Below are positions 1 through 64,000 of a stretch of DNA of 64,000 nucleotides, piece after piece; position 1 is the first letter of the stretch, and each line of letters begins with the position of its first letter. The position numbers and the translations under genes were made by a program. The stretch covers positions 62,001 to 126,000 of the forward strand of contig JAJFUB010000013.1 of assembly GCA_021372615.1 (NCBI GenBank). The letters are read 5' to 3'. The notes beneath the pieces are model-generated. The model was not told the origin of the DNA, made no database searches, and worked only from the letters and a program-made list of their open reading frames with translations. Source of the stretch: a bacterium. GTDB lineage: Bacteria > Armatimonadota > Zipacnadia > Zipacnadales > UBA11051.

Positions 1-623
1 ACCGGCGCTACGGGCTGTACTACGTGCTGAGCCTGCTGTTTGGAGCCCGCAAGCAGCTCTTCATCACATTCGGCCCGTGGGTGCTCATCAAGGTGTTCGG
101 GCAGAAGGTGCCGACCTTCGCCAAGCTGGGCATCGTCAATGCTGTGCTGACAATGTTCACCAATCCGGCCATTGGCACGCTGATAGACAAGTGGGGCGAG
201 CGCCGGACGCTGGTGCTTGAAGGCCTACTGCTTGTACTGGTGTGCGCGGGTTACGGTGTGGCTCACCTGGTGGGGCCATGGGGCCTGTACCTGGCCTTCG
301 CCTGCTTCGTCCTGGATCAGGTGATGTTCGGGTTCGGCAACGCCCGGACGACGTACCTGGCCAAGATCGCCGAGAGGCCCGAGGACGTGACCGCGAGCCT
401 TAGCCTGGGCATCAGTCTAGATCACGCGGTCTCGATGTCGCTGCCGACGCTCGGCGGGCTGGTGTGGGTCAGATACGGGCACATGTGGGTGTTTGTGGGC
501 GGAGCGGTGCTGTCGCTGGTCTACGCCCTGTGCGCAACGTTCGTCCGCGTGCCGAGCAAGGCGGCCGCTGCGAGCAGCGCGGGTGAGACGCGGGCGGATG
601 AACCGGCGGCGCCAGCATCTTGA
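1..623 (+). CDS. MFS transporter, C-terminal part (gene enters from left edge)
   Basis: C-terminal portion of a membrane transporter of the major facilitator superfamily. The reading frame is open from base 3 with no start visible, leaving about 206 residues. Several long hydrophobic segments alternate with short loops. The loop motif DKWGERRTLVLEG, near residue 62 of the visible part, fits the D-x-x-G-R-R inter-helix signature of MFS proteins. The tail is Ala-rich and hydrophilic, and probably cytoplasmic. The substrate cannot be told. Its TGA stop lies inside the -35 box of the next promoter, so the leuA leader starts directly behind it. Confident as an MFS protein, not as to function. Confidence 0.8.
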   Translation, partial: RRYGLYYVLSLLFGARKQLFITFGPWVLIKVFGQKVPTFAKLGIVNAVLTMFTNPAIGTLIDKWGERRTLVLEGLLLVLVCAGYGVAHLVGPWGLYLAFACFVLDQVMFGFGNARTTYLAKIAERPEDVTASLSLGISLDHAVSMSLPTLGGLVWVRYGHMWVFVGGAVLSLVYALCATFVRVPSKAAAASSAGETRADEPAAPAS

Positions 624-648
624 CACTGTGCCCGCCCGTTTCTATACT
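620..648 (+). promoter_or_regulatory. Sigma-70-type promoter of the leuA leader
   Basis: TTGACA (620-625), a 17-base spacer and TATACT (643-648): a near-consensus housekeeping promoter. Transcription would start near base 655, just ahead of the T-box leader, and the -35 overlaps the stop codon of the upstream transporter. Confidence 0.8.
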
Positions 649-689
649 GCCTACAAACCAGTGTCCAAAGACCACGAAAGGGAATAGTA

Positions 690-990
690 GGCGGAGAGCG
701 CGATAGGCGCATGAGTCATGCGTAGAGAGACCGTCCCGCGGGCCTTGAGCCCCAGGCTGGAAGACGGTTATCGCAGCACCGCTGAAGCTCGCCCTGGAGT
801 CGCGATCTGAACGGGCCGCAGGCCCTAGTAGGTGAGACGGTGGCTCCCGCCGTTATCGGGGAGAGGGCATCGCCGACATAGCGGCCGTGCCTGCCAGAGT
901 GGGCGGCCCTCCGGGCCGCCAAGAAGAGTGGTACCGCGCAGCGCGCACTCGCGCCTTGCGTCTCTTCACTGAGGCGCAGGGCGTTTTTGT
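690..990 (+). promoter_or_regulatory. T-box leader, leucine-type specifier, controlling leuA
   Basis: A tRNA-sensing T-box riboswitch in the long leader ahead of 2-isopropylmalate synthase. The T-box core GAGTGGTACCGCG lies at 926-938; its TGGT bulge (929-932) would pair with the ACCA end of an uncharged tRNA. Stem I carries an AGAGAG motif (724-729). The specifier region reads GAAGCTCGCC, placing CTC (Leu) at 788-790, followed by the usual CTGGAG. The antiterminator helix can form between GAGT (926-929) and ACTC (947-950) around a GCGC/GCGC stem. A terminator hairpin follows. Uncharged tRNA-Leu should permit read-through into leuA. The family and the Leu assignment agree with the downstream gene; exact pairing was worked out by eye. 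Confidence 0.85.
952..988 (+). terminator. T-box terminator hairpin
   Basis: Arms CGCCTTGCG (952-960) and CGCAGGGCG (975-983) pair with one G-U wobble and are followed by five T residues (984-988). This is an intrinsic terminator immediately behind the T-box antiterminator, as expected for transcriptional attenuation. Confidence 0.8.
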
Positions 991-1128
991 TTGGGTGTAT
1001 TGGGAGGTGATGGTCATGGTTCGTGTCCTCGCGGGCCGTGGTCTTGCAGGTGACGTGACCGCCTAGCGGCGCGATTGGTCGCGCCCCCGGGCGCCAGGCA
1101 TGGCGCCATTACACACAAGGAGCCAACC

Positions 1129-2676
1129 ATGTCACGCAAGATCACCATATTCGACACGACGCTGCGCGATGGCGAGCAGTCGCCGGGCGCCAGCATGAAC
1201 CTGAACGAGAAGGTGGCAATTGCCCACCAACTCGCCCTGCTGAACGTAGACGTCATCGAGGCGGGCTTCCCGTACTCCTCGCCGATGGACTTCAAGGCCG
1301 TTGAGACCATTGCCAACGAGGTCCAGGGCCCGACCATCTGCGGACTGTGCCGCACCAAGGAAGAGGACATTGAGGCGGCCTACAACGCCATCAAGGCCGC
1401 GCCGAAGCACCGCGTCCACATGTTCGTGGGCACCTCGCCGCTGCACCTGGAGAAGAAGCTGAAGAAGACCGCGGCGGAAGTGCTGGACATGGCCGTCCGC
1501 AGCGTCCGGTTCGCCAGGGAGCGCTGTGATGACGTGGAGTTCTCGGCCGAGGACGCGATGCGCACCGACCTGGTGTACCTGAAGGACGTCGTGACCGCGG
1601 TCATCGAGGCAGGCGCCACGACCGTCAACATCCCGGACACCGTCGGCTACAGCGTCCCGTGGGTGACGGAGGACACGATCCGCTACCTGTTCGAGAACGT
1701 GCCCAACATCAGTGACGCGGTCATCAGCGTCCACGAGCACAACGATCTGGGGCTGGCGGTGGCGAACTCACTGGCTGCCGTGCGGGTTGGCGCGGGGCAG
1801 GTCGAGTGCACCATCAATGGCATTGGCGAGCGCGCAGGCAACTGTTCGCTCGAAGAAGTCGTGATGGCGATCAAGACACGTTCCGACGTGATTGACGCCC
1901 ACACCGACATCCGCACCCAGCACATCGTGAAGACCTCGCGGCTGGTGTCCAACTACAGCAGCTTCGTGGTGCAGCCGAACAAGGCAATCGTCGGCGCGAA
2001 CGCCTTCCGCCACGAAGCCGGCATCCACCAGCACGGCGTGCTGATGGACCGGCAGACCTACGAGATCATGGAGCCCAAGGACGTGGGCTGGAGCGACAGC
2101 GTCCTGACCCTGGGCCCCCGGTCGGGCAAGCACGGCGTCCGACACCGCCTGGAGGACCTGGGCTACCAGATCTCCGACGAGGACATGGAGACGATCTACA
2201 AGCGCTTCATCGAGATCGCCGACCGCAAGAAGCAGGTCTACGATGAGGACCTGGAGATGATCATGCGCGAGGTCAACGCGCAGGTGCCACAGGTGTGGGT
2301 ATTGACCAGCCTGCAGACCACGTCGGGCGGCCACACCACGCCTACGGCAGTGGTCACCCTCAGCAAGGGCGAGCATGTGGCGCAGGATGTGGCGCTGGGC
2401 AATGGCCCCGTGGAGGCCGCCTACAAGGCCATAGACCGCATCACCGGCGTCTCGCTGACCCTCCAGGACTACGTGGTGCGGAGCATCACGCGCGGCGGCG
2501 ACGCCGTCGGCGAGGCGACCGTGCACGTGCGCACCGAGGAGGGCGAGGAAGCCGTGGGGCGCGCGGCAGACACGGACGTGGTACAGGCCAGCGCCGCCGC
2601 GTACCTCAACGCCATCAACCGCCTACTCGTCCGCGAGCAGTCCGAGGCCCGTCGCCAGGTGCGCGACGGCGTGTAG
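1129..2676 (+). CDS. leuA: 2-isopropylmalate synthase
   Basis: First committed step of leucine synthesis: condenses acetyl-CoA with 2-oxoisovalerate to 2-isopropylmalate in the cytoplasm. 515 residues, the usual length for the long LeuA form. The N-terminal TIM barrel opens with the HMGL-family signature [16 protein letters not shown] (residues 8-23). The metal-binding H-x-H is in [13 protein letters not shown] (His202, His204), and [12 protein letters not shown] follows near residue 227. The last roughly 130 residues fit the LeuA regulatory dimer domain. I chose the ATG behind AAGGAG rather than an earlier in-frame start. Relatives such as citramalate or homocitrate synthase share the fold, but the leucine T-box upstream favours LeuA. 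Confidence 0.93.
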
Positions 2677-2739
2677 CATGGCGCAGTGCGCAACTCCCGT
2701 CCGGCGCAGTTGGGCGGCGCGGGATCGACGAGGAGCCCT

Positions 2740-2812
2740 GACCGAGGCTTCCGGGCACGTGGGAGGAGGTGAGACGCCTCCCGTTGGGCCCGGGCCTCGG
2801 TCCGTCTTTGTC
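2740..2812 (+). terminator. Branched inverted repeat behind leuA, probable terminator
   Basis: GACCGAGGC (2740-2748) pairs perfectly with GCCTCGGTC (2794-2802), and an inner GGGAGG/CCTCCC pair (2761-2766, 2777-2782) sits inside. The following bases (CGTCTTTGT) are only weakly T-rich, so it may be a weak or factor-assisted terminator. Confidence 0.5.
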
Positions 2813-2838
2813 GGGTGCAGCCGTTCCCGCCCCTCGCA

Positions 2839-2867
2839 TTGACCGCGTGCCGGCAAACCGGTACAAT
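2839..2867 (+). promoter_or_regulatory. Promoter of the apgM operon
   Basis: TTGACC (2839-2844), 17-base spacer, TACAAT (2862-2867). A start point near 2874 gives a leader of about 48 bases to the apgM ATG. Strong match to a housekeeping promoter. Confidence 0.75.
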
Positions 2868-2921
2868 CGCCTTCGCTTAGCGCAGGTCCTGAGCACCCGA
2901 TGTCACCGAAGGAGCCCCCCT

Positions 2922-4184
2922 ATGTCAGACGCCGCCTCCAAGCCCAAGATCATCATCTTCCTGGGCGATGGCCTGGGCGACCGGCAGGTGCCTGCCCTGG
3001 GCGGCCGCACGCCCCTGGAAGCGCTCGACACTCCGCACCTGGATCACCTCGCCGCTGAGGGGCTGTGCGGGATGCTCGACCCCGTCTCGCCGGGCCGCCG
3101 GGTTGGCTCAGACACCGCTCACATGGCGATCCTGGGTTACGACCCGTTCAAGTACTACAAGGGACGTGGGCCCTTTGAGGCCAAGGGCGTCGGCCTGGAC
3201 GTGCTTCCCGGCGACGTGGCGTTCCGCTGCAACTTCGCGACCGTGGACGGGCGCAAGCTGGTGGACCGGCGTGCCGGTCGCATCAAGGACGGCACCGACC
3301 AGCTCGCGGCGGCCGTCAACGAGAAGGCCGGCCTCATTGACGGCGTGCAGTGCATCTTCAAGGAGTCGGTCGAGCACCGCGCGGCCCTGGTACTGCGCGG
3401 CGCCGGCCTGGACCATCGCGTGAGCGAAGTGGACCCCCACCACGAGGGCGTTGAGTACCCCGACTGCGCGCCGCTGCCCGAAGCAGCCAACGATCCGGCC
3501 GCGCAGAAGACGGCGCGGATCGTCAACGAGTGGGTGCGGCTGGCGCATGAGGCACTGGCAGCCCACCCAATCAACGCCGCGCGCGCGGCCGAGGGTCTGC
3601 CGCCGGCCAACGCCGCCTTGCCCCGGGGCGTAGGCACCGCCGTGGAGCTGCAGCCCTTTGCCGAACGGTACGGTCTCAGTGGCGCGATGATCGTGGAAGT
3701 GGATCTGGTCCGCGGTCTCGGGCAGTACCTGGCAATGGACGTAGTGGACGTGCCCGGCGCGACCGGTGGCAAGGACACCGACGAGATGGCCATCGCTGCC
3801 GCCGTCGTCGCGGCGCTGGACGATCACGACTTCGTGCTGGCGAACATCAAGGCTCCGGACCTGGGCGGCCACGACGGTGATGTCGGGCAGAAGATGGCGG
3901 GCATCGCGAAGGTCGAGAACGCCATCGGCTATCTGCTGGAGCGCCTGGACTTCACGCAGACTGTCATCATGGTGACCGGCGACCACTGCACGCCCGTCAC
4001 GTTCGGCGACCATACCGGAGACGCCATCCCAGCCGTGTTCTATGGCTGCGGCGTGCGCCCCGACGAGGTGCGGTCGTTCGGCGAGCGCCCGTGCATGCGC
4101 GGCGGACTGGGGCACTTCACGGGCGAAGACATCATGACGCTGCTTACGAACTTCACCGGCACGCAGGAGAAGTTCGGGGCCTGA
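2922..4184 (+). CDS. apgM: 2,3-bisphosphoglycerate-independent phosphoglycerate mutase, archaeal type
   Basis: Glycolytic and gluconeogenic enzyme interconverting 3- and 2-phosphoglycerate; a metal-dependent member of the alkaline phosphatase superfamily. 420 residues, typical of ApgM and shorter than GpmI. Visible motifs are the metal site FLGDGLGDR (13-21), the nucleophile region GSDTAHMAILGYDPFKYYKG (62-81) and the late metal-site stretch IKAPDLGGHDGD, with GDHCTP further on. The ATG sits behind AAGGAG and a clear promoter. It heads an operon with an exported protein, a TIM-barrel protein and a DUF4127 protein; no functional link to these is evident. Family assignment is secure. Confidence 0.9.
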   Translation: MSDAASKPKIIIFLGDGLGDRQVPALGGRTPLEALDTPHLDHLAAEGLCGMLDPVSPGRRVGSDTAHMAILGYDPFKYYKGRGPFEAKGVGLDVLPGDVAFRCNFATVDGRKLVDRRAGRIKDGTDQLAAAVNEKAGLIDGVQCIFKESVEHRAALVLRGAGLDHRVSEVDPHHEGVEYPDCAPLPEAANDPAAQKTARIVNEWVRLAHEALAAHPINAARAAEGLPPANAALPRGVGTAVELQPFAERYGLSGAMIVEVDLVRGLGQYLAMDVVDVPGATGGKDTDEMAIAAAVVAALDDHDFVLANIKAPDLGGHDGDVGQKMAGIAKVENAIGYLLERLDFTQTVIMVTGDHCTPVTFGDHTGDAIPAVFYGCGVRPDEVRSFGERPCMRGGLGHFTGEDIMTLLTNFTGTQEKFGA

Positions 4185-4259
4185 GTGAGGATGCAGGCAG
4201 GACTGAGGCACACACCCGACGAGGCTGGGCCCGTGAGGCGGAAGGAGTGGGAGGCGGCG

Positions 4260-5558
4260 ATGGCGAGGCGACCTGACGCCCGTCAGAGCGCTCTGCTGTG
4301 CGCTCTGTTGCTGCTTGCGCATCCTCTCCTGTGTTCGGCTGCGCCGATCGAGTCGTTGCGCCTGCGGATCACCAACGCGGTCGGTGGGGCGGTCGAGGTC
4401 AGTGCGGACCGGGGCGTGACCTGGGAGCGGCTGGGCAGTGTGACCGTGCCGGCCGACCGCGTCAATCCGGCCAGCTACACTGCCGCCGGCTGGGCGCGGG
4501 ACAGCCACGTGGCCGCGACGGCGGTCAACGCGATCCACATCAAGGTCGCCGCCAACCCGCAGACCGGGCGGCCCATGACGCTCTCGATCACGCCGGGCGG
4601 CGAGATGATCGGGGCGGCGACCCGGCAGCGCTCGTCGGCCATTGTGACTGACCTCCCCGGCGGCAGCGGCATCTTCGGCGGCGGCCTGGGGCCGTACGTG
4701 AACTCGCCGGTGTATGTCGCTGTCAGAAGGGGACGTGTACCCCCCCCAGATACGTCAGGCGCGGTACAGGCCCCGGCCCCGCAGACCCTTCCCCCGGACT
4801 ACCAGCCTCACGACGGCGATGTTCTCCTGATCGTCCGCAATGAGCCCGCGCGCCTGCCGCTGTATGCCGTGTTCGAGAACCGGGCGGGGGGGACGATCAC
4901 GCTCGACTACGGCGCCGGACCGGTAGCGGCGGGGATGGTGGACCGGCCGGTCACCGGCATCGGGCGCTTCGAGGGCGGGCTGTACTCCTGGCCCGGCCGT
5001 ATCCGCGCTAACCACCCCGGCGTCATTGACGTCTCGACCGCCCCCCATGGCATGATCGGCGGGTTCCAGATCATCCCTCGGCAGCACGCCCGTAGCCCGG
5101 AGATGGCCTACGTCGCGAGCGGGCATCAGTGGATGGTCATCGGGCCGGCGGACAGTGGCCAGGGAGCACCAACGCCTGCCCTTGAAGACTTCGCCGGGCA
5201 ACCGCCGTTCTTCTCCGAGACGATCCTGCCCAGCTACCGGCCGGACGACATCCTGGGTCGCTACGCCGACTGGGTACAGCGCGTGTGGGCGCGGGCAATG
5301 GTGCAAGTGCGCTACGGCGACGGGCCGTGGGAGCTGATGCCGCGCATCGCCTTCTCGGACCGCGTTGTGGAGAGCAACGCCGAACGGGCCGACCGCGGGC
5401 GGCACGGGCTGTGGCTGATACCGGGGCGACCGCGCGGCGGGCGGGCGATGGAGCAACAGACGCGGGAGTTGGCCGACCACGCCCTCGATGGCGTCACGCA
5501 CCTGCGGATCGTGTTCCCGCTGACAACCTTCCCCCCGCCGCAGGAGGACAAGCACTGA
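4260..5558 (+). CDS. Exported protein of unknown function
   Basis: 432 residues starting with a signal peptide: basic MARRPDARQ, hydrophobic ALLCALLLLA, then a cleavage region ending CSA-AP. The ATG is preceded by AAGGAG. The remainder is rich in beta-forming, Gly and Pro residues (ITNAVGGAVEVSADRGVTWE near the mature start), suggesting an extracytoplasmic beta-sandwich or lectin-like domain, but I recognise no family. It lies 75 bases behind apgM, and its TGA overlaps the ATG of the next gene, implying translational coupling with the TIM-barrel and DUF4127 genes. No function is proposed. Confidence 0.75.
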   Translation: MARRPDARQSALLCALLLLAHPLLCSAAPIESLRLRITNAVGGAVEVSADRGVTWERLGSVTVPADRVNPASYTAAGWARDSHVAATAVNAIHIKVAANPQTGRPMTLSITPGGEMIGAATRQRSSAIVTDLPGGSGIFGGGLGPYVNSPVYVAVRRGRVPPPDTSGAVQAPAPQTLPPDYQPHDGDVLLIVRNEPARLPLYAVFENRAGGTITLDYGAGPVAAGMVDRPVTGIGRFEGGLYSWPGRIRANHPGVIDVSTAPHGMIGGFQIIPRQHARSPEMAYVASGHQWMVIGPADSGQGAPTPALEDFAGQPPFFSETILPSYRPDDILGRYADWVQRVWARAMVQVRYGDGPWELMPRIAFSDRVVESNAERADRGRHGLWLIPGRPRGGRAMEQQTRELADHALDGVTHLRIVFPLTTFPPPQEDKH

Positions 5559-6292
5559 TGGGCGACTGCCGCACACTGGAGTTGCTGCAACGCGCCGGAC
5601 CTCCGGCCCTGCTCGTGAGCCTGCCGGCAAACGACCCCGAACTGGCCCGGGCCGCCCGCGACGGCGGGGCCGAGGGCCTCAAGGTGCACATCAACATCAC
5701 GCATGCGGCGGCGGGTGTGAAGTTCGGCTCTCTGGACGAAGAGGCGACGGCGCTGGCGGAGATCGTGGCACTGGGGCTGCCGGTGGGGATCGTGCCCGGA
5801 GACTTCGACACGATGGCCTCGTCCGACGATGTGCGCCGCCTGGAGGAACTGGGGTTGGACTTCCTGGACGTCTACCTCGGAGCGATGCCGGTATGGATGC
5901 TGCGCCAGGAGAACCTGCCGGTCATGGCGGCCCTGGGGGCGGAAGATGTGCGGCGGCCGGGGCGGATCGAGGCTCTGGCGACGCTGCCGGGGGTGCAGAT
6001 GGTGGAGGCCTCGATCATCGAGCACTCCGGCTACGGCAAGCCCTTGTCAGTCAGCGACCTGTGCGATTATACTGATGTGGCCCGCGCCTGTGGGGGACGG
6101 CCGGTGGTCGTGCCAACGCAACGGCGCATCATGCCCGAGGACATTCCGGCGCTCACGGCGACGGGCATCCGCGGGCTGCTGATCGGCGCGATCGTCACCG
6201 GCGCAGGAGCGCAGACCCTGGAGGCGGCAACGCGCCGGTACCGGGGGGCCCTGGCTGAAGGTTCAGACTGCGGCGCGGTCCGCACGAGGTGA
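5558..6292 (+). CDS. Putative TIM-barrel protein
   Basis: 244 residues with no signal peptide, so probably cytoplasmic. Alternating short hydrophobic strands and helices fit a (beta/alpha)8 barrel: PALLVSLPAND, AEGLKVHINI, LPVGIVPGD, FLDVYLGAMP, VQMVEASIIE, RPVVVPTQRR. The late stretch GIRGLLIGAIVTGAG resembles the Gly-rich phosphate-binding end of NanE-, ThiG- or HisF-like barrels. The substrate is unknown. The ATG overlaps the previous stop (TGATG), and its own TGA overlaps the GTG of the DUF4127 gene, so all three are coupled. A sugar-phosphate or cofactor role would fit the fold but is inference. Confidence 0.7.
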   Translation: MGDCRTLELLQRAGPPALLVSLPANDPELARAARDGGAEGLKVHINITHAAAGVKFGSLDEEATALAEIVALGLPVGIVPGDFDTMASSDDVRRLEELGLDFLDVYLGAMPVWMLRQENLPVMAALGAEDVRRPGRIEALATLPGVQMVEASIIEHSGYGKPLSVSDLCDYTDVARACGGRPVVVPTQRRIMPEDIPALTATGIRGLLIGAIVTGAGAQTLEAATRRYRGALAEGSDCGAVRTR

Positions 6293-7971
6293 GAGCGTTG
6301 ACACTCCGACACCGTCCGCACAAGGTGATCGTTGTCCCCCTGGATGACCGCCCGTATTCGGTCAAGCAGGTGCGTATGCTCGCCGAGATGGTGGACTACG
6401 AGCTGAGCATGCCCCCGCTGGAACTGCTCGGGCGCTTCACGACACCCGGTCAGCCTGAGGAGATCGCCGAGTGGCTACTGGCCGAAGCACAAGGCGGGGC
6501 GGACGCCGCGATCCTGTCACTGGACATGCTTGCCTACGGCGGCCTGGTCGCCTCGCGCACCCCGCTGGTGCGGACGCAGTTGGCCCTCGAGCGGCTCGAT
6601 GTCGTCTCGACGTTGCGGCAGCGCGCTCCGGACATGCAGGTGCTCGCGAGCAACGTCATCATGCGCCTGTCCATCACCGCCGCAACAGACACCTCGGCCT
6701 TGTACTGGCAACTGCTGCGGCGCTACTCTGAGCTGGTCGGGCTGGTGGATGAGTTCGGGCGGGAGAGCCACCAGCGCGAACTGGAGCAGGTGCGCCGCCG
6801 GATCCCCCAGGAGTTGCTGGGACAGTACCTCGCCTGCCGCGAGCGCAACCACCTGGTGAACCTCAGAGCGATAGATCTCGTGGCCGAGGGGGCGCTGGGC
6901 TTCCTGGCTCTGACGCAGGAGGATGCCGCGCCACACGGGCTACACCGTAGCGAACATGCCGCACTGCAGCAGCGAATGGCGGAGCGGCACGTGCAGGACA
7001 AGACCCTCATCTATCCCGGCGCCGACGAGACCGGCGCCACCCTTTTTGCCCGCTTCGTGCACTCACACATGCAGAAGGTCCCGCGTGTGTATGTGTTGCC
7101 CTCCAATGGCACACATATGAAGAACATCGCGACCTTCGAGGATCGTCCCTTTGCCGAGACCTTGGCTGCGAACATCAAGGTCATCGGCGGCGAGCCGGCG
7201 AGCACGCCGGAGAAGGCCGACCTCGTACTGGCCGTCAACGCGCCGCTGCGGCGGCCCCGCGACTACTACGCCGCGGAGACCCAGCGGCCCGCGCGGCAGG
7301 GCAAGTGCCGGCAGTTCGCCCAGCGAATTGCTGGCCTCAACCATCCCGGCCTGGCCATCTGCGACGTCGCCTTCGCCAACGGCGCCGAGGACGATTTCGT
7401 CACCGCGCTGCTGGCTGCGGGGGTAGAGCCGCTGAAGCTACTGAGCTTCGGCGGCTGGAACACTGCCGGCAACTCCGTGGGCTCGGCCCTGGCGCAGGGC
7501 ACGCTGCGCCTGATCGCCTTGCAGGACAAGGGCGCTTTCGATCTCGCCAACGTCGTGGTCAGCCTCTCGCCGATGCGCTACTTGCGGTTGCTCAACTCAC
7601 TGATCGCCAGCGAGCGCGCACACGTCGAGTTGCTGTTCACACACCTGGTGGACGACTGGCTGTACATGTCGCAGGTGCGGCCGCGCGTGACCAAGACCGT
7701 CATGAACCTGCTCGCCGCGTCAGTATTCGACCTGGCCAACAGCTACCCACAGGCCGAGGCGATTGTGCGCGAGGAACTGACGCACGGTGCGGCCGATCTG
7801 TGGATCGAGCACTTCCTGGGCCGGCAATCGGTCTCCATCGGCTCGGGTGACACGCGCAGCGGCCTCGTGCTCGCCGACCTGGAGGAGACCCGCGTCCGCC
7901 TACCGTGGCGACGGCTGTTCGAGGTGGACATAGATCTCGAGTTCGGGGTGCAGATGGTTGCCGAGCAGTAG
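6289..7971 (+). CDS. DUF4127 family protein
   Basis: 560 residues. The N-terminus VIVVPLDDRPYSVKQVRML matches the opening of DUF4127 proteins (family form: VPLDERP). Other conserved-looking blocks are SLDMLAYGGLVASR, ASNVIMRLSIT, LIYPGADETGATLFAR and FGGWNTAGNSVGSALAQG. The family is of unknown function; the acidic and His-poor conserved blocks suggest an enzyme, and no signal peptide is seen. GTG is used as start, overlapping the TIM-barrel gene stop; a TTG lies three codons on. Last gene of the apgM operon. Family assignment is good, biochemical role unknown. Confidence 0.85.
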   Translation: MRALTLRHRPHKVIVVPLDDRPYSVKQVRMLAEMVDYELSMPPLELLGRFTTPGQPEEIAEWLLAEAQGGADAAILSLDMLAYGGLVASRTPLVRTQLALERLDVVSTLRQRAPDMQVLASNVIMRLSITAATDTSALYWQLLRRYSELVGLVDEFGRESHQRELEQVRRRIPQELLGQYLACRERNHLVNLRAIDLVAEGALGFLALTQEDAAPHGLHRSEHAALQQRMAERHVQDKTLIYPGADETGATLFARFVHSHMQKVPRVYVLPSNGTHMKNIATFEDRPFAETLAANIKVIGGEPASTPEKADLVLAVNAPLRRPRDYYAAETQRPARQGKCRQFAQRIAGLNHPGLAICDVAFANGAEDDFVTALLAAGVEPLKLLSFGGWNTAGNSVGSALAQGTLRLIALQDKGAFDLANVVVSLSPMRYLRLLNSLIASERAHVELLFTHLVDDWLYMSQVRPRVTKTVMNLLAASVFDLANSYPQAEAIVREELTHGAADLWIEHFLGRQSVSIGSGDTRSGLVLADLEETRVRLPWRRLFEVDIDLEFGVQMVAEQ

Positions 7972-8106
7972 ACGCGACGCCCGCGCGTGTTCCTAACGGG
8001 TGACGGGTATCGGGGCGAGGATGAGGCGGCCTGCGGGCGGCTCCGTCGCTGCCGAGCCCGGCCCTCACGTCGGGCCGCCGGAGACACCCCTGCCACACAC
8101 GCGGAC

Positions 8107-8135
8107 TTGCCTCCGACCGCTTCTGCGGGTAGACT
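8107..8135 (+). promoter_or_regulatory. Promoter ahead of the exported protein gene
   Basis: TTGCCT (8107-8112), 17-base spacer, TAGACT (8130-8135), about 55 bases ahead of the chosen ATG. A moderate match, lying behind the end of the DUF4127 operon. Confidence 0.5.
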
Positions 8136-8190
8136 ACCATCGCGTGTGGCGCAGACTTGGGCGAGGTCTCGACCGCAAGGAGGTGCGAAG

Positions 8191-9258
8191 ATGTTCGCGC
8201 GTGCCTGTATACTGGCCGTCATCCTCAGTCTGTCTGTAGGGCTGGCCGCAGCTCAGACTGTCGAGGCCTCCGCCGTCGCCCAGTCGCTGCTACGGGACAT
8301 CGCCAGTGCCCGCAGCGTGCTGCAGTCGAACCAGTCACCGTGGCAGGACACAGCCGCGCGCCCACAGCCTCAGCCCCTGGCGGTGCTGGCCCAGGAGCTG
8401 CCGGGCAACTCCATCTGGTTAGCCTTCAAGCCGGTGGACGAGCGTGTGCGGGCTGCCTACTGGCTGCAGCGGCAGAGCTATCTGGAGAAGGACGCGGCGG
8501 TGCGTCAGCGCCGCGAAGCACGCGAGCTGCTCCCTGCCCTATCCGCCGCGATCCGCGCCGAGCGCGATCGCTACAACCCCACCGTCATCAATCTGGCCGT
8601 GCGCCAGGTCGCGCAGGTGGACAACGCCCTCGTCCACCTGGAGTACCACGCCGCCCTGTGCGTGCTATGGAGCATGGCTGACCTGCTCGGGCTGTGGGAT
8701 CGGCAGGCGGCGCTGGAAGTCGCGCAGGATCACCTCAGCGATCTGCGGCACGATGGCGCCGGGAAGAGCGAACTCCGTGCCAGCATCGCGCGGGGGATGG
8801 ACCGCACGCTCGAGATCATCGCGCAGATGATCGAGACGGCCATCGCGTGGCGGCCCGTCGGCGAGAGCCAGAAAGCGCCGAGCATCGGGCCGAGCGATAT
8901 CGGCCCGGCCGGCAGCCCCCGCTCCGACGCAGAGCGCCACTTCGCCGACCATGCCGTGCTGGGGCACGCTTTCGACCCCTGGCGCCATGACAGTGTCGTG
9001 ACCAGCGGAGCGACGCCCCTGGTCTACGACGAGGTCAACGCCCGACTCGCGCTGTCCCGGCCGCCCAAGGAGACGAAGTGTCTGGCTGCGTGCCCCCGGT
9101 ACCGTGACTGGCAGGACAAGCTGGAGGACCACCGTCACGGGTGGTCTCCCTACATGAACTCAGCCGCCCGACAGAAACCGTGCTGTGACTGGCGCGCCCT
9201 GCAGCCGTGGGCCGCATGGCCCGCTGCCAAGGGTGCAGACAACGCCGGCGGCCTGTAA
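8191..9258 (+). CDS. Exported helical protein of unknown function
   Basis: 355 residues with a clear signal peptide (MFARACILAVILSLSVGLAAA, cleavage near Ala-Gln). The mature part is largely helical, with repeated Arg/Ala/Leu/Glu stretches and no recognised domain. The C-terminal third has Cys pairs (KCLAACPRY and PCCDW), which could form disulfides outside the cytoplasm. A much earlier in-frame ATG exists, but AGGAGG just ahead of this ATG and the signal peptide decide the start. It probably has its own promoter. The next gene, ferritin-like, follows after 41 bases and may be co-transcribed. Function unknown. Confidence 0.75.
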   Translation: MFARACILAVILSLSVGLAAAQTVEASAVAQSLLRDIASARSVLQSNQSPWQDTAARPQPQPLAVLAQELPGNSIWLAFKPVDERVRAAYWLQRQSYLEKDAAVRQRREARELLPALSAAIRAERDRYNPTVINLAVRQVAQVDNALVHLEYHAALCVLWSMADLLGLWDRQAALEVAQDHLSDLRHDGAGKSELRASIARGMDRTLEIIAQMIETAIAWRPVGESQKAPSIGPSDIGPAGSPRSDAERHFADHAVLGHAFDPWRHDSVVTSGATPLVYDEVNARLALSRPPKETKCLAACPRYRDWQDKLEDHRHGWSPYMNSAARQKPCCDWRALQPWAAWPAAKGADNAGGL

Positions 9259-9299
9259 CCGCGCAGCGCCGCATTGCACGAAGCAGCAGGAGTATCCGC

Positions 9300-9806
9300 A
9301 TGACGAACCCGGCCCATTTCTCCGGGCGTGAAGTCTTTGACCTGGCGGTGCAGACCGAGACCAACGGTCGCGTCTTCTATGCGGCGGCGGCCCAGGCCGC
9401 CCGCGACGCCGCGGTGCGGCACATCATGGAGCGTCTTGCCAACGCCGAGGCCGAACACGAGGCAACCTTCCGCCGCCTGCGCGACGAGGCGTACCCGCCG
9501 GGACCAGTCGCCGCGGCGCCGCCGCTGCCCGAGACGTACGCCGATGAGTTCGGCGAGTACATGGCGGCGCTGCTGCGCGCGCGTGTGCTGCCCGACGAAG
9601 CTACCGGCCTGCGCGTCGTCGCCGAGATGACCGACGACACCACTGCGCTCGATTTCGCCCTCGCCTTCGAGAAGGACACCATTCTGTTTATGCAGCAGAT
9701 GCGCGAGGTGATCCCCGAGAACGAGCGGGAGCGCCTCACAGTGCTGATCCAGCAGGAGTACACCCACGTGCGCCTGCTGCAGGAACTCAAGGACGCTCGC
9801 GCGTAG
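9300..9806 (+). CDS. Ferritin-like / rubrerythrin-type protein
   Basis: 168 residues, all helical, with the spacing of a four-helix di-iron bundle. Glu in VQTETNGRVFYAAAA and the E-x-x-H in ANAEAEHEATF fit the first half; EKDTILFMQQM and IQQEYTHVRLLQEL fit the second. Rubrerythrins and related ferritin-like proteins handle peroxide or iron in the cytoplasm. No C-terminal rubredoxin-like Cys4 site is present, so it is a sulerythrin- or erythrin-like short form at most. GCAGGAG precedes the ATG. Nine bases separate it from rsmD, suggesting an operon. Confidence 0.75.
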   Translation: MTNPAHFSGREVFDLAVQTETNGRVFYAAAAQAARDAAVRHIMERLANAEAEHEATFRRLRDEAYPPGPVAAAPPLPETYADEFGEYMAALLRARVLPDEATGLRVVAEMTDDTTALDFALAFEKDTILFMQQMREVIPENERERLTVLIQQEYTHVRLLQELKDARA

Positions 9807-9814
9807 GCTCGGCC

Positions 9815-10360
9815 ATGCGCATCATCGCCGGCAGTGCCGGATCTCGCGCCCTGACCGCCCCGAAGGGCGTCACCATCCGCCCCACCGCGGACCGGGTACG
9901 GGAGGCGCTGTTCGCCAGCCTGGCCGACCGGACTATTGACTGCCGCTTTGGCGACCTGTATGCTGGCAGCGGCAGCGTCGGCCTGGAAGCGCTCAGTCGT
10001 GGGGCGGCGTGGTGTGTCTTCGTCGAACGCGACCCGCGCTGCCTGCACGCCGTACGTGCGAACCTGGCGGCGACCGGCTTGTCCGACCGCGCCGAGGTCA
10101 TACGGGGTGACGTCCTGACGCAGATCGAGCCGGCCTGGGAGCGCGGTCCGTTGGACGTCGTCTTCATGGATCCGCCCTACCGCGAGAGCGCCGAACCGCT
10201 GCTGCGCTTGGTCTTGCGTCTAGCCCGGGACGCCCGGCACGACTGCCTGGCGGTCGTGGAGTGCGAACGGGGCATGGAACCAGCGCTCGCCCCGACCAAA
10301 GAGAAGTGTTACGGCCGCACCAAGCTGCTGTACTATGAGGCGGCGGATTGCCCGCCCTGA
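9815..10360 (+). CDS. rsmD: 16S rRNA (guanine-966 N2)-methyltransferase
   Basis: 181 residues, the usual RsmD length. Begins MRIIAGSAGSRAL (family form MRIIGG...R.L), then RPTADRVREALF, the SAM-binding LYAGSGSVGLEALSRGA, the acidic VFVERD and the catalytic DPPY in VVFMDPPYRE. It methylates G966 of 16S rRNA in the 30S subunit, using SAM. The order rsmD-coaD is widely conserved in bacteria and supports both calls. Confidence 0.93.
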   Translation: MRIIAGSAGSRALTAPKGVTIRPTADRVREALFASLADRTIDCRFGDLYAGSGSVGLEALSRGAAWCVFVERDPRCLHAVRANLAATGLSDRAEVIRGDVLTQIEPAWERGPLDVVFMDPPYRESAEPLLRLVLRLARDARHDCLAVVECERGMEPALAPTKEKCYGRTKLLYYEAADCPP

Positions 10361-10392
10361 AGCCGTCGCCAATCCCTGGTACCCAGTCCCTG

Positions 10393-10884
10393 ATGCCCAC
10401 CACTGACGTCGTCGCCTACTGTCCCGGCAGCTTTGATCCCATCACTTACGGCCACCTGGACATCATCGAACGGGCCGCGAAGCTGTTCGGCACCGTCATC
10501 GTGGCCGTAGCGACCGATGCCCAGAAGGATCACCTGTTCAGTACGGACGAGCGAGTGGCGCTGTGCCGCGAGGTGTGTGCGCACCTGCCCAACGTCATCG
10601 TGCAGCCCTTCGCAGGACTGCTGGTCGAAGCCGCGCACGCCTCCGGAGCCACGGTCATCATCAAAGGCCTACGGCAGCCCATTGACCTGTCGCATGAGGG
10701 CCCGATGGCGGCCATGAACCACAGCCTACGGCCCGAGATCGAGACGATGTTCCTGCTCGCGAGCCCGGCCTATACGTACGTCAGCTCGAGCCTCATCAAG
10801 TGGGTGTGTGGCATGGGCGGGGATATCTCGGCGCATGTGCCCGCGGTGGTGGGCCAGCGCCTGCGCGAGAAGCTTGGGGCCTAG
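10393..10884 (+). CDS. coaD: Phosphopantetheine adenylyltransferase
   Basis: 163 residues, normal CoaD size. Penultimate step of coenzyme A synthesis: 4'-phosphopantetheine + ATP to dephospho-CoA. Motifs: YCPGSFDPITYGHLDIIERA with the T/H-x-G-H nucleotidyltransferase signature, VAVATDAQKDHLFS, VIIKGLRQPID and the C-terminal SSSLIKWVCGMGGDIS (family form SS.lvkeva..GgdvS). An earlier in-frame start would overlap rsmD; the ATG chosen gives the standard N-terminus. Sits 32 bases behind rsmD. Confidence 0.94.
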   Translation: MPTTDVVAYCPGSFDPITYGHLDIIERAAKLFGTVIVAVATDAQKDHLFSTDERVALCREVCAHLPNVIVQPFAGLLVEAAHASGATVIIKGLRQPIDLSHEGPMAAMNHSLRPEIETMFLLASPAYTYVSSSLIKWVCGMGGDISAHVPAVVGQRLREKLGA

Positions 10885-10934
10885 ACTCGCCGCCGTTGCG
10901 TTCTGTCCACGACCCATCCAGCGGAGGGTACACT

Positions 10935-11429
10935 ATGGATATTGACCAGCTCATCGGCGAGTTGGAGGCCATGGGCGAAGAGGGCGAGCACCGCTGGTAT
11001 CGCTTCATGCTCTTCGGCAAGACCGTGCTGGATGCCGAGGAGTTCTACGACCTGCTCACCCAGCTCAAACGGTCGCTACCGCAGGAAGTAACCACTGCCG
11101 CACAGATCACCGCCGAGCGGGACCAGATCATCGAGGAAGCCCACCGCGAGCGCCAGAAGATCATCGACTCGGCGCGCGAGCAGGCGCAACTGCTGGTCTC
11201 CAACGACAGCCTGGTGCTCGAAGCGCAGAACCGCGCTAAGGAGATCATCAAGCAGGCCCAGGTCGAGGGGGACGCCGTCCGGGCCGAAGCCGAACAGTGG
11301 GCTCGCGGCATCGTCGAGCGACTGGAGAGCTATATCAGCCGCATTGCCGCTACCGTAGACAAGACCAAGAAGGCGATGGTCAGCGCCCCGCCGGCGCCCG
11401 CCCGTCCACCGGGGCCGCGGCCGCAGTAG
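10935..11429 (+). CDS. Coiled-coil protein, ATP-synthase b-subunit-like helix pattern
   Basis: 164 residues. After a short N-terminal helical region (MDIDQLIGELEAM...YRFMLFGKT) a long charged heptad-rich helix runs from about residue 55 to 145 (AAQITAERDQIIEEAHRERQ and onwards), followed by a Pro-rich tail. No membrane segment, so it is not a true F-type b subunit despite the look of the helix. It resembles small coiled-coil proteins encoded next to coaD in some lineages, with possible roles in division or envelope scaffolding (DivIVA-like), but that is inference. GGAGG precedes the ATG. Function unknown. Confidence 0.7.
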   Translation: MDIDQLIGELEAMGEEGEHRWYRFMLFGKTVLDAEEFYDLLTQLKRSLPQEVTTAAQITAERDQIIEEAHRERQKIIDSAREQAQLLVSNDSLVLEAQNRAKEIIKQAQVEGDAVRAEAEQWARGIVERLESYISRIAATVDKTKKAMVSAPPAPARPPGPRPQ

Positions 11430-11634
11430 GCCGTGCGGCGCGTCGGAGCACACAAGCCAGACAACCAGTCACACAGGCGCGAGCGGTCATAGACCGCATG
11501 AGCCGCACGTCCCCGCGCGGGCGGGCAGGTCTGTCTGTGTCTGGTCGGGGGATTGCCGCACTGTCGCGCAGTGACCGGCGGTGACAGCGCCGTCTGTTCC
11601 ATATGCAACCATCTCACACTCTCTGGGTACTCGC

Positions 11635-12846
11635 ATGATCCTCGTCATCAACTGTGGCAGTTCCTCCCTCAAGTACCAGCTCTTCCGCCAGGACGAGACC
11701 AGCCTGGCGAGCGGGCTGTGCGAACGCGTCGCGATCGACGGCGGCGTGGACGCCCGGCTCACGCATAGCTGCAACGGTCATGTGGTGGAGAAGGCCGCGC
11801 CGATGCCCGACCACGGCACGGCGCTGGGCTTCGTCATTGAGGCCCTCTGCGACCCGGTGTGTGGGTTCATCAAGGATCTGTCCGAGATCAGAGCTTGCGG
11901 CCATCGCGTCCTGCACGGCGGCTCCAAAGTCACCGAGTCGGTGATCGTCGATGACGCAGTGCTGGGCGTCATCAGGGAGATGATCGTTCTCGGGCCGCTA
12001 CACAATCCCGCGAACCTCAGCGGCATCCTCGCCTGCATGAAGCTGCTGCCGGGCACCCCTCAGGTGGCGGTCTTCGATACGGCGTTCCACCAGACCATGC
12101 CCCGCAAGGCCTACCTGTACGGTCTGCCCTACGAGATGTACGAGGAGCACCAGATCCGGCGCTACGGCTTCCACGGCACCTCCCACCGGTATGTCAGCAT
12201 GGTGGCGTCACAGATGCTGGAGGAGCGCGGGGTGCCGTTGGCGGACCAGCGCGTCATCACCTGCCACCTGGGCAATGGCTGCAGCATGGCCGCCGTCCGC
12301 GCCGGCAAGGTGCAGGACACCAGCATGGGCCTGACACCACTGGAGGGGCTGCTCATGGGTACCCGCTGTGGCGACATGGATCCTGCCATCGTGGTCTACC
12401 TCGCCGACAAGCTGGGCCTCACCCCCCCTGAGATGGACGAGTACATGAACAAGAAAAGCGGCCTGCTGGGCGTGTCCGGTCTGGGGAGCGACATGCGCGA
12501 CATCCAGGCCAGCCGCTTCACCAACGAGCGGGCCGGCGCCGCCTACGAAATATTCTGCTACCGCGTGCGCAAGTACATCGGCGCCTATGCCGCCGCTCTC
12601 GGCGGCCTCGACGCCCTTGTCTACACGGCCGGGATTGGCGAGAACGACCCCGAACTGCGCGCCGAGTGTGTCGAGGGGCTCGATTTCCTGGGGCTGACCA
12701 TAGAGGCGGAGATGAACGCCGCCCCCAAGCGCAAGGATGTGCCCGGCTGGGAGATCGGCCGCAGCGACGCCTCGTCCCGCATCTTCGTGATCCCCACCGA
12801 CGAAGAGCTGATGATCGCCCGGGACACCATGGCGCTGATCGCGTAG
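11635..12846 (+). CDS. ackA: Acetate kinase
   Basis: 403 residues, standard AckA length. Catalyses acetyl phosphate + ADP to acetate + ATP in the cytoplasm. Signatures: NCGSSSLKYQLF (residues 5-16), HRVLHGGSK, FDTAFHQTMPRKAYLYGLPY, RRYGFHGTSHRYV, HLGNGCSMAAVR, MGLTPLEGLLMGTRCGDMDP and GIGENDPELR near the C-terminus. An earlier in-frame GTG exists, but MILVINCGSSS is the conserved start. No pta gene in the window. Stops 25 bases before the convergent THUMP methyltransferase gene. Confidence 0.95.
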   Translation: MILVINCGSSSLKYQLFRQDETSLASGLCERVAIDGGVDARLTHSCNGHVVEKAAPMPDHGTALGFVIEALCDPVCGFIKDLSEIRACGHRVLHGGSKVTESVIVDDAVLGVIREMIVLGPLHNPANLSGILACMKLLPGTPQVAVFDTAFHQTMPRKAYLYGLPYEMYEEHQIRRYGFHGTSHRYVSMVASQMLEERGVPLADQRVITCHLGNGCSMAAVRAGKVQDTSMGLTPLEGLLMGTRCGDMDPAIVVYLADKLGLTPPEMDEYMNKKSGLLGVSGLGSDMRDIQASRFTNERAGAAYEIFCYRVRKYIGAYAAALGGLDALVYTAGIGENDPELRAECVEGLDFLGLTIEAEMNAAPKRKDVPGWEIGRSDASSRIFVIPTDEELMIARDTMALIA

Positions 12847-12871
12847 GCCGCGTGGGGCCGGACGTCCGCGC

Positions 12872-13918
12872 CTACGCTTCCTTCACCAGCACGTGCAGCG
12901 ACGGCTCCAGCCCGCCCAGGCTGAGCCGCTGGTGGACCACCAGCCGCATGTCTGGACAGCTCTCGCGGAACTTGCGTACCAGCGATCGCTCGCTGGTCAG
13001 GATCACGACACGTCCGCCAGGGCGCAGGCACCTGCGCAGGTGCCCCAGCATCCACGGGTAGAGCCTCTCATTGGCGGTGTGGCTCGCGACCAGCCGTCCC
13101 CACGGTGGGTTGAGCAGGAACTTGTCCACCGTCTCATCGGCCAGCGGCAGCCGCGACGCATCCCACTGCACCAGTTCCGCCGGCACCCCCAGCGCCGTGA
13201 AGTTCTCCCGCGCCATCGCCAGCTTCTCCGCGAAGCGATCTCCGCCGATCAGTCGCACCCGCGGGTCGTGCAGGTACCGCTCGGTCAGCACCGTGCCCCC
13301 ACCGACCGTCGGGTCCACCACGAGTTCCCCGGCCTCGGGCAGCGACAGCCGTGCCATGGCGGCGGCTACCGTGGGGTTGAGAGTGACACGGGGATGCACC
13401 ACTCGCGAGCGCTTGTGCAGGGCGCGCTGCGAGAGCCGCACCCCTACCAGCGCCTGGTCCTGCCGCACATCCACCCGCACCTCGATGTCGAAGCCCTTGA
13501 GGTCCACGCCCCAGCCCGTGCTCGCGACAACTCCCGCGCCTGCGGCACCCGCTACGTCCGGTGAGTGGAACTCGTGCCGCCCCACTCGCTCGGCCGTGAC
13601 ACGGAAGGTCGGGGAGGGGGGCAGGGGTCTCAGGCGGCCAAGCAGCGCCGCGGCCGGCCCGAAGTCCGTACGTGCCAGCAGCCCTTCTACATCGTCCAGC
13701 CACTGCACCCGCGGCGAGACTTCGGGGATCGCCAGCACCGTCACGAAGACGTTCTCGACCGTGCGCAGCTCCAGCAGGCGCACGGGCTCGCCCGGGAAGA
13801 CCAGGTGCAGGCGGCCGTACTCCGCACCGGTGACGCGCGCCTCGGGCAGTCGCTCCGCGACCTCGTCACGGACGACACTCTCCAGCCCACCCACATGGCT
13901 CAGATAGTACTCGGTCAT
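12872..13918 (-). CDS. THUMP-domain RNA methyltransferase
   Basis: 348 residues. The N-terminal part (YYLSHVGGLESVVRDEVAER, then a beta-rich stretch to about 165) fits the THUMP RNA-binding domain. The C-terminal half is a SAM-dependent Rossmann methyltransferase with motif I VDPTVGGGTVLTE (201-213), VRLIGGDRFAEKL and the amino-methyltransferase motif NPPW at 270-273. Relatives are RlmL/RlmKL N2-guanine or Trm14-like tRNA methyltransferases. NPPW instead of NPPY/F is seen in this group. Target RNA (tRNA or 23S rRNA) cannot be told. It lies downstream of the ubiquitin/Pup-like operon but behind a 207-base gap with hairpins, so probably a separate unit. Confidence 0.85.
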   Translation of the reverse strand: MTEYYLSHVGGLESVVRDEVAERLPEARVTGAEYGRLHLVFPGEPVRLLELRTVENVFVTVLAIPEVSPRVQWLDDVEGLLARTDFGPAAALLGRLRPLPPSPTFRVTAERVGRHEFHSPDVAGAAGAGVVASTGWGVDLKGFDIEVRVDVRQDQALVGVRLSQRALHKRSRVVHPRVTLNPTVAAAMARLSLPEAGELVVDPTVGGGTVLTERYLHDPRVRLIGGDRFAEKLAMARENFTALGVPAELVQWDASRLPLADETVDKFLLNPPWGRLVASHTANERLYPWMLGHLRRCLRPGGRVVILTSERSLVRKFRESCPDMRLVVHQRLSLGGLEPSLHVLVKEA

Positions 13919-14061
13919 AGGAAGGGGAATGGCGACGGCTCAGTGCCAGCGGCAGGGGAAGCACCGTAGTGCGGGCTTCCAGGCTGCTTGGCAAGGGGAG
14001 GTTTCAGCGGGGGAAAGGGGAGGACCTCCGGGCGAGAGGCGACAACGGCGGCCTACCCCCT

Positions 14062-14085
14062 GCCCCCTCCCTGAAGGGAGGGGGC
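14062..14085. terminator. Perfect hairpin downstream of the Ub/Pup-like operon
   Basis: GCCCCCTCCCT (14062-14072) and AGGGAGGGGGC (14075-14085) are perfect inverted repeats with a two-base loop. They lie just past the last gene of the minus-strand operon. There is no T-run, so it may be a processing or factor-dependent stop, or a dispersed repeat, rather than a classic terminator. Confidence 0.45.
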
Positions 14086-14125
14086 GCCGCGCGGCGGCGG
14101 GGGTAGGCTGCCGTTCCGCCGATGT

Positions 14126-15277
14126 CTACCCGTTCCCCCCCTCCGTCGCCTCCCCCCCGTTCGGCGCGCTCGAGTCAATCGAGTCCATCAGTGAGTGCAG
14201 GAGCAGGTCCTGACTGGCTCCGAACTGCAGTAGGCTCATCTCCACGGTCGCCGCGGTAATAGCCGGCGGACCCTCCTCCCTGGCGCGCACGCCGGCCATC
14301 GCCAGGCCCCGACGGCACGCCAGCCGGAGCACCGTTACCAGCGCCCCGGGCGCTACCTGATACACCGTCGGGCTGGGCCTTTCCGTCCGCACCCCCGTGG
14401 CGTGGTCGAAGATGTAGTCGACGGTCGCCTCGGGAATGGTCACACCCAACTCGACCTCCAGCGCCTCGGCCGCCTGCGCGAGCATGGCGTACACCTGGTG
14501 TGGCGATAGCTCTGGCAGGACGATGTGCACAACGTCGCTGACCGTGGCCAGCAGGGCTGCCTCCATGGGCGTGGTGCAGAAGGCCACGCCGCGTAGGCCC
14601 GCCGGCAGGACACGCGCCAACTCCTGGACATGCCCGCGCGGGATCACCGGCACATGGCCACTGCACGTGAGGTCCTGCACGACTTGCGCCAGGCGTTCCT
14701 CGGTCCCCAGGGCACCGCTCTGTGTCTGCGAAGCGCTCAGTTTCAGCCAGTCGAGTTCCATGACCCGCCCGTGGCGCAGCTCCGGCAACACCGTCTCCCC
14801 CGCCAGCATCCGGCGAGCCAACTCGATCGCGACCGCGTGGCAGCCCGTACCGGGGAAGCCCTGGACGGCGACCAGGTGGTCCGCCGCCACGGCATCCGCC
14901 AGAGCTTGCACGACTTCCTCTCGCTCCACACAGGGCGTCGTAGGGAAGCAGGCGACGTGCAGGCCCCAGTCGCGGCAACAGCGCGCTGCGCCCGGACGGA
15001 TGCCCTTCAGCCGGGGCGGGGGTGCCGTCATGTCTGGCCCACCCAGCGCCAACACGCTCTCGACGAGGGCCTCGTCGGGAGTGGCGTAGTGGCCGATGGC
15101 TTTGCCGAGCAGATCGAGGGAGACGACATCCTCACCCTCGCGCGCAATGTCGAAGCCCCGGTGGTGTATGTCCCGGCAGGGCACACCGCGCAAGCGCAGT
15201 CGCGCGGACTCCTCGTCCATCTCAACCGAGACGCTGCCCATGGCGTCGAGCCACTCGATGTTGTGTGCGTTGAACAT
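14126..15277 (-). CDS. Clp-like AAA+ domain protein lacking the Walker lysine (pseudo-ATPase?)
   Basis: 383 residues. Residues 130-330 follow the layout of the first AAA+ module of ClpA/ClpB. A P-loop-like stretch GFPGTGCHAVAIELARRML (140-158) has Cys146 where Lys should be. LGTEERLAQVVQDL matches the Clp block around GEFEERL, but the following strand (GHVPVIPRG) has no DE Walker B. HIVLPELSPHQVYAMLAQ and LEVELGVTIPEATVDYIFDH match the Clp small-domain region. It probably cannot hydrolyse ATP and may be a structural or adaptor partner. GTG and two ATG starts lie close together; I took the ATG placed nine bases behind GGAG. Last gene of the operon, 50 bases behind the second PafA-like gene. 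Confidence 0.6.
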   Translation of the reverse strand: MFNAHNIEWLDAMGSVSVEMDEESARLRLRGVPCRDIHHRGFDIAREGEDVVSLDLLGKAIGHYATPDEALVESVLALGGPDMTAPPPRLKGIRPGAARCCRDWGLHVACFPTTPCVEREEVVQALADAVAADHLVAVQGFPGTGCHAVAIELARRMLAGETVLPELRHGRVMELDWLKLSASQTQSGALGTEERLAQVVQDLTCSGHVPVIPRGHVQELARVLPAGLRGVAFCTTPMEAALLATVSDVVHIVLPELSPHQVYAMLAQAAEALEVELGVTIPEATVDYIFDHATGVRTERPSPTVYQVAPGALVTVLRLACRRGLAMAGVRAREEGPPAITAATVEMSLLQFGASQDLLLHSLMDSIDSSAPNGGEATEGGNG

Positions 15278-15327
15278 GTCACCCATCTCCACATGCTGCC
15301 GAGCCTGCGCTCACCCCCGCCCTTCGG

Positions 15328-16956
15328 CTACGTGGGCTCCCGCTCGGTCAGCACCTGCTCAGCCGACACGCCGACCAGGTCGGCATAGCGCTGCATGAGC
15401 AGCCAGTCATCGCGTGTGACGGTGTCATTGAGCACGTTGCCCAGGTGGTGCATGTGTATCAACTGGCCCTCGTCGGTGCGGAGCTTGATGCCGATGCGGT
15501 CGAAGCCGGCGAAGCAGGGGGCCAGCCGGCCGGCGCTGCGCTCGGAGATCGCCGCATAGGCTTCCATGAGGCGCTGCCGCTTGGCCGAGCGAGTGGGCGG
15601 CACGTAGCTCGGGTCGGCGGTGTCTCCGAAGGGAGCGCGCTGCCAGGCGGCCACATGCGGGTACGCCTCCATCAGGCGCTCGTACAGGCCGTCGGCCATC
15701 GCGAAGTCGTGGTACAGCAGGTTCAGCCCGAACATCTCCCGCTGCAGTTCCATGGCCTCGGTCACGAAGGGCAGACGGGCGGCATCGCCGTCCGAGGTTG
15801 GCGCCGCGCTGGCGGTCTGCGCCACCGTGGACGGCTCGTAGCCATGCTCCTGGCACACCGGGCGGAAGACGAACTCGTGCTTGATGACAGCGTCCAGGCC
15901 CAGCAGCGGGCCGGACACTTCCCCGGGATAGCGCTCCAGCGCGCCGCGCAAGGCCGTCAGCTGCTCCAGGGCCCAGGCGACCCATGCCACCTGTGTCTTC
16001 TCCCCCTCTGTCAGTAGCCGGTCGTACAGCGCCAGTCGCAGGTCTAGCAAGTCCAGGTGCGTCCACTCCCTGCCGCCGATAGCCACGGGCTGGTGAATGG
16101 TCTCGCCGAAGCGCTGGCTGAGGGCCAGGCGAATGGTGAACCACGGATCGGGTGGCGCGATCTCCAGGCCGCGCTCCTTGAGGAGCCGCAGCACCTCGGC
16201 CGTGTGGTGGCAGCCCAAGTGGGCGTCCATGGCCACCGTGGCCGCCGACAGGGCCCGCTGGTAGGCCGACCGTGCCCATCCCGCCTCATAGTGGGTGTAG
16301 TGCAGCGTTTCGATCTCCTTCACCTCAAAGGCCGGTACCTCGCGTCCCGGCTGCAGGAGGCCCTTGAAGGAGATGCAGTCATTGCTGATATCGGTGACGA
16401 TGGCGCGGCTGCGGACCTCCCACTCCGGGCCGAAGTGCACACCGATGCCGCCCCAGACCTGGCAGGTGCCCAGGAAGTACAGCATCACCTGGCGCACGTC
16501 GTCGCGACGCAGGGCGGTGCGCAAGCCCGGCAGGCTCGGATCGTTGAGGCTGACATTCAGGTGCGAGCCGGCGAAGGTCAGGCGGCGGCGTCCGCCGCGC
16601 ACATAGCCGCAGGCCCCCAGCTTGATGCGCTCGCCCAGGCGCTCGCGGAGGATGCGCCGGTTCTGGTCCTGCGCGGCGGCTAGCTGGAAGGGGGAACCGC
16701 ACTCGGGGGTCTGCGTCTCCAGCAGGTCGCTCTCGCGGGACACGTCGTAGTAGAAGGCGCCCCCGCCACGCAACATGCAGTAACGCGGGAAGCGCCAACG
16801 GATCTCGTCGGTGGGCATGGTGTCGGTGTGGGGCATGGCACAGCGGCGAATGATCTCCGCGCGCTGTTCGGCGAGCAGGTGGCTGTTGCCACCGGTCGTG
16901 AGGTAGTGCTCGCAGTCATTGCCCATGGCCACTCGCGCCAGCGTCTCGGTGCTCAT
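15328..16956 (-). CDS. PafA/Dop-like protein 2 (Pup ligase/depupylase fold)
   Basis: 542 residues, close to the 450-500 of Pup ligase PafA and depupylase Dop, which share the glutamine-synthetase-like ligase fold. The N-terminal strand MGNDCEHYLTTGGNSH (11-26) aligns with the metal-binding G-x-E-x-E-x-G of PafA/Dop, with Asp14 for the first Glu. GGAFYYDVSRESDLLETQTPEC (from residue 65) matches the block around the catalytic Asp (here Asp71) and the TPEC. A region with FAGSHLNVSLND fits the later N/H block. ATG overlaps the stop of its paralogue (ATGA) and is preceded by GGGAG. Whether it ligates, cleaves or is regulatory cannot be decided; the altered first metal ligand could mean a changed activity. 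Confidence 0.65.
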   Translation of the reverse strand: MSTETLARVAMGNDCEHYLTTGGNSHLLAEQRAEIIRRCAMPHTDTMPTDEIRWRFPRYCMLRGGGAFYYDVSRESDLLETQTPECGSPFQLAAAQDQNRRILRERLGERIKLGACGYVRGGRRRLTFAGSHLNVSLNDPSLPGLRTALRRDDVRQVMLYFLGTCQVWGGIGVHFGPEWEVRSRAIVTDISNDCISFKGLLQPGREVPAFEVKEIETLHYTHYEAGWARSAYQRALSAATVAMDAHLGCHHTAEVLRLLKERGLEIAPPDPWFTIRLALSQRFGETIHQPVAIGGREWTHLDLLDLRLALYDRLLTEGEKTQVAWVAWALEQLTALRGALERYPGEVSGPLLGLDAVIKHEFVFRPVCQEHGYEPSTVAQTASAAPTSDGDAARLPFVTEAMELQREMFGLNLLYHDFAMADGLYERLMEAYPHVAAWQRAPFGDTADPSYVPPTRSAKRQRLMEAYAAISERSAGRLAPCFAGFDRIGIKLRTDEGQLIHMHHLGNVLNDTVTRDDWLLMQRYADLVGVSAEQVLTEREPT

Positions 16957-18596
16957 GACAGGCTCCCTTCTTCATACGGTCCCATCAGCATGGGGTACAT
17001 GCCGTGCCCGGCGCCGCCCCCGGACGGGCTGGACGGTGCCGGCGCTGACACCACCTTGCCCCCGCTGCGGACGTGGTGCTGCGTCCGGTAGCGGTGGGTG
17101 TAGCTCAACTCGGTGCGGTAGGGGGCGGCCGGGCCGTCGAGGATCTCGTCCAGGCTCAGCCCCTCCAGGCCCCCGATCCGCGCTAGTGAGCAATCCTCAG
17201 GCGTCGGCAGCGACAGGCGGGCGCTGCGACGCGGCAGGTTCAGACCATCCCAGTCGCACATCTGCAGCCGCTCGCCCTCAGTGATGCAGCGCTGAGCAAT
17301 ATGGCCCCGCAGGTACGCCCGAGTGACCGTCGGCGGCGTGGTGAACGCCTCGGCGAGCTGGAGGGGCGCGAACGGCGGGGCGTGTCCCAGGACGCGGGCG
17401 ATGTGCTGACCCTCCGGCTCAAAGAGCGCCGGCTCGATCTGGTGCCACAGCACGTCCAGCTCGCGGGCGGTGCGGTTGTCGGCGGCCTCGAACGTCATCC
17501 TCTTCGCAGCCCACTCGACGCCGCTGGCGAAGAGGTCGCGGCGCCGCAGCGCGTCTATGACCTGCCGGAGCCAGCGGTCGTAGCGCCGCCAATGCGGCAG
17601 AGCCTCCGCCGCGTGTTCATCGTCCTCCAGGACCGCCGCGATGGTCGCCAGCCCCTGCTCGGCGAGGTCCAGCGCGTTGGCGGAACGGCCGTCGTTGAGT
17701 GGCACGGGCAGCCACGGATCGCGGTTCATCACGGCTGCCGCCAGCAGCGGCTGGCGCAGCGACAGATCCGGATACGGCCGCACGGGAGCGGGGCGCAGCA
17801 GGGCGTAGGTGGCGGCCTGCACCAGCGCGATGCGCAGTTCCTGCGTTGGGCTGACAGTCGTGTCGTGCGGGCCGATGCAGTGGTTGCGTGTGCGGCTGGC
17901 GTCGTCGTTCAGTGTTTCGCGGTTGCCGCGCAGGTTCAGGCTGATCGTGCGCTGGAAGGTCGTCTCGTGCGACGGGAAGAGCGTCTCCATGCTCTCCAGC
18001 CGCTGTCCGCACAGGAAGGCGGTCTCGTCGTAGTCGTCCCCCACCGCTCCGCTGCCCAGCAGTACTGCCGCCGCGGTCACGAACGGCACATAGGCGCGGA
18101 GGACCGTGGAGAAGCACTCGCCCACAAGCAGCCGCCAGTCGTCGCGCCCCACCTGCACATTGATATGTCCGGCTCGGTAGACATAGCCCGTGCCGCGTGA
18201 CTTGCGCGAACGGTTCATGAGCCAGACCAGGGCCTCCTGGGGACATTCGGCGGCGGCCTGGGCCAGCATGTACTCGGTGGCGCACAGATGCAGATAGGCC
18301 TCGTGCGGGTCCAGCGTCTCGCACGAGGTGACCTCGGGCTGGTCCAGGTCAATGTAGACGGCGCCGCCGTCGGGCAGGGGCAGCAGGTCAGCCGACGCTC
18401 CCCAGTAGCCCCCCGGCGTGCTCAGCCCGTAGCTGGTCCGTACCGGCTCATCACCGAATACACGCTCGTTGAGGGCCTGTAGTACGTGACGCGCCCCCTG
18501 GGCCTGCGGGTCTGGCCAGCGCTGTGTCGTCTTGGTGACAGCCAGATGCTCCCATTCGTTGCCGAGGATCGGCAGGACACAGGTCTCGTTGCTCAT
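16953..18596 (-). CDS. PafA/Dop-like protein 1 (Pup ligase/depupylase fold)
   Basis: 547 residues. The first strand LPILGNEWEHLAV (8-20) keeps the E-x-E metal pair (Glu14, Glu16) of PafA/Dop. GGAVYIDLDQPEVTSCET (78-95) matches the segment with the catalytic Asp (Asp83). RGTGYVYRAGHINVQV (135-150) fits the SYG-x-HENY block. VPFVTAAAVLLGSGAVGDDY (170-189) matches the PFLVTRQ..TGSGRVG block, and SRTRNHCIGPHDTTVSPTQE resembles the late R-x-H-x-x-x-x-D region. In known systems these enzymes join, or remove, the C-terminal Glu of Pup to lysines. The paralogue downstream shares the G-N-x-x-E-H start. I chose the ATG behind GGGGAG, not the GTG three codons earlier. Starts 18 bases after the AAA ATPase gene. 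Confidence 0.7.
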   Translation of the reverse strand: MSNETCVLPILGNEWEHLAVTKTTQRWPDPQAQGARHVLQALNERVFGDEPVRTSYGLSTPGGYWGASADLLPLPDGGAVYIDLDQPEVTSCETLDPHEAYLHLCATEYMLAQAAAECPQEALVWLMNRSRKSRGTGYVYRAGHINVQVGRDDWRLLVGECFSTVLRAYVPFVTAAAVLLGSGAVGDDYDETAFLCGQRLESMETLFPSHETTFQRTISLNLRGNRETLNDDASRTRNHCIGPHDTTVSPTQELRIALVQAATYALLRPAPVRPYPDLSLRQPLLAAAVMNRDPWLPVPLNDGRSANALDLAEQGLATIAAVLEDDEHAAEALPHWRRYDRWLRQVIDALRRRDLFASGVEWAAKRMTFEAADNRTARELDVLWHQIEPALFEPEGQHIARVLGHAPPFAPLQLAEAFTTPPTVTRAYLRGHIAQRCITEGERLQMCDWDGLNLPRRSARLSLPTPEDCSLARIGGLEGLSLDEILDGPAAPYRTELSYTHRYRTQHHVRSGGKVVSAPAPSSPSGGGAGHGMYPMLMGPYEEGSLS

Positions 18597-18614
18597 GTTG
18601 CACACTCCCCGGGT

Positions 18615-20318
18615 CTAGCTCGCATTACGGAAGCGCATCCGGACCTCGCGGGCAGAGGTCGTGTCCAGCAGTGCCTCGCGGTCCACGTGCAGACCGGTCA
18701 CGCGCTGGGCTTCCTCGCCCGACAGCCCCAGCGCCACGACCAGGTCCTCGGGTGCCAGGAACGCCACATTCGCGTAGAGCTGGCGCTTCAGTTCGCCGGC
18801 GAGGCTGAAGGCGCTCAGGCAGGTGTCGTCGTAGTACGCAGCCCGTGCCGCTGCCTGTACGCTCTGTTCCAGCGTGCGTCCGCTGACCGCCTCGGAGGCC
18901 TGGTAGACCCGCCCATGGTCGCTGCTATCGAACACCAGGCGGATGAGCGGGAAGTCCAGGCCGCACAAGGCCATCTGAGCCGTCGTCTCCGGCTCGTCGT
19001 CAAGCTGCACCCGCGACAGGTACGCAGTCAGGATGCGCACGGCCGTCTCGCGCTCCGGCAACCCCACCGCCACCGTCTCGGAGATGCGGCTCAGCAATGC
19101 GGCATCCAGCCGCGACTGGTAGTTGCTGGTGAAGGCCAGGATGCGGATCGGCTCGCCGGGCTCGCGCGGACGGCCCAGCATGTCGGCGATCACCGCGAAA
19201 ATGCGCGAGGTGACATCGGCGCTGGTGGAGTCCATGTGGGCCCCGCGCTTGCGCATGATCGCGTCCACCTCGTTCATCACGATCAGCGTGTTCTGGTCGC
19301 CGCCGGCGGCCAGCGCCTCGCGCATCAGCTTCTCACTGCGGCCGAACCACTCAGAGGTGATGTTGGACGTGTCTATGCGGATGGTCTGGTAACCCAGGGC
19401 CGCCACCTCACGCGCCAGATGGCGTTCCGCGATGGTCGTCTTGCCCGTGCCGCTCGGGCCGGCGAACAGGATGGTCTGCGGCAGGCCTATCCCGTAGCTG
19501 GCGGCTCGCTCGGGGTCGCGCATCACCTTGATGATCTGGCCGATGCGCTGCAGCACTGAGGGCGAGTAGATGAAGTTGTCCTCCTCCGCCGGGAGCGGCG
19601 TGAACACGTTGTAGAGCGGGTTGCGCCGCGTCTCGGCAGCCTCGTCGGCCTGGGGCGCAGGATACGCGATGCGGATCTTGCCGTCCGTCACGCGCACCCG
19701 GTCCCCGGGCGTCAGCTCCGCCAGGTGCGGCTCCAACTCCGCCGAGGCGATGGCCACCACGCTGTCTTCGGCCAGCACGCCGTCGCGCAGCTCCAACTCG
19801 ACATGGATCCGCCCCTCGCCCGCAGGCTGGACGGCCTTCAGTCGCGCTGAGACCAGCCCCACATGGTCGTAGCCGTACGAGCCGAAGTAGGCGGCATCGC
19901 CCTCAGCGCCCAGTGCGAACTGCACGGTCTCGCCCAACGACGGCGCGCGGGCATCCTGCGGCAGGATGATGAAGTCGGCATCGTCAATCCAGATGGCCAC
20001 CAGCGGCTCGCCGTGGATGATCTCCTGCATGATCCGGGTGACGCGCCCGATACGGCGGGCCGACGAGGCCTTCACACGATCGAGTTGCTCGCGCACGGCC
20101 TCGTACTCAGCTCGGGCGTCGGCTACCTGTTGGGTGTAGCTGTCAAAGGCCTCGCAGATGCGGTCTACCGCGTCTGGCGGGACTTCGGCCGCCAGCAGCG
20201 AGCCCCGGAGATGGTCGCCAATGCCCACCGGGTCCAGGGGGAAATCCCGCTGCGAGGCCGCCGCCAGGTGCTGGTTGATGATGCTGGCGATATCGGCTAT
20301 GAGGGTCCGTCGTGTCAT
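18615..20318 (-). CDS. Proteasomal-type (Mpa/ARC-like) AAA ATPase
   Basis: 567 residues laid out as in Mpa/ARC: an N-terminal helical region with coiled-coil-like segment about 60-87, a beta-rich double OB-like region about 105-220, one AAA module 275-425 and a helical end. Walker A is GPSGTGKT (287-294), Walker B LIVMNEVD (345-352) with Asn349 replacing the usual Asp, and sensor-1 region FTSNYQSRLDAALLSR. In Mpa this ring unfolds pupylated proteins into the 20S proteasome. Here the C-terminus (MRFRNAS) lacks the GQYL-like docking tail, and no prcA/prcB lies in the window. ATG overlaps the RING stop (ATGA). It may unfold or extract tagged proteins without a 20S core. Confidence 0.85.
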   Translation of the reverse strand: MTRRTLIADIASIINQHLAAASQRDFPLDPVGIGDHLRGSLLAAEVPPDAVDRICEAFDSYTQQVADARAEYEAVREQLDRVKASSARRIGRVTRIMQEIIHGEPLVAIWIDDADFIILPQDARAPSLGETVQFALGAEGDAAYFGSYGYDHVGLVSARLKAVQPAGEGRIHVELELRDGVLAEDSVVAIASAELEPHLAELTPGDRVRVTDGKIRIAYPAPQADEAAETRRNPLYNVFTPLPAEEDNFIYSPSVLQRIGQIIKVMRDPERAASYGIGLPQTILFAGPSGTGKTTIAERHLAREVAALGYQTIRIDTSNITSEWFGRSEKLMREALAAGGDQNTLIVMNEVDAIMRKRGAHMDSTSADVTSRIFAVIADMLGRPREPGEPIRILAFTSNYQSRLDAALLSRISETVAVGLPERETAVRILTAYLSRVQLDDEPETTAQMALCGLDFPLIRLVFDSSDHGRVYQASEAVSGRTLEQSVQAAARAAYYDDTCLSAFSLAGELKRQLYANVAFLAPEDLVVALGLSGEEAQRVTGLHVDREALLDTTSAREVRMRFRNAS

Positions 20319-20881
20319 GATTCGCTCCACCCTTCTTGCCCCTTGAGCATGAAGCTCTCGCGTTGCCGGTCGGTGCGGCAGATGGCGCAGGAGCAGACAG
20401 GACATGCGGTCGGCTCCTCACCTTGCAGACATTGCGGATGGAAGGCCCAGGAGCAGGCCGGGCAGTAGACCACCTCGTCACCGGCGTGCAGTGGTTGCCC
20501 GTCGTCCATACAGGCCGCGCACAGCACGGGCCCGCTCGCGACGTCGTCCGGCGCCCAGAGCGGCTCAGTCCGCTCGGGGTCGAGGAAGTCCTGGGTCACG
20601 TAGCGCCAGACCTGCGCGCCACACTCGATCGTGTCGCCGTTGACGACGCGGCAAGTGCCCGCCAGCAGGGGCAGACCGCGCACACGTGCGAGGCCCGGTG
20701 GGGTTAGCAGTACATGGCCCCCGTCGTGCCCCACCAGCACCGGGACATCCACCGACTCGCCTGGCTGCAGGCGCCGGAGCAATCCGGCCGGCTCGTCGCC
20801 ACTTAGCACGACCGCGGCGTGGCAGGGCAGGCCGATGGACTCGACGGCCTCGTTGTCCTCCAGGCGCATCAACCGAGGCAT
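20315..20881 (-). CDS. Prokaryotic RING-type zinc finger protein (candidate E3)
   Basis: 188 residues. The C-terminal part has eight zinc ligands in C4HC3 order: C121-x2-C124, C140-PA-C143, H148, C151, C160-PV-C163 (VYCPACSWAFHPQC at 138-151), the cross-brace layout of RING/PHD-like fingers and of the Prok-RING families described next to bacterial E1/E2 genes. Two more Cys follow at 165 and 168. Residues 1-110 are beta-rich (LAGTCRVVNGDTIECGAQVW resembles an FHA-like sandwich edge) and may bind substrate. Overlaps the JAB gene by 13 bases and the AAA gene by 4. Probable E3-like bridge between E2 and target; this role is inferred from context. Confidence 0.8.
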   Translation of the reverse strand: MPRLMRLEDNEAVESIGLPCHAAVVLSGDEPAGLLRRLQPGESVDVPVLVGHDGGHVLLTPPGLARVRGLPLLAGTCRVVNGDTIECGAQVWRYVTQDFLDPERTEPLWAPDDVASGPVLCAACMDDGQPLHAGDEVVYCPACSWAFHPQCLQGEEPTACPVCSCAICRTDRQRESFMLKGQEGWSES

Positions 20882-21819
20882 GATTCGACCTCCTGGTCGT
20901 CTGTGACGGGCTCTGTCTCCGGGCCGGCCTCGATGTGTAGGTTCACCTGCTGCAGGGAGCCATTGATCCAGCGGAAGCCGGCAGCCGTCGGCTGTTGGCC
21001 GACACTGGCGGCGATGATGAACAGGCCCTCGGCGCCCGCCGACCACAGACACAGGTCCCAGTCCATCGGGGAGGGGGCGATCAGGCCGTAGGGGTGTGTG
21101 TGGCAGGGCCCCAGGATACGGAAGGGCGGGCCCATGGCCGCCACGCTGTCTTGGGCATAGGCCCAGTCCTCGGGGCTGAACTGGACGGTCGCGGCCCCGG
21201 CGCCCTCAGCCGCGCCAGGCGGAACGATGACATCGGTCACGACCGGCACGCCGCCCGGCCCCAGGACCCCGACCGAGAACGCGCGCTGCTCGGCCTCGTC
21301 GGTCATCGCCACCAGTTGGCTGATGACCGCGCCGGCCTGCGCCGTGAGCATGGCCTCCCTGGCCTTGACCGAGTAGTCGCAGTCCGGCAGCACGTAGTCG
21401 AACACCGGCACCTCGGGCACGGCCTGCTGGTCCACATACAGGGCAGCGGTGGCACGGTCGCCGGGCAAGAAGATGTTGTGATGGCTGGAGAGAGCCTCGA
21501 CCAGGGCCTTGGTCTCCATCAGCAGAACGGCCGACATGGGGAGGTCGCGTGCGGTCGCCACGGTGCCATCGCTCGCTCGCACCTCGATCCGGCAGGTGAC
21601 GAGACGGAGGCGCCCTGACGCCGTAGTCTGTCCCTGGCAGGCGACGCGCAGTTGCAGGGGTGTGCCACCGGCGAGGCTGCTGCCCAGTTCCTCGAGGGCC
21701 ACCCCCTGCGCGGCCAGCTCCAGGCGTCGCCACAGGACCTCCGGCGCCATCAGGAAGGTCGTGGCGACATCGGGATTCGTCTGGTTGTGGATCGTCACAT
21801 GAAGGCCGTTGCCTGCCAT
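20869..21819 (-). CDS. JAB/MPN (JAMM) metallopeptidase, deubiquitinase-like
   Basis: 316 residues. Residues about 150-290 form a JAB domain with a complete zinc motif: CHTHPYGLIAPSPMDWD gives His240, His242, Ser250 and Asp253 (H-x-H-P-x6-S-x2-D), with Glu177 as likely catalytic Glu. In related systems such enzymes trim Ubl precursors or remove Ubl from targets. The N-terminal 140 residues are a separate beta-rich domain that I do not recognise. GAGGAG lies ahead of the ATG; 68 bases separate it from the Ubl gene. All catalytic residues appear intact, so an active peptidase is expected. Confidence 0.88.
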   Translation of the reverse strand: MAGNGLHVTIHNQTNPDVATTFLMAPEVLWRRLELAAQGVALEELGSSLAGGTPLQLRVACQGQTTASGRLRLVTCRIEVRASDGTVATARDLPMSAVLLMETKALVEALSSHHNIFLPGDRATAALYVDQQAVPEVPVFDYVLPDCDYSVKAREAMLTAQAGAVISQLVAMTDEAEQRAFSVGVLGPGGVPVVTDVIVPPGAAEGAGAATVQFSPEDWAYAQDSVAAMGPPFRILGPCHTHPYGLIAPSPMDWDLCLWSAGAEGLFIIAASVGQQPTAAGFRWINGSLQQVNLHIEAGPETEPVTDDQEVESCLG

Positions 21820-21887
21820 GGGATCATCTCCTCGTCGGCCGATGGACGGGGAGGAGTCGAACCTCCCCGTCCGCTTGGGGCCGGCGC

Positions 21888-22160
21888 CTACGCGGCGGTC
21901 AGGCGCGGGATCACCGTGACCTGACCGGCGGTCAGCAGGTCGCGCACGCGCTCATCCTGCAGGCTCTCGCTCGGGCGCAGGAGCTCGCCCGACTCGGCCC
22001 GCAACTGGTAGTCCAGGGGCATATTGCGCTGACTGCGCGACGGCAGTTGCAGCCGCCACACCGCCTCCGCCGCGACATCGGCGATGGTCGCGGCCGCACC
22101 CAGCTCTACGCTGGCTCGGCGTTGACCCGTCAGGTCTCGGCACTCAACCGTGTTGCTCAC
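21888..22160 (-). CDS. Ubiquitin-like (YukD-type beta-grasp) protein
   Basis: 90 residues with a beta-grasp pattern: strand VECRDLTGQRRASVEL, helix ATIADVAAEAVWRLQL, then LDYQLRAESGELLRPSESLQ and a last strand TVIPRL. The YQL...G..L....SL order is that of YukD/ubiquitin-like proteins. The C-terminus is PRLTAA: there is no diglycine, and no long tail for the JAB enzyme to remove. GTG start behind AAGGAGG; its first codons overlap the end of the 202-residue protein gene. Likely the protein activated by the E1 of this operon, but the C-terminal Ala makes the chemistry uncertain. Confidence 0.65.
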   Translation of the reverse strand: MSNTVECRDLTGQRRASVELGAAATIADVAAEAVWRLQLPSRSQRNMPLDYQLRAESGELLRPSESLQDERVRDLLTAGQVTVIPRLTAA

Positions 22161-22752
22161 GATGGTTCCCTCCTTCCTGTTGCTGAGGTGCTCGCCACCA
22201 GCGACCCCAGTTGGCAGCCAGCCCGGGGTGGTTGCGCAGCACCTCGAGAATGGGGCGCAGTTCCACCGCGATGTACCGCAGAGCTGCGTCCACCAGCTCC
22301 ACGTCCTCGTCGGTGGGCTGCAACAGCGGAATGAAGATGCTCGCCTTGGTGCAGGCCTGATTGACGGCGATAAGGTGTGTCTGCGTGTTGGCGGCCGTGA
22401 CCCAGAGATGCCGCACCGTGCCTCCTATCTCGGGCGGGGTCAGCGGGATCCAGCACTCCAGACAGTCCTCGTGCACAATGACCTGGGCCTTCACGCTGCC
22501 GCCGCACAGCCGCCGCAGCGGTTCGGCCAGCCTGTCGCGCCACGCCGCGCCGATGGCCTCGCGCTCCACGGCGCTGAGTTCCGGCCCCTTCCCGCCGGCG
22601 AGCCACCGCGCCGCGCACTTGTCCTCGCGCCAGCTGAGCGGGCCATCCACCGCGTGTCCCGTGTGCGTACGCTTGGACCACCGGCGCTCTTGGGGCAGCG
22701 TGTGCCGTGTGAACTCACCTCGGGTTGTGGCTTGTGCCTGAAGCTGCGACAT
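22144..22752 (-). CDS. Unknown protein encoded between E2-like and Ubl genes
   Basis: 202 residues, no family recognised. Start behind AAGGAG, 16 bases after the E2-like gene; its end overlaps the Ubl start, so it is translated as part of the set. The N-terminal 40 residues are basic and polar. From 60 on it alternates helices (LSAVEREAIGAAWRDRLAEP) with strands (AQVIVHEDCLECWIPLTPPE, VRHLWVTAANTQTHLIAVNQ) and ends in a Gln/His-rich tail. Three Cys occur in the middle. No membrane segment. The fixed place between E2 and Ubl suggests a conjugation cofactor or substrate adaptor; this is inference only. Confidence 0.6.
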   Translation of the reverse strand: MSQLQAQATTRGEFTRHTLPQERRWSKRTHTGHAVDGPLSWREDKCAARWLAGGKGPELSAVEREAIGAAWRDRLAEPLRRLCGGSVKAQVIVHEDCLECWIPLTPPEIGGTVRHLWVTAANTQTHLIAVNQACTKASIFIPLLQPTDEDVELVDAALRYIAVELRPILEVLRNHPGLAANWGRWWRAPQQQEGGNHREQHG

Positions 22753-22768
22753 CTAGGTCTCCTTCAGA

Positions 22769-23245
22769 TCACCGCAGGGCGTGCGCATCGAAGGGCAACT
22801 CGCCCCGGGCCTGGGCCGCCGTGTACCAGCGGGCGGCGTGGGCGTTGTAGATCCCCTCGGACATGGCCCACGACGCCCCGGCGATAATATCGAACACCAG
22901 GGAGACCACGGACCACAGCGGGATGACCGGCCCGCGCTCAAGCTGTTGCTCGAGGTTCGCGCAGATGATGCGCGGCGGGTCGGGTCGGATGTTGGGGTGG
23001 AAGGGCCGCTCACCGTCCTGCGGCTCATAGACGGCCATGAGACCATGCAGCTTCTCGGCCCCCACGAACCGGACGACATGGCGGGGCACGATCTCAATGC
23101 TGCCTTCGGGCCGTTCCACCGCGCCCAGGCAGTCGAAGGCAACCAGCAGGTGCATCGGCCCTCGCTCGATGATCTCGGCGCGCGTGCGCGGATCGTTGAT
23201 GAAGTCCACCGTCTCGGCTATCTCGCGTTCGGTGCGGTCAGTCAT
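22769..23245 (-). CDS. E2-like (UBC-fold) conjugating protein
   Basis: 158 residues, the size of a minimal E2. FHPNIRPDPPRIICANLEQ (82-100) reproduces the E2 core: HPNI at 83-86 and a Cys ten residues after the Asn (Cys95), the place of the catalytic Cys in HPN-x-x-x-G-x-x-C-L. PLWSVVSLVFDIIAG (109-123) matches the W-P..-i..vl..i..ll helix behind the active site. The preceding sheet (EIVPRHVVRFVGAEKLHGLM) fits the UBC meander. It would carry the Ubl as a thioester on Cys95. The ATG overlaps the E1 gene by 8 bases; an earlier in-frame start would overlap more and lacks family support. Confidence 0.75.
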   Translation of the reverse strand: MTDRTEREIAETVDFINDPRTRAEIIERGPMHLLVAFDCLGAVERPEGSIEIVPRHVVRFVGAEKLHGLMAVYEPQDGERPFHPNIRPDPPRIICANLEQQLERGPVIPLWSVVSLVFDIIAGASWAMSEGIYNAHAARWYTAAQARGELPFDAHALR

Positions 23246-24326
23246 CCTGCACCAGCCCCTCGACTGCAATGGTCACGGCTGTCTGTGGTTGACTGGGTGT
23301 ACGCCCCCGGCCGCGCAGCAGCAGCAGATCGCGCGCGGGTAGTCCTAGTGAGGCAGCGCTGGCGTCTGGCCGTAGCTGGTCCAGGGCCAACTCGCTCGTC
23401 CAGCCTTCCAGGGCCACCACGGGTGACTGGCAGTGCGGGCACGGGTTGCGGAAGACGCGCGGATTGGGGCGCCTGCCGCAGGCGCACTCGCTGCCCAGCG
23501 CCAGGGGTCTGAGGAACTCCAGGCGGGCCGTACCCTCGGTGATCCCCACGTCCCGCGCCACGGCCGACAGCACGGGCAGGATCGGCTCGGCCGCACCCAA
23601 CGTCACCGTCGCCTCGGGCCAGGGGGTCACCCGGGCGCAGTCGAGGAGACAGTGCGGGTCGCGGGTGAGGCGGCTGGCAAAGGCCTCACAGGCCGGGCCG
23701 AGGGCCAGGGTCGTGTCCACGCCCGCCGGGGCCCCGATGGCGCTGAGCGTCAGGGCCGCCGCGGCTTGGCCCTCGGCCGCCCCGTAGGGCATCGTGAAGG
23801 CGTCGCCGCCCTCGGCCACGGCCTGCTCGCAGGAAAAGCCGTCTTCGTTGAGGATGGATGAGATGAAAGCCTCCCCGCTGCCGCACAGAGGACAGGGCCC
23901 AGCGGCCAGGGGGAAGAGGAAGGAGCGCACTTGGGCGGCCCCCTCGCTGACATGACAGGTGAGGAGAGGCAGGGGGTGGTTCGGTGTGGCCAGACGCAGG
24001 CAGATCCCGGTCACGCGGCGCGTGGTCGCGGGGCGGTCCGTGGCGAGCACGATCAGCTCCGCTTCGCGCCACTCCTGTCCGCCGACGACGTCCTCGATCC
24101 GGCCGCAGCGCGCCGACAACTGATCTGGGCGACCGAGGGCCGCGGCCTGCTGCTGCAGCGCCAGCACCTTTGGCTTGCCCACATCGGCCGGGCCGTAGAC
24201 CCGCTCCGTGGTGCGTGCCGTGACAGGCTTGGGGTCGGCGGCGATCAGCTTCCACCCCTGGCGCAAAAGGGCCAGCACGATGGTCGTGCCTGGTAGTCCG
24301 AGGCCGGCGCTGATCGCCTTGTGCAT
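23238..24326 (-). CDS. E1/ThiF-like Ubl-activating enzyme
   Basis: 362 residues. The N-terminal Rossmann fold has G-L-G-L-P-G (8-13), Asp31 in LIAADPKPV, the ATP-contacting Arg42 in ARTTERVYG and Lys53 in DVGKPKV, then VLATDRPATTRR: the ordered signature of MoeB/ThiF/E1 enzymes. GPCPLCGSG may hold the thioester Cys or a zinc ligand. Residues near 300 carry C-A-C ... C-P-H-C, a zinc-ribbon-like element, followed by a small C-terminal domain that could present E2, like a UFD. It would adenylate a Ubl C-terminus with ATP. GGAGGAG precedes the ATG, 53 bases behind the Pup-like gene. Family secure, pairing with the local Ubl inferred. Confidence 0.85.
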   Translation of the reverse strand: MHKAISAGLGLPGTTIVLALLRQGWKLIAADPKPVTARTTERVYGPADVGKPKVLALQQQAAALGRPDQLSARCGRIEDVVGGQEWREAELIVLATDRPATTRRVTGICLRLATPNHPLPLLTCHVSEGAAQVRSFLFPLAAGPCPLCGSGEAFISSILNEDGFSCEQAVAEGGDAFTMPYGAAEGQAAAALTLSAIGAPAGVDTTLALGPACEAFASRLTRDPHCLLDCARVTPWPEATVTLGAAEPILPVLSAVARDVGITEGTARLEFLRPLALGSECACGRRPNPRVFRNPCPHCQSPVVALEGWTSELALDQLRPDASAASLGLPARDLLLLRGRGRTPSQPQTAVTIAVEGLVQDD

Positions 24327-24379
24327 CCGAAACTCCTCCTGTGTGTCGGAACAGCTTCGTATGTCGTTGGGGGTCGTTA

Positions 24380-24550
24380 CTACTCGCCTTCGTGGTTGGA
24401 TTGGGCCAGATCGTGGCGCTCGTGGGCCGTGTTGCGGAACTGGTCTACGATCGCCAACGGCTGGAGCCGGGGCATGGATACGAAGCGTTGCTCCCGGTTG
24501 TCGCCGTCGTCCCCCCTAGAGGGGCCTTCGTGTTCGCGGAAACGCTCCAT
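24380..24550 (-). CDS. Small Pup/UBact-like protein ending in Gly-Glu
   Basis: 56 residues, first gene of the operon. Strongly charged and probably disordered N-terminal half (MERFREHEGPSRGDDGDNRE), then a possible amphipathic helix (PLAIVDQFRNTAHERHDLAQ) and the C-terminus NHEGE. Size, polarity, helix position and the terminal Gly-Glu are those of Pup (GGE/GGQ end) and of the Gram-negative UBact proteins, the substrates of PafA-type ligases. Two PafA/Dop-like proteins are encoded downstream in the same operon. AAGGAGG sits at ideal distance from the ATG; an in-frame start 11 codons earlier has no such site. No diagnostic catalytic motif exists for this family, so the call rests on these features plus context. 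Confidence 0.55.
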   Translation of the reverse strand: MERFREHEGPSRGDDGDNREQRFVSMPRLQPLAIVDQFRNTAHERHDLAQSNHEGE

Positions 24551-24611
24551 GTCTTCCCTCCTTCCGCAGAATGGTGGTTGCACATTAGGCTAGAACAGTC
24601 GTCTAGAAGTC

Positions 24612-24640
24612 TTGACCTGTAGTGTGAACTTGTATATCAT
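24612..24640 (+). promoter_or_regulatory. Promoter toward the 444-residue protein gene
   Basis: TTGACC (24612-24617), 17-base spacer, TATCAT (24635-24640). It overlaps a promoter on the other strand. The leader to the ATG would be about 220 bases, long enough to hold regulation. A short inverted repeat CTAGA/TCTAG (24590-24606) lies just upstream. Confidence 0.55.
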
Positions 24641-24660
24641 GTAGGCGGGTCCCGTGTCAA
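24631..24660 (-). promoter_or_regulatory. Promoter of the Ub/Pup-like operon
   Basis: On the minus strand: TTGACA (24660-24655), 18-base spacer, TATACA (24636-24631), giving a leader of about 75 bases to the Pup-like gene. Its -10 shares bases with the -10 of the plus-strand promoter, so the two polymerases compete or are jointly controlled. The same short leader contains the CTAGA/TCTAG dyad (24590-24606). Confidence 0.55.
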
Positions 24661-24865
24661 CACCCTTGTTGGGCACTGTCTCCATTCCGGACAGGTAGGC
24701 TGTACCGCCCGCGTCGTGGACCAATTGTGCGGCAAGACGCGCTACAGTCAGCAATCATCTGAATGCTGCAACGTGCACAGGAGAGGCAGCAAGGGTCGAG
24801 GACCGGGCAGGCGGCGTCTTCGTGTGCCGGGAAGCTCCCCGGCGCCAATCCGTGGGAGGTGTACG

Positions 24866-26200
24866 ATGGCGACGGACATCTTCGCACAGAGGGAACTCCG
24901 CGAACGCATCACGCACTGCTATCAGGAGCTGTACGGGGACTACTGGGGTGGACTGTGGCGCAACTTCTACGCCCGCAGCGGGGGCGTCTGTCTGGTAGGC
25001 ACTTACGGGGACGTCCGCCTGCGCGACGCCTTCGCCGTGCGGGAGATCATCCAGGTTCTACCCCTACGTGAGATGGCAGTGCTGGTGATGGACGACGCCG
25101 AGGCGCGTTTCCCGGGGGATGTCGTCATCATCGCTCGCCCCGACCTCTTCGCCAGCCGCCATGCCAAGCGCGTGCTGGCCGACGCCCACCAGGTCCGCCA
25201 CTTTTTCCATCTGGGGCGCTACGCCTTCATCAACGTCACCGACGGGAAGTGCTACTGGCGGGCCCGCCAGGGGCCAATGATGCGCGAGTACGGGTTAGTG
25301 GCACGGCGCGTCCGTTCCAACGGCCACCACGTCATCACCGTCTCCGGCCTCAGTCGCATCGGCACATGGGCGGCAGCCAAGAGCTGCAGCGACATGCACT
25401 ACCTCGATGCAGTAGAGAGCCTACTGCAACCGCGGCTGCAGCAAGTGGCTGCCGAGAGCGGCAAGGACCCGGCCAACATCGGCTTTGAGGTGCTGGTGGA
25501 GGTCACGTACGAAGTCGAGAAGCAGGAGAAAGCCTACCTGGCGCAGTTTGACCTGGATGCCACCCTCTATCCGCTGATCACCTGCGAAGGACCGCCCCCC
25601 GCTTACTACGAAGGATCCAGTGGCGATGTCGTACGCGAAGAGGATCTGATGATCCGCCCCGTTGCCGTCGCCACGGAGTTGCAGACGCCGCGCGCCGAGC
25701 ATGTGGTCATCGCCCTGGTCAAGGGCGACTGCCCCGCGAACGCCACGACCGACCCGAACCTCATCACACACTTCGTAGTGGATGGCATAGACCTGGTGGA
25801 GAAGGGGACGAACCGGTTCAACATGCTGCTGCAGGCCTGGTATCGGGGACCACGGAGCGAGAAGGAGTTCGAGAGCGGGGAGATCAAGCCGAGCCTGCAC
25901 TACCCCGCCAAAGACGCCCGCACCATCCGCTGCCAGTTCAACCGCGAGGCCAACCGCTTTGGTGTGCCGGGGGAGCTGGCCCGCTGGTCCGGCCACCAGT
26001 ACTACATCAACACGATCTCACAGCACTGGCTGCCGGCCTGGGAGCACGTAGACATGCCTGGGCTGACCAACCCGCCTCCGGGGCTGTCGCCAGTGGCGCA
26101 GACGCCGGCCGGTGCTCCGACAACTCCCCGCAAGCGGCGTCCCAACACGCCCCGCGACGAGGTCACCTGCCCGCCGACAGGCACCGATCCACTCGGTTAG
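24866..26200 (+). CDS. Unknown protein divergent from the Ub/Pup-like operon
   Basis: 444 residues, family not recognised. GGGAGG precedes the ATG; upstream in-frame starts lack a ribosome site. Residues 1-150 alternate strands and helices (GGVCLVGTYGDVRLRDAF, EMAVLVMDDAEARFPGDVVI), and HHVITVSGLSRIGTWAAAKS (about 151-170) resembles a sensor-like Rossmann edge. The middle has YEVEKQEKAYLAQFDLDATL. The last 70 residues are Pro-rich and disordered, ending TGTDPLG. No signal peptide or membrane segment. The overlapping divergent promoters suggest it is co-regulated with the Ub/Pup operon, as a regulator, substrate or effector; which one cannot be told. Confidence 0.7.
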   Translation: MATDIFAQRELRERITHCYQELYGDYWGGLWRNFYARSGGVCLVGTYGDVRLRDAFAVREIIQVLPLREMAVLVMDDAEARFPGDVVIIARPDLFASRHAKRVLADAHQVRHFFHLGRYAFINVTDGKCYWRARQGPMMREYGLVARRVRSNGHHVITVSGLSRIGTWAAAKSCSDMHYLDAVESLLQPRLQQVAAESGKDPANIGFEVLVEVTYEVEKQEKAYLAQFDLDATLYPLITCEGPPPAYYEGSSGDVVREEDLMIRPVAVATELQTPRAEHVVIALVKGDCPANATTDPNLITHFVVDGIDLVEKGTNRFNMLLQAWYRGPRSEKEFESGEIKPSLHYPAKDARTIRCQFNREANRFGVPGELARWSGHQYYINTISQHWLPAWEHVDMPGLTNPPPGLSPVAQTPAGAPTTPRKRRPNTPRDEVTCPPTGTDPLG

Positions 26201-26229
26201 GGGAGCGTGGTTGATGCCGCAGGGCTGGC

Positions 26230-27030
26230 TCAGGACGTCTCGTCCGCCCCGAGCATGTCAAGCAGCTCGAGGTCCGGCTGGAGGTCCTCGCAGAAGCGGT
26301 TGGCTAGCGCCTCCGCTACTTCCTCATCCTGCCGGGTGTAGATGGTGACGTTCTCGTGCCGCTGATCGCCCGGGTCGAAGGGGGCCGTGTAGGGTTCCTC
26401 GTTCAGCCACTCACCGTCTCCGGGCGGTAGGCACAACACCTTCCCGTCCGGCCCCAGCTTGTTCTCTAGACTGAGCATTAACACCGGTCGCGGACCCCGC
26501 GAGGACGGGATGAAGGCCGGCACGTGCAGCAGGCTCTCGCACCGTCCGCTACGGAAGAACGGCGCCTCACGGGTGCGGCGATAGCGCTTGGCCTTGTGCT
26601 GGGTGATGTGGTAGCCCCCCAGGTTGATGAGCTTGCCCGACCGCAGCGGCTCGGTGGTGAGCGAGGTGTCCACCAGTGGAGCTGTGCACGTGGCGGTCGT
26701 GAGTTGCCGACGGCGCCGTGTCTCCAGGTCCTGGAAGCGGGCAGCGGCCGGTAGCAGCAGGCATTCCGCATCCTCCACCAGCCAGATGGCCGCCAACTCG
26801 CTGGGAATGGCGTCGAAGGCCTCCTCGCACAGCCTACCCAGCACGTCCTCGAGCACGCGGGGGAGGAAGAAGTGGCGCAGGCCGTTCGTCTCCAGCAGCG
26901 AGAACTGGCGCGGCGGGTCGGCCGCCTCCCAGTTGGCGATGGTGCGCGCCGACAGGCCCAAATCCACGGCGATCTCCGCCTGCGACAGCCTGGTGCGCTT
27001 GCGCAGTTGGGTGAACTGGTCCGAGTTCAT
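26230..27030 (-). CDS. Cro/C1-type HTH regulator with sensor-like C-terminal domain
   Basis: 266 residues. The N-terminus FTQLRKRTRLSQAEIAVDLG plus LSARTIANWEAADPPRQ (residues 6-42) is a Cro/C1 helix-turn-helix. Residues 60-240 are a mixed alpha/beta domain (AIWLVEDAECLLLPAAAR, LINLGGYHITQHKAKRYRR, RPVLMLSLENKL) resembling a GAF-type sensor; ligand unknown. GGAGG lies ahead of the ATG chosen, six codons inside the longer frame. It is the last gene of the radical SAM operon (18 bases from the next gene) and converges with the 444-residue gene, so it probably regulates this region. Confidence 0.8.
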   Translation of the reverse strand: MNSDQFTQLRKRTRLSQAEIAVDLGLSARTIANWEAADPPRQFSLLETNGLRHFFLPRVLEDVLGRLCEEAFDAIPSELAAIWLVEDAECLLLPAAARFQDLETRRRRQLTTATCTAPLVDTSLTTEPLRSGKLINLGGYHITQHKAKRYRRTREAPFFRSGRCESLLHVPAFIPSSRGPRPVLMLSLENKLGPDGKVLCLPPGDGEWLNEEPYTAPFDPGDQRHENVTIYTRQDEEVAEALANRFCEDLQPDLELLDMLGADETS

Positions 27031-27048
27031 CAGCGTCACCTCCAGCAT

Positions 27049-28317
27049 TCAGCAGCCTTGCAGCGGGCACAGCGGGTCAGGGCCGGCGAAGTCCCCCCTG
27101 GCCAGATAGGCATGCACGGGACATGACCCAAAGCAGCCGTAGCCGTACCGCGTGCATCGGGTGCAGGCCGGGTTCTTGCTCAAGCGTAGGTCCCGGAACA
27201 CGCGCCAGACCTCCGCCTGCAGCCATAGGCCATGGATCTGGCAGGCCGACATGTGTCGGACATTGCCCGCGGCGAACGGGGCGCGCGCCGCCGGGTCAGG
27301 CGACCCGCCCGGCGAGCAGCCACACGCGTGCATCCAGCCGGCCGGGGAGATGAACGCCGCCTCGCGGCCCGCCGGGCACCAGCGCACCTTGTGGATTACG
27401 GGATCGCTGGCCTGCCCGGCCACGGCTCCGACGTCCGCGCCATACTGGAATTCGACCTGCAGGTCGGCCTGTCCTTGCCGCTGGCCCAGCAGATGCGACA
27501 CGGCGGCCATTTCGGTCGCGCCGGGGCGGTCCGCGGCGAACTGCCCGGAAGCGCCGCGCCCTGTCGGGCGGGGAGCGATCAGCGACAGATGCCGCACACC
27601 GCGAGCCTCCAGCCAGCGCATGAAGTCAGACAGGACCGGTAGCAGGGACCGCGTGATGACGGTGTTCACGCGCAGGCTGCGTCCGGAGGCCAGCAGCCAG
27701 TCCACCGTCGCCATCGTCCGTGCGAACGCCCCGGGCCCACGCAGAGCGTCATTGATGTCCTCGGGCCCATCCAGCGACACGAGGTACCGCCCGATCGAGC
27801 GGGCGAGCAATTCCTCGGCGAGCCCCTCGCGCCATACGCCGTTCGTGCCCAGAGACACGTACAGGCGGCACGCGAGGGCCTCGTCAATGAGTTCGGGCAG
27901 ATCCGGCCGCGCGGTCGGCTCCCCGCCGGTGAAGCGGATCTCGCGGACACCGATGGCCGCCAGACGGTGGATCAGGGCGCGCAGCTCACCGGTCCCGAGT
28001 TCCGGCTCCGGCGCAATCGTGTCGCGATAGCACATCACACATGACAGATTGCAGCGCCCTGTCACTTCCAGATAGATGCGGTTGGGGCTGCTCAGGCAGC
28101 CCTCAGGCAACTCCTCGGCCCACGAGCGCGTGGCGAAGTAGAGCAACGTGTCATCGTTCGCGGCGGCACGTCGCAGGGACTGGAGTTCCTCCTCGCCCAA
28201 CTCCGTGACGACGCCGGTGTGCGGATCGAGGGCCTGTCCGCCGACGCGCTCCTCGCGAATGCGTCGCGCGATGGGGACCGCAGGTAGACCCTCCTCGGGA
28301 ATGGTATGGAGGATCAT
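27049..28317 (-). CDS. Radical SAM protein with C-terminal Cys-rich (SPASM-like) region
   Basis: 422 residues. YLEVTGRCNLSCVMCYR carries the C-x3-C-x2-C cluster site for the 4Fe-4S/SAM unit; EIRFTGGEPTARPD is the GGE motif. The C-terminal part holds many Cys (HACGCSPGG, ACTRCTRYGYGCFGSCPVH, CPLQGC), as in SPASM/twitch domains that bind extra clusters. Such enzymes often modify peptides or proteins. ATG overlaps the previous gene stop (ATGA) and follows GGAGG. Substrate unknown; no precursor peptide is seen nearby. Confidence 0.88.
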   Translation of the reverse strand: MILHTIPEEGLPAVPIARRIREERVGGQALDPHTGVVTELGEEELQSLRRAAANDDTLLYFATRSWAEELPEGCLSSPNRIYLEVTGRCNLSCVMCYRDTIAPEPELGTGELRALIHRLAAIGVREIRFTGGEPTARPDLPELIDEALACRLYVSLGTNGVWREGLAEELLARSIGRYLVSLDGPEDINDALRGPGAFARTMATVDWLLASGRSLRVNTVITRSLLPVLSDFMRWLEARGVRHLSLIAPRPTGRGASGQFAADRPGATEMAAVSHLLGQRQGQADLQVEFQYGADVGAVAGQASDPVIHKVRWCPAGREAAFISPAGWMHACGCSPGGSPDPAARAPFAAGNVRHMSACQIHGLWLQAEVWRVFRDLRLSKNPACTRCTRYGYGCFGSCPVHAYLARGDFAGPDPLCPLQGC

Positions 28318-29513
28318 GGCCGTGCCTCCGCCAGCAGGTCCACGAAGCAGTACGGATCGCCCGCGTCCATCGCTCCGTTCACGACCAGCGCCGACACGGC
28401 GCACCCGCCGAAGCACGGCGAGCCATACAGATAGGCGCAGCGACGGCACTTGTCCGCGAGCCGTGCATTGACCAACGGACAGGCATCACGCGACCGCCGC
28501 CAGATGGTCAGCAGGTCGTCCTCGCGGACATTGCCGACGCGGGACTCCGGACGGCCGGATAGCTGCCCGCAGGTGAAGCAGTCCCCGCCAACAGTGACCG
28601 AGATGCCGCCTTGGCCGCAGCCCAGACGCTTGTGGGCGCCCTGGACAGGAGGCCCGGGCGGCGCGGCCAGGTAGTCCCAGGGCGTGTCGAGGCGCATCTG
28701 CGGGTACTGCCGGCGCAGGGCGACGACCCGCTCCACGAGGGCACGGTGCTCCTGCGCGTCAAGCATATCGCCAGGCGCGGCTCCGCCGACCGGTCGCAGG
28801 GGACTGAAGGCCGCGGCAGCACCCATCTGGGCCGCCAGCGCTACGACGTGATCCACGCAGTGCTGGTTGCGGCGGTGGAAGGTCATCGAGAGGCGCACGC
28901 GCTGCCCGGCGGCACACAGTGTGCGTGCGCTGTGGACACACTGGTCATAGCTGCCCGCGCCGCGGATGGCATCGTGGGTCTCGCGGTCGCCCTGCAGCGA
29001 GAGATAGACGGCCGATATGGGGGCATGTGCCAGCTCCCCCCGCAACGCCCCGGCGATCATCCCGTTGCTGACCAGGACGGTGGTCATCCCCAGCCCGGCG
29101 CTGGTCGCGATGAAGCGCAGCAGGTCAGGATGCAGCGTGGGCTCGCCCCCGGACAGTCGCACCTCCACCCCGCCGTGCTCGGCGTGGGCGCGAATGAGAC
29201 CCTCGATCTCCCATGTCGTCAGCTCGTTCTCCAGGGCCCGACCGGACCGGTTGTAGCAATACCAGCACGAGCACTGACACGCGGCTGTGAGGTCCAGGAA
29301 GAGCGACAGCGGCGCCCCCCAGTGACGGCTGCCGGGCGCGTAGACGGTACGGTAGTCAATGGGCTGCACATCGTCGCGGTTGGCCCAGGTGAGCAGGTCG
29401 TCGCTCGGCAGGTACTCCCAGCGCCCGGACACGCGGTCGTGGTGGATCAGGCACGTGCTCTCAGCACGAACCAGGTGGGGCTTCACCTGGGGGGCAAGCT
29501 GTGGCGTCGCCAT
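28314..29513 (-). CDS. Radical SAM protein with SPASM-like C-terminus
   Basis: 399 residues. LDLTAACQCSCWYCYNRSGR has the C-x3-C-x2-C site, VEVRLSGGEPTLHPDLLRF the GGE motif. The C-terminus has CGQ...FTCGQLSG and KCRRCAYLYGSPCFGGC, an auxiliary cluster region. Architecture matches PqqE/anaerobic sulfatase-maturase-like enzymes. GGAGG sits eight bases before the ATG chosen; a GTG four codons earlier lacks spacing. The gene overlaps the MazG-like gene by 31 bases and the next radical SAM gene by 4. Function unknown. Confidence 0.88.
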   Translation of the reverse strand: MATPQLAPQVKPHLVRAESTCLIHHDRVSGRWEYLPSDDLLTWANRDDVQPIDYRTVYAPGSRHWGAPLSLFLDLTAACQCSCWYCYNRSGRALENELTTWEIEGLIRAHAEHGGVEVRLSGGEPTLHPDLLRFIATSAGLGMTTVLVSNGMIAGALRGELAHAPISAVYLSLQGDRETHDAIRGAGSYDQCVHSARTLCAAGQRVRLSMTFHRRNQHCVDHVVALAAQMGAAAAFSPLRPVGGAAPGDMLDAQEHRALVERVVALRRQYPQMRLDTPWDYLAAPPGPPVQGAHKRLGCGQGGISVTVGGDCFTCGQLSGRPESRVGNVREDDLLTIWRRSRDACPLVNARLADKCRRCAYLYGSPCFGGCAVSALVVNGAMDAGDPYCFVDLLAEARP

Positions 29514-30070
29514 AGCAGCCTCCACAGACGCAGCGTTGCCAGGGGCCGGCGCATGGGCTGGGGGTGGGGCCAGTCATCGCCGCAGGCGGCGAAGAAGCCG
29601 GCGGCGATGGCCATCTCGTGCTCGTAGGCGGTCGCGAAATCCGCGCCCGCGCTCGTGGCCACTGCAGCCGCACCGCCAATGATGCCAATGAGGTGTTCCT
29701 TCGCGCCCGGGGACTCGCTCAGGGCTGCCAGGTCGCGACACATGCTCAGGATGACCGCAGAGGGGCGGTCGGGACGTACGTCGGGGATCGCGATGCGCTC
29801 GGGCAGAGCCACACCATCATCGCGGGCCAGACGGATGGCGATGAAGGCGACATCACAGCACTCGTCGGCCAGCTTGGCGGGCAGAGCTTCACCGCGCCGG
29901 AAGCCTTCGAGTCTCTGCGCGATGTGCCCTAACGACCCCAGTTCCCCCAGCAACTCCAGCAGCACGGCCTGCCGATCCCACGCCCTCGGTTCGACCCGCG
30001 CGAAGCCGTCGAAGACGGGCAGGGACAGCTCGGTCAGATGCCGCATGTCCAACTCGGCCATGGTTGTCAT
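29483..30070 (-). CDS. MazG-like all-alpha NTP pyrophosphohydrolase-type protein
   Basis: 195 residues, all helical. LLELLGELGSLGHIAQRLEG and KLADECCDVAFIAIRLARDDG follow the E-x-x-E ... E-x-x-D metal-binding pattern of MazG/dUTPase-2 nucleotide pyrophosphohydrolases. Such enzymes clean nucleotide pools or hydrolyse nucleotide-activated intermediates. A GalT/HIT-like nucleotidyltransferase is encoded next to it, so a nucleotide-sugar or nucleotide step in the pathway is possible. The C-terminus is basic. Metal ligands were judged by eye, so activity is uncertain. Confidence 0.65.
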   Translation of the reverse strand: MTTMAELDMRHLTELSLPVFDGFARVEPRAWDRQAVLLELLGELGSLGHIAQRLEGFRRGEALPAKLADECCDVAFIAIRLARDDGVALPERIAIPDVRPDRPSAVILSMCRDLAALSESPGAKEHLIGIIGGAAAVATSAGADFATAYEHEMAIAAGFFAACGDDWPHPQPMRRPLATLRLWRLLWRRHSLPPR

Positions 30071-30074
30071 CCCC

Positions 30075-30965
30075 TCAGTCCGAGAGGTGGCCGGCGACAG
30101 TCAGGGCGTGCTCCTCGATGGCCAGCCGGTCGCCGGGATCCGGCAGGCTACAGGCCGCAAGGGCCTCCTCGACCATCGCGGTGGAGTTGAGGCTGTCGTA
30201 GGCGGGGCGAGTGACCGGGCTGATGAGGCCCAGCATCTCCGAGGCCCCGTAGCGGTTCTCCTGTGACGGCGCGCGCTCCAGTCCACGGGGGATGACATAC
30301 AGCCGCCCGCCGCCGACCAGCGCGAAGTTGTGGGGCCGCAGGTTCGAGGCGGCCATGTAGCCCTGCAGCCAGCGCGCCAGACCCTCCCACGGGCCCTGCA
30401 TCACGAGCACAAAGGCCGGGTAGTCCACGACGCGCGACAACGTGAGTCCTCCCGCCTCCGCCAGTCGCTCAAGGGGCTTGTTGAGCAGCGGGAAGGCCGC
30501 TACATCCCCGCGGTCGCCGTCCGCGCCGGGCAGGCGGTCATCGTGCAACTGGGCGTGGAAGTGCTCGGGCAGCGAGGCCGCTGAGCCGCGCAGGTTGATG
30601 CAGATCACGACATCGCTGACGCCGTCGGCGAAGTCCCCCAGTTGCACAATGTCGTCCGGGCGAATGGCGGCCCGGTGTTCCGTCGGGTAGCAGATGCCGT
30701 GCAGGGACTTGATGGGATAGGTCGCGGGCAGCCACTGCAGGCTGCCGACGAGGCCCGTCAGTGTCCCGCCCTCCTGGATGCGTTCGCACAGTGGACAGTT
30801 GGCGCGCGTGTGGGTCTTGTACTGCTGGTAGGGGCGGTGCTGCCGCGCCGGGCAGAAGATGACCGGGTAGACGCTTCCCGCCGCCCCGGCCAGGAGCTTC
30901 ACCTCAGATTGCACCAGCGGCTGCGGCTCGCCCGCTACTGCCGCGATGGCCCCGGCGTAGTTCAC
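30075..30965 (-). CDS. GalT/HIT-superfamily nucleotidyltransferase or phosphorylase-like protein
   Basis: 296 residues. NCPLCERI (near 72) matches the zinc C-x2-C of galactose-1-phosphate uridylyltransferases, and LPEHFHAQLHDD holds the H-x-H-x-Q active site of the GalT branch. TYPIKSLHGICYPTEHRA and NLRPHNFALVGGGRLYVIPR fit later strands of GDP-hexose phosphorylase/DUF4922-like proteins. It would transfer or release a nucleotide from a sugar or similar substrate through a His intermediate. GTG start overlaps the previous stop (GTGA) and follows GGAGGGG. Substrate unknown. Confidence 0.7.
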   Translation of the reverse strand: MNYAGAIAAVAGEPQPLVQSEVKLLAGAAGSVYPVIFCPARQHRPYQQYKTHTRANCPLCERIQEGGTLTGLVGSLQWLPATYPIKSLHGICYPTEHRAAIRPDDIVQLGDFADGVSDVVICINLRGSAASLPEHFHAQLHDDRLPGADGDRGDVAAFPLLNKPLERLAEAGGLTLSRVVDYPAFVLVMQGPWEGLARWLQGYMAASNLRPHNFALVGGGRLYVIPRGLERAPSQENRYGASEMLGLISPVTRPAYDSLNSTAMVEEALAACSLPDPGDRLAIEEHALTVAGHLSD

Positions 30966-31957
30966 TGGTGTTCCCCTCCCCTCGCCACCGGCGTGTCCAG
31001 CAGTTCGCGCACCCAGTGCTGATAGCCGCCGCGGCCCCAACTGCTGAGCGACGGCCCCGAGCACTTCTGGCAGCACTTCAGGTATGGCCCCGCCAGCGTC
31101 GCCCCGCGGATCGCGTCGAAGGCCGCGCCGGTCCAGACCGACTTGATGGTGCTCCCCGGCTCGTTGAGATCGCCGATCAGTTCCGCATCGCCCCAGTCGT
31201 TGTAGCAGGCATTGACCTGTCCCCAGGTGTTGACGGAGAACCGCTCCCAGAGCTGAACGCAGGGGATGTAGTCACCGGTGGTGTGCTCGCACGCGTACGG
31301 GTCCTCCAGGCGCCCGGCATAGGTGTGGTAGGGGCGGACAATGACCTTGTCGGCGATGGGCGCCCAGCAGTCCATGAAGGCCTCGCGGTGGGGCCGGAAG
31401 TCCGGGTGGTCCACCGCCGAGACGACGATGCGCGTCGGGCTGTCGGGCAGCTTGCCGCGCGCGGCATGGAGGTCCGTCACGGCGGCATGGATACGGCGGA
31501 AGTTGTCGGTGCGGCGCCACTGTAGGTAGGTGTCGGGGTCCGGAGCATCGGCGCTGACTTCCAGCATGTCCAGCGGCGCCTCTAGCACCGCCCCGATGTG
31601 CTCGTCCAGGGCAATGCCGTTGGTGAAGCTGGTGAGGGTGCCCACGCCATGCGCCTTGGCGTAGCCCAGCATCTCGGCGTACTGCGGGTGAACCATGGGC
31701 TCACCGCGCGAGTGGATACGCAGGATGGCCCAGGGGTATGCGGCCATCTCGTGCACGATCCTGCGGAAGAGACCGAAGTCGAAGAAGCCCGGCCGCAGTT
31801 CCGCCGCCAACGCCGGCGGCAACTCCCCCATGTTCTTGCGGCCCATCGGGCAGTGGCGACAGCGTGACTGACAGACCCCCGACACGAGCGCGATCTGCAC
31901 GACCGGCGGGAACTCCGCGTAGCGCGGGTCATTGAAGCCGAAGGCAGTGGCGCTCAT
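30962..31957 (-). CDS. Radical SAM protein
   Basis: 331 residues. VSGVCQSRCRHCPMGRKNMG has the C-x3-C-x2-C cluster site; LRIHSRGEPMVHPQYAEML replaces GGE with RGE. The C-terminal part has CVQLW, NACYNDWGD and YLKCCQKCSGPS, enough Cys for an auxiliary cluster. ATG overlaps the upstream radical SAM gene stop (ATGA). Part of a four-enzyme radical SAM operon; reaction unknown. Confidence 0.85.
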   Translation of the reverse strand: MSATAFGFNDPRYAEFPPVVQIALVSGVCQSRCRHCPMGRKNMGELPPALAAELRPGFFDFGLFRRIVHEMAAYPWAILRIHSRGEPMVHPQYAEMLGYAKAHGVGTLTSFTNGIALDEHIGAVLEAPLDMLEVSADAPDPDTYLQWRRTDNFRRIHAAVTDLHAARGKLPDSPTRIVVSAVDHPDFRPHREAFMDCWAPIADKVIVRPYHTYAGRLEDPYACEHTTGDYIPCVQLWERFSVNTWGQVNACYNDWGDAELIGDLNEPGSTIKSVWTGAAFDAIRGATLAGPYLKCCQKCSGPSLSSWGRGGYQHWVRELLDTPVARGGEHQ

Positions 31958-33285
31958 GTCACGATCCCCAACTGGTCTGACCAGGCGATGCCAAGGCGGT
32001 CGAAAGCCTGGAGGAACTGATCGCGCCAGCACCGCACTTGCTCGGGGCCGAACGATCTGGTGGCCAGCAGGTAGCCCGTGGAGCGTTCGTGCCCGGCCTG
32101 GATGTACTTGGAGTAGTCCGGGTCGATCCAGGTGATGCCGTAGGAGCTGGGGCGGACGGCCAGATCGGTGCCGGGGTAGGGCAGGCACGGGTAGCAGGTT
32201 GCCTCATCGAGCGCGAGGTGGGGGAGAGCGTCCAGCGTTCGGGCCACCGTCTCGTCGGTCTCGCCCGGGAAGCCGACGATGAAGAAGCCCCGGGTAAGCA
32301 AGCCGGCGGCCCGGGCTCGCGCCAGGCCCTCCTGGATCACCGACACCCGCTGCGCCTTGGCCATGCGAGCCAGCATGGACGGGTCGAGGGATTCGATGCC
32401 CACCCCTACGTGCATGCAGCCTGCTCCCGCCAGCGCCTCACAAAGCCCCGGTGCGGCCAGGTCCTCGGCCCGACAGAAGATGCGGAACTTCAGGTCCAGC
32501 GGGCGCAGCAGACGGCAGATCTCATATGCCCGCGGCCGGTCCGCCAGGAACGAGTCGTCGTTGAAGCGGAAGGCCCGCCAACCGGCCTTGTGGTGCCATC
32601 GCACCTCCTGCAGGACGCTCTCGGGGCTGCGCGGGCGCCAGCACCCACGCTCCATCACCCGTGAGTTGCAGAAGCGGCAGCGGTTCGCACAGCCTCGCGA
32701 ACTGTCCAGGGCCATGACCGGCAGTCCGGCAATGCGCCGCGAGTAGCGTTTCATGTCACACAGACCGCTGTAGTCGGGGTACGGGAGGGTGTCGAGGTCG
32801 TCATTGGGCCGGGCCCGGATGAGGTCCGGTATGGCGGCACGCTCGCCACTGGCCAGGTGGTCCAGGATCGCCGCCAGCGCCTCCTCGCCCTCGCCGCATA
32901 CCACAGCATCGAAGCCGTGGGCCAGGACCTCCTCAGGCACGGCGCTAGCATGGGGGCCTCCCGCCACCAGGAACGCCTCCGGCCGCGCCTGCCGCAGGCA
33001 CGCCACGAATCCATAGGCGAGGTAACAGGTCGCCGTGTAGAGCGACAGACCATAGACCTCGGCCTCCGGCAGGTGCTCGGGTGTCAGTTGGTCGGGCGGG
33101 GTGCCGGCCAGGTCACAGATCTCGGCCTCGTAGCCGTGCGCTCGCACGAAGGTGGCCAGAGCCACGAGGCCACCCGGTGCCTGGCGCTGGTCGTCATCAA
33201 TCTGGGGAACAGGCAGGTTCACCAGGACGACCCGTGGGGCGCCATGTTTGCCTAACACACGCGCATCATCCCAGCCATTTGGCAT
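31954..33285 (-). CDS. B12-binding-domain radical SAM protein
   Basis: 443 residues, first gene of the operon. Residues 15-145 form a cobalamin-binding Rossmann-like domain (RVVLVNLPVPQIDDDQRQAP, EAEVYGLSLYTATCYLAY, AFLVAGGPHASAVPEEVL, AVVCGEGEEAL) without the DxHxxG His. The SAM domain follows with LDSSRGCANRCRFCNSR (C-x3-C-x2-C) and VGVGIESLDPSMLARMAK. GFFIVGFPGETDETV is typical of this class, which includes methyltransferases and ring-forming enzymes. No strong ribosome site ahead of the ATG; a promoter lies about 60 bases upstream. Confidence 0.87.
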   Translation of the reverse strand: MPNGWDDARVLGKHGAPRVVLVNLPVPQIDDDQRQAPGGLVALATFVRAHGYEAEICDLAGTPPDQLTPEHLPEAEVYGLSLYTATCYLAYGFVACLRQARPEAFLVAGGPHASAVPEEVLAHGFDAVVCGEGEEALAAILDHLASGERAAIPDLIRARPNDDLDTLPYPDYSGLCDMKRYSRRIAGLPVMALDSSRGCANRCRFCNSRVMERGCWRPRSPESVLQEVRWHHKAGWRAFRFNDDSFLADRPRAYEICRLLRPLDLKFRIFCRAEDLAAPGLCEALAGAGCMHVGVGIESLDPSMLARMAKAQRVSVIQEGLARARAAGLLTRGFFIVGFPGETDETVARTLDALPHLALDEATCYPCLPYPGTDLAVRPSSYGITWIDPDYSKYIQAGHERSTGYLLATRSFGPEQVRCWRDQFLQAFDRLGIAWSDQLGIVT

Positions 33286-33347
33286 CAGCGCAGAGCTGCG
33301 TTCCGTGCTGAGTATGAAAGGCTTTCTGTAAGCACATTCTCGCTGAG

Positions 33348-33376
33348 ATGATGAGCCTTCGACCGCGGGTTGTCAA
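33348..33376 (-). promoter_or_regulatory. Promoter of the radical SAM operon
   Basis: Minus strand: TTGACA (33376-33371), 17-base spacer, CATCAT (33353-33348). Leader of about 55 bases. The bases AGTCTTGAC around the -35 also occur at the plus-strand promoter near 24612. Confidence 0.5.
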
Positions 33377-33405
33377 GACTGTTGTCTTCGTGCCCCCGGT
33401 ACCGA

Positions 33406-34758
33406 TCACTTGCCCTCGGCCGGGTCTGGGTCTGGGTCCGACCTCTGTAGCGCGCTTCCCGCCATCTCTGCGCGGTGCGCGGGCGTCTTGAGCCGAAAGA
33501 CGTACCAGAACCAGATGCCGGAAAGCAGCTTCAGCAGTGCCCCAAGGGCGAAGACTAGCACAAAGTGGCCCCCGTCGAAAAGCCAGCCGAAGATCGGGCC
33601 GCCGATGGCGTTGGAGCCCATCAGGATCATCAGTCGGGCGGCGCTGAAGGCTCCTAGGTGCTCGGCCGGCACGAGGTTGATCGCGCCGAGCGGCACCGTG
33701 TTGTCCTCGAGGTTGCGGCCAAACTGCGTGAGGAAGTACAGCACCAGGAAGGCCGCGGGGTTCCCGCCGAGAAGCACGACGGTAGCCATGCCCACGGCGT
33801 AAAGCACGTCCCCCAGCAGAGTCGCCCACGCCGCACCCCAGCGGTCCGCATAGACCGCCACCCATATGCCCGCCAACACCGTGGCAATCTGTGTGGCCGA
33901 GGTGGCGTAGCCCGGGTAATGCTCGGGCATATGCAGGTACTTGAGGCCCAGCGGCACGGAAAAGCCGATGACACTCATGGTCAGCCCGCGCACGATGTGG
34001 GGCCCGGCCAGCCATCGGAACTCCTTGAGCGCCAGCACGCGCGCCACCGACGCGAAAGGCAGGGCCGAGGTACTGGCCCCGGCCACGGCCAGGTCAGGCA
34101 ACTCGCGGACCCGCGAGTACGTCACTGCACGGACCGTGATCGCCGCCGCTGCCGCCAGGAAGCACCAGGCATAGCCCATCGGGTAGGGCATGTCCTTCAA
34201 GAGCCCGGCGGCGAAGACGCCGATGAGAATCCCGGGAAGGCCATAGGAGAGGTTGCTGAAGCCAAAGAGACGCCCCCGCACACCAGGCGCGATGGCCCGC
34301 GCCCAGATCGGGTAGTCGAGCATCACCGGGATGGAGTTCGCGAGCGCCTGCGACACGCCGATGGCAATGAGCGCCACGAACACGCCGGTGAGCGGGAGCG
34401 CAACCCGCGGGATCAGAGCAACCCCGACCGTCGCCAGGGGCGCCAGCGCGAGAAGCCCGATGACCAGGCAGGCCGTGCGCACCCGGTTCCGCACGCGGTC
34501 GCCGAGCCCCATGAAGGCGAAAAGGCCGCAGGCGGTGGCGATCAACCCCGCGAAGCTGATCCAGCCGATCTCCTGCAGCGAGAACCCCGTTCGCTCCAGG
34601 AAGCCGCTCCATAGCTCGCCGCCAAAGAGCGTGGCCCCGGCGCCATTGAGCAAGTACGCCAGCGTGACCCAGAACAGGTTCCGCCGCTCGGCCGGGTCGT
34701 GCGAGGCCCGCCCCAGCAGTCGCCCCAAGACGCCGTCGAGGGCGCTGTCGTGCGCCAT
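33406..34758 (-). CDS. MFS transporter
   Basis: 450 residues with about 12 hydrophobic segments, and MGLGDRVRNRVRTACL as the D-R-x-x-R loop motif between early helices. The N-terminal 35 residues (LGRASHDPAERRNLFWVTLA) are cytoplasmic. ATG follows GGGAGG. It starts 26 bases after the end of the glycosyltransferase gene on the same strand and is probably co-transcribed with it. Substrate unknown; an export role for a glycan or small product of the neighbouring enzymes is conceivable but not shown. Confidence 0.85.
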   Translation of the reverse strand: MAHDSALDGVLGRLLGRASHDPAERRNLFWVTLAYLLNGAGATLFGGELWSGFLERTGFSLQEIGWISFAGLIATACGLFAFMGLGDRVRNRVRTACLVIGLLALAPLATVGVALIPRVALPLTGVFVALIAIGVSQALANSIPVMLDYPIWARAIAPGVRGRLFGFSNLSYGLPGILIGVFAAGLLKDMPYPMGYAWCFLAAAAAITVRAVTYSRVRELPDLAVAGASTSALPFASVARVLALKEFRWLAGPHIVRGLTMSVIGFSVPLGLKYLHMPEHYPGYATSATQIATVLAGIWVAVYADRWGAAWATLLGDVLYAVGMATVVLLGGNPAAFLVLYFLTQFGRNLEDNTVPLGAINLVPAEHLGAFSAARLMILMGSNAIGGPIFGWLFDGGHFVLVFALGALLKLLSGIWFWYVFRLKTPAHRAEMAGSALQRSDPDPDPAEGK

Positions 34759-34784
34759 GCGTGCCTCCCGTCGGTGTTGCGTGT

Positions 34785-36146
34785 TCAGTCGGCACTGGCG
34801 CGGTGGCGGCTGCACGCCCGTTCCACCGCGGCCAACACCTCAGTCACAGCCACATCCACGCTGTAGCGCGTGGCGATGGTGCGTGCCCCTACCTGCCCCA
34901 TGCGGTAGCCTCGCGCCGGGTCGTCAAGCAACTTGTTCAGGCAGGCTGTCAGGGCCTCGGCCGCGCCGTGTGGCCCCGTCTCTCCGACGGCGAACTGCAG
35001 TCCCGCCTCCGTGCCCTGCAGTAGCTCCGGGAACACGCCCTGGGCCGTTACCACCACGGGGAGCCCGGAGGCCATCGCTTCCATCGCCGCGACTCCCCGG
35101 GCCTCGGCGAAGCGGCTGGGCAGACAGAAGATGCGGCACTCACGCAGCAGTTGTAGCTTGCCCTCGCGCGTCACCTCGCCCCGGAAGTCCGCGATCTCCT
35201 GTAGGCCACCCCGGGCGATCTGCCGCTGAACTTGCTGCCAATAGCCGTGGTTGAGCACGCGACCGGCCACCAGCAGGCGTACCGGGCGCCCGGACTGATG
35301 CAGGCGCGCGACGGACTCTACCAGCAGGTCGAGACCCTTGCCGGGGGTGATGACCGAGAGGTAGCCGATGGTGCACGGTCCGCCGGGAGGCGCAGGGCAA
35401 CGCCCAGCGGCGAGCGGCGCGAAGTCCGTGGCGTCCAGGCCGGTACGCACGACCGCGATGTCGTCGGCGGGCAGGCCGAGCGTCTCACCCATGCGTCGGG
35501 CGCAGTCGGCGCTCGACGCAATGAATAGGTCAACTGACCTGGCATTCCGCCGGATGTGGGCAAGCGCCTGCTCAGTATGCGGGGCGCCCAGGGCTTCCAG
35601 GAAGGCGTCCTCGCCCTGCAGGCCGCAAAGGACCGGCGCCCCGAAGTTGCGGCGCAGTTCCGGCGCCAGGCCAGACAGGAGCGAGTTGGTGATGATGAAG
35701 GCGGTCTGGCAGGTGTTGGGGGTCGAGGCGGAACAGCCCGAGCCGCTCTGCCGCAGATAGGCCATGAGGCGCTCGAGTTCCTTGCGCTGGCGCCCTTCAC
35801 GGCCGGCCAGCACCGAGACGGTCATCGGCCCCAGACGCGCCGCCTCGGTGCGGACCGCGAACTGCGACACGAACCGGAGCAGAGCGGGGTGGTCGAGGAC
35901 GCGATCCGCAGCGGGCGGCAGGCGGCGGAAGAGGCTGCTGTGCTGCTGGAGAAAGGCATTGAGTCCACCGAGGAACACGGGGCGGAGGCCGTCAGGGGCC
36001 TCTCCCTCGATCCGCAGAGGCGTGTACAGGGGGATGACCTCAGCGTCGTGTCCCCGGGCGATCAGCCCGCGCACGAGAGCAAGGTCGCGGGCACAAGCGC
36101 CACAGTACATCTGCCCGGCGCCGGCGGCAAGGTAGATGAGGTGCAT
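34785..36146 (-). CDS. GT4-family glycosyltransferase
   Basis: 453 residues, GT-B fold. The N-terminal domain starts MHLIYLAAGAGQMYCGACARD with a GT4-type acceptor-side loop. The C-terminal nucleotide-sugar domain has IGYLSVITPGKGLDLLVES, VRLLVAGRVLN, FCLPSRFAEARGVAAMEAMA (the E-x7-E region) and GLPVVVTAQGVFPELL. It transfers sugar from a nucleotide donor with retention of configuration; donor and acceptor unknown. Cytoplasmic or peripheral. Divergent from the DUF1549/DUF1553 gene, with a promoter for that gene in between. Confidence 0.88.
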   Translation of the reverse strand: MHLIYLAAGAGQMYCGACARDLALVRGLIARGHDAEVIPLYTPLRIEGEAPDGLRPVFLGGLNAFLQQHSSLFRRLPPAADRVLDHPALLRFVSQFAVRTEAARLGPMTVSVLAGREGRQRKELERLMAYLRQSGSGCSASTPNTCQTAFIITNSLLSGLAPELRRNFGAPVLCGLQGEDAFLEALGAPHTEQALAHIRRNARSVDLFIASSADCARRMGETLGLPADDIAVVRTGLDATDFAPLAAGRCPAPPGGPCTIGYLSVITPGKGLDLLVESVARLHQSGRPVRLLVAGRVLNHGYWQQVQRQIARGGLQEIADFRGEVTREGKLQLLRECRIFCLPSRFAEARGVAAMEAMASGLPVVVTAQGVFPELLQGTEAGLQFAVGETGPHGAAEALTACLNKLLDDPARGYRMGQVGARTIATRYSVDVAVTEVLAAVERACSRHRASAD

Positions 36147-36250
36147 ATCTGTGGCGGGGCAATTCGCGCTGAGAGGCCCGGTTCCCTGCCCGACACTGTG
36201 GAGAGCAGCCGCCGGCGGGAAGGCAGGCTAGCCGCCGTCACGGCCCGCAC

Positions 36251-36279
36251 TTGTCTTCCAGGCAGTGTCTGGATACACT
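36251..36279 (+). promoter_or_regulatory. Promoter of the DUF1549/DUF1553 gene
   Basis: TTGTCT (36251-36256), 17-base spacer, TACACT (36274-36279), about 110 bases before the chosen ATG. A moderate housekeeping-type match in the divergent intergenic region. Confidence 0.5.
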
Positions 36280-36390
36280 CTTCATGTTGGCAAACGGAAT
36301 GACATGCCCGCGCGGCGCGTCAAGAGGTCCACTGGCGCCTGTCGTCGGCACCATCGTGCAAACGGGCAGATCTCGGGAACCCTCACCAAC

Positions 36391-37956
36391 ATGGGACAAC
36401 GCTCCTTCGTCGGTCTCACCGTCCTCGTAGCCCTCATCGCCGTGGGCGCGGCAGCCCATGCGACCACGCCCTACGACTCCGAGCAGCCCTTCACCCCAGC
36501 CAGCCCCGTTGACGAGAAGGTGCTGGTCATCCTGCGCAAGCAGGGGATCGCGCCGGCCAGTCGTTGTAGCGACGCGGTCTTCGTGCGGCGGGTGTACCTG
36601 GATGTCATCGGCACCTTGCCCCGCCCCACCGAGGTCGAAGGCTTCCTCAGGGACCAACGCCCCGACAAGCGGGCCCTGCTGATTGATGCGCTGCTGGCGC
36701 GCGACGAGTTCGGGCAGTACTGGGGCCTGAAGTGGGGCGACCTGCTGCGGATCAAGTCCGAGTTCCCCATCAACCTGTGGCCCAACGCCGTCCAGGCCTA
36801 TGACCGCTGGGTCCGTGACGCCATTGCCGCCAACATGCCCTACGACCAGTTCGTCCGCGAGCTACTCACGGCCAGTGGCAGCAACTTCCGCGTGCCGCAG
36901 GTCAACTTCTACCGCGCCGTGCAGAACCACGAGCCGGTGGGGCTGGCTTCGGCCGTGGCGCTCACCTTCATGGGTACGCGCCTGGAGAAGTGGCCCGAGA
37001 CGATGCGGAACCAGATGGGCACCTTCTTCTCGCGCGTAGCGTACAAGAAGACGGGCGAGTGGAAAGAGGAGATCGTCTACCCGGACCCGATGAAGACCGA
37101 CCCGCTGCCGGTGGTCTTCCCCGATGGCAGCAAGCTGACCATCCCGGCCGGCAAGGACCCGCGCGCCGTGTTCGCCGACTGGCTGCTGGCACCGAACAAC
37201 CAGTGGTTCAGCCGCGCCATCGTCAACCGCGTGTGGTGTTGGTTATTGGGCCGGGGGATCATCCACGAGCCCGATGACATTCGCTCCACCAACCCCCCGG
37301 TGAACCCGGAGTTACTGACCTACCTGCAGGGCGAACTGGTTAAGAGCAAGTACGACCTCAAGGCCCTGTACCGGCTGATCCTGACCTCGGCGACCTACCA
37401 GCAGTCATCTGTCCCGGCGAGCAAGCAGCCGCAGACGGAGGCTTTGTTCGCCGTCTACCCGGTGCGTCGGCTGGATGCCGAAGTGCTGATTGACGCGCTG
37501 TGCTGGCTGTCGGGGGACGGGCAGGGCTACTCCAGCCAGGTGCCGGAGCCGTTCACCTGGATCCCCGAGAGCCATCGGGCCATCACCCTGGCGGACGGGA
37601 GCATCACCAGCGCGTTCCTGGAGATGTTCGGGCGCCCGCCGCGCGATACCGGACTGGAGTCCGAACGCAACAACCAGCCGAGCGACGCGCAGGAGCTATA
37701 CCTGCTCAATTCCGTGGACATGCAGAAGAAGATTGAGCGCAGCAAGATGTTCCAGAAGTTCGTGGAGGCGGCCAAGGGCGACCGTCGCGCCGTCATCGGC
37801 TCAGTCTACCTGGCGGTCCTATCTCGCCCGCCGACGGATGAAGAAGTGGCGACCGCGGAGAAGTACTACCAGACGCCGGGGCTGACGGCCAAGCAGGCCC
37901 AGGACGACCTGGCCTGGGCGCTCATCAACAGCAAGGAGTTCCTGTATCGTCACTGA
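36391..37956 (+). CDS. Exported DUF1549/DUF1553 protein
   Basis: 521 residues with a signal peptide (SFVGLTVLVALIAVGAAAHA). Residues 45-250 match DUF1549 (FVRRVYLDVIGTLPRPTEVE, YDQFVRELLTASG), and 270-500 match DUF1553 (RAVFADWLLAPNNQWFSRAI, NRVWCWLLGRGIIHEPDD, LTSATYQQSS, YPVRRLDAEVLIDAL). These large paired domains are typical of planctomycetes and allied groups and are usually encoded beside DUF1501, as here. Role unknown, probably envelope or periplasmic. The ATG nearest the signal peptide was chosen; it has only a weak ribosome site (CGGGAACC). Confidence 0.88.
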   Translation: MGQRSFVGLTVLVALIAVGAAAHATTPYDSEQPFTPASPVDEKVLVILRKQGIAPASRCSDAVFVRRVYLDVIGTLPRPTEVEGFLRDQRPDKRALLIDALLARDEFGQYWGLKWGDLLRIKSEFPINLWPNAVQAYDRWVRDAIAANMPYDQFVRELLTASGSNFRVPQVNFYRAVQNHEPVGLASAVALTFMGTRLEKWPETMRNQMGTFFSRVAYKKTGEWKEEIVYPDPMKTDPLPVVFPDGSKLTIPAGKDPRAVFADWLLAPNNQWFSRAIVNRVWCWLLGRGIIHEPDDIRSTNPPVNPELLTYLQGELVKSKYDLKALYRLILTSATYQQSSVPASKQPQTEALFAVYPVRRLDAEVLIDALCWLSGDGQGYSSQVPEPFTWIPESHRAITLADGSITSAFLEMFGRPPRDTGLESERNNQPSDAQELYLLNSVDMQKKIERSKMFQKFVEAAKGDRRAVIGSVYLAVLSRPPTDEEVATAEKYYQTPGLTAKQAQDDLAWALINSKEFLYRH

Positions 37957-38044
37957 CCCCCCTCGACCGGCAGGACAGGCGGGACCGCCCATCCCGCCCG
38001 AGAGACGAGGCGACCAAGTCCCTCGGTCTGCAGGAGACTAGAAC

Positions 38045-39352
38045 ATGCGACCCTACCAGCGCTTGTCAATCTGCCTACTAGCTGCCCTCGCCACTTGCTT
38101 GGCCTGTGCACAGACAGCCCCCGCCAGCAAGCCCATGGCCGCGAAGGCCAAAGCCCTGATCCAGATCTGGATGTGGGGCGGCCCGGCTCAGACCGAGACC
38201 TTCGACCCCAAGCCCGACGCCGGGCGCGATGTCTGCGGGCCGCTCACCAAGCCCACCCAGACGAACGCGCCGGGGATGATGATCGGGGAACTGCTACCCG
38301 AACTGGCCAAGCAGGCCGACAAGTACTCCATCATTCGCAGCATGACCCACGGCAACAACGGCCACGAGACGGCGGCGTACATCATGCAGACCGGCCGCAA
38401 GCCAGGTGGCTCGCTGGTGTTCCCCAGCGTCGGCGCGGTGGTCTCGCTGTTCAAGGGCTATGACCACGGCTACACCGGCCTGATCCCCCCGTATGTGATC
38501 CTGACGCAGCCGCAGGGGCGCTTCTCAGAAGTCGGCTTCCTGGGGCCCAAGTACAAGCCCTTCTGCACGGGCGGGGATCCCAACGCCACGCGCTTTGCGG
38601 TCGAGGGTGTCGTGGCCCAGGGCATCACCGACCAGCGACAGCAGGAGCGGCGCAAGCTGATGGCCGCGCTGGACACGCTGGGCAACTGCATGTTGGTCAA
38701 CCCTCGGTTTGAGCAGACCAACAAGAGCCAGGAGAAGGCCTATGACCTGATCCTGGGCGATGCCGGCAAGCTGTTCGATCTGTCGCAGGAGCCCAAGGAG
38801 CTGCGCGACAAGTACGGACGCACCACCTTTGGCCAGTCGTGCCTGATGGCGCGCCGCCTCGTCGAGGCCGGCGTACCCTATGTGACCATCAACTACGGCG
38901 GCTGGGACACCCACAAGCAGCACTTCGAAACCATGAGGCGCAGGCTGCCCGATATGGACCGGGGCTTCGCGACACTCCTGCAGGACCTGTCGGACCGCAA
39001 GCTGCTGGACAGCACCATCGTGTGGTGGGGCGGGGAGTTCGGTAGGACGCCGCGCGTGCAGTGGGAGGCGCCTTGGAACGGCGGTCGCAGTCACTTCGGG
39101 CAGTGCTTCTCCGTGGTCGTAGCCGGTGGTGGCTTCAAGGGCGGTCATGTGATCGGCTCCTCGAACGCGACCGGGGAGCAGGTGGCGACCCGCCCCGTGT
39201 CGCCGCAGGACCTGATCGGCAGCTTCTACGAACTGCTCGGCATTGACTCCAACGGCCCGCTCCCCAATCCGCGCGGGCTGAAGCTGAAGGTGCTACCGTC
39301 GTCTGAGGAAGAGGGCATCAAGTCCGGCGGCCTCCTCAGGGAGATCATGTGA
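38045..39352 (+). CDS. Exported DUF1501 protein
   Basis: 435 residues with a signal peptide (ICLLAALATCLACAQTA). DUF1501 belongs to the alkaline-phosphatase-like/sulfatase superfamily: ALIQIWMWGGPAQTETFDPK and MTHGNNGHETAAYIMQTGR near the N-terminus, YGGWDTHKQHFETM and WWGGEFGRTPRVQ near the end are family blocks with likely metal-binding Asp/His. It follows the DUF1549/DUF1553 gene by 88 bases and overlaps the next. Probably acts with its neighbours outside the cytoplasm; substrate unknown. Confidence 0.9.
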   Translation: MRPYQRLSICLLAALATCLACAQTAPASKPMAAKAKALIQIWMWGGPAQTETFDPKPDAGRDVCGPLTKPTQTNAPGMMIGELLPELAKQADKYSIIRSMTHGNNGHETAAYIMQTGRKPGGSLVFPSVGAVVSLFKGYDHGYTGLIPPYVILTQPQGRFSEVGFLGPKYKPFCTGGDPNATRFAVEGVVAQGITDQRQQERRKLMAALDTLGNCMLVNPRFEQTNKSQEKAYDLILGDAGKLFDLSQEPKELRDKYGRTTFGQSCLMARRLVEAGVPYVTINYGGWDTHKQHFETMRRRLPDMDRGFATLLQDLSDRKLLDSTIVWWGGEFGRTPRVQWEAPWNGGRSHFGQCFSVVVAGGGFKGGHVIGSSNATGEQVATRPVSPQDLIGSFYELLGIDSNGPLPNPRGLKLKVLPSSEEEGIKSGGLLREIM

Positions 39353-41634
39353 TGTCATCCCCGAGACTCTGCGCTCTGGCGTTGTTGGTTTCATGCGCCG
39401 CGCTCGCCTGGGGACAGTCGCCCCGGCGCGGAGTGCCTACCGCCGGCTACATCTACCCCGCCGGTGGGAAGCAAGGCACGACTGTGCATGTGGCCGTCGG
39501 TGGGCAGAACCTGGCTGGTGTGAGGGCCGTGCATGTCGGTAGTGCGGGCGTGCGCGGAGTCGCCGTGGACTACGCGCGCCCGTTGAACCGGAAGCAGCTT
39601 CGCGACGTCGGCGAGCACCTGCGCGTGCTGATGCGGATGCGCTGGGCCCAACTCATGGGGAAGCCGGTGACGAGCAAGGACGAGGAGGACCTGAAGGCTC
39701 TCGAACCCCTACCCGACCACCCCTGGCTGCGCGGCCTGGACAAGAAGAAGCTCAAGGAACTCGACGACCTGCGGCTGAGGCTGTTCAACCCCAAGGCCCA
39801 GCCGAACGCCCAGCTTGAGGAGATAGCGTACCTCGACCTGACGATTGACGCGCATGCGGCCCCGGGACTGCACGACCTCCGCGTCGAGACCCCCAACGGC
39901 CTGTCCGACCCCGTCCATTTCACGGTCGGGAGCCTGCCGGAAGTCAGCGAAGCCGAGCCCAACTCGATGGAGACGGCTGGGACCGTCCTCGATCTGCCCG
40001 TGGTCCTCGATGGCCAGGTCATGCCGGGCGACACCGATGTCTGGCGCTTTCGGGCCCGGCGCGGGCAGAAGCTCACGCTCACGACCCAGGCCCGCAGCTT
40101 GGTGCCGTACCTGGCCGACGCCGTGCCCGGGTGGTTCCAGGCCACGCTCACGCTCTACGACGCTCAGGGCAGGGAAGTGGCCTTCAACGATGACTACCGC
40201 TTCGATCCGGACCCCGTGATCTTCTACCAGGTGCCGCAGGACGGGGAGTACGCGCTGGAGATACGCGACTCGATCTACCGCGGGCGCGAGGACTTCGTCT
40301 ACCGGATCACGGTGGGCGAGCAGCCGTTTGTGACCAGTCTCTTCCCACCTGGCGGCACGGTCGGCAAGCCGCTGACGGCACAGCTCACAGGCTGGAACGT
40401 GCCGACGGCCCCGGTGAAGCTGGACACAACGGCCGGCGGGCCGACGATCCGCCACGTGTCCTGGCAGTGGGGCAACAAGCGCTCGAACACCGTAGCCTAC
40501 GCGGTGGATGACCTCACCGACAGCGCCGAGGCCGAGCCCAATGACACGGTCGCGAGCGCGCAGAAGGTCTCCTGGCCGCTGGCCGTCGACGGTCGCGTCG
40601 GCAAGCCGGGGGACGTGGACGCCTACCGGCTGGAGGGACGCGCCGGGGACGAGCTGGTCGTCGAAGTGCAGGCACGGCGCCTGGGCTCGCCGCTGGACTC
40701 GCTGGTGCGCGTGCGCGACGCGGCCGGCCGCGTCACCGCCCTCAATGACGACCACGACGACAAGCAGGCGACACTACTGACGCACCAGGCGGACTCGTGG
40801 CTGTCGGTGAAACTGCCGAAGGCCGGAGCCTATACTGTGCTCGTGTCCGACGCGCAGGCGCATGGGGGCGAGGAGTACTTCTACCGCCTGTGCCTGCGAG
40901 CGCCGCACCCGGACTTCGCCCTGCAGATTGCGCCCTCGAGCCTGAAGCTGGACGCAGGGCGGACGCAGGTGCTGGAAGTGCACGTGCTCCGCCTGGACGG
41001 CTTCAGCGGCCCGGTGGAACTGGCTCTGGGTGGCATGACCGGCGGGTTCGTCCTGAACGGTGGCCGTGTGGGCGCCGGGCAGGATGTGGTTCACGCGACC
41101 GTGACGGCGCCGACTGAGCCGCCGACCGGCGCGGTCGCCCTGCAGGTCGTGGGCAAGGCGCAGATGGGCGGGGCCACGGTCACGCGAACGGCGGCAGCGG
41201 CGGACGAGATGATGCAGGCGTTCGCCTACTGGCATCTGGTGCCCGCTCAGGAGTTCGCCGTCGTCGTCGGGCCGGCGCCGCGTTGGCCGCCCCGGCTGGA
41301 CATCGTCAGCGATGGCGCGCCGCTGCGGCTGTCACCGGGGGGAACGGCTCAGGTGCAGATCAAGACGCCGCCTGTGCCCACGCTGATCAAGTCTCTGCGT
41401 CTGGAGCTGAAGTCCGCCCCCGAGGGCGTGACCATCAAGGAGCAGAACGCGCTACCGAGCGGCCTGGCGCTGACGGTGCAGGCCGACCGCGCGAAGGTCA
41501 AGCCCGGCTCGGCGGACAACCTCATCGTCGAGGTCTTCATCGAGGCGGAGGTCAAACGAGGGAACGGACAGACCGTCACGGTGCGGAACTCGGTGGGAGT
41601 TCTGCCGGCGGTCCCGGTTGAGGTCGTTCCCTGA
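39352..41634 (+). CDS. Exported protein with pre-peptidase C-terminal (PPC) domains
   Basis: 760 residues from ATG overlapping the DUF1501 stop (TGATG); a GTG one codon earlier is the alternative. Signal peptide SPRLCALALLVSCAALAWG. At least two PPC-type beta-sandwiches are visible, each introduced by E-A-E-P-N (SEAEPNSMETA near 203, AEAEPNDTVASAQKV near 395), with GDTDVWRFRARRGQKL and GDVDAYRLEGRAGDEL as the matching D-W/Y strands. An IPT-like start (YIYPAGGKQGTTVHVAVGG) precedes them. Typical partner of DUF1549 and DUF1501 genes. No catalytic domain seen; likely a binding or scaffold protein. Confidence 0.85.
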   Translation: MSSPRLCALALLVSCAALAWGQSPRRGVPTAGYIYPAGGKQGTTVHVAVGGQNLAGVRAVHVGSAGVRGVAVDYARPLNRKQLRDVGEHLRVLMRMRWAQLMGKPVTSKDEEDLKALEPLPDHPWLRGLDKKKLKELDDLRLRLFNPKAQPNAQLEEIAYLDLTIDAHAAPGLHDLRVETPNGLSDPVHFTVGSLPEVSEAEPNSMETAGTVLDLPVVLDGQVMPGDTDVWRFRARRGQKLTLTTQARSLVPYLADAVPGWFQATLTLYDAQGREVAFNDDYRFDPDPVIFYQVPQDGEYALEIRDSIYRGREDFVYRITVGEQPFVTSLFPPGGTVGKPLTAQLTGWNVPTAPVKLDTTAGGPTIRHVSWQWGNKRSNTVAYAVDDLTDSAEAEPNDTVASAQKVSWPLAVDGRVGKPGDVDAYRLEGRAGDELVVEVQARRLGSPLDSLVRVRDAAGRVTALNDDHDDKQATLLTHQADSWLSVKLPKAGAYTVLVSDAQAHGGEEYFYRLCLRAPHPDFALQIAPSSLKLDAGRTQVLEVHVLRLDGFSGPVELALGGMTGGFVLNGGRVGAGQDVVHATVTAPTEPPTGAVALQVVGKAQMGGATVTRTAAAADEMMQAFAYWHLVPAQEFAVVVGPAPRWPPRLDIVSDGAPLRLSPGGTAQVQIKTPPVPTLIKSLRLELKSAPEGVTIKEQNALPSGLALTVQADRAKVKPGSADNLIVEVFIEAEVKRGNGQTVTVRNSVGVLPAVPVEVVP

Positions 41635-41659
41635 CGATAATCGCGTTGGAGGACGCAGC

Positions 41660-42745
41660 ATGCAAGACGGGTTTGCCCAAGGTTGCCGTACGCGCGAGGT
41701 GTCGCGCGAGGGTATGCAAGAGCTGTCCATCACCTGCGCCGGGAAGCCGGCCGACGACCTGGAGTTGCTGGCCCGGCATGTCACCAGTGAGTGGGACGCG
41801 GGCGTCATCGCTGCGGAGTACTTCGGGCCCCGCCTGAACGGGTCAGCCCCGAGGGCGCGCGAAGTTCTGGCCCAGGCGACTATGCCCCTGACCTGGGTGC
41901 AAGGCGGCGACAAGGGAGAAGGCCTGGGGGGCATCCACCTGCGCGCCGTGACCGGCGCAGAGGTCCGGCCACTGCGGCTCGATGGCGTGGTCGTGGGCTC
42001 CGTGATCGAGGGACCCTATGCGGTGGAGTGCCTCCTGGGTGGCGTGCACTGCATGGACACCAGCCTCTCCGCCCCCGCGCAGGCACGGGCCACCTTCGAG
42101 CGCCTCGAGGACGCCCTGGCCCTGGCGGACATGGACTTCTCCCATGTGGCACGCACGTGGCTCTTCCTGGATGACATCCTCTCCTGGTACGACGACTTCA
42201 ACCCCGTCCGCACCACCTTCTTCACCGAGCGCGGGGTCTTCGACCGGATGGTGCCGGCCAGTACCGGCATCGGCGGCAGCAACCCCCATGGCGCCGCGAT
42301 GGTGACCGGCGCCTACGCCCTCAAGAGCAAGCACCCGGCCGTGACAGTGCAGGCCTTGCCCTCGCCGCTGCAGTGCCCGGCCCTCCAGTACGGCAGTTCG
42401 TTCAGTCGCGCCGTAGAAGTGGCCATGCCGGATCTGCGGCGCGTGTTCGTGTCCGGCACGGCGAGCATCGCCCCGAGCGGCGAGACCGCCCACGTCGGCG
42501 ACGTGGCGGCCCAGACCGCGCGCACCTGTGAGGTCGTCGAGGCCATCCTGCAGTCGCGGGGAATGGGCTGGGAGCACGTGACACGGGCGACGGCCTACGT
42601 GCGCTACGCCGAGGATGCCGGGGTGCTCGAGCAGCACTGCCGCACGGCGAACCTGCCTCCGCTGCCGGTCGTGGTGGCGCACAACGTCATCTGCCGCGAT
42701 GACCTGCTCTTCGAGTTGGAGGTCGACGCGGCGCTGCCGGTGTAG
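41660..42745 (+). CDS. RidA/YjgF-superfamily protein, chorismatase-like layout
   Basis: 361 residues. The C-terminal domain (RRVFVSGTASIAPSGETAHV, WEHVTRATAYVRYAEDAG, VVVAHNVICRDDLLFELEVD) is a RidA/YjgF fold. The N-terminal half (CLLGGVHCMDTSLSAPAQAR, MDFSHVARTWLFLDDI) looks like a second, diverged copy, as in FkbO/Hyg5 chorismatases and related tandem YjgF proteins. Chorismatase activity is possible but unproven; active-site residues were not checked. ATG is preceded by GGAGGA, 25 bases behind the PPC gene, so it is probably in the same transcript. Confidence 0.7.
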   Translation: MQDGFAQGCRTREVSREGMQELSITCAGKPADDLELLARHVTSEWDAGVIAAEYFGPRLNGSAPRAREVLAQATMPLTWVQGGDKGEGLGGIHLRAVTGAEVRPLRLDGVVVGSVIEGPYAVECLLGGVHCMDTSLSAPAQARATFERLEDALALADMDFSHVARTWLFLDDILSWYDDFNPVRTTFFTERGVFDRMVPASTGIGGSNPHGAAMVTGAYALKSKHPAVTVQALPSPLQCPALQYGSSFSRAVEVAMPDLRRVFVSGTASIAPSGETAHVGDVAAQTARTCEVVEAILQSRGMGWEHVTRATAYVRYAEDAGVLEQHCRTANLPPLPVVVAHNVICRDDLLFELEVDAALPV

Positions 42746-42751
42746 GGTGCG

Positions 42752-42835
42752 GCAGCACCGTGGTGCTGCAGTACTGACGGACCACTTTGAGCGCCCGCTA
42801 GTGCGGGCGCTCAATGGTGTCCGCCAGCGGACACC
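42752..42835. repeat. Three consecutive perfect hairpins
   Basis: Three perfect inverted repeats in 84 bases: GCAGCACC/GGTGCTGC (42752-42769), TTGAGCGCCCGC/GCGGGCGCTCAA (42787-42814, 4-base loop) and GGTGTCCGC/GCGGACACC (42816-42835). No T-runs. They lie between the RidA-like stop and the PQQ-propeller start and may end the upstream transcript or stabilise its 3' end. Confidence 0.6.
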
Positions 42836-42947
42836 GGGCAGGTCACCGCGCTCGGGACAACGAAGTACGGTCGTCGCGTAGAGCAGGGGCAAAGACCCGG
42901 CAGCCCTCGGGTTGGCGCCTCATCTCCGCCGTTATGAGGTCCCAACC

Positions 42948-44564
42948 ATGAGGGTCGGTCGGTCTGTGCTGCTCGCATCCCTACCCGTGCTGCTGTCCGC
43001 GCTATCTCCCTTCGCCATCGCCGCCGACTGGCCCCAGTGGGGCAACACTCTGGGCCGCAACATGGTCGCCGTGGAGACTGGGCTGCCGAGCTACTTCTCC
43101 GTCGGCGTGCCCGGCCGCGGCGACTCATGGGTCACCAAGCCCGAGAACCTCAAGTGGGCCGCTCGCCTGGGCAGCCAGACGTATGGCAGCCCCGTTATCG
43201 CTGGCGGCAAGGTGTTCATCGGCACGAACAACGGCGCTCCCCGCAACTCTCGGCTGACCGGCGACCGGCACGTACTGATGTGCTTCAGCGAGGCTGACGG
43301 GAAGTTCCTGTGGCAGATGGCCACCCCGCGGCGAGCGCGCTCGGCGAACTTCAACCCCGACTACGGGATGCTCGGCCTGTGTGTCGCGGCCGCGGTAGAC
43401 GATAGCCGCGCCTACGTCGTCACCAGCCGCTGCGATGTGGTGTCCATGGCCCTGGACCCGCTGGGCCCGGAGAAGAAGCCCCTCTACGCCAAGGAAGCCT
43501 CCTACCTGGCCTTCCCCGCCTCCGAGCACGTCGGCGCCAGCCGCAGCGGCCCGGTCGTGAGCATCCGCCCCGGCGGTCCCGTCGCGCTCAGCCAGAGCGA
43601 TGCGAATCTCGCTTGGGTCTACGACATGGTCGCTGGCGCGGGCAGTTGGCCCCACGAAGCCAGCAGCTCGTCGGTGCTGCAGGTGGATGACGTGCTCTAC
43701 GTCGGCACGGCGAACGGCAAGGGCAGCGATCACCGCACCACTCCCTCGCCCGGCGGTGCCAGTCTGATCGCGCTCGACAAGCGTACCGGGAAGCTCCTGG
43801 CTCGAGACAACGCCGGGATCGCGCCAGGCGTCTTCCATGGCCAGTGGTCGTCCCCGTCCTATGGGGTCGTCAACGGACGTCCGCTGGTGTTCTACGGCGG
43901 CGGGGACGGCGTGTGCTACGCCTTCGACGCCAAGCCCGAGCCGCGCGGCAACGGCAAGCCGGGCGCGCTCCGCTGTGTATGGCGATGTGACGGGAACCCG
44001 CCCGAGGCGCGGCGGAGAGGCTACCGCGACTCCGCCGGGCCGAATGACATCATCGGCACGCCCGTCTTCGACAGCAACCGGGTCTACGTGGCCACCGGCC
44101 AGGACCCGCGGCACGGCCCCGGCCGGGGCTGCCTGACTTGCATAGACGCGACAAAGGCGGGCAAGCTCACCGACGGGGCGGGCGTGCGTTGGCGCTACAA
44201 GGGTATCGGCCGCACCTGCTCGACCGTCTCGGTGGCTGATGGCTTGGTGTATGCGGTGGACTTCGCCGGTACGCTGCACTGCGTGGACGCGCAGACCGGC
44301 AAGCTGGTGTGGAGCCAGAACCTGCAGTCCAAGGTCTGGGGTTCGACTCTGTGCGCTGACGGCAAGGTGTACGTGGGTACCGAGCGCGGTCAACTGTGGA
44401 TCATGAAGGCAGGCCGGCAGAAGCAGGTACTGTCCACCATAGCGATGCGCAGCCCGATCTACACGACGCCGGCCGCCGCGAATGGCGTGCTGTATGTGGC
44501 GACCCACCGGTACCTATACGCGTTCGCCAGGCCGAGCCAGGATGGCGAAGTGGCGCGTCGGTGA
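42948..44564 (+). CDS. Exported PQQ-like beta-propeller protein
   Basis: 538 residues with signal peptide (SVLLASLPVLLSALSPFAIA-AD). The mature start DWPQWGNTLGRNMVAVETGL is the usual opening of PQQ-like (BamB/alcohol dehydrogenase-type) propellers in planctomycete-like bacteria. Blades with A-x-D-x-x-G-K/T patterns recur: SEADGKFLWQM, IALDKRTGKLLARDN, CIDATKAGKL, CVDAQTGKLVWSQNL. Extracytoplasmic; binding partner or redox role unknown, and presence of a real quinone cofactor is not shown. Ends 58 bases before the tRNA. Confidence 0.85.
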   Translation: MRVGRSVLLASLPVLLSALSPFAIAADWPQWGNTLGRNMVAVETGLPSYFSVGVPGRGDSWVTKPENLKWAARLGSQTYGSPVIAGGKVFIGTNNGAPRNSRLTGDRHVLMCFSEADGKFLWQMATPRRARSANFNPDYGMLGLCVAAAVDDSRAYVVTSRCDVVSMALDPLGPEKKPLYAKEASYLAFPASEHVGASRSGPVVSIRPGGPVALSQSDANLAWVYDMVAGAGSWPHEASSSSVLQVDDVLYVGTANGKGSDHRTTPSPGGASLIALDKRTGKLLARDNAGIAPGVFHGQWSSPSYGVVNGRPLVFYGGGDGVCYAFDAKPEPRGNGKPGALRCVWRCDGNPPEARRRGYRDSAGPNDIIGTPVFDSNRVYVATGQDPRHGPGRGCLTCIDATKAGKLTDGAGVRWRYKGIGRTCSTVSVADGLVYAVDFAGTLHCVDAQTGKLVWSQNLQSKVWGSTLCADGKVYVGTERGQLWIMKAGRQKQVLSTIAMRSPIYTTPAAANGVLYVATHRYLYAFARPSQDGEVARR

Positions 44565-44583
44565 CACAGGGCACAAATTGCTG

Positions 44584-44612
44584 TTGCATCGAGTGGGGAG
44601 TCTGAGTATAAT
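44584..44612 (+). promoter_or_regulatory. Promoter of the initiator tRNA gene
   Basis: TTGCAT (44584-44589), 17-base spacer, consensus TATAAT (44607-44612), with the tRNA starting 11 bases later. Position and strength are as expected for a tRNA promoter. Confidence 0.75.
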
Positions 44613-44622
44613 GGCAATCTAT

Positions 44623-44699
44623 CGCGCGGTGGAGCAGTCCGGTAGCTCGCAAGGCTCATAACCTTGAGGTCAGAGGTTCGAATCCTCTCCGCGCTACCA
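44623..44699 (+). tRNA. tRNA-Met (CAT), initiator type, CCA encoded
   Basis: 77 bases. Acceptor stem CGCGCGG pairs with CCGCGCT except for the first pair, C1 opposite T72: the mismatch that marks initiator tRNA-fMet. D-arm GAGCAG...GGTAGCTC matches the initiator form. Anticodon CAT at 44657-44659 in a CAAGG/CCTTG stem (only two of the usual three G-C pairs), T-arm GAGGTTCGAATCCTC and ACCA end. The minus-strand serine recombinase gene reads into its 3' half, which marks this tRNA as the likely integration site of the downstream element. Confidence 0.9.
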
Positions 44700-46365
44700 A
44701 ACCATTCACCACTGGCTCCGGAACCTTGTACTGTATCTCTACAGTCAGGTCATCCGGGGTCAGTTTCATTTCTGAGACATGGTTGCGAACGAGTCTCTTC
44801 AGGTCTGCAGGGCTCCCTCCGGCGAGCAGGCGCTCCGTGTCGCGGCGGTAGGCCATGACCTCCTCGGTCTTCAGCATGGGTAGATCGCGAGCCACTCCTC
44901 GCTGGACCTCTGCCTGTTGCTTCTCGAACTGCAACTCTCGCAGACGCTCATTCGCCCGGGCTGCGTCCGCCAGGCCATCCTCTATGGCTGTGCGAACGTT
45001 GGCGATCTTCTGCTCGACCCCCTTCAGGCTCTTGTCGGCGGCCGCTGTCAGAGCCCCAGTCGCTCCACACAGGGCGCTCAGTTCGTCGTTGACCATCCGA
45101 GTGAACTTGCCAGCGTCACTGCAGAAGCCCAGAAGGCCCTGCAGCCCCGCCATGACCTCTGCCTCCACCTCCTGTTGGGGGACGTAGACCCCCGGCCCAC
45201 AGCCAAGGCCCTTGCGATATGGCTGGCTTCCGCACACATAGTAGTTCTGCCCCTCAGCCACGCGGCGGCCTATCATGTTGTTGCCACAGCGTGCGCACTT
45301 GAAGAGTCCCCCGGACAGTAGGTACCGCGATTCACGACTCCTGCCGTAGCCCGCGTCAAAGCCCTGGTGCCTCTTCCGTTCCCGCGCTTCCAGCACCGCC
45401 CGCGCTTCGTCTTCCGTGATGAGCGCCTGGTGGGCCTTCTCGACGATCAGCCACTCCGACGGGGGACGCTTCCGCCCGTTCTTGTGGTGGACGTTCCAGA
45501 CCCCGAAGCCGCAGTACTGCAGCAGCACGTTGGGCTCCAGCAGTGAGTTCCAGGTGGAGGTTGACCAGAAGGGATTCCGTCGAGCCGGGATCGCGTGATG
45601 GTTGCAGAAGTCGCGGAGTTCTTCGAGGGAAGCGCCGTTGGCGGCCAGATTCACAAAGCAATGCCTTGCCCATTCCATTGTCGGCTGTCCAGCGACGATG
45701 GTCTCGTCTGGGACCCAGACGCTCTTGGTCTGCGGACGGCCATGCTTGACCTGGCCTCGGTCGAGTTGCTGTAGCCGGTACCCCCAGAGAGGTTGTCCGC
45801 CATTCTTGTAGCACCAGCCGGTCTCCGGATCGCGCGTCTGCACGTTCGCGCGACAGCCCTTGCGCGTATGGAATGCCACCTCCCGACTGAAGGCCTCGTT
45901 CTTGGCGAAGGTGATGGCCTCCAGGTAGACCCCCGAGACGGTCTCCGTATCCATGTCCGGGTCGTTGAGGGACACAATCTCCAGCCCCTGCGCCTTCAGG
46001 TCCCGGAAAAGTTGCCTGCCCTTCATGCTGTCCCGCGAGAAGCGCGAAAGGTCGTGGACCAGTATGATCGTGACATCGGCCCGCGCCTTGGCCACCTCGA
46101 TCATCCGGCGAAACTCATGGCGGCGCTCCTCGTGCCGGAAGGCGCTTGCGGCTTCTTGGAAGGTCTCGACGATCTCTATGCCGTGGCGCTCAGCATATTG
46201 CTCGATCTCGCGCAGTTGCTCCGGGATGGACAGGCCTCGTTCCTCCTGGCCCTCCGTTGACACGCGGCCCCAGGCCAGAGCCTTGCGGGGTCCCTTCTCC
46301 GCCGCTCCTGAACCTGGCTGCGATGCGCGGATGATCTGTTGGGCGAGACTGATCTTGTCTTCCAT
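44656..46365 (-). CDS. Large serine recombinase
   Basis: 569 residues. The catalytic domain has LAWGRVSTEGQEERGLSIPE with nucleophile Ser36 and ILVHDLSRFSRDSMKGR with the Arg-rich helix. A recombinase domain follows (QPLWGYRLQQLDRGQVKHGR). The zinc-binding part FKCARCGNNMIGRR...YYVCGS...LGCGPG and a coiled coil (SLKGVEQKIANVRTAIEDG) are as in phage and ICE integrases. The last codons (ARRGFEPLTSRL) are the antisense reading of the tRNA T-arm and anticodon arm; the TGA lies in the anticodon loop. The ATG behind GAGGGG was chosen. Likely integrates or excises the element at the tRNA gene. Confidence 0.9.
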   Translation of the reverse strand: MEDKISLAQQIIRASQPGSGAAEKGPRKALAWGRVSTEGQEERGLSIPEQLREIEQYAERHGIEIVETFQEAASAFRHEERRHEFRRMIEVAKARADVTIILVHDLSRFSRDSMKGRQLFRDLKAQGLEIVSLNDPDMDTETVSGVYLEAITFAKNEAFSREVAFHTRKGCRANVQTRDPETGWCYKNGGQPLWGYRLQQLDRGQVKHGRPQTKSVWVPDETIVAGQPTMEWARHCFVNLAANGASLEELRDFCNHHAIPARRNPFWSTSTWNSLLEPNVLLQYCGFGVWNVHHKNGRKRPPSEWLIVEKAHQALITEDEARAVLEARERKRHQGFDAGYGRSRESRYLLSGGLFKCARCGNNMIGRRVAEGQNYYVCGSQPYRKGLGCGPGVYVPQQEVEAEVMAGLQGLLGFCSDAGKFTRMVNDELSALCGATGALTAAADKSLKGVEQKIANVRTAIEDGLADAARANERLRELQFEKQQAEVQRGVARDLPMLKTEEVMAYRRDTERLLAGGSPADLKRLVRNHVSEMKLTPDDLTVEIQYKVPEPVVNGLVARRGFEPLTSRL

Positions 46366-46528
46366 AGGAGCCCCTCTGGCTGCCTCTCGCGGACCTGCGA
46401 TGTGCACTCCCCCTGATTATACAACGTGACGGCGATTATGTCTTGATGGCAATGGCCTGACAGCGCCGCGCCTCCAGTACCGTGCCGCGGGGAAGGCGGC
46501 TGCACGGCTACTTCTGCCAGCCGTCCAT

Positions 46529-46637
46529 CACCCCTGTTGCAGCGTTACAGGGTTACACCCCTGTTGCAGAACTCCTCCCGCGAGGAGTAGTAGCCGCAAG
46601 TTCTGGAACAGACCCCTCAACCTGTAACCTTGTAACC
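46529..46637. repeat. Iteron-like direct and inverted repeats
   Basis: CACCCCTGTTGCAG occurs exactly twice (46529-46542 and 46556-46569, 27 bases apart). GGTTACA (46551-46557) is answered by two TGTAACC copies (46622-46628, 46631-46637), and ACTCCTC/GAGGAGT forms a hairpin in between. The block sits between the primase-helicase and recombinase genes, where an element origin or regulatory site would be expected. Confidence 0.45.
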
Positions 46638-46639
46638 CC

Positions 46640-48751
46640 CTATGCCGTCTTCAGCCCGATCCCGGTGTACTGCCGCGTCGGCCTGCCGTTGTGCCGCAGA
46701 GTCACCTTGTCGAATCGCTCCCCGATGTTCGTGCCGAACGTCGTGCTTGACATGCGCTCGCGTGGAGGCAGCCCGGCCTCGTCGCAGTAGTCCTGGTAGG
46801 CCTTGAACAGTTCGCCAGCGGGCACTCGCAGGTTCTCGCCGGCCTCGCAGTATTGGGCGAGGAAGTCGCCGAGACGGTCGGACACTTCCTGCCACTGCTG
46901 CGAGGCCATCACGACTGCCTCCGGTTGCGGTAGCCCTTCGGCGATCCACAACCCTGCGCCCGCCACCGCCCAGGCGAGAATCCCCGGCAGTTCGGCCATG
47001 AGCCTGTCGCGCAAGTCCGGTTCGGCCTGCGGGCTGAAGCTCCGCGTGAAGGGTATGAGGCGCACCCTTCGCCAGAAGTCGAGGCTGTCGTCGTGAACAC
47101 GCGGTCGGTGGTTGCAGGCCAGCCAGAGCTTCCCGCAGGGCTGGAACGAATAGGGCATCGCATAGAGTGCCCGCGCCGTCATGGGGTCCCCGCCTGTCCA
47201 GGCTTTGAGACGGCTCTCGTTGAGACGGGCGGCCTCGGCGGTCTCGCTGGCAGTGACTACGCGCGCGCCGTCGAGAACCACCACGTCACAGGATACGCTC
47301 GCTCGGTTCGCGGCCTCGAAGGTGCCGAAGCCCGTGTTCGCGGCGTAGTCGCCGAGGACCGCGCGAAGAAGGTCAAGCAAGACCGACTTCCCGTTACTGC
47401 CGCGCCCATGTAGCAGGAAGAACACCTGCTCACTCATAGCTCCGGTGAGGCTGTATCCGATGGCCCGCCAGACGAAGTTGACAAGCTCCCCGTCATCGGC
47501 AAAGGCCTCCTGCAGGAACCGACTCCACCGCGGACACGTCGCCTGCGGGTCATAGGCCACGGTCGTCTGCTTCGTCACGAGGTCGGCGGCGGCACCGTCG
47601 CGCAGGGCCGCCGTCCGCAGGTCCACAATACCATTCGGCACACCTAGCAGGTAGGGGTCGGCGTCCCAGTCGTTGCCCCGATCCGCGATAGGCAACTCGT
47701 TCTTCGCCAAGTCGAGACACGCGGTCAGCTTCGCCGCCGACTCCGAGGAGAAGGCCCAGGTCCGTCCCTCCTTGTCATCGAGTCGGCCAGCAGCATCATA
47801 GCGCCGCCGCGCGGCTGCCTTGACAAGGCGCTTGAGTTCGCCGCCACTGTCCACTTGCCAACGGTGTTCCGCAAACAGCAGCCATCGGTTGCGCCGATGG
47901 TCGAATCGGACGCGATCACCGAACAGGTCGGCGAATAGCTCCGCGTTGCCGCTGTCGGTGCGGCGGTACGCATTGATGCGCGCGTCATGCGGTTCCAGGT
48001 CCCCCACCGGTTCGTACCGGCCTATGCTGGCGGCGATCCGGGCGACTTCCGAATCAGGCAGGGGCGGCTGGTATTCGCGGTTACGCGCTTGCAGTGCCGC
48101 CAGCATTTCCTCCGCCCTCAGTCCCGCTCGCCGCAACTTCCCGGCCAGGCTCGCCAGGGCGCAGTTCCGCTCGCCCTCTTTGATGGGTCCTACCGCTGCT
48201 GGTCTGCCCTTCTGCGGCTTGTCGGCGTCCGCGCGCAGGGCCTCCAGCAACCACTGCGGACACTCGGCCAGGGCGACTTCATCCGGGCTGCAGCCGTAAG
48301 CCCACGAGTATTCAGCCCCTGTGGGATGTATGCTTCCTGCCGCCACTACATAGCCGCCTGCGGCTTTCACGTGCAAGCCGGGTCCAACGGCTTCTCCCCG
48401 CGAGTCGTTCCTCACCGGGAATGGTGGATGCGCGAAGTAGAAGTGAGTCCCGCCGCCGGGCCTCCCGGTCTCGACGGCCAAGGTCGCAGGCATGGGCTTG
48501 CCGGCCAGAGAGGAGCGCCCCTCCTCGTCGTCAACGTCCAGCACGAGCAGCCCCGAGGTCGGGCCGCAGGCAATGCCGACGTTCGCGAGAGACCACTTCC
48601 CCCACCATGCCCTGATCTGCGCCGGGTCGGTGGTTGCCTCAGTGACACCGTGCTCATTCTGAGGTCTCTTGGCGCGCGGTCTGAGAGGAAAGACGGGCCA
48701 TCCTCGGGCCGCATACGCTAAGGCTGTCTCCACGAACACCCTAGTTGACAT
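46640..48751 (-). CDS. Primase-polymerase / D5-type SF3 helicase
   Basis: 703 residues. The N-terminal 190 are a bifunctional primase-polymerase: AARGWPVFPLRPRAKRPQNE, the catalytic D-x-D in SGLLVLDVDDEEGR, GGGTHFYFAHP and the later His-containing AGGYVVAAGS. A linker leads to the D5_N/SF3 helicase with Walker A in FFLLHGRGSNGKSVLLDLLR and VVLDGARVVTASETAEA/LWLACNHRPRV as later helicase motifs. Typical replication protein of phages, plasmids and integrative elements. GAGGG precedes the ATG. Should initiate replication of the excised element. Confidence 0.9.
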   Translation of the reverse strand: MSTRVFVETALAYAARGWPVFPLRPRAKRPQNEHGVTEATTDPAQIRAWWGKWSLANVGIACGPTSGLLVLDVDDEEGRSSLAGKPMPATLAVETGRPGGGTHFYFAHPPFPVRNDSRGEAVGPGLHVKAAGGYVVAAGSIHPTGAEYSWAYGCSPDEVALAECPQWLLEALRADADKPQKGRPAAVGPIKEGERNCALASLAGKLRRAGLRAEEMLAALQARNREYQPPLPDSEVARIAASIGRYEPVGDLEPHDARINAYRRTDSGNAELFADLFGDRVRFDHRRNRWLLFAEHRWQVDSGGELKRLVKAAARRRYDAAGRLDDKEGRTWAFSSESAAKLTACLDLAKNELPIADRGNDWDADPYLLGVPNGIVDLRTAALRDGAAADLVTKQTTVAYDPQATCPRWSRFLQEAFADDGELVNFVWRAIGYSLTGAMSEQVFFLLHGRGSNGKSVLLDLLRAVLGDYAANTGFGTFEAANRASVSCDVVVLDGARVVTASETAEAARLNESRLKAWTGGDPMTARALYAMPYSFQPCGKLWLACNHRPRVHDDSLDFWRRVRLIPFTRSFSPQAEPDLRDRLMAELPGILAWAVAGAGLWIAEGLPQPEAVVMASQQWQEVSDRLGDFLAQYCEAGENLRVPAGELFKAYQDYCDEAGLPPRERMSSTTFGTNIGERFDKVTLRHNGRPTRQYTGIGLKTA

Positions 48752-48838
48752 GAGTTCCCTCGCGGTAGGGGAGGGATCAAAGCGGGGGCCGCACCGCGAG
48801 GAAGACGGCCCCACGCATCGATCCAAAGTTCTGCAGAG

Positions 48839-49084
48839 CTACGTGGCTGGAACTGCCTCCTCGCCAGGTTGCGCCTGTGCAGGCGGCTCGTCAGGAAGCA
48901 AGCAGCGGACATTCGGGTTCTTCGTCGGCGGTTCGGTGAGCAATCCGGGATGGTCCGCCAAGTACGCCTGCGCCACCAGTCGCGCCAACACGGCCTCAAG
49001 CTCGCGGAGCGCCGCGCCCGGAGCGGTCTGATCGCCAAGGGTATATGTCATCTTGTACTGTATGAGGCGCGCTGACATGCCCAT
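48839..49084 (-). CDS. Small element-encoded hypothetical protein
   Basis: 81 residues from the ATG behind GAGAG; a longer frame (97 residues) is possible. IQYKMTYTLGDQTAPGAALR and ELEAVLARLVAQAYLADHPG suggest a short strand followed by a helix; the acidic, Pro-rich tail ends AVPAT. Lies 87 bases upstream of the primase gene on the same strand. No family recognised; small helper or accessory proteins are common at this place in elements. Confidence 0.45.
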   Translation of the reverse strand: MGMSARLIQYKMTYTLGDQTAPGAALRELEAVLARLVAQAYLADHPGLLTEPPTKNPNVRCLLPDEPPAQAQPGEEAVPAT

Positions 49085-49180
49085 TCGCTCTCGAAAACGA
49101 AGAAACCGGACACGTGGCCCCTCGTGCGACAAAGGCCAGTGTCCGGCTTCTATCCTGCCGACTGTGCTGCAGGAAGTGAA

Positions 49181-51220
49181 CTACATCTTGCCGCGCTCCT
49201 TGTGTGGACTCGACCTAAGCAGCTCCCTTAGGTGTAGTAGTGCCTGCTTGGGGTCGTCACCTGCGGCCTGTCGCGCCTTCTCCCAGACAGCGACGAAGGC
49301 CCCAGGCGAACCGGCTGCCTTGAAGTCAGCCTCGGCAAGCTCCTCCGCCCGCTGCCAAAGTGCCCTCTTCTCATTCTGCAGTAGCGTGTAGTTCTGTTTG
49401 CACACTGCACGCCCGCAAGTGCTGCCGCCGCGCTCGGCGAGGTAGAACGTGCCACATTCCGGCGCGTCGGCTTCTCGCTCCTCAAGCAGGTAATCCCAGT
49501 GCGCGGCGATACCAGAGGGCACGCGGCACTTGCGCAGACAGGGGTTCCCCGTCTTCGCGATCTGGAGAAGCAACCGCAATGTCCCGGCGATCCGCACGTC
49601 GTAGGTGCTGGCCTCCCATTCGGCCACCTCTCGCGTGTCAATCAGGAGGTCAACTCGTTCGTCGCATGGCTGTGGGCAGTAGCAGTCGCCGTCAGGATTG
49701 TTGTAGTTGAAGTACCCCTCGGTCTCGCCGAGGCCGCCAGCCATGATCCAGAACCGCGCCAGGCGCTCGCCCCTGCTGGCTACCTGTCGGAGTTGCTCTA
49801 CCTCGCCGAGGGCGAAGTCACGGAAACGTATTGCCCCTGTCGCGTCTTGAGTGGACGCCTCTCCTCCAGGACATATGGCATCTGCCACTCGCTGCAGCGT
49901 CAGCACGCAACCATAGAAGCGAACCCGTTCCTCCTCGTGATCTCGCACAATCCAGTGTGCTGGTGTGGAGCAACCGAGCACAATCGGGACCTCACTAAGA
50001 CCGACCTTGGCCTCGGCTTCCGCTCGCATCTGCTCAACAAGCTCGGGGTCAGCGTTCAGGAGGCCGAGGAGGCGCTGCTCTTGTGCCGAGATAGGCGGGC
50101 TCTCGGAGTAGTCCTCGTGCCAGGCCCATCCGAGATCGAGGACCTTCCGTGCGTCGTCATGCCCGGAAATCCCCGCCGCCTCTACGCCTTCTTCGGCCAG
50201 TGTCTTGGTGAGCAACTCCTTGGCTTCGCGCCTCCATCCGCCCGCCTTCAGCACCTCAACGAGTTGTGCTCTCATCAGAAGCCTCGAGTGGCCGAGCAAT
50301 GGGTCACTATCGTCCTTGAGCATCCCCAGCGACCGCTCCAATGCTCCCCGCGCATCGCCATACAGTCTGGCCTTCTGCTGCAGGTCCGCGAGCCTCTGCA
50401 GAGCGTAGAAGACGCCGAGTTCGCTCTTGCGGGTCACTGCCAGTTTCTCTTCAATGGACACCACCTGCGCCTGCAGCTCGGTCGCCCGCTGAATGTCATT
50501 TCTCTCTTCGCGGACGCGGGAGAGGTTGGACAGGATATTCGCTCGCGCTTGAGACTGATCGGATGAGTCGGCAGCGTCGGAGGCCGGCAACAGAGTCAAC
50601 GCGTCATTCAGTCGGTTCTCGGCGCTCGCATGATCCCCGCCGAACGACAACGCATAGCCAAGTTCGCTGAGGGCGTGTGCTTGCAGAACGGTCCTGTCAG
50701 CTTCATCGAGGTCCTTGCAGTGTTGGAGCCACTCGGCGGCAAGCTCATAGTACCTGATCGCATAGGGATAGGCAGCGCGCGGGGTCTCCGATCCCTGATC
50801 CTTGTACAGCAATGCTCGTCCGAGGGACTGGCAGGTATGGTACCCGAGGAGGCCAAGCTCCCCCACATGGAAGTGGCGGAGTGCGTTCGCGGCGTCGTAA
50901 AGCGTTGCCGAGAGTAGGAAATCATCGTCTTGCGCCAAAACGAGCAGAGTGGTTGCGCACTTCCTCACATCCTCTGCCGGCAAGCCGAGCGCCTCGGCCT
51001 GGCGTAGGTTGAGGGTAGCAAGCCGCAGCGTGGCGTAACTCGGCCCGGAACACTTCCATCCGCCGGCAAGGTGCTCGTCGAGTTCGAGGACATCTTCGGG
51101 CGCCACGTCGGGGAGATCGTGGTCCTCGATGACGATGTCATCGGGAGGACCCATGACAACGTCAGTGCACATGAAGAGCTGCACGACGGAGTTCTGCTCC
51201 GGGGTACCAGTCGCGGGCAT
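49181..51220 (-). CDS. TPR-type helical-repeat protein with Cys-rich C-terminal region
   Basis: 679 residues. Residues about 60-350 are helical repeats of TPR type (LLGYHTCQSLGRALLYKDQG, HALSELGYALSFGGDHASAE, NILSNLSRVREERNDIQRAT, LVEVLKAGGWRREAKELL). The C-terminal third has Cys pairs that could bind zinc: GDCYCPQPCDE, CLRKC, CGTFYLAERGGSTCGRAVC followed by a helix, resembling treble-clef tails seen in some regulators. No signal peptide. Encoded in the same direction as the Type III R-M genes, 63 bases from the HEPN-like gene. Could be a sensor or accessory protein of the defence island; not recognised further. Confidence 0.65.
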   Translation of the reverse strand: MPATGTPEQNSVVQLFMCTDVVMGPPDDIVIEDHDLPDVAPEDVLELDEHLAGGWKCSGPSYATLRLATLNLRQAEALGLPAEDVRKCATTLLVLAQDDDFLLSATLYDAANALRHFHVGELGLLGYHTCQSLGRALLYKDQGSETPRAAYPYAIRYYELAAEWLQHCKDLDEADRTVLQAHALSELGYALSFGGDHASAENRLNDALTLLPASDAADSSDQSQARANILSNLSRVREERNDIQRATELQAQVVSIEEKLAVTRKSELGVFYALQRLADLQQKARLYGDARGALERSLGMLKDDSDPLLGHSRLLMRAQLVEVLKAGGWRREAKELLTKTLAEEGVEAAGISGHDDARKVLDLGWAWHEDYSESPPISAQEQRLLGLLNADPELVEQMRAEAEAKVGLSEVPIVLGCSTPAHWIVRDHEEERVRFYGCVLTLQRVADAICPGGEASTQDATGAIRFRDFALGEVEQLRQVASRGERLARFWIMAGGLGETEGYFNYNNPDGDCYCPQPCDERVDLLIDTREVAEWEASTYDVRIAGTLRLLLQIAKTGNPCLRKCRVPSGIAAHWDYLLEEREADAPECGTFYLAERGGSTCGRAVCKQNYTLLQNEKRALWQRAEELAEADFKAAGSPGAFVAVWEKARQAAGDDPKQALLHLRELLRSSPHKERGKM

Positions 51221-51283
51221 GGCCCACCGCCCTGCTCCAGGTTTTGACTACTGACCAGGTCCCTCTCGCGGCCGATCTGTTGG

Positions 51284-51964
51284 CTACGGTCCAGAGTCAC
51301 TGAAGGACCGCATTTCCGCCTTGCCATCGAGATACGCGGACAGCATCGCGTCTATCCCGTCCAGCAGGCAAGCGATCTTGTCCATCACCACCTGCACGTT
51401 ACGAAGCCCCACCCTCCTCAGCCTTGGCAGCGTCGGATCGCCCTTCGTCGTTTCGGGGTAACGGAAGGCCTCAGATGTGCGGTCATGCTCGCAGAACTCG
51501 CCGATCAGACGAGCAACGTCGTCCAGCACCTCCACCGGGCCGCCAGGTGACACGCGGATCACCAAGGTTCGGCAAATGCCCCAGTGCTTGCCGATGTCAT
51601 GCGAGCGAAGGCTATCACCCGGCTCTTCGTCGAGAAGCTCCCAGGCGCTTCGGATGAGGCTCTTGATCGCCAACTCCAGGTACTGCCGATAGAGGAACAG
51701 GATGGGGTACAGGAGGAAGTCCTGGTCTCGCAGTGTGCCTGTCACGTGCGCCACGACGATGTCGGCCGCCCGCTTGTAGCCTTCCGCATAGACATACCAG
51801 CGGTGGCCGAACTCGTGCGATAGTAGCGCATCAGTGCGCCAGTCCTGGCTGTCACCGGCGAACATCCGATCGTCCGCGCCCGGCCATTCCCCGGACGGCT
51901 CAAACGGTGCTGTATCGTCCACTTCCCTCTCCTCGCCGTCGTCACGAATGCTCATGGCCCTCAT
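51284..51964 (-). CDS. Putative HEPN-like helical protein in the R-M locus
   Basis: 226 residues. An acidic N-terminal stretch (RDDGEEREVDDTAPFEPSGE) is followed by helices: LYPILFLYRQYLELAIKSLI (about 110-129) and SLRSHDIGKHWGIC (148-161), a layout like HEPN/DUF-type helical domains that accompany restriction and toxin systems. The R-x4-H RNase motif is not clearly present. Follows the Res gene by 20 bases, so it is probably the third gene of the restriction operon. An alternative ATG lies three codons inside. Function unknown. Confidence 0.55.
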   Translation of the reverse strand: MRAMSIRDDGEEREVDDTAPFEPSGEWPGADDRMFAGDSQDWRTDALLSHEFGHRWYVYAEGYKRAADIVVAHVTGTLRDQDFLLYPILFLYRQYLELAIKSLIRSAWELLDEEPGDSLRSHDIGKHWGICRTLVIRVSPGGPVEVLDDVARLIGEFCEHDRTSEAFRYPETTKGDPTLPRLRRVGLRNVQVVMDKIACLLDGIDAMLSAYLDGKAEMRSFSDSGP

Positions 51965-51984
51965 CCGGTGGGAGAATGGGCCTG

Positions 51985-54903
51985 TCAGGCCCTCCCTGCC
52001 AGTTCCGCCAGCACCTTCGGCATGTCCGTCATCTTCTTGACGACCGCGAACTCCCACTTGCCCCACTGCCCGGCGTTGTTGACCGCCCGCACCCAGCGTT
52101 GCGCCGCCGCCCACTTCTGCCGGTCAATCTCAGTCTCCTGGCCTTTGACCTCGATGAAGAGCATTACCCCGTTCCTCATGCGAACGAGGTAGTCGGGAAT
52201 GTAGGAGTGCGTGGTGTCGGCGAACTCGTACGGAATCACGAACCCGAGGTGGTCGTTCTTGGCATAGGCCTCAACCTGCTCCGAGGCCTCCAGGCAGAAG
52301 GCCGCGCTGCCTTCCCATAGCTCCGAGTCGAGCACGACGTGGCTGATATGGCTCTTGCGCGTCGGGCGGCACTCGCGCTCCGTCGAGAAGATCACGTCAT
52401 GCGTGGACCCCTTCGGGCGGAACCGCTCGATGCGCGGGAGAATGGCCGGCTCCCCCCGGTCGCTGTCGGGCTCGATCGCCTGCAGGAGTCGCTGGGCGAT
52501 CAGTTCGCGGTAGTTCAGCAGCCCGATCTCCTTGAGGTTGACGCCCTCGCACACTACCCGCCTGCGGATGAACTCACGCACGATCTGCAACACCTGCGGG
52601 AACAGTTGCGTCCGGGCCTTGAACCGGAAGGCCTCCTGCCTGTCCTGCCCGGCCAGGAGGTCTCTGGTGATCGTCTGCGCCAGGTCGAACTCGATGCTCT
52701 GCAGCCGCACCTCGCGGTAGAACGCCTCCCGCGTCTGGGTCACCGTCTCGCCGGGGCCGGCCAGCCCTGGCGGGCCGCCCTCGCTCCAGACCTTCGGGCG
52801 GGAGATCGTCGCGGTCGGGTCCACGTTCGGCTCGACCTTGACCTCGGGGATCGCGTCCAGGTCTGCCCTGATCCGGTCGCTGACTCTGTAGACGTACCCC
52901 TCCACCAGCGGGAACTCAATCGCCAGGTGCTTGCGCTCCGGCAGGTCCTTCACGATGGTCTTGTCGCGTTCCGGCGGCGCCGTTCGTTCCGCGCGCTTCT
53001 TGACCGGGATGACCTCGAAGGGCACCCCGTACACGTCCACATACTCCTCCGTGAGTAGCCCGGTCTCTTCGTCAACGGTGTAGTTGATCCGCCGCAGGCC
53101 TCGCCCCACGACCTGCTCGCACAGAAGCTGCGAGTCGAAGGCCCGCAGGCCGAGTATCTGCTTGACGTTGTTGGCATCCCAGCCCTCGGTCAGCATCGCC
53201 ACCGAGACCACGCACCGCACCTGCTCCCCCGGCTCGCCGGCCTTGCCGACCGTGGACACCTTCCGCCTAAGCTCGTCCCCGACCACCGTCCGCGTCTTGC
53301 CCTCTTCCTCATTCTCGGCCTCGGCGATCAGGCGCGAGTCAATGCGCATCGTCGGCTGGTACTCGTCCGTGTTTTGGAGCAGTTCCGGGAAGACCTGACC
53401 GGCGGCGCGCACCATGACCTTGCGCTTCTTGCCCTTCTCGTCTTCGACTTCTTCGGTGCGCTCGCCGCTAATGTGCTCGTACATGACCTGCGCCAGCGCC
53501 GTGTTATCGCAGACCACGATCATCGCTGGCGGGACCTCGCGGCCTTCCCTCTGGAACTGGTCCAGGCTCTGTTGCCACAGGCCCGCCAGTTGTTGCAGCG
53601 CACCGTCGGCACACTTGCAGATGGCCTCCGGCTTCGCCCGCCGGCGTCCGGTTGCGGCCGAGGCCGGGTCCTCTCGCTTCAGCTTGTCATTGATCCAGCG
53701 CCAGAGCGTGAAGTACTCCGGCTCCGTCCGGCCGGTGTTGCTGGCAACCGGCACGCGCGGTATCTTGACGAGGCCGCTCTCGATGGCGTCCACGAGGCCG
53801 AAGTCCGAGACGATCCAGGGGAACGGTGTGCCCTCCTCGTGGCCGCTGCCGCCGATGTAGAACGGCGTGGCCGACAGGTCCAGGCAGAAGCGAAGGCCCC
53901 GGTTGGCATTGATCCGGTCGAGCCCGGCCACCCAGACCGTCGCTTCCTCACGCTGGTCGCGCTGTTGCTGGGTCAGGCCCTCCAGTTCGTCCTCGCTCAG
54001 CGGCGGTGGGCGGTAGGCATGGTGGGCCTCATCGTTGAAAACCAGCAGGTTCTTCGCCGCGCCGAGGTCGTGCAGGACGCGCTTCGCAAAGGCCTCGTCG
54101 GACTCCCTGCCCCGCTGGCGAACACCACGCCTCCTGCCATCGTCCTGGACCATGAAGTCATGCCAGTTCGTGATGTGAATCCGGCCGCGCCCGATCAGGG
54201 TCCTGGTGCCGTCCGGCAGCAGGTCGAACTTGTCATAGTAGTTGCCGGGAGCGCCGGGGCGCAGGACTTGCAGGCGTTCTCGGATCGTCAGCCCCGGACA
54301 CACCGCCAGGATCGCCTCGGGGTACCGCTCCTTGTCGCCGCCCACCGCGCGGTTGAGCCAGGTCCAAGCCGCGATCATCGCCATGACCACGGTCTTGCCC
54401 GCGCCGGTTGCCATCTTGCAGCCATAGCGCCGCAAGCCCCCGCGCCCGTTCGCCAGTCCCGCCGCGCTCTCGTCTCTGTCCAGGGGCAGCCGCTGGCGCA
54501 CACTCCGGTCGCCGATCTCGTTCAGCCAGATGACCGTCTCCGCCGCCTCCAACTGGCAGAAGAACAGGCGCGGCTCGTGGTCCGTGCTCCACCAGTGCGC
54601 CAGCAGGTCCCGCGTCATCTTGGTCGCGCCGGGATAGCCGTCCTTGCGCCACTGCCGCACCTTCTGGCGTATTTCGTTCACCAGCTCCAGCGGATGAAAC
54701 TCCTCCTCCGTCACCAGCGTCATCTGCTGCTTCGCGCCGGCCTTGCGGGAGCGCTGCCAGTACCCGGCGTCGCGGCGGTGCCCCTCGATCAGCACCGGCT
54801 GCTTGTTCTCATACATCCAATAGCGCAAGGGCTCCTCGTATGGGGAGTTGAGGATGGGCTGGTCTACGGCAAGCTGTCGCGGCTCAGGCTCGGTCTTCCT
54901 CAT
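51985..54903 (-). CDS. Type III restriction enzyme, Res subunit
   Basis: 972 residues. SF2 helicase core: Walker A YGCKMATGAGKTVVMAM, DEAH-type Walker B LLVFNDEAHHAYRP, motif III LDLSATPF, and motif VI region EQVVGRGLRRINY. The C-terminus has a PD-(D/E)xK nuclease: SYIPDYLVRMRNGVMLFIEV followed by KGQ. It translocates along or loops DNA using ATP and cuts near unmethylated sites with its Mod partner. ATG overlaps the mod stop by four bases (coupled). All motifs look intact. Confidence 0.92.
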   Translation of the reverse strand: MRKTEPEPRQLAVDQPILNSPYEEPLRYWMYENKQPVLIEGHRRDAGYWQRSRKAGAKQQMTLVTEEEFHPLELVNEIRQKVRQWRKDGYPGATKMTRDLLAHWWSTDHEPRLFFCQLEAAETVIWLNEIGDRSVRQRLPLDRDESAAGLANGRGGLRRYGCKMATGAGKTVVMAMIAAWTWLNRAVGGDKERYPEAILAVCPGLTIRERLQVLRPGAPGNYYDKFDLLPDGTRTLIGRGRIHITNWHDFMVQDDGRRRGVRQRGRESDEAFAKRVLHDLGAAKNLLVFNDEAHHAYRPPPLSEDELEGLTQQQRDQREEATVWVAGLDRINANRGLRFCLDLSATPFYIGGSGHEEGTPFPWIVSDFGLVDAIESGLVKIPRVPVASNTGRTEPEYFTLWRWINDKLKREDPASAATGRRRAKPEAICKCADGALQQLAGLWQQSLDQFQREGREVPPAMIVVCDNTALAQVMYEHISGERTEEVEDEKGKKRKVMVRAAGQVFPELLQNTDEYQPTMRIDSRLIAEAENEEEGKTRTVVGDELRRKVSTVGKAGEPGEQVRCVVSVAMLTEGWDANNVKQILGLRAFDSQLLCEQVVGRGLRRINYTVDEETGLLTEEYVDVYGVPFEVIPVKKRAERTAPPERDKTIVKDLPERKHLAIEFPLVEGYVYRVSDRIRADLDAIPEVKVEPNVDPTATISRPKVWSEGGPPGLAGPGETVTQTREAFYREVRLQSIEFDLAQTITRDLLAGQDRQEAFRFKARTQLFPQVLQIVREFIRRRVVCEGVNLKEIGLLNYRELIAQRLLQAIEPDSDRGEPAILPRIERFRPKGSTHDVIFSTERECRPTRKSHISHVVLDSELWEGSAAFCLEASEQVEAYAKNDHLGFVIPYEFADTTHSYIPDYLVRMRNGVMLFIEVKGQETEIDRQKWAAAQRWVRAVNNAGQWGKWEFAVVKKMTDMPKVLAELAGRA

Positions 54904-57578
54904 AGCCCCCTCACCACCATGACCTCGTTCCCGCGCCGGTCAATCACCTTCACCGCCGCCTTGCCATGCTTGCCCTTCGAGAACGGCAGGGACTCCGTGC
55001 CGGCCAGCATCTCGAACTTCTCCTCGTCAATGACCCCGCGCAAGGCCCGCCCCAGCTTCTCCCATGCCGACCGATCCGGGAAGAAGGCCTGGCAGACGCA
55101 GAAGGTCCGCCCGTCATAGTCCGTGTCCACGAACCAGCCTGCGACCTTGTCGCCCCTGTCCGAACTCACGGAGCCGTCCAGCGGGTTGTAGATGTCCACG
55201 CCGAGCAGCTCCACGACGAAGCCCTCGTCCGTCTCGCGCAAGTCCACCTCCGGCTCGCCGAACACCGTGAAGAGCTGGCTGCTGGCCGTGGTCTTGAGCA
55301 GGCTGTGTCCGTCGTCGTCCGTCATCAGCAAGTCGGGGCGGATGTGCGACATGAACGCCCGCACCCGCTGGTGCGGGTCGGCGGCGATGACCGCCTGCGC
55401 CTCGGCGTCGAAGGCGAAGCCGCAGAAGATGATCCCGTCATAGCCGCCCATGTTCGCTTCCCGCAGGCCGTCCTCCACCTGCTGCGTCGTGATCGAGCCA
55501 TACAGTGGCCCGAAGGACAGGGCCACCTTCTTGAGGCCGGTCGCCCCGCCGTTGCCGGGCTCGCCCTCGGCATGGATGAACCCGCGCCCGCAACCTGTCA
55601 GGGTCGCGAAGACCATCTTCTTGTTGTTCGGGAAAGTCACCCCGTCCTTGCGCAGTAGCTCAATCAGCGTCTCGATGTGCTCCGCCGCTGAAGACGCCGT
55701 GTCCTGTAGGGCGGGGGCTTGTGCCCCGCCGCCTTCGGCCTCCCCCTCCATCTCCGGTTCCCCGCCAATCGGCGTCTCCTCCATCGCAGCCAGTGACGGC
55801 GGCGGGATCGCCTCCACCGTGAACGGCCCCGACACCCGCACCTTGTTCCGCGCCACCTCCGGCTGATCGTACAGCGTCTCCTGATCCGCGTTCGCGCGGA
55901 TGATCGCCTCGTTGGCCTCGCGCAGCAGGCGCTCGATCTCCTCGGGTCTGGTCTTGGGGTTCGCCTTGCGGATCGCCTCCCGCCGCGCCTCCACTCTCTC
56001 CGGGTCAAGCTCCGGGTTCTGAGCGATGGACTTGAGTGTGACGTGCGGCACGGTCTTGTACTTGAGGTCGCCGTCAAGGCCCGCCGCTTCGTCGGCCAGG
56101 TCATAGTAATCGAGGCGTGCAGTGAGGAGGCGTTGCCGCGCGAGAAAGACGGAAACGCGGGAGGTATCGCACGTGATCCAGCGCCGGCCCCACTGCTCGG
56201 CGACATAGGCCGTCGTGCCCGATCCGCAGGTCGGGTCCAGGACAATGTCGCCGGGCTTCGTAGTCATCAGAAGGCAACGTTCAACGACCTTCGTGTTGGT
56301 CTGCACCACGTAGCTGCGGTCGCTGACGCCTGCGGTATCCGTCCAGTTGTTGTCCCGCTCGAAGGCAGCGAAGTCATCAATGTACCTCACATACGCCAAG
56401 CGGTCTCCTTGCACCACAAGGCGATTGGCCGCCGACAGACGCGCCATGCCCTCGCTTGTAGTGGACCATCCGCGCGAGCCGGGTGGGTAGAACGTCTTCC
56501 CGTCAGCCACGACGGGGAAGTGCATTGCCGTCCCAAGTCCAGAGGGCCGGCCTTGCCGCTGTGAGGTGACATCGCCCAAACGATATGGCCTCGCTCTGGG
56601 ATCAATGCTGGCAGGATTGGCTACCTCTTCCTGAGTGAGTCGGCGACGCTCGCAGTTGCAGTCCTCGACGTACTGGTACATACCCGAACCAGCGCCACCG
56701 AGGCTCTTCTCCACGAATAGAGGGTTGTACGCAGGGCTCTCTTTGGCATACCAGAGCACATAATCTGTCGTCACGGAAAGGTACTTCGCGGTCTGCCCGG
56801 AGGTCTTCGTATAGTTGATAACCGCGACATACCTGTCGGCACCGAAGACCTCATCCATCATGGATCGCACGAGATGCAGATTCTCGTCGCTGATCTGCAC
56901 GAACACACTGCCGGTCTCGCTGAGCAGGTCTCTCGCCAGCAGCAGCCTGTCCCGCAGGTAGGTCAGGTAGGAGTGTATGCCCAGCGTCCAGGTGTCGCGG
57001 TAAGCCTTGATCTGCTCCGGCTCCCGCGTCAGGTCCTCATCCGCCCCGTCCTTCACGTCGCGCTTGTCCACGCGCGGCTGGAAGTTGCTGTTGTAGCCGA
57101 TCCCGTAAGGCGGGTCCAGGTAGATCATCTGCACCTGCCCGGCCATGCGCTCGCGCTCCAGGAGCGAGTTCATCACCACCAGCGAGTCGCCGAGGATCAG
57201 GCGGTTGGCCCAGTTCTCGGGGTAGGTGTAAGCCTTGATGACCTCATGCAGGGGTCGCTCCGGGTCGGCGAAGAGGCTCTTCTGCACCTCCTCGCGTCGC
57301 ACGGCCCGGACGATGGCCTCGGTGGACAGCCGCTCGTGGATGTAGAGGGGCACGCTGTCCACCTCGAAGGAGGTGTGCTCGGCCTTGCCGGCCCAGACCA
57401 GTTGCGGGTCCAGGTGCGGGTCATACTCATACCGCTTCTTGGGCTGCTGGGAGGCGGGGTCTTCGTAACCCGACAGGCCGGCGGGCGGGAGGTTGAGCCG
57501 GGGGTCGTCATGGCGGTAGTCGTCCACCTGCGGCCCGGTGTCGGTGCCGGCCTTGCGGGGTTTCTTGCGGTAAGCCAT
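54900..57578 (-). CDS. Type III DNA methyltransferase (adenine-N6), Mod subunit
   Basis: 892 residues, long for Mod. Motif IV DPPY at 155-158 (QMIYLDPPYGIGYNSNFQ) precedes the SAM-binding GDIVLDPTCGSGTTAYVAEQ, the beta-class order of Type III Mod enzymes. The variable target-recognition part lies between. After residue 560 comes an extra roughly 300-residue region (IETLIELLRKDGVTFPNNKK, YDGIIFCGFAFDAEAQAVIA) beyond the usual Mod length, as in the larger Mod relatives. Methylates adenine in the recognition site, and also recruits Res. ATG behind GGGGGA chosen. Confidence 0.92.
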   Translation of the reverse strand: MAYRKKPRKAGTDTGPQVDDYRHDDPRLNLPPAGLSGYEDPASQQPKKRYEYDPHLDPQLVWAGKAEHTSFEVDSVPLYIHERLSTEAIVRAVRREEVQKSLFADPERPLHEVIKAYTYPENWANRLILGDSLVVMNSLLERERMAGQVQMIYLDPPYGIGYNSNFQPRVDKRDVKDGADEDLTREPEQIKAYRDTWTLGIHSYLTYLRDRLLLARDLLSETGSVFVQISDENLHLVRSMMDEVFGADRYVAVINYTKTSGQTAKYLSVTTDYVLWYAKESPAYNPLFVEKSLGGAGSGMYQYVEDCNCERRRLTQEEVANPASIDPRARPYRLGDVTSQRQGRPSGLGTAMHFPVVADGKTFYPPGSRGWSTTSEGMARLSAANRLVVQGDRLAYVRYIDDFAAFERDNNWTDTAGVSDRSYVVQTNTKVVERCLLMTTKPGDIVLDPTCGSGTTAYVAEQWGRRWITCDTSRVSVFLARQRLLTARLDYYDLADEAAGLDGDLKYKTVPHVTLKSIAQNPELDPERVEARREAIRKANPKTRPEEIERLLREANEAIIRANADQETLYDQPEVARNKVRVSGPFTVEAIPPPSLAAMEETPIGGEPEMEGEAEGGGAQAPALQDTASSAAEHIETLIELLRKDGVTFPNNKKMVFATLTGCGRGFIHAEGEPGNGGATGLKKVALSFGPLYGSITTQQVEDGLREANMGGYDGIIFCGFAFDAEAQAVIAADPHQRVRAFMSHIRPDLLMTDDDGHSLLKTTASSQLFTVFGEPEVDLRETDEGFVVELLGVDIYNPLDGSVSSDRGDKVAGWFVDTDYDGRTFCVCQAFFPDRSAWEKLGRALRGVIDEEKFEMLAGTESLPFSKGKHGKAAVKVIDRRGNEVMVVRGL

Positions 57579-57834
57579 GCGGGAACGTCCCCCTGTCAGT
57601 GGCGCGGAATGGTGCGTGAGGCATCCGGCCAATTCGCCGCCGCAGGATCGTCTTCCTTTGTGCGCAGGGCGCGTTGTGGTGCGCCGTGGGGCGTCGAGAG
57701 GGGCTCAGGTATGGGGTTAGCCCTACTGCAGCCCTCGTCGCGTTACAGGCGTCTGTGGTTCGTCCTCGCTGCCCGCAAGCGCAAAGCGCGCCCTGGTGTC
57801 GGGACGCGCTCTGGTCACCGCTTCTGCCGCCCCT

Positions 57835-58578
57835 TCACGCGGCGGCGGCCAGGGCTTTTCCCCGGTATCCCCCTTCCGGGTTCGCCGCCGGGTCCACTCG
57901 GTTGACCAGGTAGTAGACGGCGCTGGTGCTCCACTTGCGGCCCCGCGCGGTCGGCACTCCCTCGGCATTGAACAGGTCGGCGATCTGCGCGATGGTCTTC
58001 CTTGCGCGCCGCAGGGCCACGGCCCGGTCGGCGATCTCCGCAGGCGTCCGCACCGGCGGCCCCAGCTTGACGCCCTTGGCCTTCGCCGCCGCCAGCCCTT
58101 CACGGGTCCGCTCGCTGATCTTCTTGGCCTCCTGTTCCGCAACCCAGGCCCGAATCTCCAACACCTCGTCAATGCGCTTGCCGTCTTTGACCGTCCAGCT
58201 CTCCGCGACCGACAGGATGTTCACGCCTTCCTCTTCGGCCTGCTTGACGGTCTTGAGTATGCCGATGTTGGAGCGCCCCAGGCGATCAATCTTCGGCACG
58301 ATCAGGGTCCCGGCTTCGCCGGCCATGATCCGCTGCAGCGCGTCCTTGAGGCCATCGCGCTCCTTGCGGCCCGAGGCCACCTCCACGACGATGTCAATCA
58401 GCTCCAGGCCCTCGCGGTCGGCTGCCTCCCGCAGTCGCGTCTGCTGACCGTCAAGGGAATGGCCGTTCTCGCCCTGCGCGACCGTCGAGACGCGCGCATA
58501 GCCGATAGCCTTTCCGGCTCCGTTGCGAACCCTCATGCTGATCTCCCGCTGCTTCTGATTGCCTCTCGGCCTTGCCAT
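57835..58578 (-). CDS. Small serine recombinase (resolvase/invertase)
   Basis: 247 residues. Catalytic domain with GYARVSTVAQGENGHSLDGQ (nucleophile Ser in RVST), LIVPKIDRLGRSNIGILKTV and the long E-helix; C-terminal HTH RRARKTIAQIADLFNAEG plus VPTARGRKWSTSAVYYLV. The N-terminal 20 residues are basic. GGAGG precedes the ATG, and a near-consensus promoter with an overlapping dyad lies upstream. Probably resolves multimers or inverts DNA of the element. Last residues are Ala-rich. Confidence 0.88.
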   Translation of the reverse strand: MARPRGNQKQREISMRVRNGAGKAIGYARVSTVAQGENGHSLDGQQTRLREAADREGLELIDIVVEVASGRKERDGLKDALQRIMAGEAGTLIVPKIDRLGRSNIGILKTVKQAEEEGVNILSVAESWTVKDGKRIDEVLEIRAWVAEQEAKKISERTREGLAAAKAKGVKLGPPVRTPAEIADRAVALRRARKTIAQIADLFNAEGVPTARGRKWSTSAVYYLVNRVDPAANPEGGYRGKALAAAA

Positions 58579-58613
58579 CTGAACTCGCCTCCTGCTGCCT
58601 GATTACAGGAGGG

Positions 58614-58652
58614 AGTATAGCATATATTCAGTAAACGGTCAACTGCTGAATA
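58614..58652 (-). promoter_or_regulatory. Resolvase promoter with overlapping dyad
   Basis: Minus strand TTGACC (58642-58637), 17-base spacer, TATACT (58619-58614). TATTCAG (58625-58631) and CTGAATA (58646-58652) form a 7-base inverted repeat around the -35, a likely autoregulatory site for the resolvase or a crossover half-site. Confidence 0.6.
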
Positions 58653-58707
58653 CGCGCCACAAGCCCCCGAAGTCGCCCCACAATCCTGAGTTCAGGCGGA
58701 GATCGAG

Positions 58708-59619
58708 ATGGAACCCGAGTGCAAGTTCGTCCAGAAGCTGATCGAGGAGATGGCCCAGGAGGACTGGGCCGCGGGGACCAAGCAGCGATTGCTGATCGAT
58801 GCCCGGCAGTTCTGCGAGTGGTACGCCGGCACGTACTCCGAGTACCCGGATCCCGACGATCTGGCTCTGAACAATGCCGACCTCAACGACTTCAAGGCCT
58901 ACTTGCTGCAACGCTGCCAGGCCAACACCACTGAGCGAAAGCTGGCCTCGCTTAGGGCGACGCTGAAGCTGGTGGATATCGCACTGCTCACCAAGCTTCG
59001 CTTCCCCAAGGTGCCACAGGCACCGAAGGCATCGCCCAGCGGCTTCAACCGCAAGGAGCGACTCGCGATCTTCCGGGCGGCCGACAAGCTGAGCCCCCGA
59101 GATCGTGCCATCGTGTACCTCGCCATGTGGACGGGAGCCCGCACGGGCAGCATCGCGGACGCCAAGCTCAGCGACGTGGAGATCAAGGCGAGATCGGGCA
59201 GCATCACCCACGACACGATGAAGGGCAAGGCCGGCGGCCACACCGTGCCGCTCAATGCCGAAGCCCGCGACGCACTGGCGGCTTGGATCAAGGTACGGCC
59301 CCCAGTGCAGCACGATTTCTTGCTCTGCTCCGAGAAGTATCCGTATGAGAAATTGAGCCGCTGGGCCCTCCACTCCGTCTTCCACAAAAAACTCGCGGTG
59401 CACGTTCCCGAGGGGCTGCGTGCCAAGCTCAAGGGCCTGCACCAGTGCCGCCACTCCCTCGCCAGGATGCTCGTCGCAGAGCAGGGCGTCAACTGGAGCG
59501 ACGCCATGCAGACCATGGGCTGGAAGTCGCCCGGCAGCGTCATGACCTACACCAGGGCCTCCAAGGACGACCTCGCCAAGCATCTGGAGAGAGCCGTCGG
59601 CGAGGACGTCGAGGACTGA
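58708..59619 (+). CDS. Tyrosine recombinase (phage-type integrase)
   Basis: 303 residues. N-terminal SAM-like/core-binding part (CKFVQKLIEEMAQEDWAAGT, DFKAYLLQRCQA) and catalytic domain with the full set: Arg145 in MWTGARTGSIADAKLSDV, Lys region MKGKAGGHTVPL, H-x-x-R at His245-Arg248 (LHQCRHSLAR), Gly271-Trp272 and nucleophile Tyr281 (MTYTRAS). GGAG lies ahead of the ATG. A long open frame on the other strand is its shadow. Divergent from the resolvase. May be the integrase of a second, nested or decayed element. Confidence 0.88.
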   Translation: MEPECKFVQKLIEEMAQEDWAAGTKQRLLIDARQFCEWYAGTYSEYPDPDDLALNNADLNDFKAYLLQRCQANTTERKLASLRATLKLVDIALLTKLRFPKVPQAPKASPSGFNRKERLAIFRAADKLSPRDRAIVYLAMWTGARTGSIADAKLSDVEIKARSGSITHDTMKGKAGGHTVPLNAEARDALAAWIKVRPPVQHDFLLCSEKYPYEKLSRWALHSVFHKKLAVHVPEGLRAKLKGLHQCRHSLARMLVAEQGVNWSDAMQTMGWKSPGSVMTYTRASKDDLAKHLERAVGEDVED

Positions 59620-59799
59620 GCGATTCCCGAACCCCTCCCCGTACGCGGGGACGGCGGGAGATCGCCGAGCGGCGGGGAGATCGGGTTGGACGCGTCGGCG
59701 AAGTGCGAGCCACCCTCCCCGCCCCTCGCCAAATGCATCCCAAAAACAAACTGCGTACGATGTGGCTCCATCCGTTTCATCGCCGGTATAAGTACCGGC

Positions 59800-60093
59800 A
59801 TGGAAAACTCAACCTACAACCGACTGATGGAGATCAACCCGGAGGCCCGGACGCTCATCGGGTTCGAGAGGGCCTACCTCGGCATCTCGATCTCGTACTC
59901 GGGCGACCCGGCCGCGACCTACGACTGGGAGAAATGCATCGAGATCCTCATGGAGAGTGGGATGGACCGCGATGATGCCGAGGAGTACTTCGACGCCAAC
60001 GTGTTTGGCCTCGGCGGACCCGGCACCCTACCGCTCTTCCTCCAGCTCGACGAGGATGGCGATGGGACTCCGGCGGATGGGACCCAGGGCTGA
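59800..60093 (+). CDS. Small conserved-looking acidic protein
   Basis: 97 residues. ARTLIGFERAYLGISISY, YDWEKCIEILMESGMDRDDA and EEYFDANVFGLGGPGTLPLF form a compact alpha/beta pattern that I have seen in short hypothetical proteins of elements and archaea (Y-D-x-x-K-C-I ... E-Y-F-x-x-N-V-x-G); function unknown. There is no ribosome site: a perfect hairpin GCCGGTA/TACCGGC (59782-59799) abuts the ATG and contains TATAAG, so the transcript may be leaderless or the start may lie upstream. The frame is open for 38 codons before it. Confidence 0.55.
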   Translation: MENSTYNRLMEINPEARTLIGFERAYLGISISYSGDPAATYDWEKCIEILMESGMDRDDAEEYFDANVFGLGGPGTLPLFLQLDEDGDGTPADGTQG

Positions 60094-60207
60094 GGGCACC
60101 GGAAATCCGGGAGGGGGGTGGCCCCAAACATTTAGGAGTCCCCCTGGACCGCTCCGTCGTGATGCCGATTTCCGGGGGGCTGCTCCGCCATCTCTCTCGG
60201 AGATCGG

Positions 60208-60504
60208 TTATGCCGGCGGGAGATCCCGGAGGGCCTTGCTGATCCACGGCTGACTGCATCCCAGAGCCTTCGCCAGCTCGGACTGGCTGCGATACCTCCC
60301 CGACTCCAGCAGCCGGCGGAAACGCTCCGCACGCTCGACCGGGGACTCCTTGGGCAACGGCTTGGGCGGGGCCGAGGACGGAGATCGACCGTTGCCGAAC
60401 TCCAGGATCACGGGGAACTGCAAGGACACCAGGATCCGTCGCTGGGAGACCGAGGGGCTACCAATAATACCCTGAAATGGCCTCAGAATGGCTTCTGAGG
60501 CCAT
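60208..60504 (-). CDS. Possible small HTH protein (ParB/KorB-like helix-turn-helix)
   Basis: Up to 98 residues. The C-terminal RFRRLLESGRYRSQSELAKA followed by LGCSQPWISKALRDL is a good helix-turn-helix of the ParB/KorB kind. The N-terminal half is Pro-rich and low in structure. The most upstream ATG lies inside the perfect palindrome and lacks a ribosome site, so the true start may be a later GTG. Could be a remnant or a small DNA-binding regulator of the element end. Moderate confidence in the domain, low in the start. Confidence 0.45.
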   Translation of the reverse strand: MASEAILRPFQGIIGSPSVSQRRILVSLQFPVILEFGNGRSPSSAPPKPLPKESPVERAERFRRLLESGRYRSQSELAKALGCSQPWISKALRDLPPA

Positions 60505-60506
60505 TT
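60475..60506. repeat. Perfect 14-bp palindrome with 4-base loop
   Basis: AAATGGCCTCAGAA (60475-60488), loop TGGC, TTCTGAGGCCATTT (60493-60506), followed on the plus strand by TCTTTGG. Could be a bidirectional terminator or an operator for the adjacent HTH gene. Confidence 0.7.
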
Positions 60507-61079
60507 TCTTTGGCCAGGCCCTCCTGAGTCAACCCGCCGAAACGTGCCAAAACGGCCCCGTGGTTCGCAAGGTTTGGCGCGTTCGGCTTTGTCAGGTGGT
60601 GCATGACTTCTGCGCTAGCGGGGCAGCCGTGGCTGTGCCCGGCCCTGCGCAAACCCAGCAAGTAGCGAGGCAGATGGAGGTAGTAGCGGATAGGTGCGGA
60701 GAGAGTAGAAGCACTGCGTGTCTCCAGGACCTGCGATCTGACCAACTGCCGGTGCTCCGCCCGGAAGGGGGCTCCCTTCTGATGTCGGTCTCAACCGGGA
60801 TTCGAGTGGCAACCTACAGTTTCCTGTGGGCAATCCAGCCAACCCATTTCCCTCCCGTGGATGACGCCATGGGTGTCCCATCCAGGCGGCCGGTGCGCCA
60901 GGACCTCTTCGCGGAGGCGCAGCGAGGCGTTGACGATCGGCGGCGGGGCCAGTGTCTGCTGTCTATGGTGACTGGTTGCGGCCGCTGGCAGTGACGTCTG
61001 CTGCTGCCTCAGCCAATCCGCCATCACGACAGCCGTTGCCGGCCCCAGCGATCCGCTGCCACAACGGATGATAGGGTCA
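60507..61079. other. Stretch without a supported gene
   Basis: About 570 bases between the palindrome and the NHL gene end. Open frames exist on both strands but show no motif, no ribosome site and a composition like random frames. May be decayed sequence at the edge of the element. Confidence 0.5.
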
Positions 61080-62849
61080 CTACCCGCCCGCATGCGCGAA
61101 CACTCGCAGACAGTGATTGGGCGTATCGGCGACATACACGCGTCCGTCAGGAATCACCACCACACCACTCCCGCACGCGCCGGGCCAGCCAAACTGGCCC
61201 TCGCCCGTACCGCGTTCGCCCCATGTGGCTAAACTGCGCCCGTCGCTCGTGAATTTGCGCATACACCCCGCCGCCGGGTCGAAGACGTAGACAAATCCGG
61301 CGTCATCAACTGCAATGCCTTCAGGCTGCTTCAGCTCACCCGGACCGGCGCCTTCCTTTCCCCAACCGCCGAGGAAGCGACCGCCACTGTCGAACTTCTC
61401 TACACGGCAGCATCCGCTATCCATCACGTACAACAGCCCCGCACGATCGACTGCCATCCCCCCAATTGAGCCGAATTGACCGTCCGCCTGAAGGCCACTC
61501 CTCAACTGGCGAACGAACTGACCGTCGAGTGTGAACTGCTGGACTCGGCACGTGTTGATGTCTGCGGCGTATAGGTATCTACGACCGTCCGTGGCAAGTA
61601 CCGATACGTGGTCAAACTCGCCATCGCCGTCGCCGTGGCTGCCCCACATGTGTAGAAAGCGCCCGCTGGGATCGAACTTCTGAATGCGATGATTCGAGGT
61701 ATCGCCGACGTAGACGTTGCCAGCTCTGTCCACGGCAATCCCGGTCGGCATGGCGAACTCCCCAGGCTCCAGGCCCCAGGTACCCCACCTGAGCAGGCAG
61801 GCGCCGTCAGGGGAGATCTTCTTCACGCAGTTGAGACGGCTGTCGATGACGTAGACGTTGCCCGCGCCGTCCGCGGCAAGCCCCTCGGGGCATGGGAAGT
61901 CCCCATCGCGCGGTCCGGGCCACGCGCGCAACAGCTTCATTGCAGGGGTGAACACCTGCAGCCGGTCGTTGTCTGCGTCAGTGACGTACACGTTCCCCTG
62001 TCGGTCGACGGTGAGGCCAAACGGCCGGGCGAACTCACCGGTTCGCGTTCCGGCAAATGCCCACGTGCCTTCTACTTCGCCATGTGATGTCAGCTCTACG
62101 ATGCGAGCGTTCCCGGTGTCGCTCACCAGTACGTGCCCATCAGGGGTGACGGCAAGGTCGCCGGGTTCCTCGAGCCCTCCGGCGTCCCAGGTGGCGAGGC
62201 ATTGCCCATCTGGGTCGAGCTTCGCGATCCGGTCATTGTACGTGTCTGCGACATAGATGTTGCCTGCGGGGTCGAGGGCGATCCCGGTGGGAGATGAAAA
62301 CTCACCGAGTCCACTACCTTTGCGGCCAAAACGGCGAATGAACCCGCCAGCAGCGGTAAACACACTGACAGAGTTAGTGGAGCTGTCGAGGACGTAGAGT
62401 TCGCCGCCGGGCGCGAAGGCGAGGGCGCGCGGCGCCATCAGTGCACCGGGGGTCTCACCATAGCTTCCGAAGCTAACGGCCGCTGTGCCGTCCGGGTTCA
62501 GCACCTGGATCCGGTGGTTGTTCATGTCCGCGACGTGGATGCGCGCGTTTGCGTCAATGGCGACATCTGAGGGCGTCTCGAACTGACCTGATCCATCTCC
62601 GAATTGACCCACGCAGTAAAGGAAGCGGCCGTCCGCTGTGAACTTGATGATCCGGTTGCTGCACTGGTCCGCGAGGATGACATTGCCGTCGCTGTCCACC
62701 ACAGGGCCAACCGGGCCGAACAGCACGTGGGGGTTCCCCAGGGCTCCGACAGCCACGTAAGGTGCCGCCCGCGCCGGGCAGCAGCATGGCGGCAGGACTG
62801 CAAGTAGTGCCACGGCCACAGCACAGACAACTCTCGTCCTGTCAAGCAT
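61080..62849 (-). CDS. Exported NHL-repeat beta-propeller protein
   Basis: 589 residues with signal peptide (VVCAVAVALLAVLPPCCCPARA). The rest is a run of about 11 NHL repeats, each like F-x-x-P-x-G-I-A-V-D-x-x-G-N-x-Y-V-A-D-x-x-N-x-R-I-Q (for example GIALDPAGNIYVADTYNDRI, GLTVDRQGNVYVTDADNDRL). Enough blades for one or two propellers outside the cytoplasm. Such proteins bind ligands or partners; no catalytic part is seen. The number of Cys in the signal region could allow lipoprotein-like processing, but no clear lipobox is present. Confidence 0.88.
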   Translation of the reverse strand: MLDRTRVVCAVAVALLAVLPPCCCPARAAPYVAVGALGNPHVLFGPVGPVVDSDGNVILADQCSNRIIKFTADGRFLYCVGQFGDGSGQFETPSDVAIDANARIHVADMNNHRIQVLNPDGTAAVSFGSYGETPGALMAPRALAFAPGGELYVLDSSTNSVSVFTAAGGFIRRFGRKGSGLGEFSSPTGIALDPAGNIYVADTYNDRIAKLDPDGQCLATWDAGGLEEPGDLAVTPDGHVLVSDTGNARIVELTSHGEVEGTWAFAGTRTGEFARPFGLTVDRQGNVYVTDADNDRLQVFTPAMKLLRAWPGPRDGDFPCPEGLAADGAGNVYVIDSRLNCVKKISPDGACLLRWGTWGLEPGEFAMPTGIAVDRAGNVYVGDTSNHRIQKFDPSGRFLHMWGSHGDGDGEFDHVSVLATDGRRYLYAADINTCRVQQFTLDGQFVRQLRSGLQADGQFGSIGGMAVDRAGLLYVMDSGCCRVEKFDSGGRFLGGWGKEGAGPGELKQPEGIAVDDAGFVYVFDPAAGCMRKFTSDGRSLATWGERGTGEGQFGWPGACGSGVVVIPDGRVYVADTPNHCLRVFAHAGG

Positions 62850-63221
62850 GCCATTGCTCCTTTGCGCGAACCGAAGGTGCTACGCACTCTCGCGGCGGCG
62901 GTTTGGTGGTTGCGACCCCGGTGGTGAACGAGAAGTAGGGAGCCCGTGGACACTGACTTCGTTTCTGCTCTCCCCACTCACCACGACCGTGCTTTGGTAG
63001 CCGCTCTGTTGATACAGGCCCTGGTTGATCCGAGTTGTCGACGAATAGGCGTCAACCGTCCCGATGCCCAGACAAGCGGGGTCGTGACGAAGCCGTGAAT
63101 GCGCGCCGCTACGTGTAACGTAGGTGGAGGCGCAACCGCGGACGCGAGGGCAGATACAGCAACCGGTCGAGACGAGGGACATGCCTCCGCCGAAGTATGA
63201 GGCGCTCGCTAATCCCGAGCG
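62850..63221. other. Intergenic stretch upstream of the NHL gene
   Basis: About 370 bases between two minus-strand genes. It should hold the NHL promoter; TTGACG (minus strand, near 63055) is a possible -35, but no good -10 is spaced behind it. An open frame here has no recognisable motif. Confidence 0.4.
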
Positions 63222-64000
63222 TCACTCTTTCCCGAAGAACGCACTGATGTCGAAGTAGACTGTATGTCTGGTCCCGTCAGCGGCCTCTATGTCCATTTGG
63301 TCGAACCACTTGTCAGATACGTTCAGGAGAGCCTGCTGGCATTGACCTATCGTGCCAAACTGCTGCCGCAACCAGAGATACTCAGCCTCAACTCCCGCCT
63401 CGTGGTCGGCGACGTCATCAATGGCAATCGCCTCGTCAGGACTACTGCCGTCTCCACCACTGTAGGTGACACCTGGAGCACTTGGACGGGCTCCGCTTGC
63501 ACGTAGCAAGGCTGCGGTTTCAGGGTGGTCGTTGCCAACGGCGAGATACAGTGGCGTTGTACCGCCGGGGCCCTGCACATTCACCTCGGCCCCATGGTCC
63601 AACAGCAACGCGGGCGTCCCAGCATGGCCATGGTATGCAGCCAAGAGCAGCGACGTTATTTCCTCGGGGTCCCGCATGTTCACAGCAGCGCTATGATCCA
63701 ACAACAGCGCGGCCACCGCGGTATTGCCGCCGCTGACGGCAGAGAGCAGCGGCGTTGCTCCTTCCGAGCTAATCGCATTCACGTCAGCCCCACGATCCAG
63801 CAGCAGGGCAGCGGTCTCAACGGGGCCGTAGGCGACAGTCATGAGGAGCGCCGTGGTTGCGTCGCCCCCGTGGTCCAGCAACAACGCTGCGGTCTCAGTC
63901 CAGCCACCGAAGGCAGCCAGGCTGAGCGGTGTACCGCCTTTCGAGTCCTGCGCATCAATCTCGGCCCCACGATCCAGCAGTAAGGTGACCACCTCGGTGT
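63222..64000 (-). CDS. Ankyrin-repeat protein, N-terminus beyond right edge
   Basis: About 259 residues visible; the frame is open through the right edge (T-E-V-V-T-L-L-L), so the start is missing. Five to six ankyrin repeats (ETAALLLDRGADVNAISSEG, TPLYLAVGNDHPETAALLRA) run to about residue 155. After a linker comes a C-terminal domain of about 70 residues (EAEYLWLRQQFGTIGQCQQA, YFDISAFFGKE) that resembles small stand-alone bacterial proteins I cannot name. Ankyrin repeats bind proteins; the C-terminal domain probably sets the function. One repeat (DHGGDATTALLMTVAYG) is shortened. Confidence 0.85.
   Translation of the reverse strand, partial: TEVVTLLLDRGAEIDAQDSKGGTPLSLAAFGGWTETAALLLDHGGDATTALLMTVAYGPVETAALLLDRGADVNAISSEGATPLLSAVSGGNTAVAALLLDHSAAVNMRDPEEITSLLLAAYHGHAGTPALLLDHGAEVNVQGPGGTTPLYLAVGNDHPETAALLRASGARPSAPGVTYSGGDGSSPDEAIAIDDVADHEAGVEAEYLWLRQQFGTIGQCQQALLNVSDKWFDQMDIEAADGTRHTVYFDISAFFGKE

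Follow-up and report, generated by a model that had tools for sequence, protein, structure and literature searches.

Ubiquitination and pupylation are regarded as separate inventions, and the enzymes that carry them out are unrelated. Stand-alone prokaryotic operons that unite E1, E2, RING and JAB proteins with a YukD-like ubiquitin-like protein (Ubl) have reportedly been found (Burroughs, Iyer and Aravind 2011), and E1, E2, JAB and Ubl are likewise combined in Bil and Bub operons (see also PMC11354881). The Pup/UBact systems of Actinobacteria, Nitrospirae and some Armatimonadota consist of Pup or UBact, PafA and Dop, an ARC (Mpa) ATPase and a 20S proteasome. Corynebacterium glutamicum pupylates without a proteasome, and its Pup, PafA, Dop and ARC lead to unfolding or disassembly, not degradation.

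Here, we report that ubiquitin-type and Pup-type machinery occur together in one Armatimonadota operon. Such a hybrid of Ubl and Pup was not described in the accessible literature that we searched, which left out the key survey (Burroughs 2011). The ubiquitin-type half draws on the same five component families as the stand-alone operons; however, the stand-alone operons that we scanned contain no ATPase, PafA or Dop. As in Bil and Bub, E1, E2, JAB and Ubl lie in one operon, but the hybrid adds a RING protein and a Pup module, and its only Ubl is YukD-like. Bil proper (BilABCD) is made up of an ISG15-like BilA, a BilB E2, a BilC JAB and a BilD E1 without a RING, and the locus does not match it, having a 90-amino-acid YukD-like Ubl and a RING. 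With Pup/UBact systems the hybrids share a PafA/Dop pair, an ARC-type ATPase and a short putative Pup with Glu or Gln as its last residue, and the second of the two hybrid lineages described below also resembles them in its order ARC-Dop-Pup-PafA. In contrast to those systems, no hybrid operon encodes a 20S proteasome, the ATPase C-termini lack the GQYL-type docking sequence, the Pup module is joined to E1/E2/RING/JAB/Ubl, and the hybrid Pup C-terminus is unlike that of the UBact of the phylum (..KRYRQRSG[EQ]). C. glutamicum likewise combines Pup, PafA, Dop and ARC in the absence of 20S, but has no ubiquitin-type machinery.

Two lineages of a hybrid operon

The window, the whole stretch of 64,000 nt that was analyzed, contains eleven open reading frames that run along the minus strand from 24550 to 14126 with short gaps or overlaps between them. 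They encode a Pup-like peptide, E1, E2, a protein designated g8, a YukD-like Ubl, JAB, RING, a coiled-coil AAA ATPase, a Dop-like protein, a PafA-like protein and a pseudo-Clp protein. GC3 lies between 0.81 and 0.90 across all eleven genes, and most are preceded by a ribosome-binding site. Synteny in six other genomes excludes chance as the origin of the gene set, and misassembly of the window operon was rejected on the same evidence.

Hybrid operons were found in 7 of 291 Armatimonadota genomes, representing five families. Two relatives (G257 and G255) keep the window gene order, mostly at 35-50% identity, and form with it the first lineage. A second, deeply diverged lineage is present in G044, G046, G221 and G214 with the order RING-E1-E2-X-Ubl-JAB-ARC-Dop-Pup-PafA; the G221 and G214 loci were first located by a search with E2 only, the remaining genes then being found in the same order, and their gene sets were checked only as far as their contigs reach. 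Matches to family models are strong in the second lineage, reaching 1.4e-81 for ARC (TIGR03689 pup_AAA), 1e-82 for Dop and 1e-64 for PafA, and its ATPases also carry Prot_ATP_ID_OB domains. Its Pup-like peptides in G044, G046 and G214 sit between Dop and PafA and end in SGE, GGQ and GGQ, respectively. Profile comparison detects homology between the lineages for AAA (2.5e-19), Dop (4.4e-19), RING (4e-13), Ubl (4e-9), JAB (6e-6), PafA (1e-5) and E2 (2e-5). Catalytic motifs are preserved in hybrid-operon proteins, and the pore loop W-[FYLV]-G is shared by every first-lineage ATPase and by most of those in the second lineage.

Stand-alone ubiquitin-type operons are commoner than hybrids among Armatimonadota, and one is located in the window's own genome. 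In E1 and Ubl trees, a single branch splits the hybrids from their stand-alone homologues, with support that is not strong (86/93 and 87/90). A scan of the genome collection returned only two relatives, both already known, and beyond Armatimonadota the search extended only to a single GTDB pattern scan, which used the Dop of the first lineage.

The sequence-only reading of this locus had claimed that E1-E2-RING-JAB-Ubl and Pup-type genes form one eleven-gene operon, and that together they make a single unit, which includes a pair of PafA-like paralogues, an ATPase resembling Mpa and a pseudo-ATPase resembling Clp. The first claim held for genes, motifs, profiles and synteny, and the second was supported. 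It would have been refuted had the two halves never co-occurred elsewhere; this did not apply, as both are also present in six more genomes, of which four belong to a strongly diverged lineage.

Components of the two halves

Judged by sequence, the ubiquitin-type cascade of the operon is complete, comprising Ubl, E1, E2, RING and JAB; all coordinates below are on the minus strand. The E1-like (ThiF/MoeB) adenylating enzyme (23238..24326; Pfam ThiF 9.4e-7) has the Rossmann and cysteine motifs expected of an E1, namely GLGLPG, GKPK, ATD and CPLC, with a candidate catalytic Cys in SCEQ, and it aligns with the second-lineage E1, whose own ThiF match is 2.1e-27. The E2-like (UBC) enzyme (22769..23245) has no Pfam match of its own. 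Nevertheless, it carries HPN at residues 83-85 and a candidate catalytic Cys95, the two marks expected of an E2; in the alignment of its 22-member family every protein has HPN (22/22), at least 90% keep the active-site Cys, and one stand-alone relative matches UQ_con at 2.4e-7. The JAB/JAMM metalloprotease (20869..21819) has an N-terminal extension and only a weak HMM match. It is supported by the alignment of its orthologues and by similarity to the second-lineage JAB (hhalign E 5.7e-6), which itself matches Pfam JAB at 7.8e-6. Its JAMM motif (HTHP...SPMD; HTHPYGLIAPSPMD) is intact at residue 240, as required of an active enzyme, whereas the G255 JAB reads HTQ, not HTH. The putative E3 (20315..20881) is a RING-type zinc-finger protein that matches Prok-RING_1 below the cut-off (E 0.0019) and the second-lineage RING at hhalign E 4.3e-13; it shows the binuclear pattern CxxC..CxxC..HxxC..CxxC (C4HC3), of which the first CxxC pair is lost in one closest relative.

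The beta-grasp Ubl (21888..22160; 90 amino acids) matches Pfam YukD under the curated cut-off (1.2e-4) and second-lineage Ubls at hhalign E 3.7e-9. It contains no lysine. The first-lineage Ubls end in PRLTAA (window and G255) or PRLTAARSGT (G257), and hence the C-terminal Gly of second-lineage and stand-alone Ubls is missing. In the second lineage the stand-alone motif PEITAG survives as P.[VI].AG, whereas the window lineage ends AA. Comparison suggests that the processed Ubl C-terminus ends in Ala-Gly and that it drifted to Ala-Ala in one lineage.

Between E2 and Ubl lies g8 (22144..22752), a protein of unknown function that is kept in all three first-lineage operons, its orthologues in G257 and G255 being 26-27% identical. 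An AF2 model of low confidence (mean pLDDT 59.6, core about 75) predicts the order a-bb-a-bb-a, and Foldseek returned no significant fold match for it, only unspecific aminotransferase matches. Kinship of g8 with the second-lineage X protein was unsupported (hhalign E 0.44), and no search supported a type III chaperone-like fold for either.

The operon also encodes, again as judged by sequence, a Pup-type module comprising a Pup-like peptide, a PafA/Dop pair and an ARC-like AAA unfoldase; a gene for a 20S protease is absent. The 56-amino-acid Pup-like peptide (24380..24550; RBS GGAAGGAGGG, GC3 0.82) ends in HEGE, contains no lysine and has no Pfam match. Its C-terminal 24 residues resemble second-lineage Pups more closely than does any of the 955 remaining ORF ends in the window, a resemblance that is itself weak (composition-shuffle p 0.01-0.06), and the contigs of the two closest relatives stop short of this gene position. 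We consider it likely, with moderate confidence, to be a Pup-like peptide, a view that rests mainly on position, ending and weak C-terminal similarity.

The ARC/Mpa-like AAA ATPase (18615..20318, ORF to 20405; Pfam AAA 2.2e-19) probably starts at the Met at 20318 and consists of a coil, an OB-like region and an AAA domain with pore loop WFG. Taken alone it scores only weakly against TIGR03689 (4e-6), and the coil and tandem OB domains that define ARC/Mpa are recognized through alignment along its length with second-lineage ATPases (hhalign E 2.5e-19 over 515 columns). Its Walker B reads NE rather than DE.

The Dop-like protein (16953..18605; Pfam Pup_ligase E 6.4e-30) carries the motifs GNEWEH, YIDLDQPE and GHIN, scores higher as Dop (TIGR03688, 8.6e-20) than as PafA (5e-14), and matches PDB depupylase chains at 6e-24. 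The protein in the PafA position (15328..16956) is divergent, with a Pfam match of only 0.015, the motifs GNDCEH, YYDV, ETQTPE, SHLN and YHDF, and orthologues in G255 and G257. Profile comparison against 29 PafA/Dop proteins of the phylum gave hhalign E 5.3e-8 over 354 columns, negative controls all being at E 0.08 or worse, and on this comparison alone it is assigned to the PafA/Dop family. An AlphaFold model of this protein, built from three orthologues, was unusable (mean pLDDT 39.9). The sequence-only reading would have been refuted had the two large proteins lacked the GS/PafA fold; their family membership held, and the fold itself remains unconfirmed. The operon has the ligase and depupylase pair of a Pup-proteasome system, and gene order together with HMM scores identifies the first gene as equivalent to Dop and the second as equivalent to PafA; a single tree of all PafA/Dop proteins left the joining point of the pair unresolved owing to long branches. 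The last gene (14126..15292) encodes a ClpB-D1-like pseudo-ATPase with a weak ClpB/ClpG match (0.002), in which Walker A (GFPGTGCH) and Walker B are both degenerate; its G255 orthologue (35%) likewise has no Walker A Lys.

A putative dual-tag pathway and its rivals

No 20S proteasome was seen in five of the seven genomes (G000, G255, G257, G214 and G221), where only HslV-type matches were found. The PF00227 matches in G255 and G257 were rejected as proteasome since they adjoin HslU and are hence HslV; the neighbors of the G000 match do not settle its identity, and its size and score equal those of the two HslV. A 20S is present in at least G044, G046 and G059. Because 20S is unseen in five of seven genomes, a proteasome-docking C-terminus is missing and the pore loop is kept, we infer that remodeling or extraction by an unfoldase/segregase is a more likely outcome than proteasomal degradation, by analogy with proteasome-independent pupylation.

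We lean, by no wide margin, towards one dual-tag protein-modification pathway in which both machines cooperate; the coupling is inferred, and neither conjugation has biochemical support. The E1 would adenylate the Ubl C-terminus and load Ubl onto the cysteine of the E2; the RING protein would steer it onto lysines of target proteins. The PafA-position enzyme would join the Pup-like peptide to target lysines via its C-terminal Glu, the coiled coil of the ATPase would read Pup, and the tagged protein would be threaded through the pore (Trp-x-Gly loop) and unfolded or extracted. JAB and the Dop-like enzyme would strip the two tags for reuse, and the pseudo-Clp would probably be an adaptor or regulator.

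Several observations tell against the dual-tag reading: E1 activation is not assured for a Ubl ending Ala-Ala, not Gly; the window ATPase has its altered Walker B, and the G255 JAB its altered motif; the window's Pup-like peptide has only the limited support given above; and the PafA-position protein has diverged strongly and has no usable predicted model. Bolder still is the proposal that the same substrates need, or are checked for, both tags before the Pup-reading AAA machine acts, which we judge more likely to be wrong than right; to our knowledge, no such two-key logic of Ubl and Pup is known in any organism. The sequence-only reading had offered two tags on one target or control of the Pup-like tag by the Ubl, between which the evidence does not decide, and editing of the Ubl by PafA/Dop-like enzymes, which is unlikely in the window lineage because its Ubl ends in PRLTAA, with no terminal Glu/Gln and no lysine.

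The two halves could instead be independent tagging pathways that share only operon and regulation, acting on different targets in one physiological response. In favor of this, stand-alone YukD-Ubl/E1/E2/JAB/RING operons occur in Armatimonadota, and UBact/PafA/Dop clusters occur separately in the phylum, with 20S in at least the three genomes named above. However, the halves are kept in one operon despite deep divergence and hybrid E1 and Ubl fall apart from stand-alone ones, if without strong support, and we regard independence as unlikely. A hybrid tag, with Pup on Ubl (or Ubl on Pup) and the ATPase reading Pup-capped Ubl on the substrate, would account for the need of both tags, and each second-lineage Ubl of G044 and G046 has 2-3 lysines. 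Against it, no lysine is found in window-lineage Ubl (3/3) or Pup (1/1), whereas eight are present in the stand-alone Ubl that this genome also encodes. Lysine is scarce across the window operon (1.1-1.9%), and its absence from the tags is not significant alone. Nevertheless, the lack of lysine in either tag argues against lysine-linked mixed Ubl/Pup chains in the window lineage, where they are nearly ruled out, and the hybrid tag as a whole is very improbable.

A role in anti-phage defense or conflict, in which the operon would resemble Bil and related E1/E2 defense operons and the ATPase would serve as effector or recycler, is also doubtful. A defense link has been shown or proposed for Bil- and Bub-type E1/E2/JAB operons of bacteria (PMC13373217), the patchy distribution of the hybrid (7/291 genomes) would fit, and the AAA domain matches the PADLOC IetA (5e-18) and TRIP13 (7e-17) models, as AAA domains generally may. 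However, no defense neighbors were recognized in the scanned flanks of the window, no operon part except the AAA domain has a PADLOC match, the second-lineage E2 found no match on plasmids, and the Dop-like protein none in viral contigs.

Implications for tag cross-talk

The conserved hybrid operon makes the writing, reading and erasing of two chemically different tags in one pathway testable, and provides a compact bacterial model for tag cross-talk. If the dual-tag reading is true, Pup and an ARC-type ATPase would serve purposes beyond the proteasome.

Layout and parts of the operon

Eleven open reading frames (ORFs), overlapping or closely spaced, occupy positions 14126-24550 on the minus strand of the window, which is part of the 187,613-base contig C13 of a 6.4-Mb genome (G000) whose relatives are annotated as Armatimonadetes / Candidatus Zipacnadia, which places it in the phylum Armatimonadota. 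As transcribed, they encode a Pup-like peptide, E1, E2, an unknown protein (g8), a ubiquitin-like protein (Ubl), JAB, RING, an AAA ATPase, a Dop-like enzyme, a divergent second PafA-like protein (PafB) and a pseudo-Clp. Third-position GC is 0.81-0.90 in all eleven ORFs, as in real genes, including 0.82 for the 56-aa first ORF, and most are preceded by a ribosome-binding site.

Among the ubiquitin-type parts, E1 matches ThiF in Pfam (9.4e-7) and carries the motifs GLGLPG, ATD, CPLC and SCEQ. Pfam matches of the Ubl to YukD (1.2e-4) and of RING to Prok-RING_1 (0.0019) fall under the curated cut-offs, and that of JAB is weak, with its JAMM motif HTHPYGLIAPSPMD in place. Neither E2 nor g8 has a Pfam match; the HPN..C motif of E2 is in place.

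On the Pup side, the Dop-like enzyme (16953-18605) matches Pup_ligase (Pfam, 6.4e-30), is nearer Dop (8.6e-20) than PafA (5e-14) in NCBIfam, has depupylases as its top PDB matches (6e-24) and contains GNEWEH, YIDLDQPE and GHIN. The ATPase matches AAA (Pfam, 2.2e-19), with Walker A and the pore loop WFG in place, and the Clp-like protein lacks the Walker A lysine, as does its orthologue. PafB (15328-16956, minus strand) has a Pfam score of merely 0.015. However, a profile of three orthologues aligned with 29 Armatimonadota PafA/Dop proteins (hhalign probability 94.8, E 5.3e-8, 354 columns), compared with E 0.08 or worse against seven other operon families as a control. In this alignment FYYDV..ETQTPEC meets the catalytic Asp/Glu region, and SHLN the metal site; a GLYERL region close to the C-terminal end aligns as well. 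An AlphaFold model from three sequences was uninformative (pLDDT 39.9), and therefore the PafB fold is inferred from sequence. The Pup-like peptide ends in HEGE; compared without gaps, its last 24 residues fit the three second-lineage Pups more closely than do those of any of 955 other window ORFs, a score reached by 1-6% of composition-keeping shuffles. This fit and the operon position make a Pup-like role likely, although not proven.

Additionally, the Walker B of the ATPase (18615-20318) reads MNEVD, with DE in its two closest relatives. Adjoining the operon and divergent from it is a 494-aa protein without a Pfam match (24716-26200, plus strand), followed by a helix-turn-helix protein (26230-27048, minus strand); either is a possible regulator, but the relatives' contigs stop before this region, so conservation cannot be assessed. 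Further upstream, two adjacent radical SAM/SPASM proteins (27049-29525, minus strand) may form a peptide-modification cluster.

Two lineages of the combined operon

Two genomes of the same order also carry the set. One contig of G257 (C440, L032) reads E2-g8-Ubl-JAB-RING-AAA-Dop-PafB; G255 has E1-E2-g8-Ubl-JAB-RING-AAA and the start of Dop on one contig (L067), and the end of Dop, PafB and Clp on another (L033). Identities range from ~26% for g8 to >50% for Dop and Ubl. In both genomes the site where the Pup gene would lie falls beyond a contig end, and PafB was found in only 3 of the order's 41 genomes.

A second, deeply diverged lineage was located in G044 and G046 through Dop-family matches, in the order RING, E1, E2, a protein X of 285-291 aa, Ubl, JAB, ARC-type ATPase, Dop, Pup-like peptide and PafA. 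Its parts are readily assigned to known families: the ATPase fits the proteasome-ATPase model TIGR03689 (1.4e-81) and bears Prot_ATP_ID_OB domains, and the other matches are to Dop (1e-82), PafA (about 1e-64), ThiF for E1 (2.1e-27) and JAB (7.8e-6). Searching the phylum with the G044/G046 E2 alone gave two further strong matches, G221 and G214, where the remaining hybrid genes lie in the same order; the G221 locus is partial, starting within E1 and truncated within Dop. The G214 Pup-like peptide, MEQRER...SEGFNRNVRQDGGQ, lies between Dop and PafA. G214 also has an array (L093, about 7905-8010) between its Pup and PafA genes, composed of a short repeat of the GTGAACG type together with the inverse of this repeat.

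Profile comparison shows the operons of the two lineages to be homologous gene by gene, with E-values of 2.5e-19 for AAA (515 columns), 4.4e-19 for Dop, 4.3e-13 for RING, 3.7e-9 for Ubl, 5.7e-6 for JAB, 1.1e-5 for PafB/PafA and 1.7e-5 for E2; support for E1 is weak (0.014). These values are one-to-one, without database-size correction. Between E2 and Ubl, one lineage encodes g8 (window 22144-22752) and the other X (L034 3072-3929), two proteins with no detectable similarity to each other and no Pfam match; each is possibly a lineage-specific adaptor or E2 partner. The hybrid combination occurs in 7 of 291 Armatimonadota genomes, from seven genera and five families. Thus, the sequence-only reading that both tagging machineries share one operon held and is strengthened by further genomes, and the combination is a conserved unit in Armatimonadota.

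The two halves apart

E2-like matches occur in 46 of the 291 genomes, and the 17 other loci examined, several of them partial, encode ubiquitin-type components but no ATPase, PafA or Dop. The window's own genome has such a stand-alone operon (L095, G000:C11:39000-50297, at 4538-9452), with E2, a Ubl ending PEITAG, E1 and two JAB-like proteins. Elsewhere in the phylum, UBact peptides ending KRYRQRSG[EQ] accompany PafA/Dop pairs. In E1 and Ubl trees one branch separates hybrids from stand-alone forms (support 86/93 and 87/90, suggestive only); in the PafA/Dop tree second-lineage Dops group together, as do the PafAs, and the window pair is unplaced.

Bacterial E1/E2/JAB/Ubl operons were described by Iyer et al. 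2006 (PMC1779556), with no Pup in the passages bearing on them. In Iyer et al. 2008 (PMC2588565) PafA is predicted to be a GS-fold ligase, and no E1/E2 partner is named in the sections consulted; a 2020 study (PMC7947786) noted Dop/PafA in Armatimonadetes only as sporadic. The combination is apparently new, with the reserve that this literature base excludes the Burroughs 2011 RING survey and recent Bub papers.

Tags, unfolding and a possible pathway

Stand-alone Ubls end ..PEITAG and those of the second lineage ..P.[VI].AG; the window-lineage tail is PRLTAA (PRLTAARSGT in G257), having AA where other YukD-like Ubls have the conserved Ala-Gly. Among the Ubl C-termini compared (L068, L069, L070, L097, L100, L034, L045, L032), several, second-lineage ones included, carry short variable tails after Ala-Gly, which suggests precursor trimming to ..AG, most simply by JAB. 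The G255 JAB (L067 2592-3533) has HTQP in place of HTHP while its Ubl requires no trimming, so this enzyme may be impaired.

Whether the tags modify each other or third proteins can be weighed from their residues. Lysine is absent from the Ubl in all three first-lineage genomes and from the window Pup; the stand-alone Ubl of the window's genome has eight. This absence is not significant by itself, because the operon is lysine-poor. Nevertheless, lysine-linked chains of the window-lineage Ubl or of the window Pup cannot form. The window-lineage Ubl also lacks a terminal Glu/Gln, the residue acted on by PafA and Dop. Taken together, these features of the tags favor attachment of both to third proteins over attachment to each other.

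No 20S proteasome was found in G000, G255, G257, G214 or G221, only HslV-type matches; HslU adjacency was directly observed in G255 and G257 only, and several searched genomes are incomplete. In G044 and G046 a second proteasome-family match adjoins another PafA gene, indicating a separate 20S. The hybrid ATPase C-termini lack the proteasome-docking motif, and six of the seven ATPases retain the pore loop W-[FYLV]-G; from this we infer that they likely thread substrates without a proteasome. Both tags on one substrate have not been shown; on balance we lean toward the hybrid operon encoding a dual-tag unfoldase or segregase pathway.

Follow-up and report, generated by a model that had tools for sequence, protein, structure and literature searches.

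Two diverged PafA/Dop homologues in a ubiquitin-like gene cluster from an uncultured member of the Armatimonadota

An uncultured Armatimonadota bacterium appears to bring together, in one gene cluster, two tagging chemistries that as a rule occur separately: ubiquitination and pupylation, which are regarded as separate, convergent inventions. Within the window (the whole 64,000-nucleotide stretch of DNA that was analysed), two PafA/Dop-like proteins, named P2 and P1 (proteins 1 and 2, respectively, of a first-pass annotation), are encoded at the end of an operon with an E1, an HPN-type E2, a YukD-like ubiquitin-like modifier (Ubl), JAB, RING/PHD and AAA ATPase genes. An orthologous cassette occurs in five other Armatimonadota genomes, where a Pup gene lies between the two enzymes. 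The sister cassettes thus combine a ubiquitin-like and a pupylation module.

Layout of the operon

The features of the locus are listed below in the direction of transcription. The AAA-adjacent, Dop-side protein of the sister cassettes was termed sA and the PafA-side protein sB; G023 and G020 are two further genomes in which the P2-P1 pair and the cassette are conserved.

24380..24550 (-), candidate tag gene, the first gene of the operon: 56-aa ORF MERFREHEG...LAQSNHEGE, C-terminal Gly-Glu
23238..24326 (-), E1-like (ThiF) activating enzyme: PF00899 9.4e-7; aligns with sister E1s that match ThiF at ~1e-27
22769..23269 (-), E2-like conjugating enzyme, HPN motif and downstream Cys: FHPNIRPDPPRIICANL
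22144..22752 (-), orf202, conserved cassette protein with no assigned function: equivalent position in G023 and G020, 25-27% identity
21888..22160 (-), YukD-like Ubl, C-terminus IPRLTAA: PF08817 1.2e-4
20869..21819 (-), JAB/JAMM-type protease (HTHPYGLIAPSPMD): PF14464 0.018; motif alignment with sister
20315..20881 (-), RING/PHD-like zinc protein, possible E3: weak PHD/Prok-RING_1/RING matches
18615..20405 (-), proteasomal-type AAA ATPase (PAN/Mpa-like), C-terminal tail RFRNAS: PF00004 2e-19; NCBIfam PAN 6.6e-18
16953..18605 (-), P2, Dop-side PafA/Dop-like protein, E-x-E: PF03136 6.4e-30; Dop-model score; best PDB matches Dop
15328..16956 (-), P1, PafA-side PafA/Dop-like protein, D-x-E: profile match to sB 63.5 (E 2.6e-7)
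14126..15292 (-), orf388, conserved ClpB-like protein, degenerate Walker A (GFPGTGCHA): G020 ortholog directly after P1, 34%

The P2 frame (18605-16953) opens with GTG, and an internal ATG at 18596 yields the numbering of the first-pass annotation; counted from the GTG, its residues are higher by three (E17, E19, D86). The P1 frame (16956-15328) overlaps P2 by 4 bp (ATGA), and both genes are full length. Between E1 and orf388 no intergenic space for another gene was found. E1, E2, Ubl and JAB (and RING) all fall in one operon; E2 and JAB were assigned by motif and alignment, and the window sequences by themselves give them weak statistics. The HPN of the E2 is kept in the four genomes of the alignment, and a PDB profile search returned almost only E2s, at a weak E of 0.04. 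The Ubl is 52-58% identical in G023 and G020, all three proteins end in PRLTAA (with an extra RSGT in G023), and its PDB profile matches are MoaD, ubiquitin and SAMP1. The JAB motif was aligned with a sister protein that matches PF01398 above cut-off; it reads HTQP in G020. The RING/PHD protein shares its Cys/His pattern with its sisters (sister RING 2.7e-5). For the AAA ATPase, the best match of the G052 sister is the proteasome ATPase pup_AAA (1.4e-81), while the window protein has a degenerate Walker B (N-E). The membership of both PafA/Dop-like genes in this E1-E2-Ubl-JAB-RING-AAA operon was overlooked in the first-pass framing.

Family membership and active-site residues

Sequence comparison bore out the earlier claim that two PafA/Dop-like proteins are encoded here. 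P2 matched the Pup ligase family PF03136 (PafA/Dop) above cut-off (6.4e-30), scored 71 bits with the Dop model versus 52 with the PafA model, and had its best PDB matches in Dop. P1 by itself drew no significant match from Pfam or from PDB; its single-sequence PF03136 score was marginal (0.015, below threshold), and a weak PF03136 signal was seen in two of three P1 orthologues. A profile built from three P1 sequences matched that of sB, the corresponding protein of the sister cassettes, with a score of 63.5, against at most 20 for reversed or unrelated control profiles, and together with gene order this profile comparison identifies P1 as a PafA/Dop homologue as well. The remaining hhalign scores of P1 were 53 (Dop), 46 (PafA) and 44 (sA), so that its own scores do not place PafA above Dop; those of P2 were 231 (sA), 156 (Dop), 141 (sB) and 115 (PafA). 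The two proteins widen the sequence diversity known for the family, to the point that P1 is missed by both Pfam and NCBIfam.

A phylogeny placed P2 and P1 on long, separate branches outside the canonical clades, in line with the proposed new branch. The outgroup was a plasmid-borne actinobacterial PafA, the lone plasmid match in a search of viral contigs and plasmids that otherwise gave nothing useful. Grouping of P2 with sA or with sB was not statistically separated (support 75/78, AU p 0.36), and long branches meet there. Recent paralogy of P1 and P2 was rejected because they lack direct similarity (BLAST E 0.08) and each is nearer a different older branch. As to the GS-like beta-sheet cradle, AlphaFold2 models from three-row alignments reached a mean pLDDT of 35.0 (P2) and 39.8 (P1), too low for the models to be usable.

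The metal ligands named in the first-pass annotation are present. Read from the ATG, P2 begins MSNETCVLPILGNEWEH, with Glu14/Glu16, and carries Asp83 within YIDLDQPE; P1 begins MSTETLARVAMGNDCEH, with Asp14/Glu16, and carries Asp71 within YYDVSRESDLLETQTPEC. As proposed, both aspartates fall on the catalytic site: they align with the invariant YxD Asp of canonical Dop and PafA, which corresponds to Asp94 of Dop (PMC8599861). The E/D difference between the proteins is conserved in three genomes. The shared strand-1 motif G-N-x-x-E-H was correct for this genome, but only here do both proteins share its N and H (P2 GNEWEH / GVELEH / GKENEH; P1 GNDCEH / GCDEER / GADIEC), and the conserved part is only G-x-[E/D]-x-E. 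A GhExE motif on strand 1 has been termed absolutely conserved (PMC2588565). P2 retains its E-x-E as G-[NVK]-E-x-E with a relaxed h position; P1 deviates from GhExE, with D-x-E in all three genomes, and for this reason was assigned to neither PafA nor Dop.

On strands 2-3, the catalytic Asp and acidic ligands are D86 and E91 in P2 (with a third acid, E96, in the window that is Cys in G023) and D71, E80 and E85 in P1. The strand-4 [HQ]x[NH] element reads H147-x-N149 in P2 and H132-x-N134 in P1, and the phosphate-binding pair is R226/H242 in P2 (Dop R227/H241) and R205/H219 in P1, with the 14-residue spacing of Dop. Y69, D71, E80, E85, C86, H132, N134, R205 and H219 of P1 are invariant in three genomes. 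Core Mg/ATP/phosphate residues are invariant at 9/9 sites in P1 and 13/13 in P2 against backgrounds of 32% and 52% (P ~2e-5 and ~2e-4, respectively, for sites chosen after the fact). Outside this core, P1 has lost many residues that Dop and PafA conserve. Comparison of stretch length and motif revealed no equivalent of the Dop-loop before strand 2, which the first-pass annotation had suggested seeking, in either protein: the stretch from E(xE) to Tyr spans 66 residues in P2 and 54 in P1, compared with 45-59 in PafA and 84-89 in Armatimonadota Dop, where it contains W[ND]Yx2ExxRxDxRGF.

Sister cassettes and the place of the Pup gene

The gene order AAA-sA-Pup-sB of the five sister cassettes equals AAA-P2-P1 in the window. 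Model scores distinguish the sister enzymes (sA, Dop 278 versus PafA 214 bits; sB, PafA 213 versus Dop 191), and canonical control proteins gave the expected result. By these comparisons P2 is orthologous to the Dop-side and P1 to the PafA-side enzyme, which makes a ligase/eraser ancestry of the pair plausible, as the first-pass annotation had suggested. The part of that suggestion that used the metal ligands as a marker did not hold: sisters have Asp in five of six sA and Glu in seven of seven sB, the reverse of the window, and the E/D difference consequently assigns no roles.

The sister Pups end in Gly-Glu or Gly-Gln, and the gene is adjacent in all five cassettes. It is absent between P2 and P1 in the window genome, likewise in G023 and G020; this lineage, 3 of 291 genomes, has lost Pup at its place, with both enzymes very diverged and their active-site residues retained. 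A contig scan with two short patterns, which says nothing on absence in other phyla, returned G023 and G020 only. Since the Pfam Pup model fails even on canonical Armatimonadota Pups, a home-made model was used to search the genome. The best Pup-like match had an E of 0.1, i.e. noise, compared with 1e-5 to 1e-12 for independent positive controls; the first-look filter scored 150 of the 267 candidates in G000. Canonical PafA or Dop was not found in this genome, nor was a 20S proteasome core, the search for which gave only HslV and one weak Ntn-hydrolase match (8e-4).

The missing Pup initially pointed to a cassette with no tag at all, a reading weakened by the ORF at 24380-24550. This 56-aa ORF has a strong Shine-Dalgarno sequence (GAAGGAGGGAAGACATG), a codon score of 0.24 versus 0.23-0.34 for the operon genes, and GC1/2/3 of.72/.39/.82; position, ribosome-binding site and codon bias make it a tag candidate. 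It has no detectable sequence similarity to Pup, and a Pup homologue was rejected by a shuffle test (p 0.2-0.6 versus 0-0.012 for positive controls).

Interpretation and known systems

Our preferred explanation, to which we give an even chance, is that P2 and P1 are diverged descendants of the Dop-side and PafA-side enzymes of a two-module tagging cassette and now act on a changed substrate. In the ubiquitin-like module, a beta-grasp Ubl would be activated by E1, transferred by E2 and RING, and trimmed or removed by JAB. In the pupylation-like module, a PafA-like enzyme would phosphorylate a C-terminal Glu on its side-chain carboxylate, at the expense of ATP, and link it to lysine, and a Dop-like enzyme would deamidate the tag and reverse the bond. 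One proteasomal-type AAA unfoldase would receive the output of both. In the window lineage, where canonical Pup has gone from its place between the enzyme genes, P1 would be ligase-like and P2 amidase-like on another substrate, for which the 56-aa Gly-Glu-ending protein encoded ahead of E1 is the best candidate. From the retained ATP/Mg ligands, catalytic Asp and phosphate-binding residues, we infer that ATP-dependent carboxylate-amine chemistry persists. Enzymatic activity, the direction of each enzyme, the identity of the tag and coupling to the AAA ATPase are likewise putative. The most far-reaching reading, which we rate a little short of even, is a dual-tag operon in which the ubiquitin-type E1-E2-RING-JAB set and the pupylation-type ligase/amidase pair share the unfoldase, and in which the window lineage either replaced Pup by the unrelated Gly-Glu-ending tag or redirected the pair to the Ubl.

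The pair might instead have given up a Pup-type tag for the Ubl pathway, e.g. for adding an amino acid or peptide to the Ubl, E2 or AAA protein or for taking it off again. The noise-level Pup search, the lack of room for a further gene from E1 to orf388 and the strong divergence of both enzymes fit this idea, which we consider rather unlikely: Pup is ligated through a terminal Glu, by its side-chain carboxylate (PMC2588565), whereas the Ubl ends in ...RLTAA, with no terminal Glu or Gln, and the filter of the Pup search scored just over half of the candidates. Less probable still is that one or both proteins are non-catalytic: structural or regulatory pseudo-enzymes that were kept to scaffold the AAA ATPase or to receive its substrates. 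The eroded non-core residues of P1, the E-to-C change in G023 P2 and the partly degenerate neighbours (JAB in G020, Walker B in the window) would suit such a role, but the invariance of the core residues, despite the post hoc choice of sites, argues against it. Ordinary pupylation, with P1 and P2 as the PafA and Dop of the organism beside a standard Pup and proteasome, is very improbable and was disfavoured already. The PF03136 match of P2 and the frequency of pupylation genes in the phylum (188/291 genomes) speak for it; against it stand the canonical enzymes, Pup and 20S proteasome not found in this genome, the missing Dop-loops, the position of both proteins outside the canonical clades and the E1/E2/Ubl operon around their genes.

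The window branch would be a natural experiment on the fate of a PafA/Dop pair after loss of its original tag gene. In the sister cassettes, the genes for both modifiers and for both sets of enzymes lie beside that of one Mpa/PAN-like ATPase, which makes cross-talk directly testable. A literature search, covering mainly papers outside subscription journals, found no description of a combined ubiquitin-like/pupylation cassette.

Bacterial ubiquitin-like operons with E1, E2, JAB, YukD-like Ubl and RING are reportedly described in a 2011 RING paper by Iyer, Burroughs and Aravind. The window cassette resembles such operons from the same authors' work (PMC1779556) in uniting genes for E1, HPN-type E2, JAB, Ubl and a RING-like protein, but it also encodes an AAA ATPase of proteasomal type and a pair of PafA/Dop-like enzymes, to which the sisters add Pup. 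Planctomycetes likewise harbor divergent non-actinobacterial PafA/Dop homologues (PMC7947786, PMC2588565), yet in a single copy per genome and not with E1/E2/Ubl; that of Rhodopirellula has transmembrane segments (PMC2588565). Compared with the Pup-proteasome system of actinobacteria and others (Pup, PafA, Dop, Mpa/ARC, 20S; PMC2588565, PMC8599861), the cassette is joined to E1, E2, RING, Ubl and JAB within a single operon and has no 20S genes, and the window version is extremely diverged, without Pup between the enzymes and without a Dop-loop. It nevertheless shares with that system enzymes of the PafA/Dop superfamily whose catalytic residues are GS-like, an adjoining AAA ATPase of proteasomal type and, in the sister cassettes, a Gly-Glu- or Gly-Gln-ending Pup between them.

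Two PafA/Dop-like genes in one compact operon

The window, derived from contig 13 of a MAG (6.4 Mb), carries two genes related to the Pup ligase PafA and the depupylase Dop. We termed the Dop-side protein P2 and the PafA-side protein P1.

18605–16953 (ATG at 18596), minus strand: P2, 550 residues, overlapping P1
16956–15328, minus strand: P1, 542 residues, overlapping P2

The first-pass annotation had rightly described two such genes and placed them in the PafA/Dop family, and the residues it named were located correctly (numbering from the ATGs): Glu14/Glu16 and Asp83 in P2, Asp14/Glu16 and Asp71 in P1. P2 matched Pfam Pup_ligase (PF03136) at 6.4e-30, scored higher with the NCBIfam model for Dop (71 bits) than with that for PafA (52 bits), and matched solved Dop structures. 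On its own, P1 reached 0.015 only against Pfam, and no relative of it was found among solved structures.

The minus-strand operon encodes, in order, E1 (ThiF), E2 (HPN...Cys), orf202, a YukD-like ubiquitin-like modifier (Ubl) with the C-terminus RLTAA, JAB, a RING/PHD protein, a proteasomal-type AAA protein, P2, P1 and orf388, with intergenic gaps of at most 69 bp and overlaps between many genes. A divergently transcribed 494-aa protein without Pfam or NCBIfam match (24716–26200, plus strand) and an HTH protein (HTH_31/HTH_3; 26230–27048, minus strand) are possible regulators of the operon. Elsewhere, 44656–58578 represents a mobile island with two serine recombinases, a Prim-Pol/D5 primase-helicase, an N6/N4 DNA methylase and a ResIII protein in which a TnsA-like domain is weakly recognisable.

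Related cassettes and the orthology of P2 and P1

PF03136 matched 188 of 291 Armatimonadota genomes; most of the phylum has canonical PafA/Dop-type genes, and some genomes hold an additional divergent pair. The P1 family was present in only three of the 291, namely the window genome, G023 and G020. G023 shows E2-orf-Ubl-JAB-RING-AAA-P2-P1 on a single contig; in G020, E1 through the start of P2 lie on one contig and the remainder of P2, P1 and orf388 on a second. All three Ubls share the C-terminus PRLTAA, behind which G023 adds RSGT. A frameshift near 6300 splits the G023 P1 gene (locus L015, 6164–7182; MAG contig of low coverage), and the G020 JAB (locus L152, about 2640–3458) reads HTQP in place of HTHP, so that this copy may be inactive or reflect an assembly error.

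Five of the genomes with the additional divergent pair (G052, G102, G050, G261, G033) contain sister cassettes, not every one complete on its contig, with the order RING-E1-E2-orf-Ubl-JAB-AAA-sA-Pup-sB, where sA and sB are PafA/Dop-like. The intervening Pup has 60–70 residues (C-termini QRGGQ, QQSGE, QQGGE, DGGQ, QRGGQ). The beta-grasp Ubl of these cassettes has a tail ending in Ala-Gly, followed in some of them by a short extension, which JAB could cleave off. In G112, three PafA/Dop-like genes are consecutive (locus L096, 9451–14123): an sA/sB pair and one further copy. Neither Pup nor E1/E2 lies nearby and no AAA gene adjoins them; the Pup of this genome is located in its canonical locus.

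Profile comparison ranked sA (231) above Dop (156), sB (141) and PafA (115) for P2, and sB (63.5) above Dop (53), PafA (46) and sA (44) for P1; unrelated or reversed profiles scored at most 20. An sA/P2 profile recovered complete cassette genes at 1e-173 or better and the partial G020 gene at 3e-60, with canonical Dop at 9e-91 or weaker, leaving a clean gap to the complete genes. NCBIfam models placed sA of G052 on the Dop side and sB on the PafA side, with canonical controls as expected. In the maximum-likelihood tree (row Dop_Nono is an actinobacterial PafA), sA, sB and PafA each formed one group, while P1 and P2 were long branches. The grouping of P2 with sA was recovered at 75/78, and a topology joining P2 to sB was not rejected (AU p 0.36). 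The assignment is therefore carried by gene order and profile scores, which point to P2 as the counterpart of sA and P1 as that of sB. Most likely, the P2/P1 pair descends from one Dop-side and one PafA-side enzyme.

Active-site residues and metal ligands

With P2 numbered here from its GTG (three residues higher than from the ATG), P2 retains E17, E19, Y84, D86, E91, H147, N149, R202, R219, N224, R226, R240 and H242; P1 retains D14, E16, Y69, D71, E80, E85, C86, H132, N134, R205 and H219. The spacing of P1 R205/H219 equals that of Dop R227/H241, the pair holding phosphate (PMC8599861). Among sites picked after the fact, 9/9 were invariant in P1 (three genomes; background 32%) and 13/13 in P2 (two genomes; background 52%). 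No Dop-loop was found in either protein. As in the window, P2 has E-x-E and P1 D-x-E in both G023 and G020; the first-ligand E/D swap is constant inside each orthologous group yet opposite between cassette types, and it thus cannot mark a protein as ligase or eraser.

A candidate tag and the possible degradation partner

There is no space for a Pup gene between P2 and P1. An Armatimonadota Pup profile, which recovered independent Pups in G047, G112, G102 and G261, gave nothing significant in the window genome (150 of 267 candidates scored), G023 or G020. One small ORF is a candidate tag gene, although its product bears no likeness to Pup apart from its Gly-Glu end; the corresponding place lies outside the G020 and G023 contigs.

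24550–24380: 56-aa ORF, first gene of the operon, with a strong Shine-Dalgarno sequence, operon-like codon usage and a Gly-Glu C-terminus

The cassette AAA proteins are of the PAN/Mpa type, and most share an R[YF]xxxA-like tail (RFRNAS, RFRVVA, RYMSLA, RYLHIA, RYLHIA), from which those of G261 and G033 deviate. The Walker B motif of the window AAA protein (18615–20405) is IVMNE (Asp to Asn), that of its G023 counterpart IIFDE. The window genome yielded HslV and one weak Ntn-hydrolase match, but no 20S pair was found in it; the sister-cassette genome G050 (99% complete) likewise gave only a single HslV-like match. Unlinked to the cassette, contig 113 of the window genome encodes a 236-aa Ntn-hydrolase-like protein with a weak proteasome-family match (locus L086, 1029–1739; MSLAVALEGADGIVLAADSR).

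No description of the combined two-module operon was found in the open literature searched. What deserves to be followed is that a single operon joins the two tagging modules, together with a branch that has lost canonical Pup.

Follow-up and report, generated by a model that had tools for sequence, protein, structure and literature searches.

The analysed stretch of DNA (64,000 nucleotides, henceforth the window) contains an operon that joins genes of ubiquitin-like conjugation to genes of the Pup-ligase family, and this composite operon is the larger and more surprising result of the analysis, the RING finger encoded within it being less rare than assumed. The genes run on the reverse strand from position 24326 down to 14126 in the order E1-E2-X-Ubl-JAB-RING-AAA-PafA-PafA2, followed by a last gene, and they overlap by a few bases. 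Among 291 genomes of the phylum Armatimonadota, the window genome (G000) included, such composite loci (a ubiquitin-like set together with Pup-ligase-family genes) were found six times, in six genomes. Pupylation is regarded as an invention separate from, and convergent with, ubiquitin-like conjugation. In our reading, the operon is a cassette for two tags; its RING protein would recruit the charged E2 (E2~Ubl), and the tags may be linked. The Pup-ligase-family genes had been missed by an earlier, sequence-only reading of this DNA.

The RING gene (20315..20881, reverse strand) starts with ATG and encodes a protein of 188 aa, in which a degenerate FHA-like part precedes a C4HC3 finger (residues 121-163; 20393..20521, reverse strand). 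All eight ligands named in the sequence-only reading (C121, C124, C140, C143, H148, C151, C160 and C163) are present at the positions given there, in C4HC3 order and with the spacing C-x2-C-x15-C-x2-C-x4-H-x2-C-x8-C-x2-C. This ligand set is not due to chance: a search of all six frames of the 64 kb window finds the pattern a single time, shuffling the protein 300000 times produced it once, and residue-shuffled ORFs contain it 0.0 times per window. C4HC3 is given as the ligand arrangement of prokaryotic RINGs in a section of a review (PMC11354881). The claimed coupling to JAB and AAA genes holds as well, since the JAB stop overlaps the ATG of the RING gene, whose own stop shares the tetranucleotide ATGA with the start of the AAA gene. 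GC content at third codon positions (0.82) is like that of the remaining operon genes.

The window finger misses every Pfam cutoff; its scores are 18.3 bits for PHD, 16.4 for Prok-RING_1 (PF14446, gathering cutoff 29.1 bits) and 15.1 for zf-RING_2. Proteins at the equivalent operon position in relatives reach the Prok-RING_1 cutoff in the loci L059 (31.7) and L092 (29.1) and remain below it in L057 (24.5) and L058 (13.0). The window finger is thus predicted to be a diverged relative of Prok-RING_1, with which it shares the C4HC3 finger and the order of ligands, and a copy of which, in L062, neighbours E2 and JAB genes. It differs from this family in its score below the cutoff, in the fusion to a degenerate FHA domain, and in the absence of Trp after the sixth ligand, where it has Leu152; of 19 loci inspected for generic finger matches, 18 contain the pattern (one does not), and all 18 have this Trp. 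The ligands themselves vary among relatives. Residue 124 (the second ligand) is Asp in both orthologues (CPVD and CPAD), with the other seven ligands kept; CxxD recurs in L086 (one of the 18 loci with a pattern match among the 19 examined) and as CPYD in L062, whose finger passes the Prok-RING_1 cutoff. In L057 and L058 the Cys after the His is absent and another Cys is found further along, so that the sixth ligand is shifted.

A search of the PDB with a six-sequence profile reported the RING proteins EL5 (9.2e-7), RNF4 (5e-6) and RNF24 (2.7e-4) ahead of PHD and C1 domains. The AlphaFold model of the FHA-RING protein, built from three sequences, has a mean pLDDT of 57, with averages of 75-82 for the blocks that hold the finger. 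The best six Foldseek matches of this model are RING E3s (E from 0.017 to 0.33, none reaching 0.001), as are the first 18 VIA matches (best Z 5.2). Altogether, these searches, with their modest scores, favour a cross-brace RING fold without proving it. A rubredoxin or zinc-ribbon fold, named in the sequence-only reading as the result to be checked against, was rejected: rubredoxin appears only at E 0.51 in the PDB profile search, and none is among the 50 VIA matches listed, an absence that counts as weak evidence. It is plausible that the window protein is RING E3-like, and it may have E3 activity. An alternative, which we consider rather unlikely, is that the protein has no E3 role: its finger would be PHD-like or serve as a scaffold for binding the AAA ring, JAB or Ubl, and the E2 would transfer Ubl directly. 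In Pfam, the window protein scores highest with PHD, the sixth ligand lacks the following Trp, and PHD and C1 domains come next after RINGs in the PDB search. However, RING E3s are at the top by both sequence profile and fold, and the gene always lies beside the E2-like gene or its place. With moderate confidence, we favour a protein that combines a degenerate FHA domain with a diverged finger of the Prok-RING type and would serve a bacterial ubiquitin-like cascade as its E3-like adaptor.

The N-terminal part (residues 1-118; 20528..20881, reverse strand) is predicted, with low confidence in the AlphaFold model, to form beta strands, and its profile comparisons point to a degenerate domain of FHA origin. 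When six N-terminal sequences (without L059) were compared with a profile of FHA domains (one from L062, eight from the window genome), 44 columns of the second half matched at 86% (E 4.9e-6), versus 0.1-0.3% for five unrelated operon profiles and 0.1-0.7% for seven reversed controls. The same six-sequence profile matched the single sequence of L059 at 29.1%; the latter alone matched the FHA profile at 95.7%, and its Pfam FHA score (20.7) equals the cutoff. The suggestion of an FHA-like N-terminus is thus upheld as far as relationship is concerned, but the likeness covers only the C-terminal half of this part, and the window protein has no Pfam match to FHA (PF00498). The motifs by which FHA domains read phosphothreonine are GR, SxxH and NG. 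None of them was found in the window protein by eye against FHA domains, nor were phosphothreonine-reading residues found in this way in L059, which appears degenerate despite its Pfam FHA match. The further proposal that the FHA part selects phosphorylated targets was dropped, because the reading motifs are absent and the likeness is confined to the C-terminal half. A cluster of five FHA-domain matches (L126-L130, G000:C13:128624-134004) lies on the same contig as the cassette, 2.6-8 kb past the end of the window.

The ubiquitin-like half of the operon begins with an E1-like protein of the ThiF family (362 aa; 23238..24326, reverse strand; Pfam ThiF 28.7 bits, cutoff 28.1). The adjacent gene (22769..23245, reverse strand) encodes a putative E2-like protein of 158 aa with a predicted UBC fold and without a Pfam match, which bears out the earlier assumption of a local E2. 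The HPN motif and the following Cys are present in 5 of 5 aligned copies, and the model (pLDDT 62) comprises a helix, four strands and three helices. Each of the 50 Foldseek matches listed for it is an E2 or an E2 fusion, with a best E of 1.5e-3, and VIA reported a best Z of 8.0; the best value of the sequence profile against the PDB was only 0.2. Protein X (202 aa; 22144..22752, reverse strand), a conserved part located between E2 and Ubl, has no over-cutoff Pfam match; the equivalent place is occupied in L009, L010, L057, L058 and L092, i.e. in every composite locus. The JAB-like metallopeptidase (20869..21819, reverse strand; Prok-JAB 15.3 bits, cutoff 25) was assigned by alignment and carries the motif HTHP...SPMD, with HTQP in place of HTHP in L010; its relative in L057 scores over the JAB cutoff. 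Several of the single-gene assignments lie below Pfam cutoffs, and the case for the operon therefore rests on synteny and on better-scoring relatives.

The putative Ubl is a YukD-like protein of 90 aa (21888..22160, reverse strand; Pfam YukD 23.2 bits, cutoff 27). Its C-terminus, PRLTAA, is identical in L010, while the homologs end with PRLTAARSGT (L009), PTVEAGRGSRG (L057), PTVDAGRGAGG (L058) and PDIEAG (L092); tails with or without a short extension past AA/AG would fit trimming by JAB. No lysine occurs among the 269 residues of the Ubls of the window, L009 and L010; there are two in the Ubl of L057 and three in that of L058. The chance of a lysine-free window Ubl at the local rate is 0.07, so we take the absence as suggestive. 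Lysine makes up 1.08% of the operon proteins versus 2.85% in other genes, a scarcity that is not operon-specific, two neighbouring radical-SAM genes being equally poor. These form a radical-SAM/SPASM pair upstream of the cassette (27049-28449 and 28314-29525, reverse strand).

BLAST searches found the RING protein in 5 of the 291 genomes, including that of the window and two with clear orthologues. The orthologue contigs share the gene order of the window: L009 spans E2 to the second ligase and starts inside E2, so that E1 is off the contig, and L010 spans E1 to a cut PafA. Profile searches extended the count to 28 genomes and later, with the six-sequence profile, to 62 (E<=0.01). The claim that such proteins are rare in bacteria was therefore overstated, since Prok-RING is a known bacterial family that is common in Armatimonadota. 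Seven of the 62 genomes matched much of the N-terminal part together with the finger, and nearly all others the finger alone (generic Prok-RING). Reading those seven genomes revealed three more composite loci, L057, L058 and L092 (which starts inside the RING gene), and in addition L059, with FHA-RING, E1, X, Ubl, JAB and an E2 placed by order only. The RING gene accompanies E1, E2, Ubl and JAB in 7 of the 7 loci read (window, L009, L010, L057, L058, L059 and L092), counting the off-contig E1 of L009 and the E2 of L059 assigned by order. The composite cassette was not found in L011, L012, L060, L061, L063 and L064 upon inspection by BLAST, a genome-wide scan with the window Ubl returned only L015 and L016, i.e. 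the contigs of L009 and L010, a viral scan returned none, and no plasmid was found with RING or JAB.

The product of the AAA gene (18615..20318, reverse strand; Pfam AAA 70.8, cutoff 21.2) is, by alignment, a predicted relative of the proteasomal ATPase (ARC/Mpa)-like proteins of L057 and L092, the only ones in which the proteasomal-ATPase OB domain is over the cutoff (37.2 and 33.2, respectively). It is followed by a PafA-like protein of the Pup-ligase family (16953..18605, reverse strand; Pfam Pup_ligase 104.9 bits, cutoff 25), whose Tyr84, Asp86 and Glu91 are invariant across seven family members, and by a second, very divergent Pup-ligase-like protein (15328..16956, reverse strand; 14.7 bits, below the cutoff), which has a relative in L009. 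The last gene of the run (14126..15292, reverse strand), with a weak bpMoxR match (E 0.23), is possibly of AAA type and of uncertain membership. The family is more evident in L057 and L092 (306.2 and 299.9 bits for the first member, 265.8 and 255.8 for the second). Between the two ligase-family genes lies a small protein (62-65 aa) that ends with QQSGE in L057, RGGQ in L058 and DGGQ in L092. That of L058 aligns to Pfam Pup almost end to end (15.1 bits, cutoff 27), while those of L057 and L092 have no Pfam match; with no over-cutoff match to Pfam Pup, they are predicted to be Pup-like from position, size and C-terminus. With the predicted Pup-like protein and a Dop-like gene, the Pup side is complete in L057, L058 and L092.

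No Pup is recognizable in the window by profile. Upstream of E1, a 56-aa ORF that ends with NHEGE (24380..24550, reverse strand) is a positional candidate for a Pup-like protein; it is lysine-free, with a good ribosome-binding site and GC3 of 0.82. Its homology to Pup-like proteins is not supported: three Pup-like/UBact profiles did not pick it among their best 8 of 1144 ORF segments, and a high profile score that it obtained is a self-match, because the ORF itself is in the alignment. A tree of 16 sequences places the ligases and the Dop-like proteins of L057, L058 and L092 in supported clades of their own, separate from the canonical sequences of G044 and G046; in the latter two genomes, an ARC-ligase-UBact-ligase locus contains an over-cutoff PF00227 match. 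The window pair is on long branches and its placement is unsafe. It is possible, although we doubt it, that the window enzymes act on something other than Pup, e.g. a small metabolite or the Ubl tail, which would make the operon a ubiquitin-like system with repurposed ligases. The long branches of both ligases, the lack of a Pup match in the window, and a genome without a clear 20S core agree with such repurposing, but the invariant Tyr84, Asp86 and Glu91 and the presence of a small ORF with a C-terminal Glu argue against it.

Nine genomes were searched for 20S subunits (PF00227); over-cutoff matches number at least two each in G044, G046, G045 and G052 and one each in G000, G255, G257, G246 and G214. 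The window genome, which is 96.7% complete, has no clear 20S core: its only over-cutoff match is HslV, encoded beside HslU, and was rejected as a proteasome subunit, and another match scores 20.8 bits, below the cutoff. The window cassette therefore probably does not feed a 20S proteasome; draft genomes and the one below-cutoff match leave doubt.

Genes of the Pup-ligase family occur in 188 of the 291 genomes, and within the window's own taxonomic order only in G000, G255, G257 and G269. It could be argued that the ubiquitin-like and Pup-ligase halves are two independent systems that merely lie next to each other, as the stretch of L059 that was read carries the ubiquitin-like half but neither AAA nor Pup genes, and its genome, G246, has no listed Pup_ligase match. 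We regard this as improbable, given that Ubl-JAB-(RING)-AAA-PafA are kept together in six genomes, that the window genes overlap by a few bases, and that canonical ligases and Dop-like proteins fall outside the groups formed by those of L057, L058 and L092. In the two-tag cassette that we prefer, E1 would activate the YukD-like Ubl and hand it to E2, the RING finger would dock the charged E2, the FHA-derived half would position a substrate or another cassette member, and JAB would trim or remove the Ubl. The additional presence of an AAA ATPase and of Pup-ligase-family enzymes in the operon makes it probable that a second tag is written and read alongside. We speculate, tentatively, that both tags may be placed on the same targets, picked by the RING-FHA protein: E1-E2-RING would add Ubl and the PafA-type ligase a Pup-like peptide, JAB and Dop-type enzymes would erase them, and one proteasomal-type ATPase would read the outcome.

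Parts of this arrangement resemble known systems. The Caldiarchaeum subterraneum operon likewise encodes a Ub-like protein, E1, E2 and a small RING, with JAMM-type processing of the modifier, but its RING is reported to be of the RING-H2 type and is without an FHA part, and Pup-ligase genes are not mentioned in the portion of the source considered here (PMC5654768). Bacterial operons with E1, E2-like, JAB and Ub-like genes together, as in the window, are also on record; the relevant section of PMC1779556 places their YukD genes with ESAT-6 export and does not mention a Pup ligase. Pup/UBact-proteasome loci, as outlined in part of PMC2588565 and represented here by the canonical L131-L133, share with L057, L058 and L092 the ARC-type ATPase, two Pup-ligase-family genes and a small Glu/Gln-ended modifier, whereas the composite loci add E1, E2, RING, Ubl and JAB, and no 20S gene was seen in the parts of these loci that were read. 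As for the E1-E2 systems of CBASS, the L057 E1 matches PADLOC E1-E2 models (best 41.8 bits), while the window E1, E2, JAB and RING have no PADLOC match and the AAA protein has only AAA-type ones. We found no description of a combined ubiquitin-like and Pup operon in the open literature by title and the beginning of the abstract; the 2011 Mol Biosyst work on prokaryotic RING fingers may already show such neighbourhoods.

A conserved cassette with both tags would show that bacteria combined ubiquitin-like conjugation with pupylation. It would also offer a small non-eukaryotic system for studying RING-adaptor function and a test of whether both tags can be read by one ATPase. The lysine-free Ubls of the window, L009 and L010, if they hold up, would speak against lysine-linked chains of that Ubl and against the Ubl as a Pup acceptor in the window lineage, which makes the wiring of the two tags testable.

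Three further loci deserve mention. The FHA-RING protein of L059 (L059:5290-9595) reaches both Pfam cutoffs, and the locus possibly resembles an ancestral state of the ubiquitin-like half. Besides the composite cassette, G255 has a separate cluster (L062:4894-9797) that comprises two JAB genes, an E2 (UQ_con 42.8 bits), the CPYD-bearing Prok-RING_1 protein and a protein that carries an FHA domain at its C-terminus. Finally, the window's own genome encodes two more Prok-RING-like fingers (L060, G000:C171:21389-22110).
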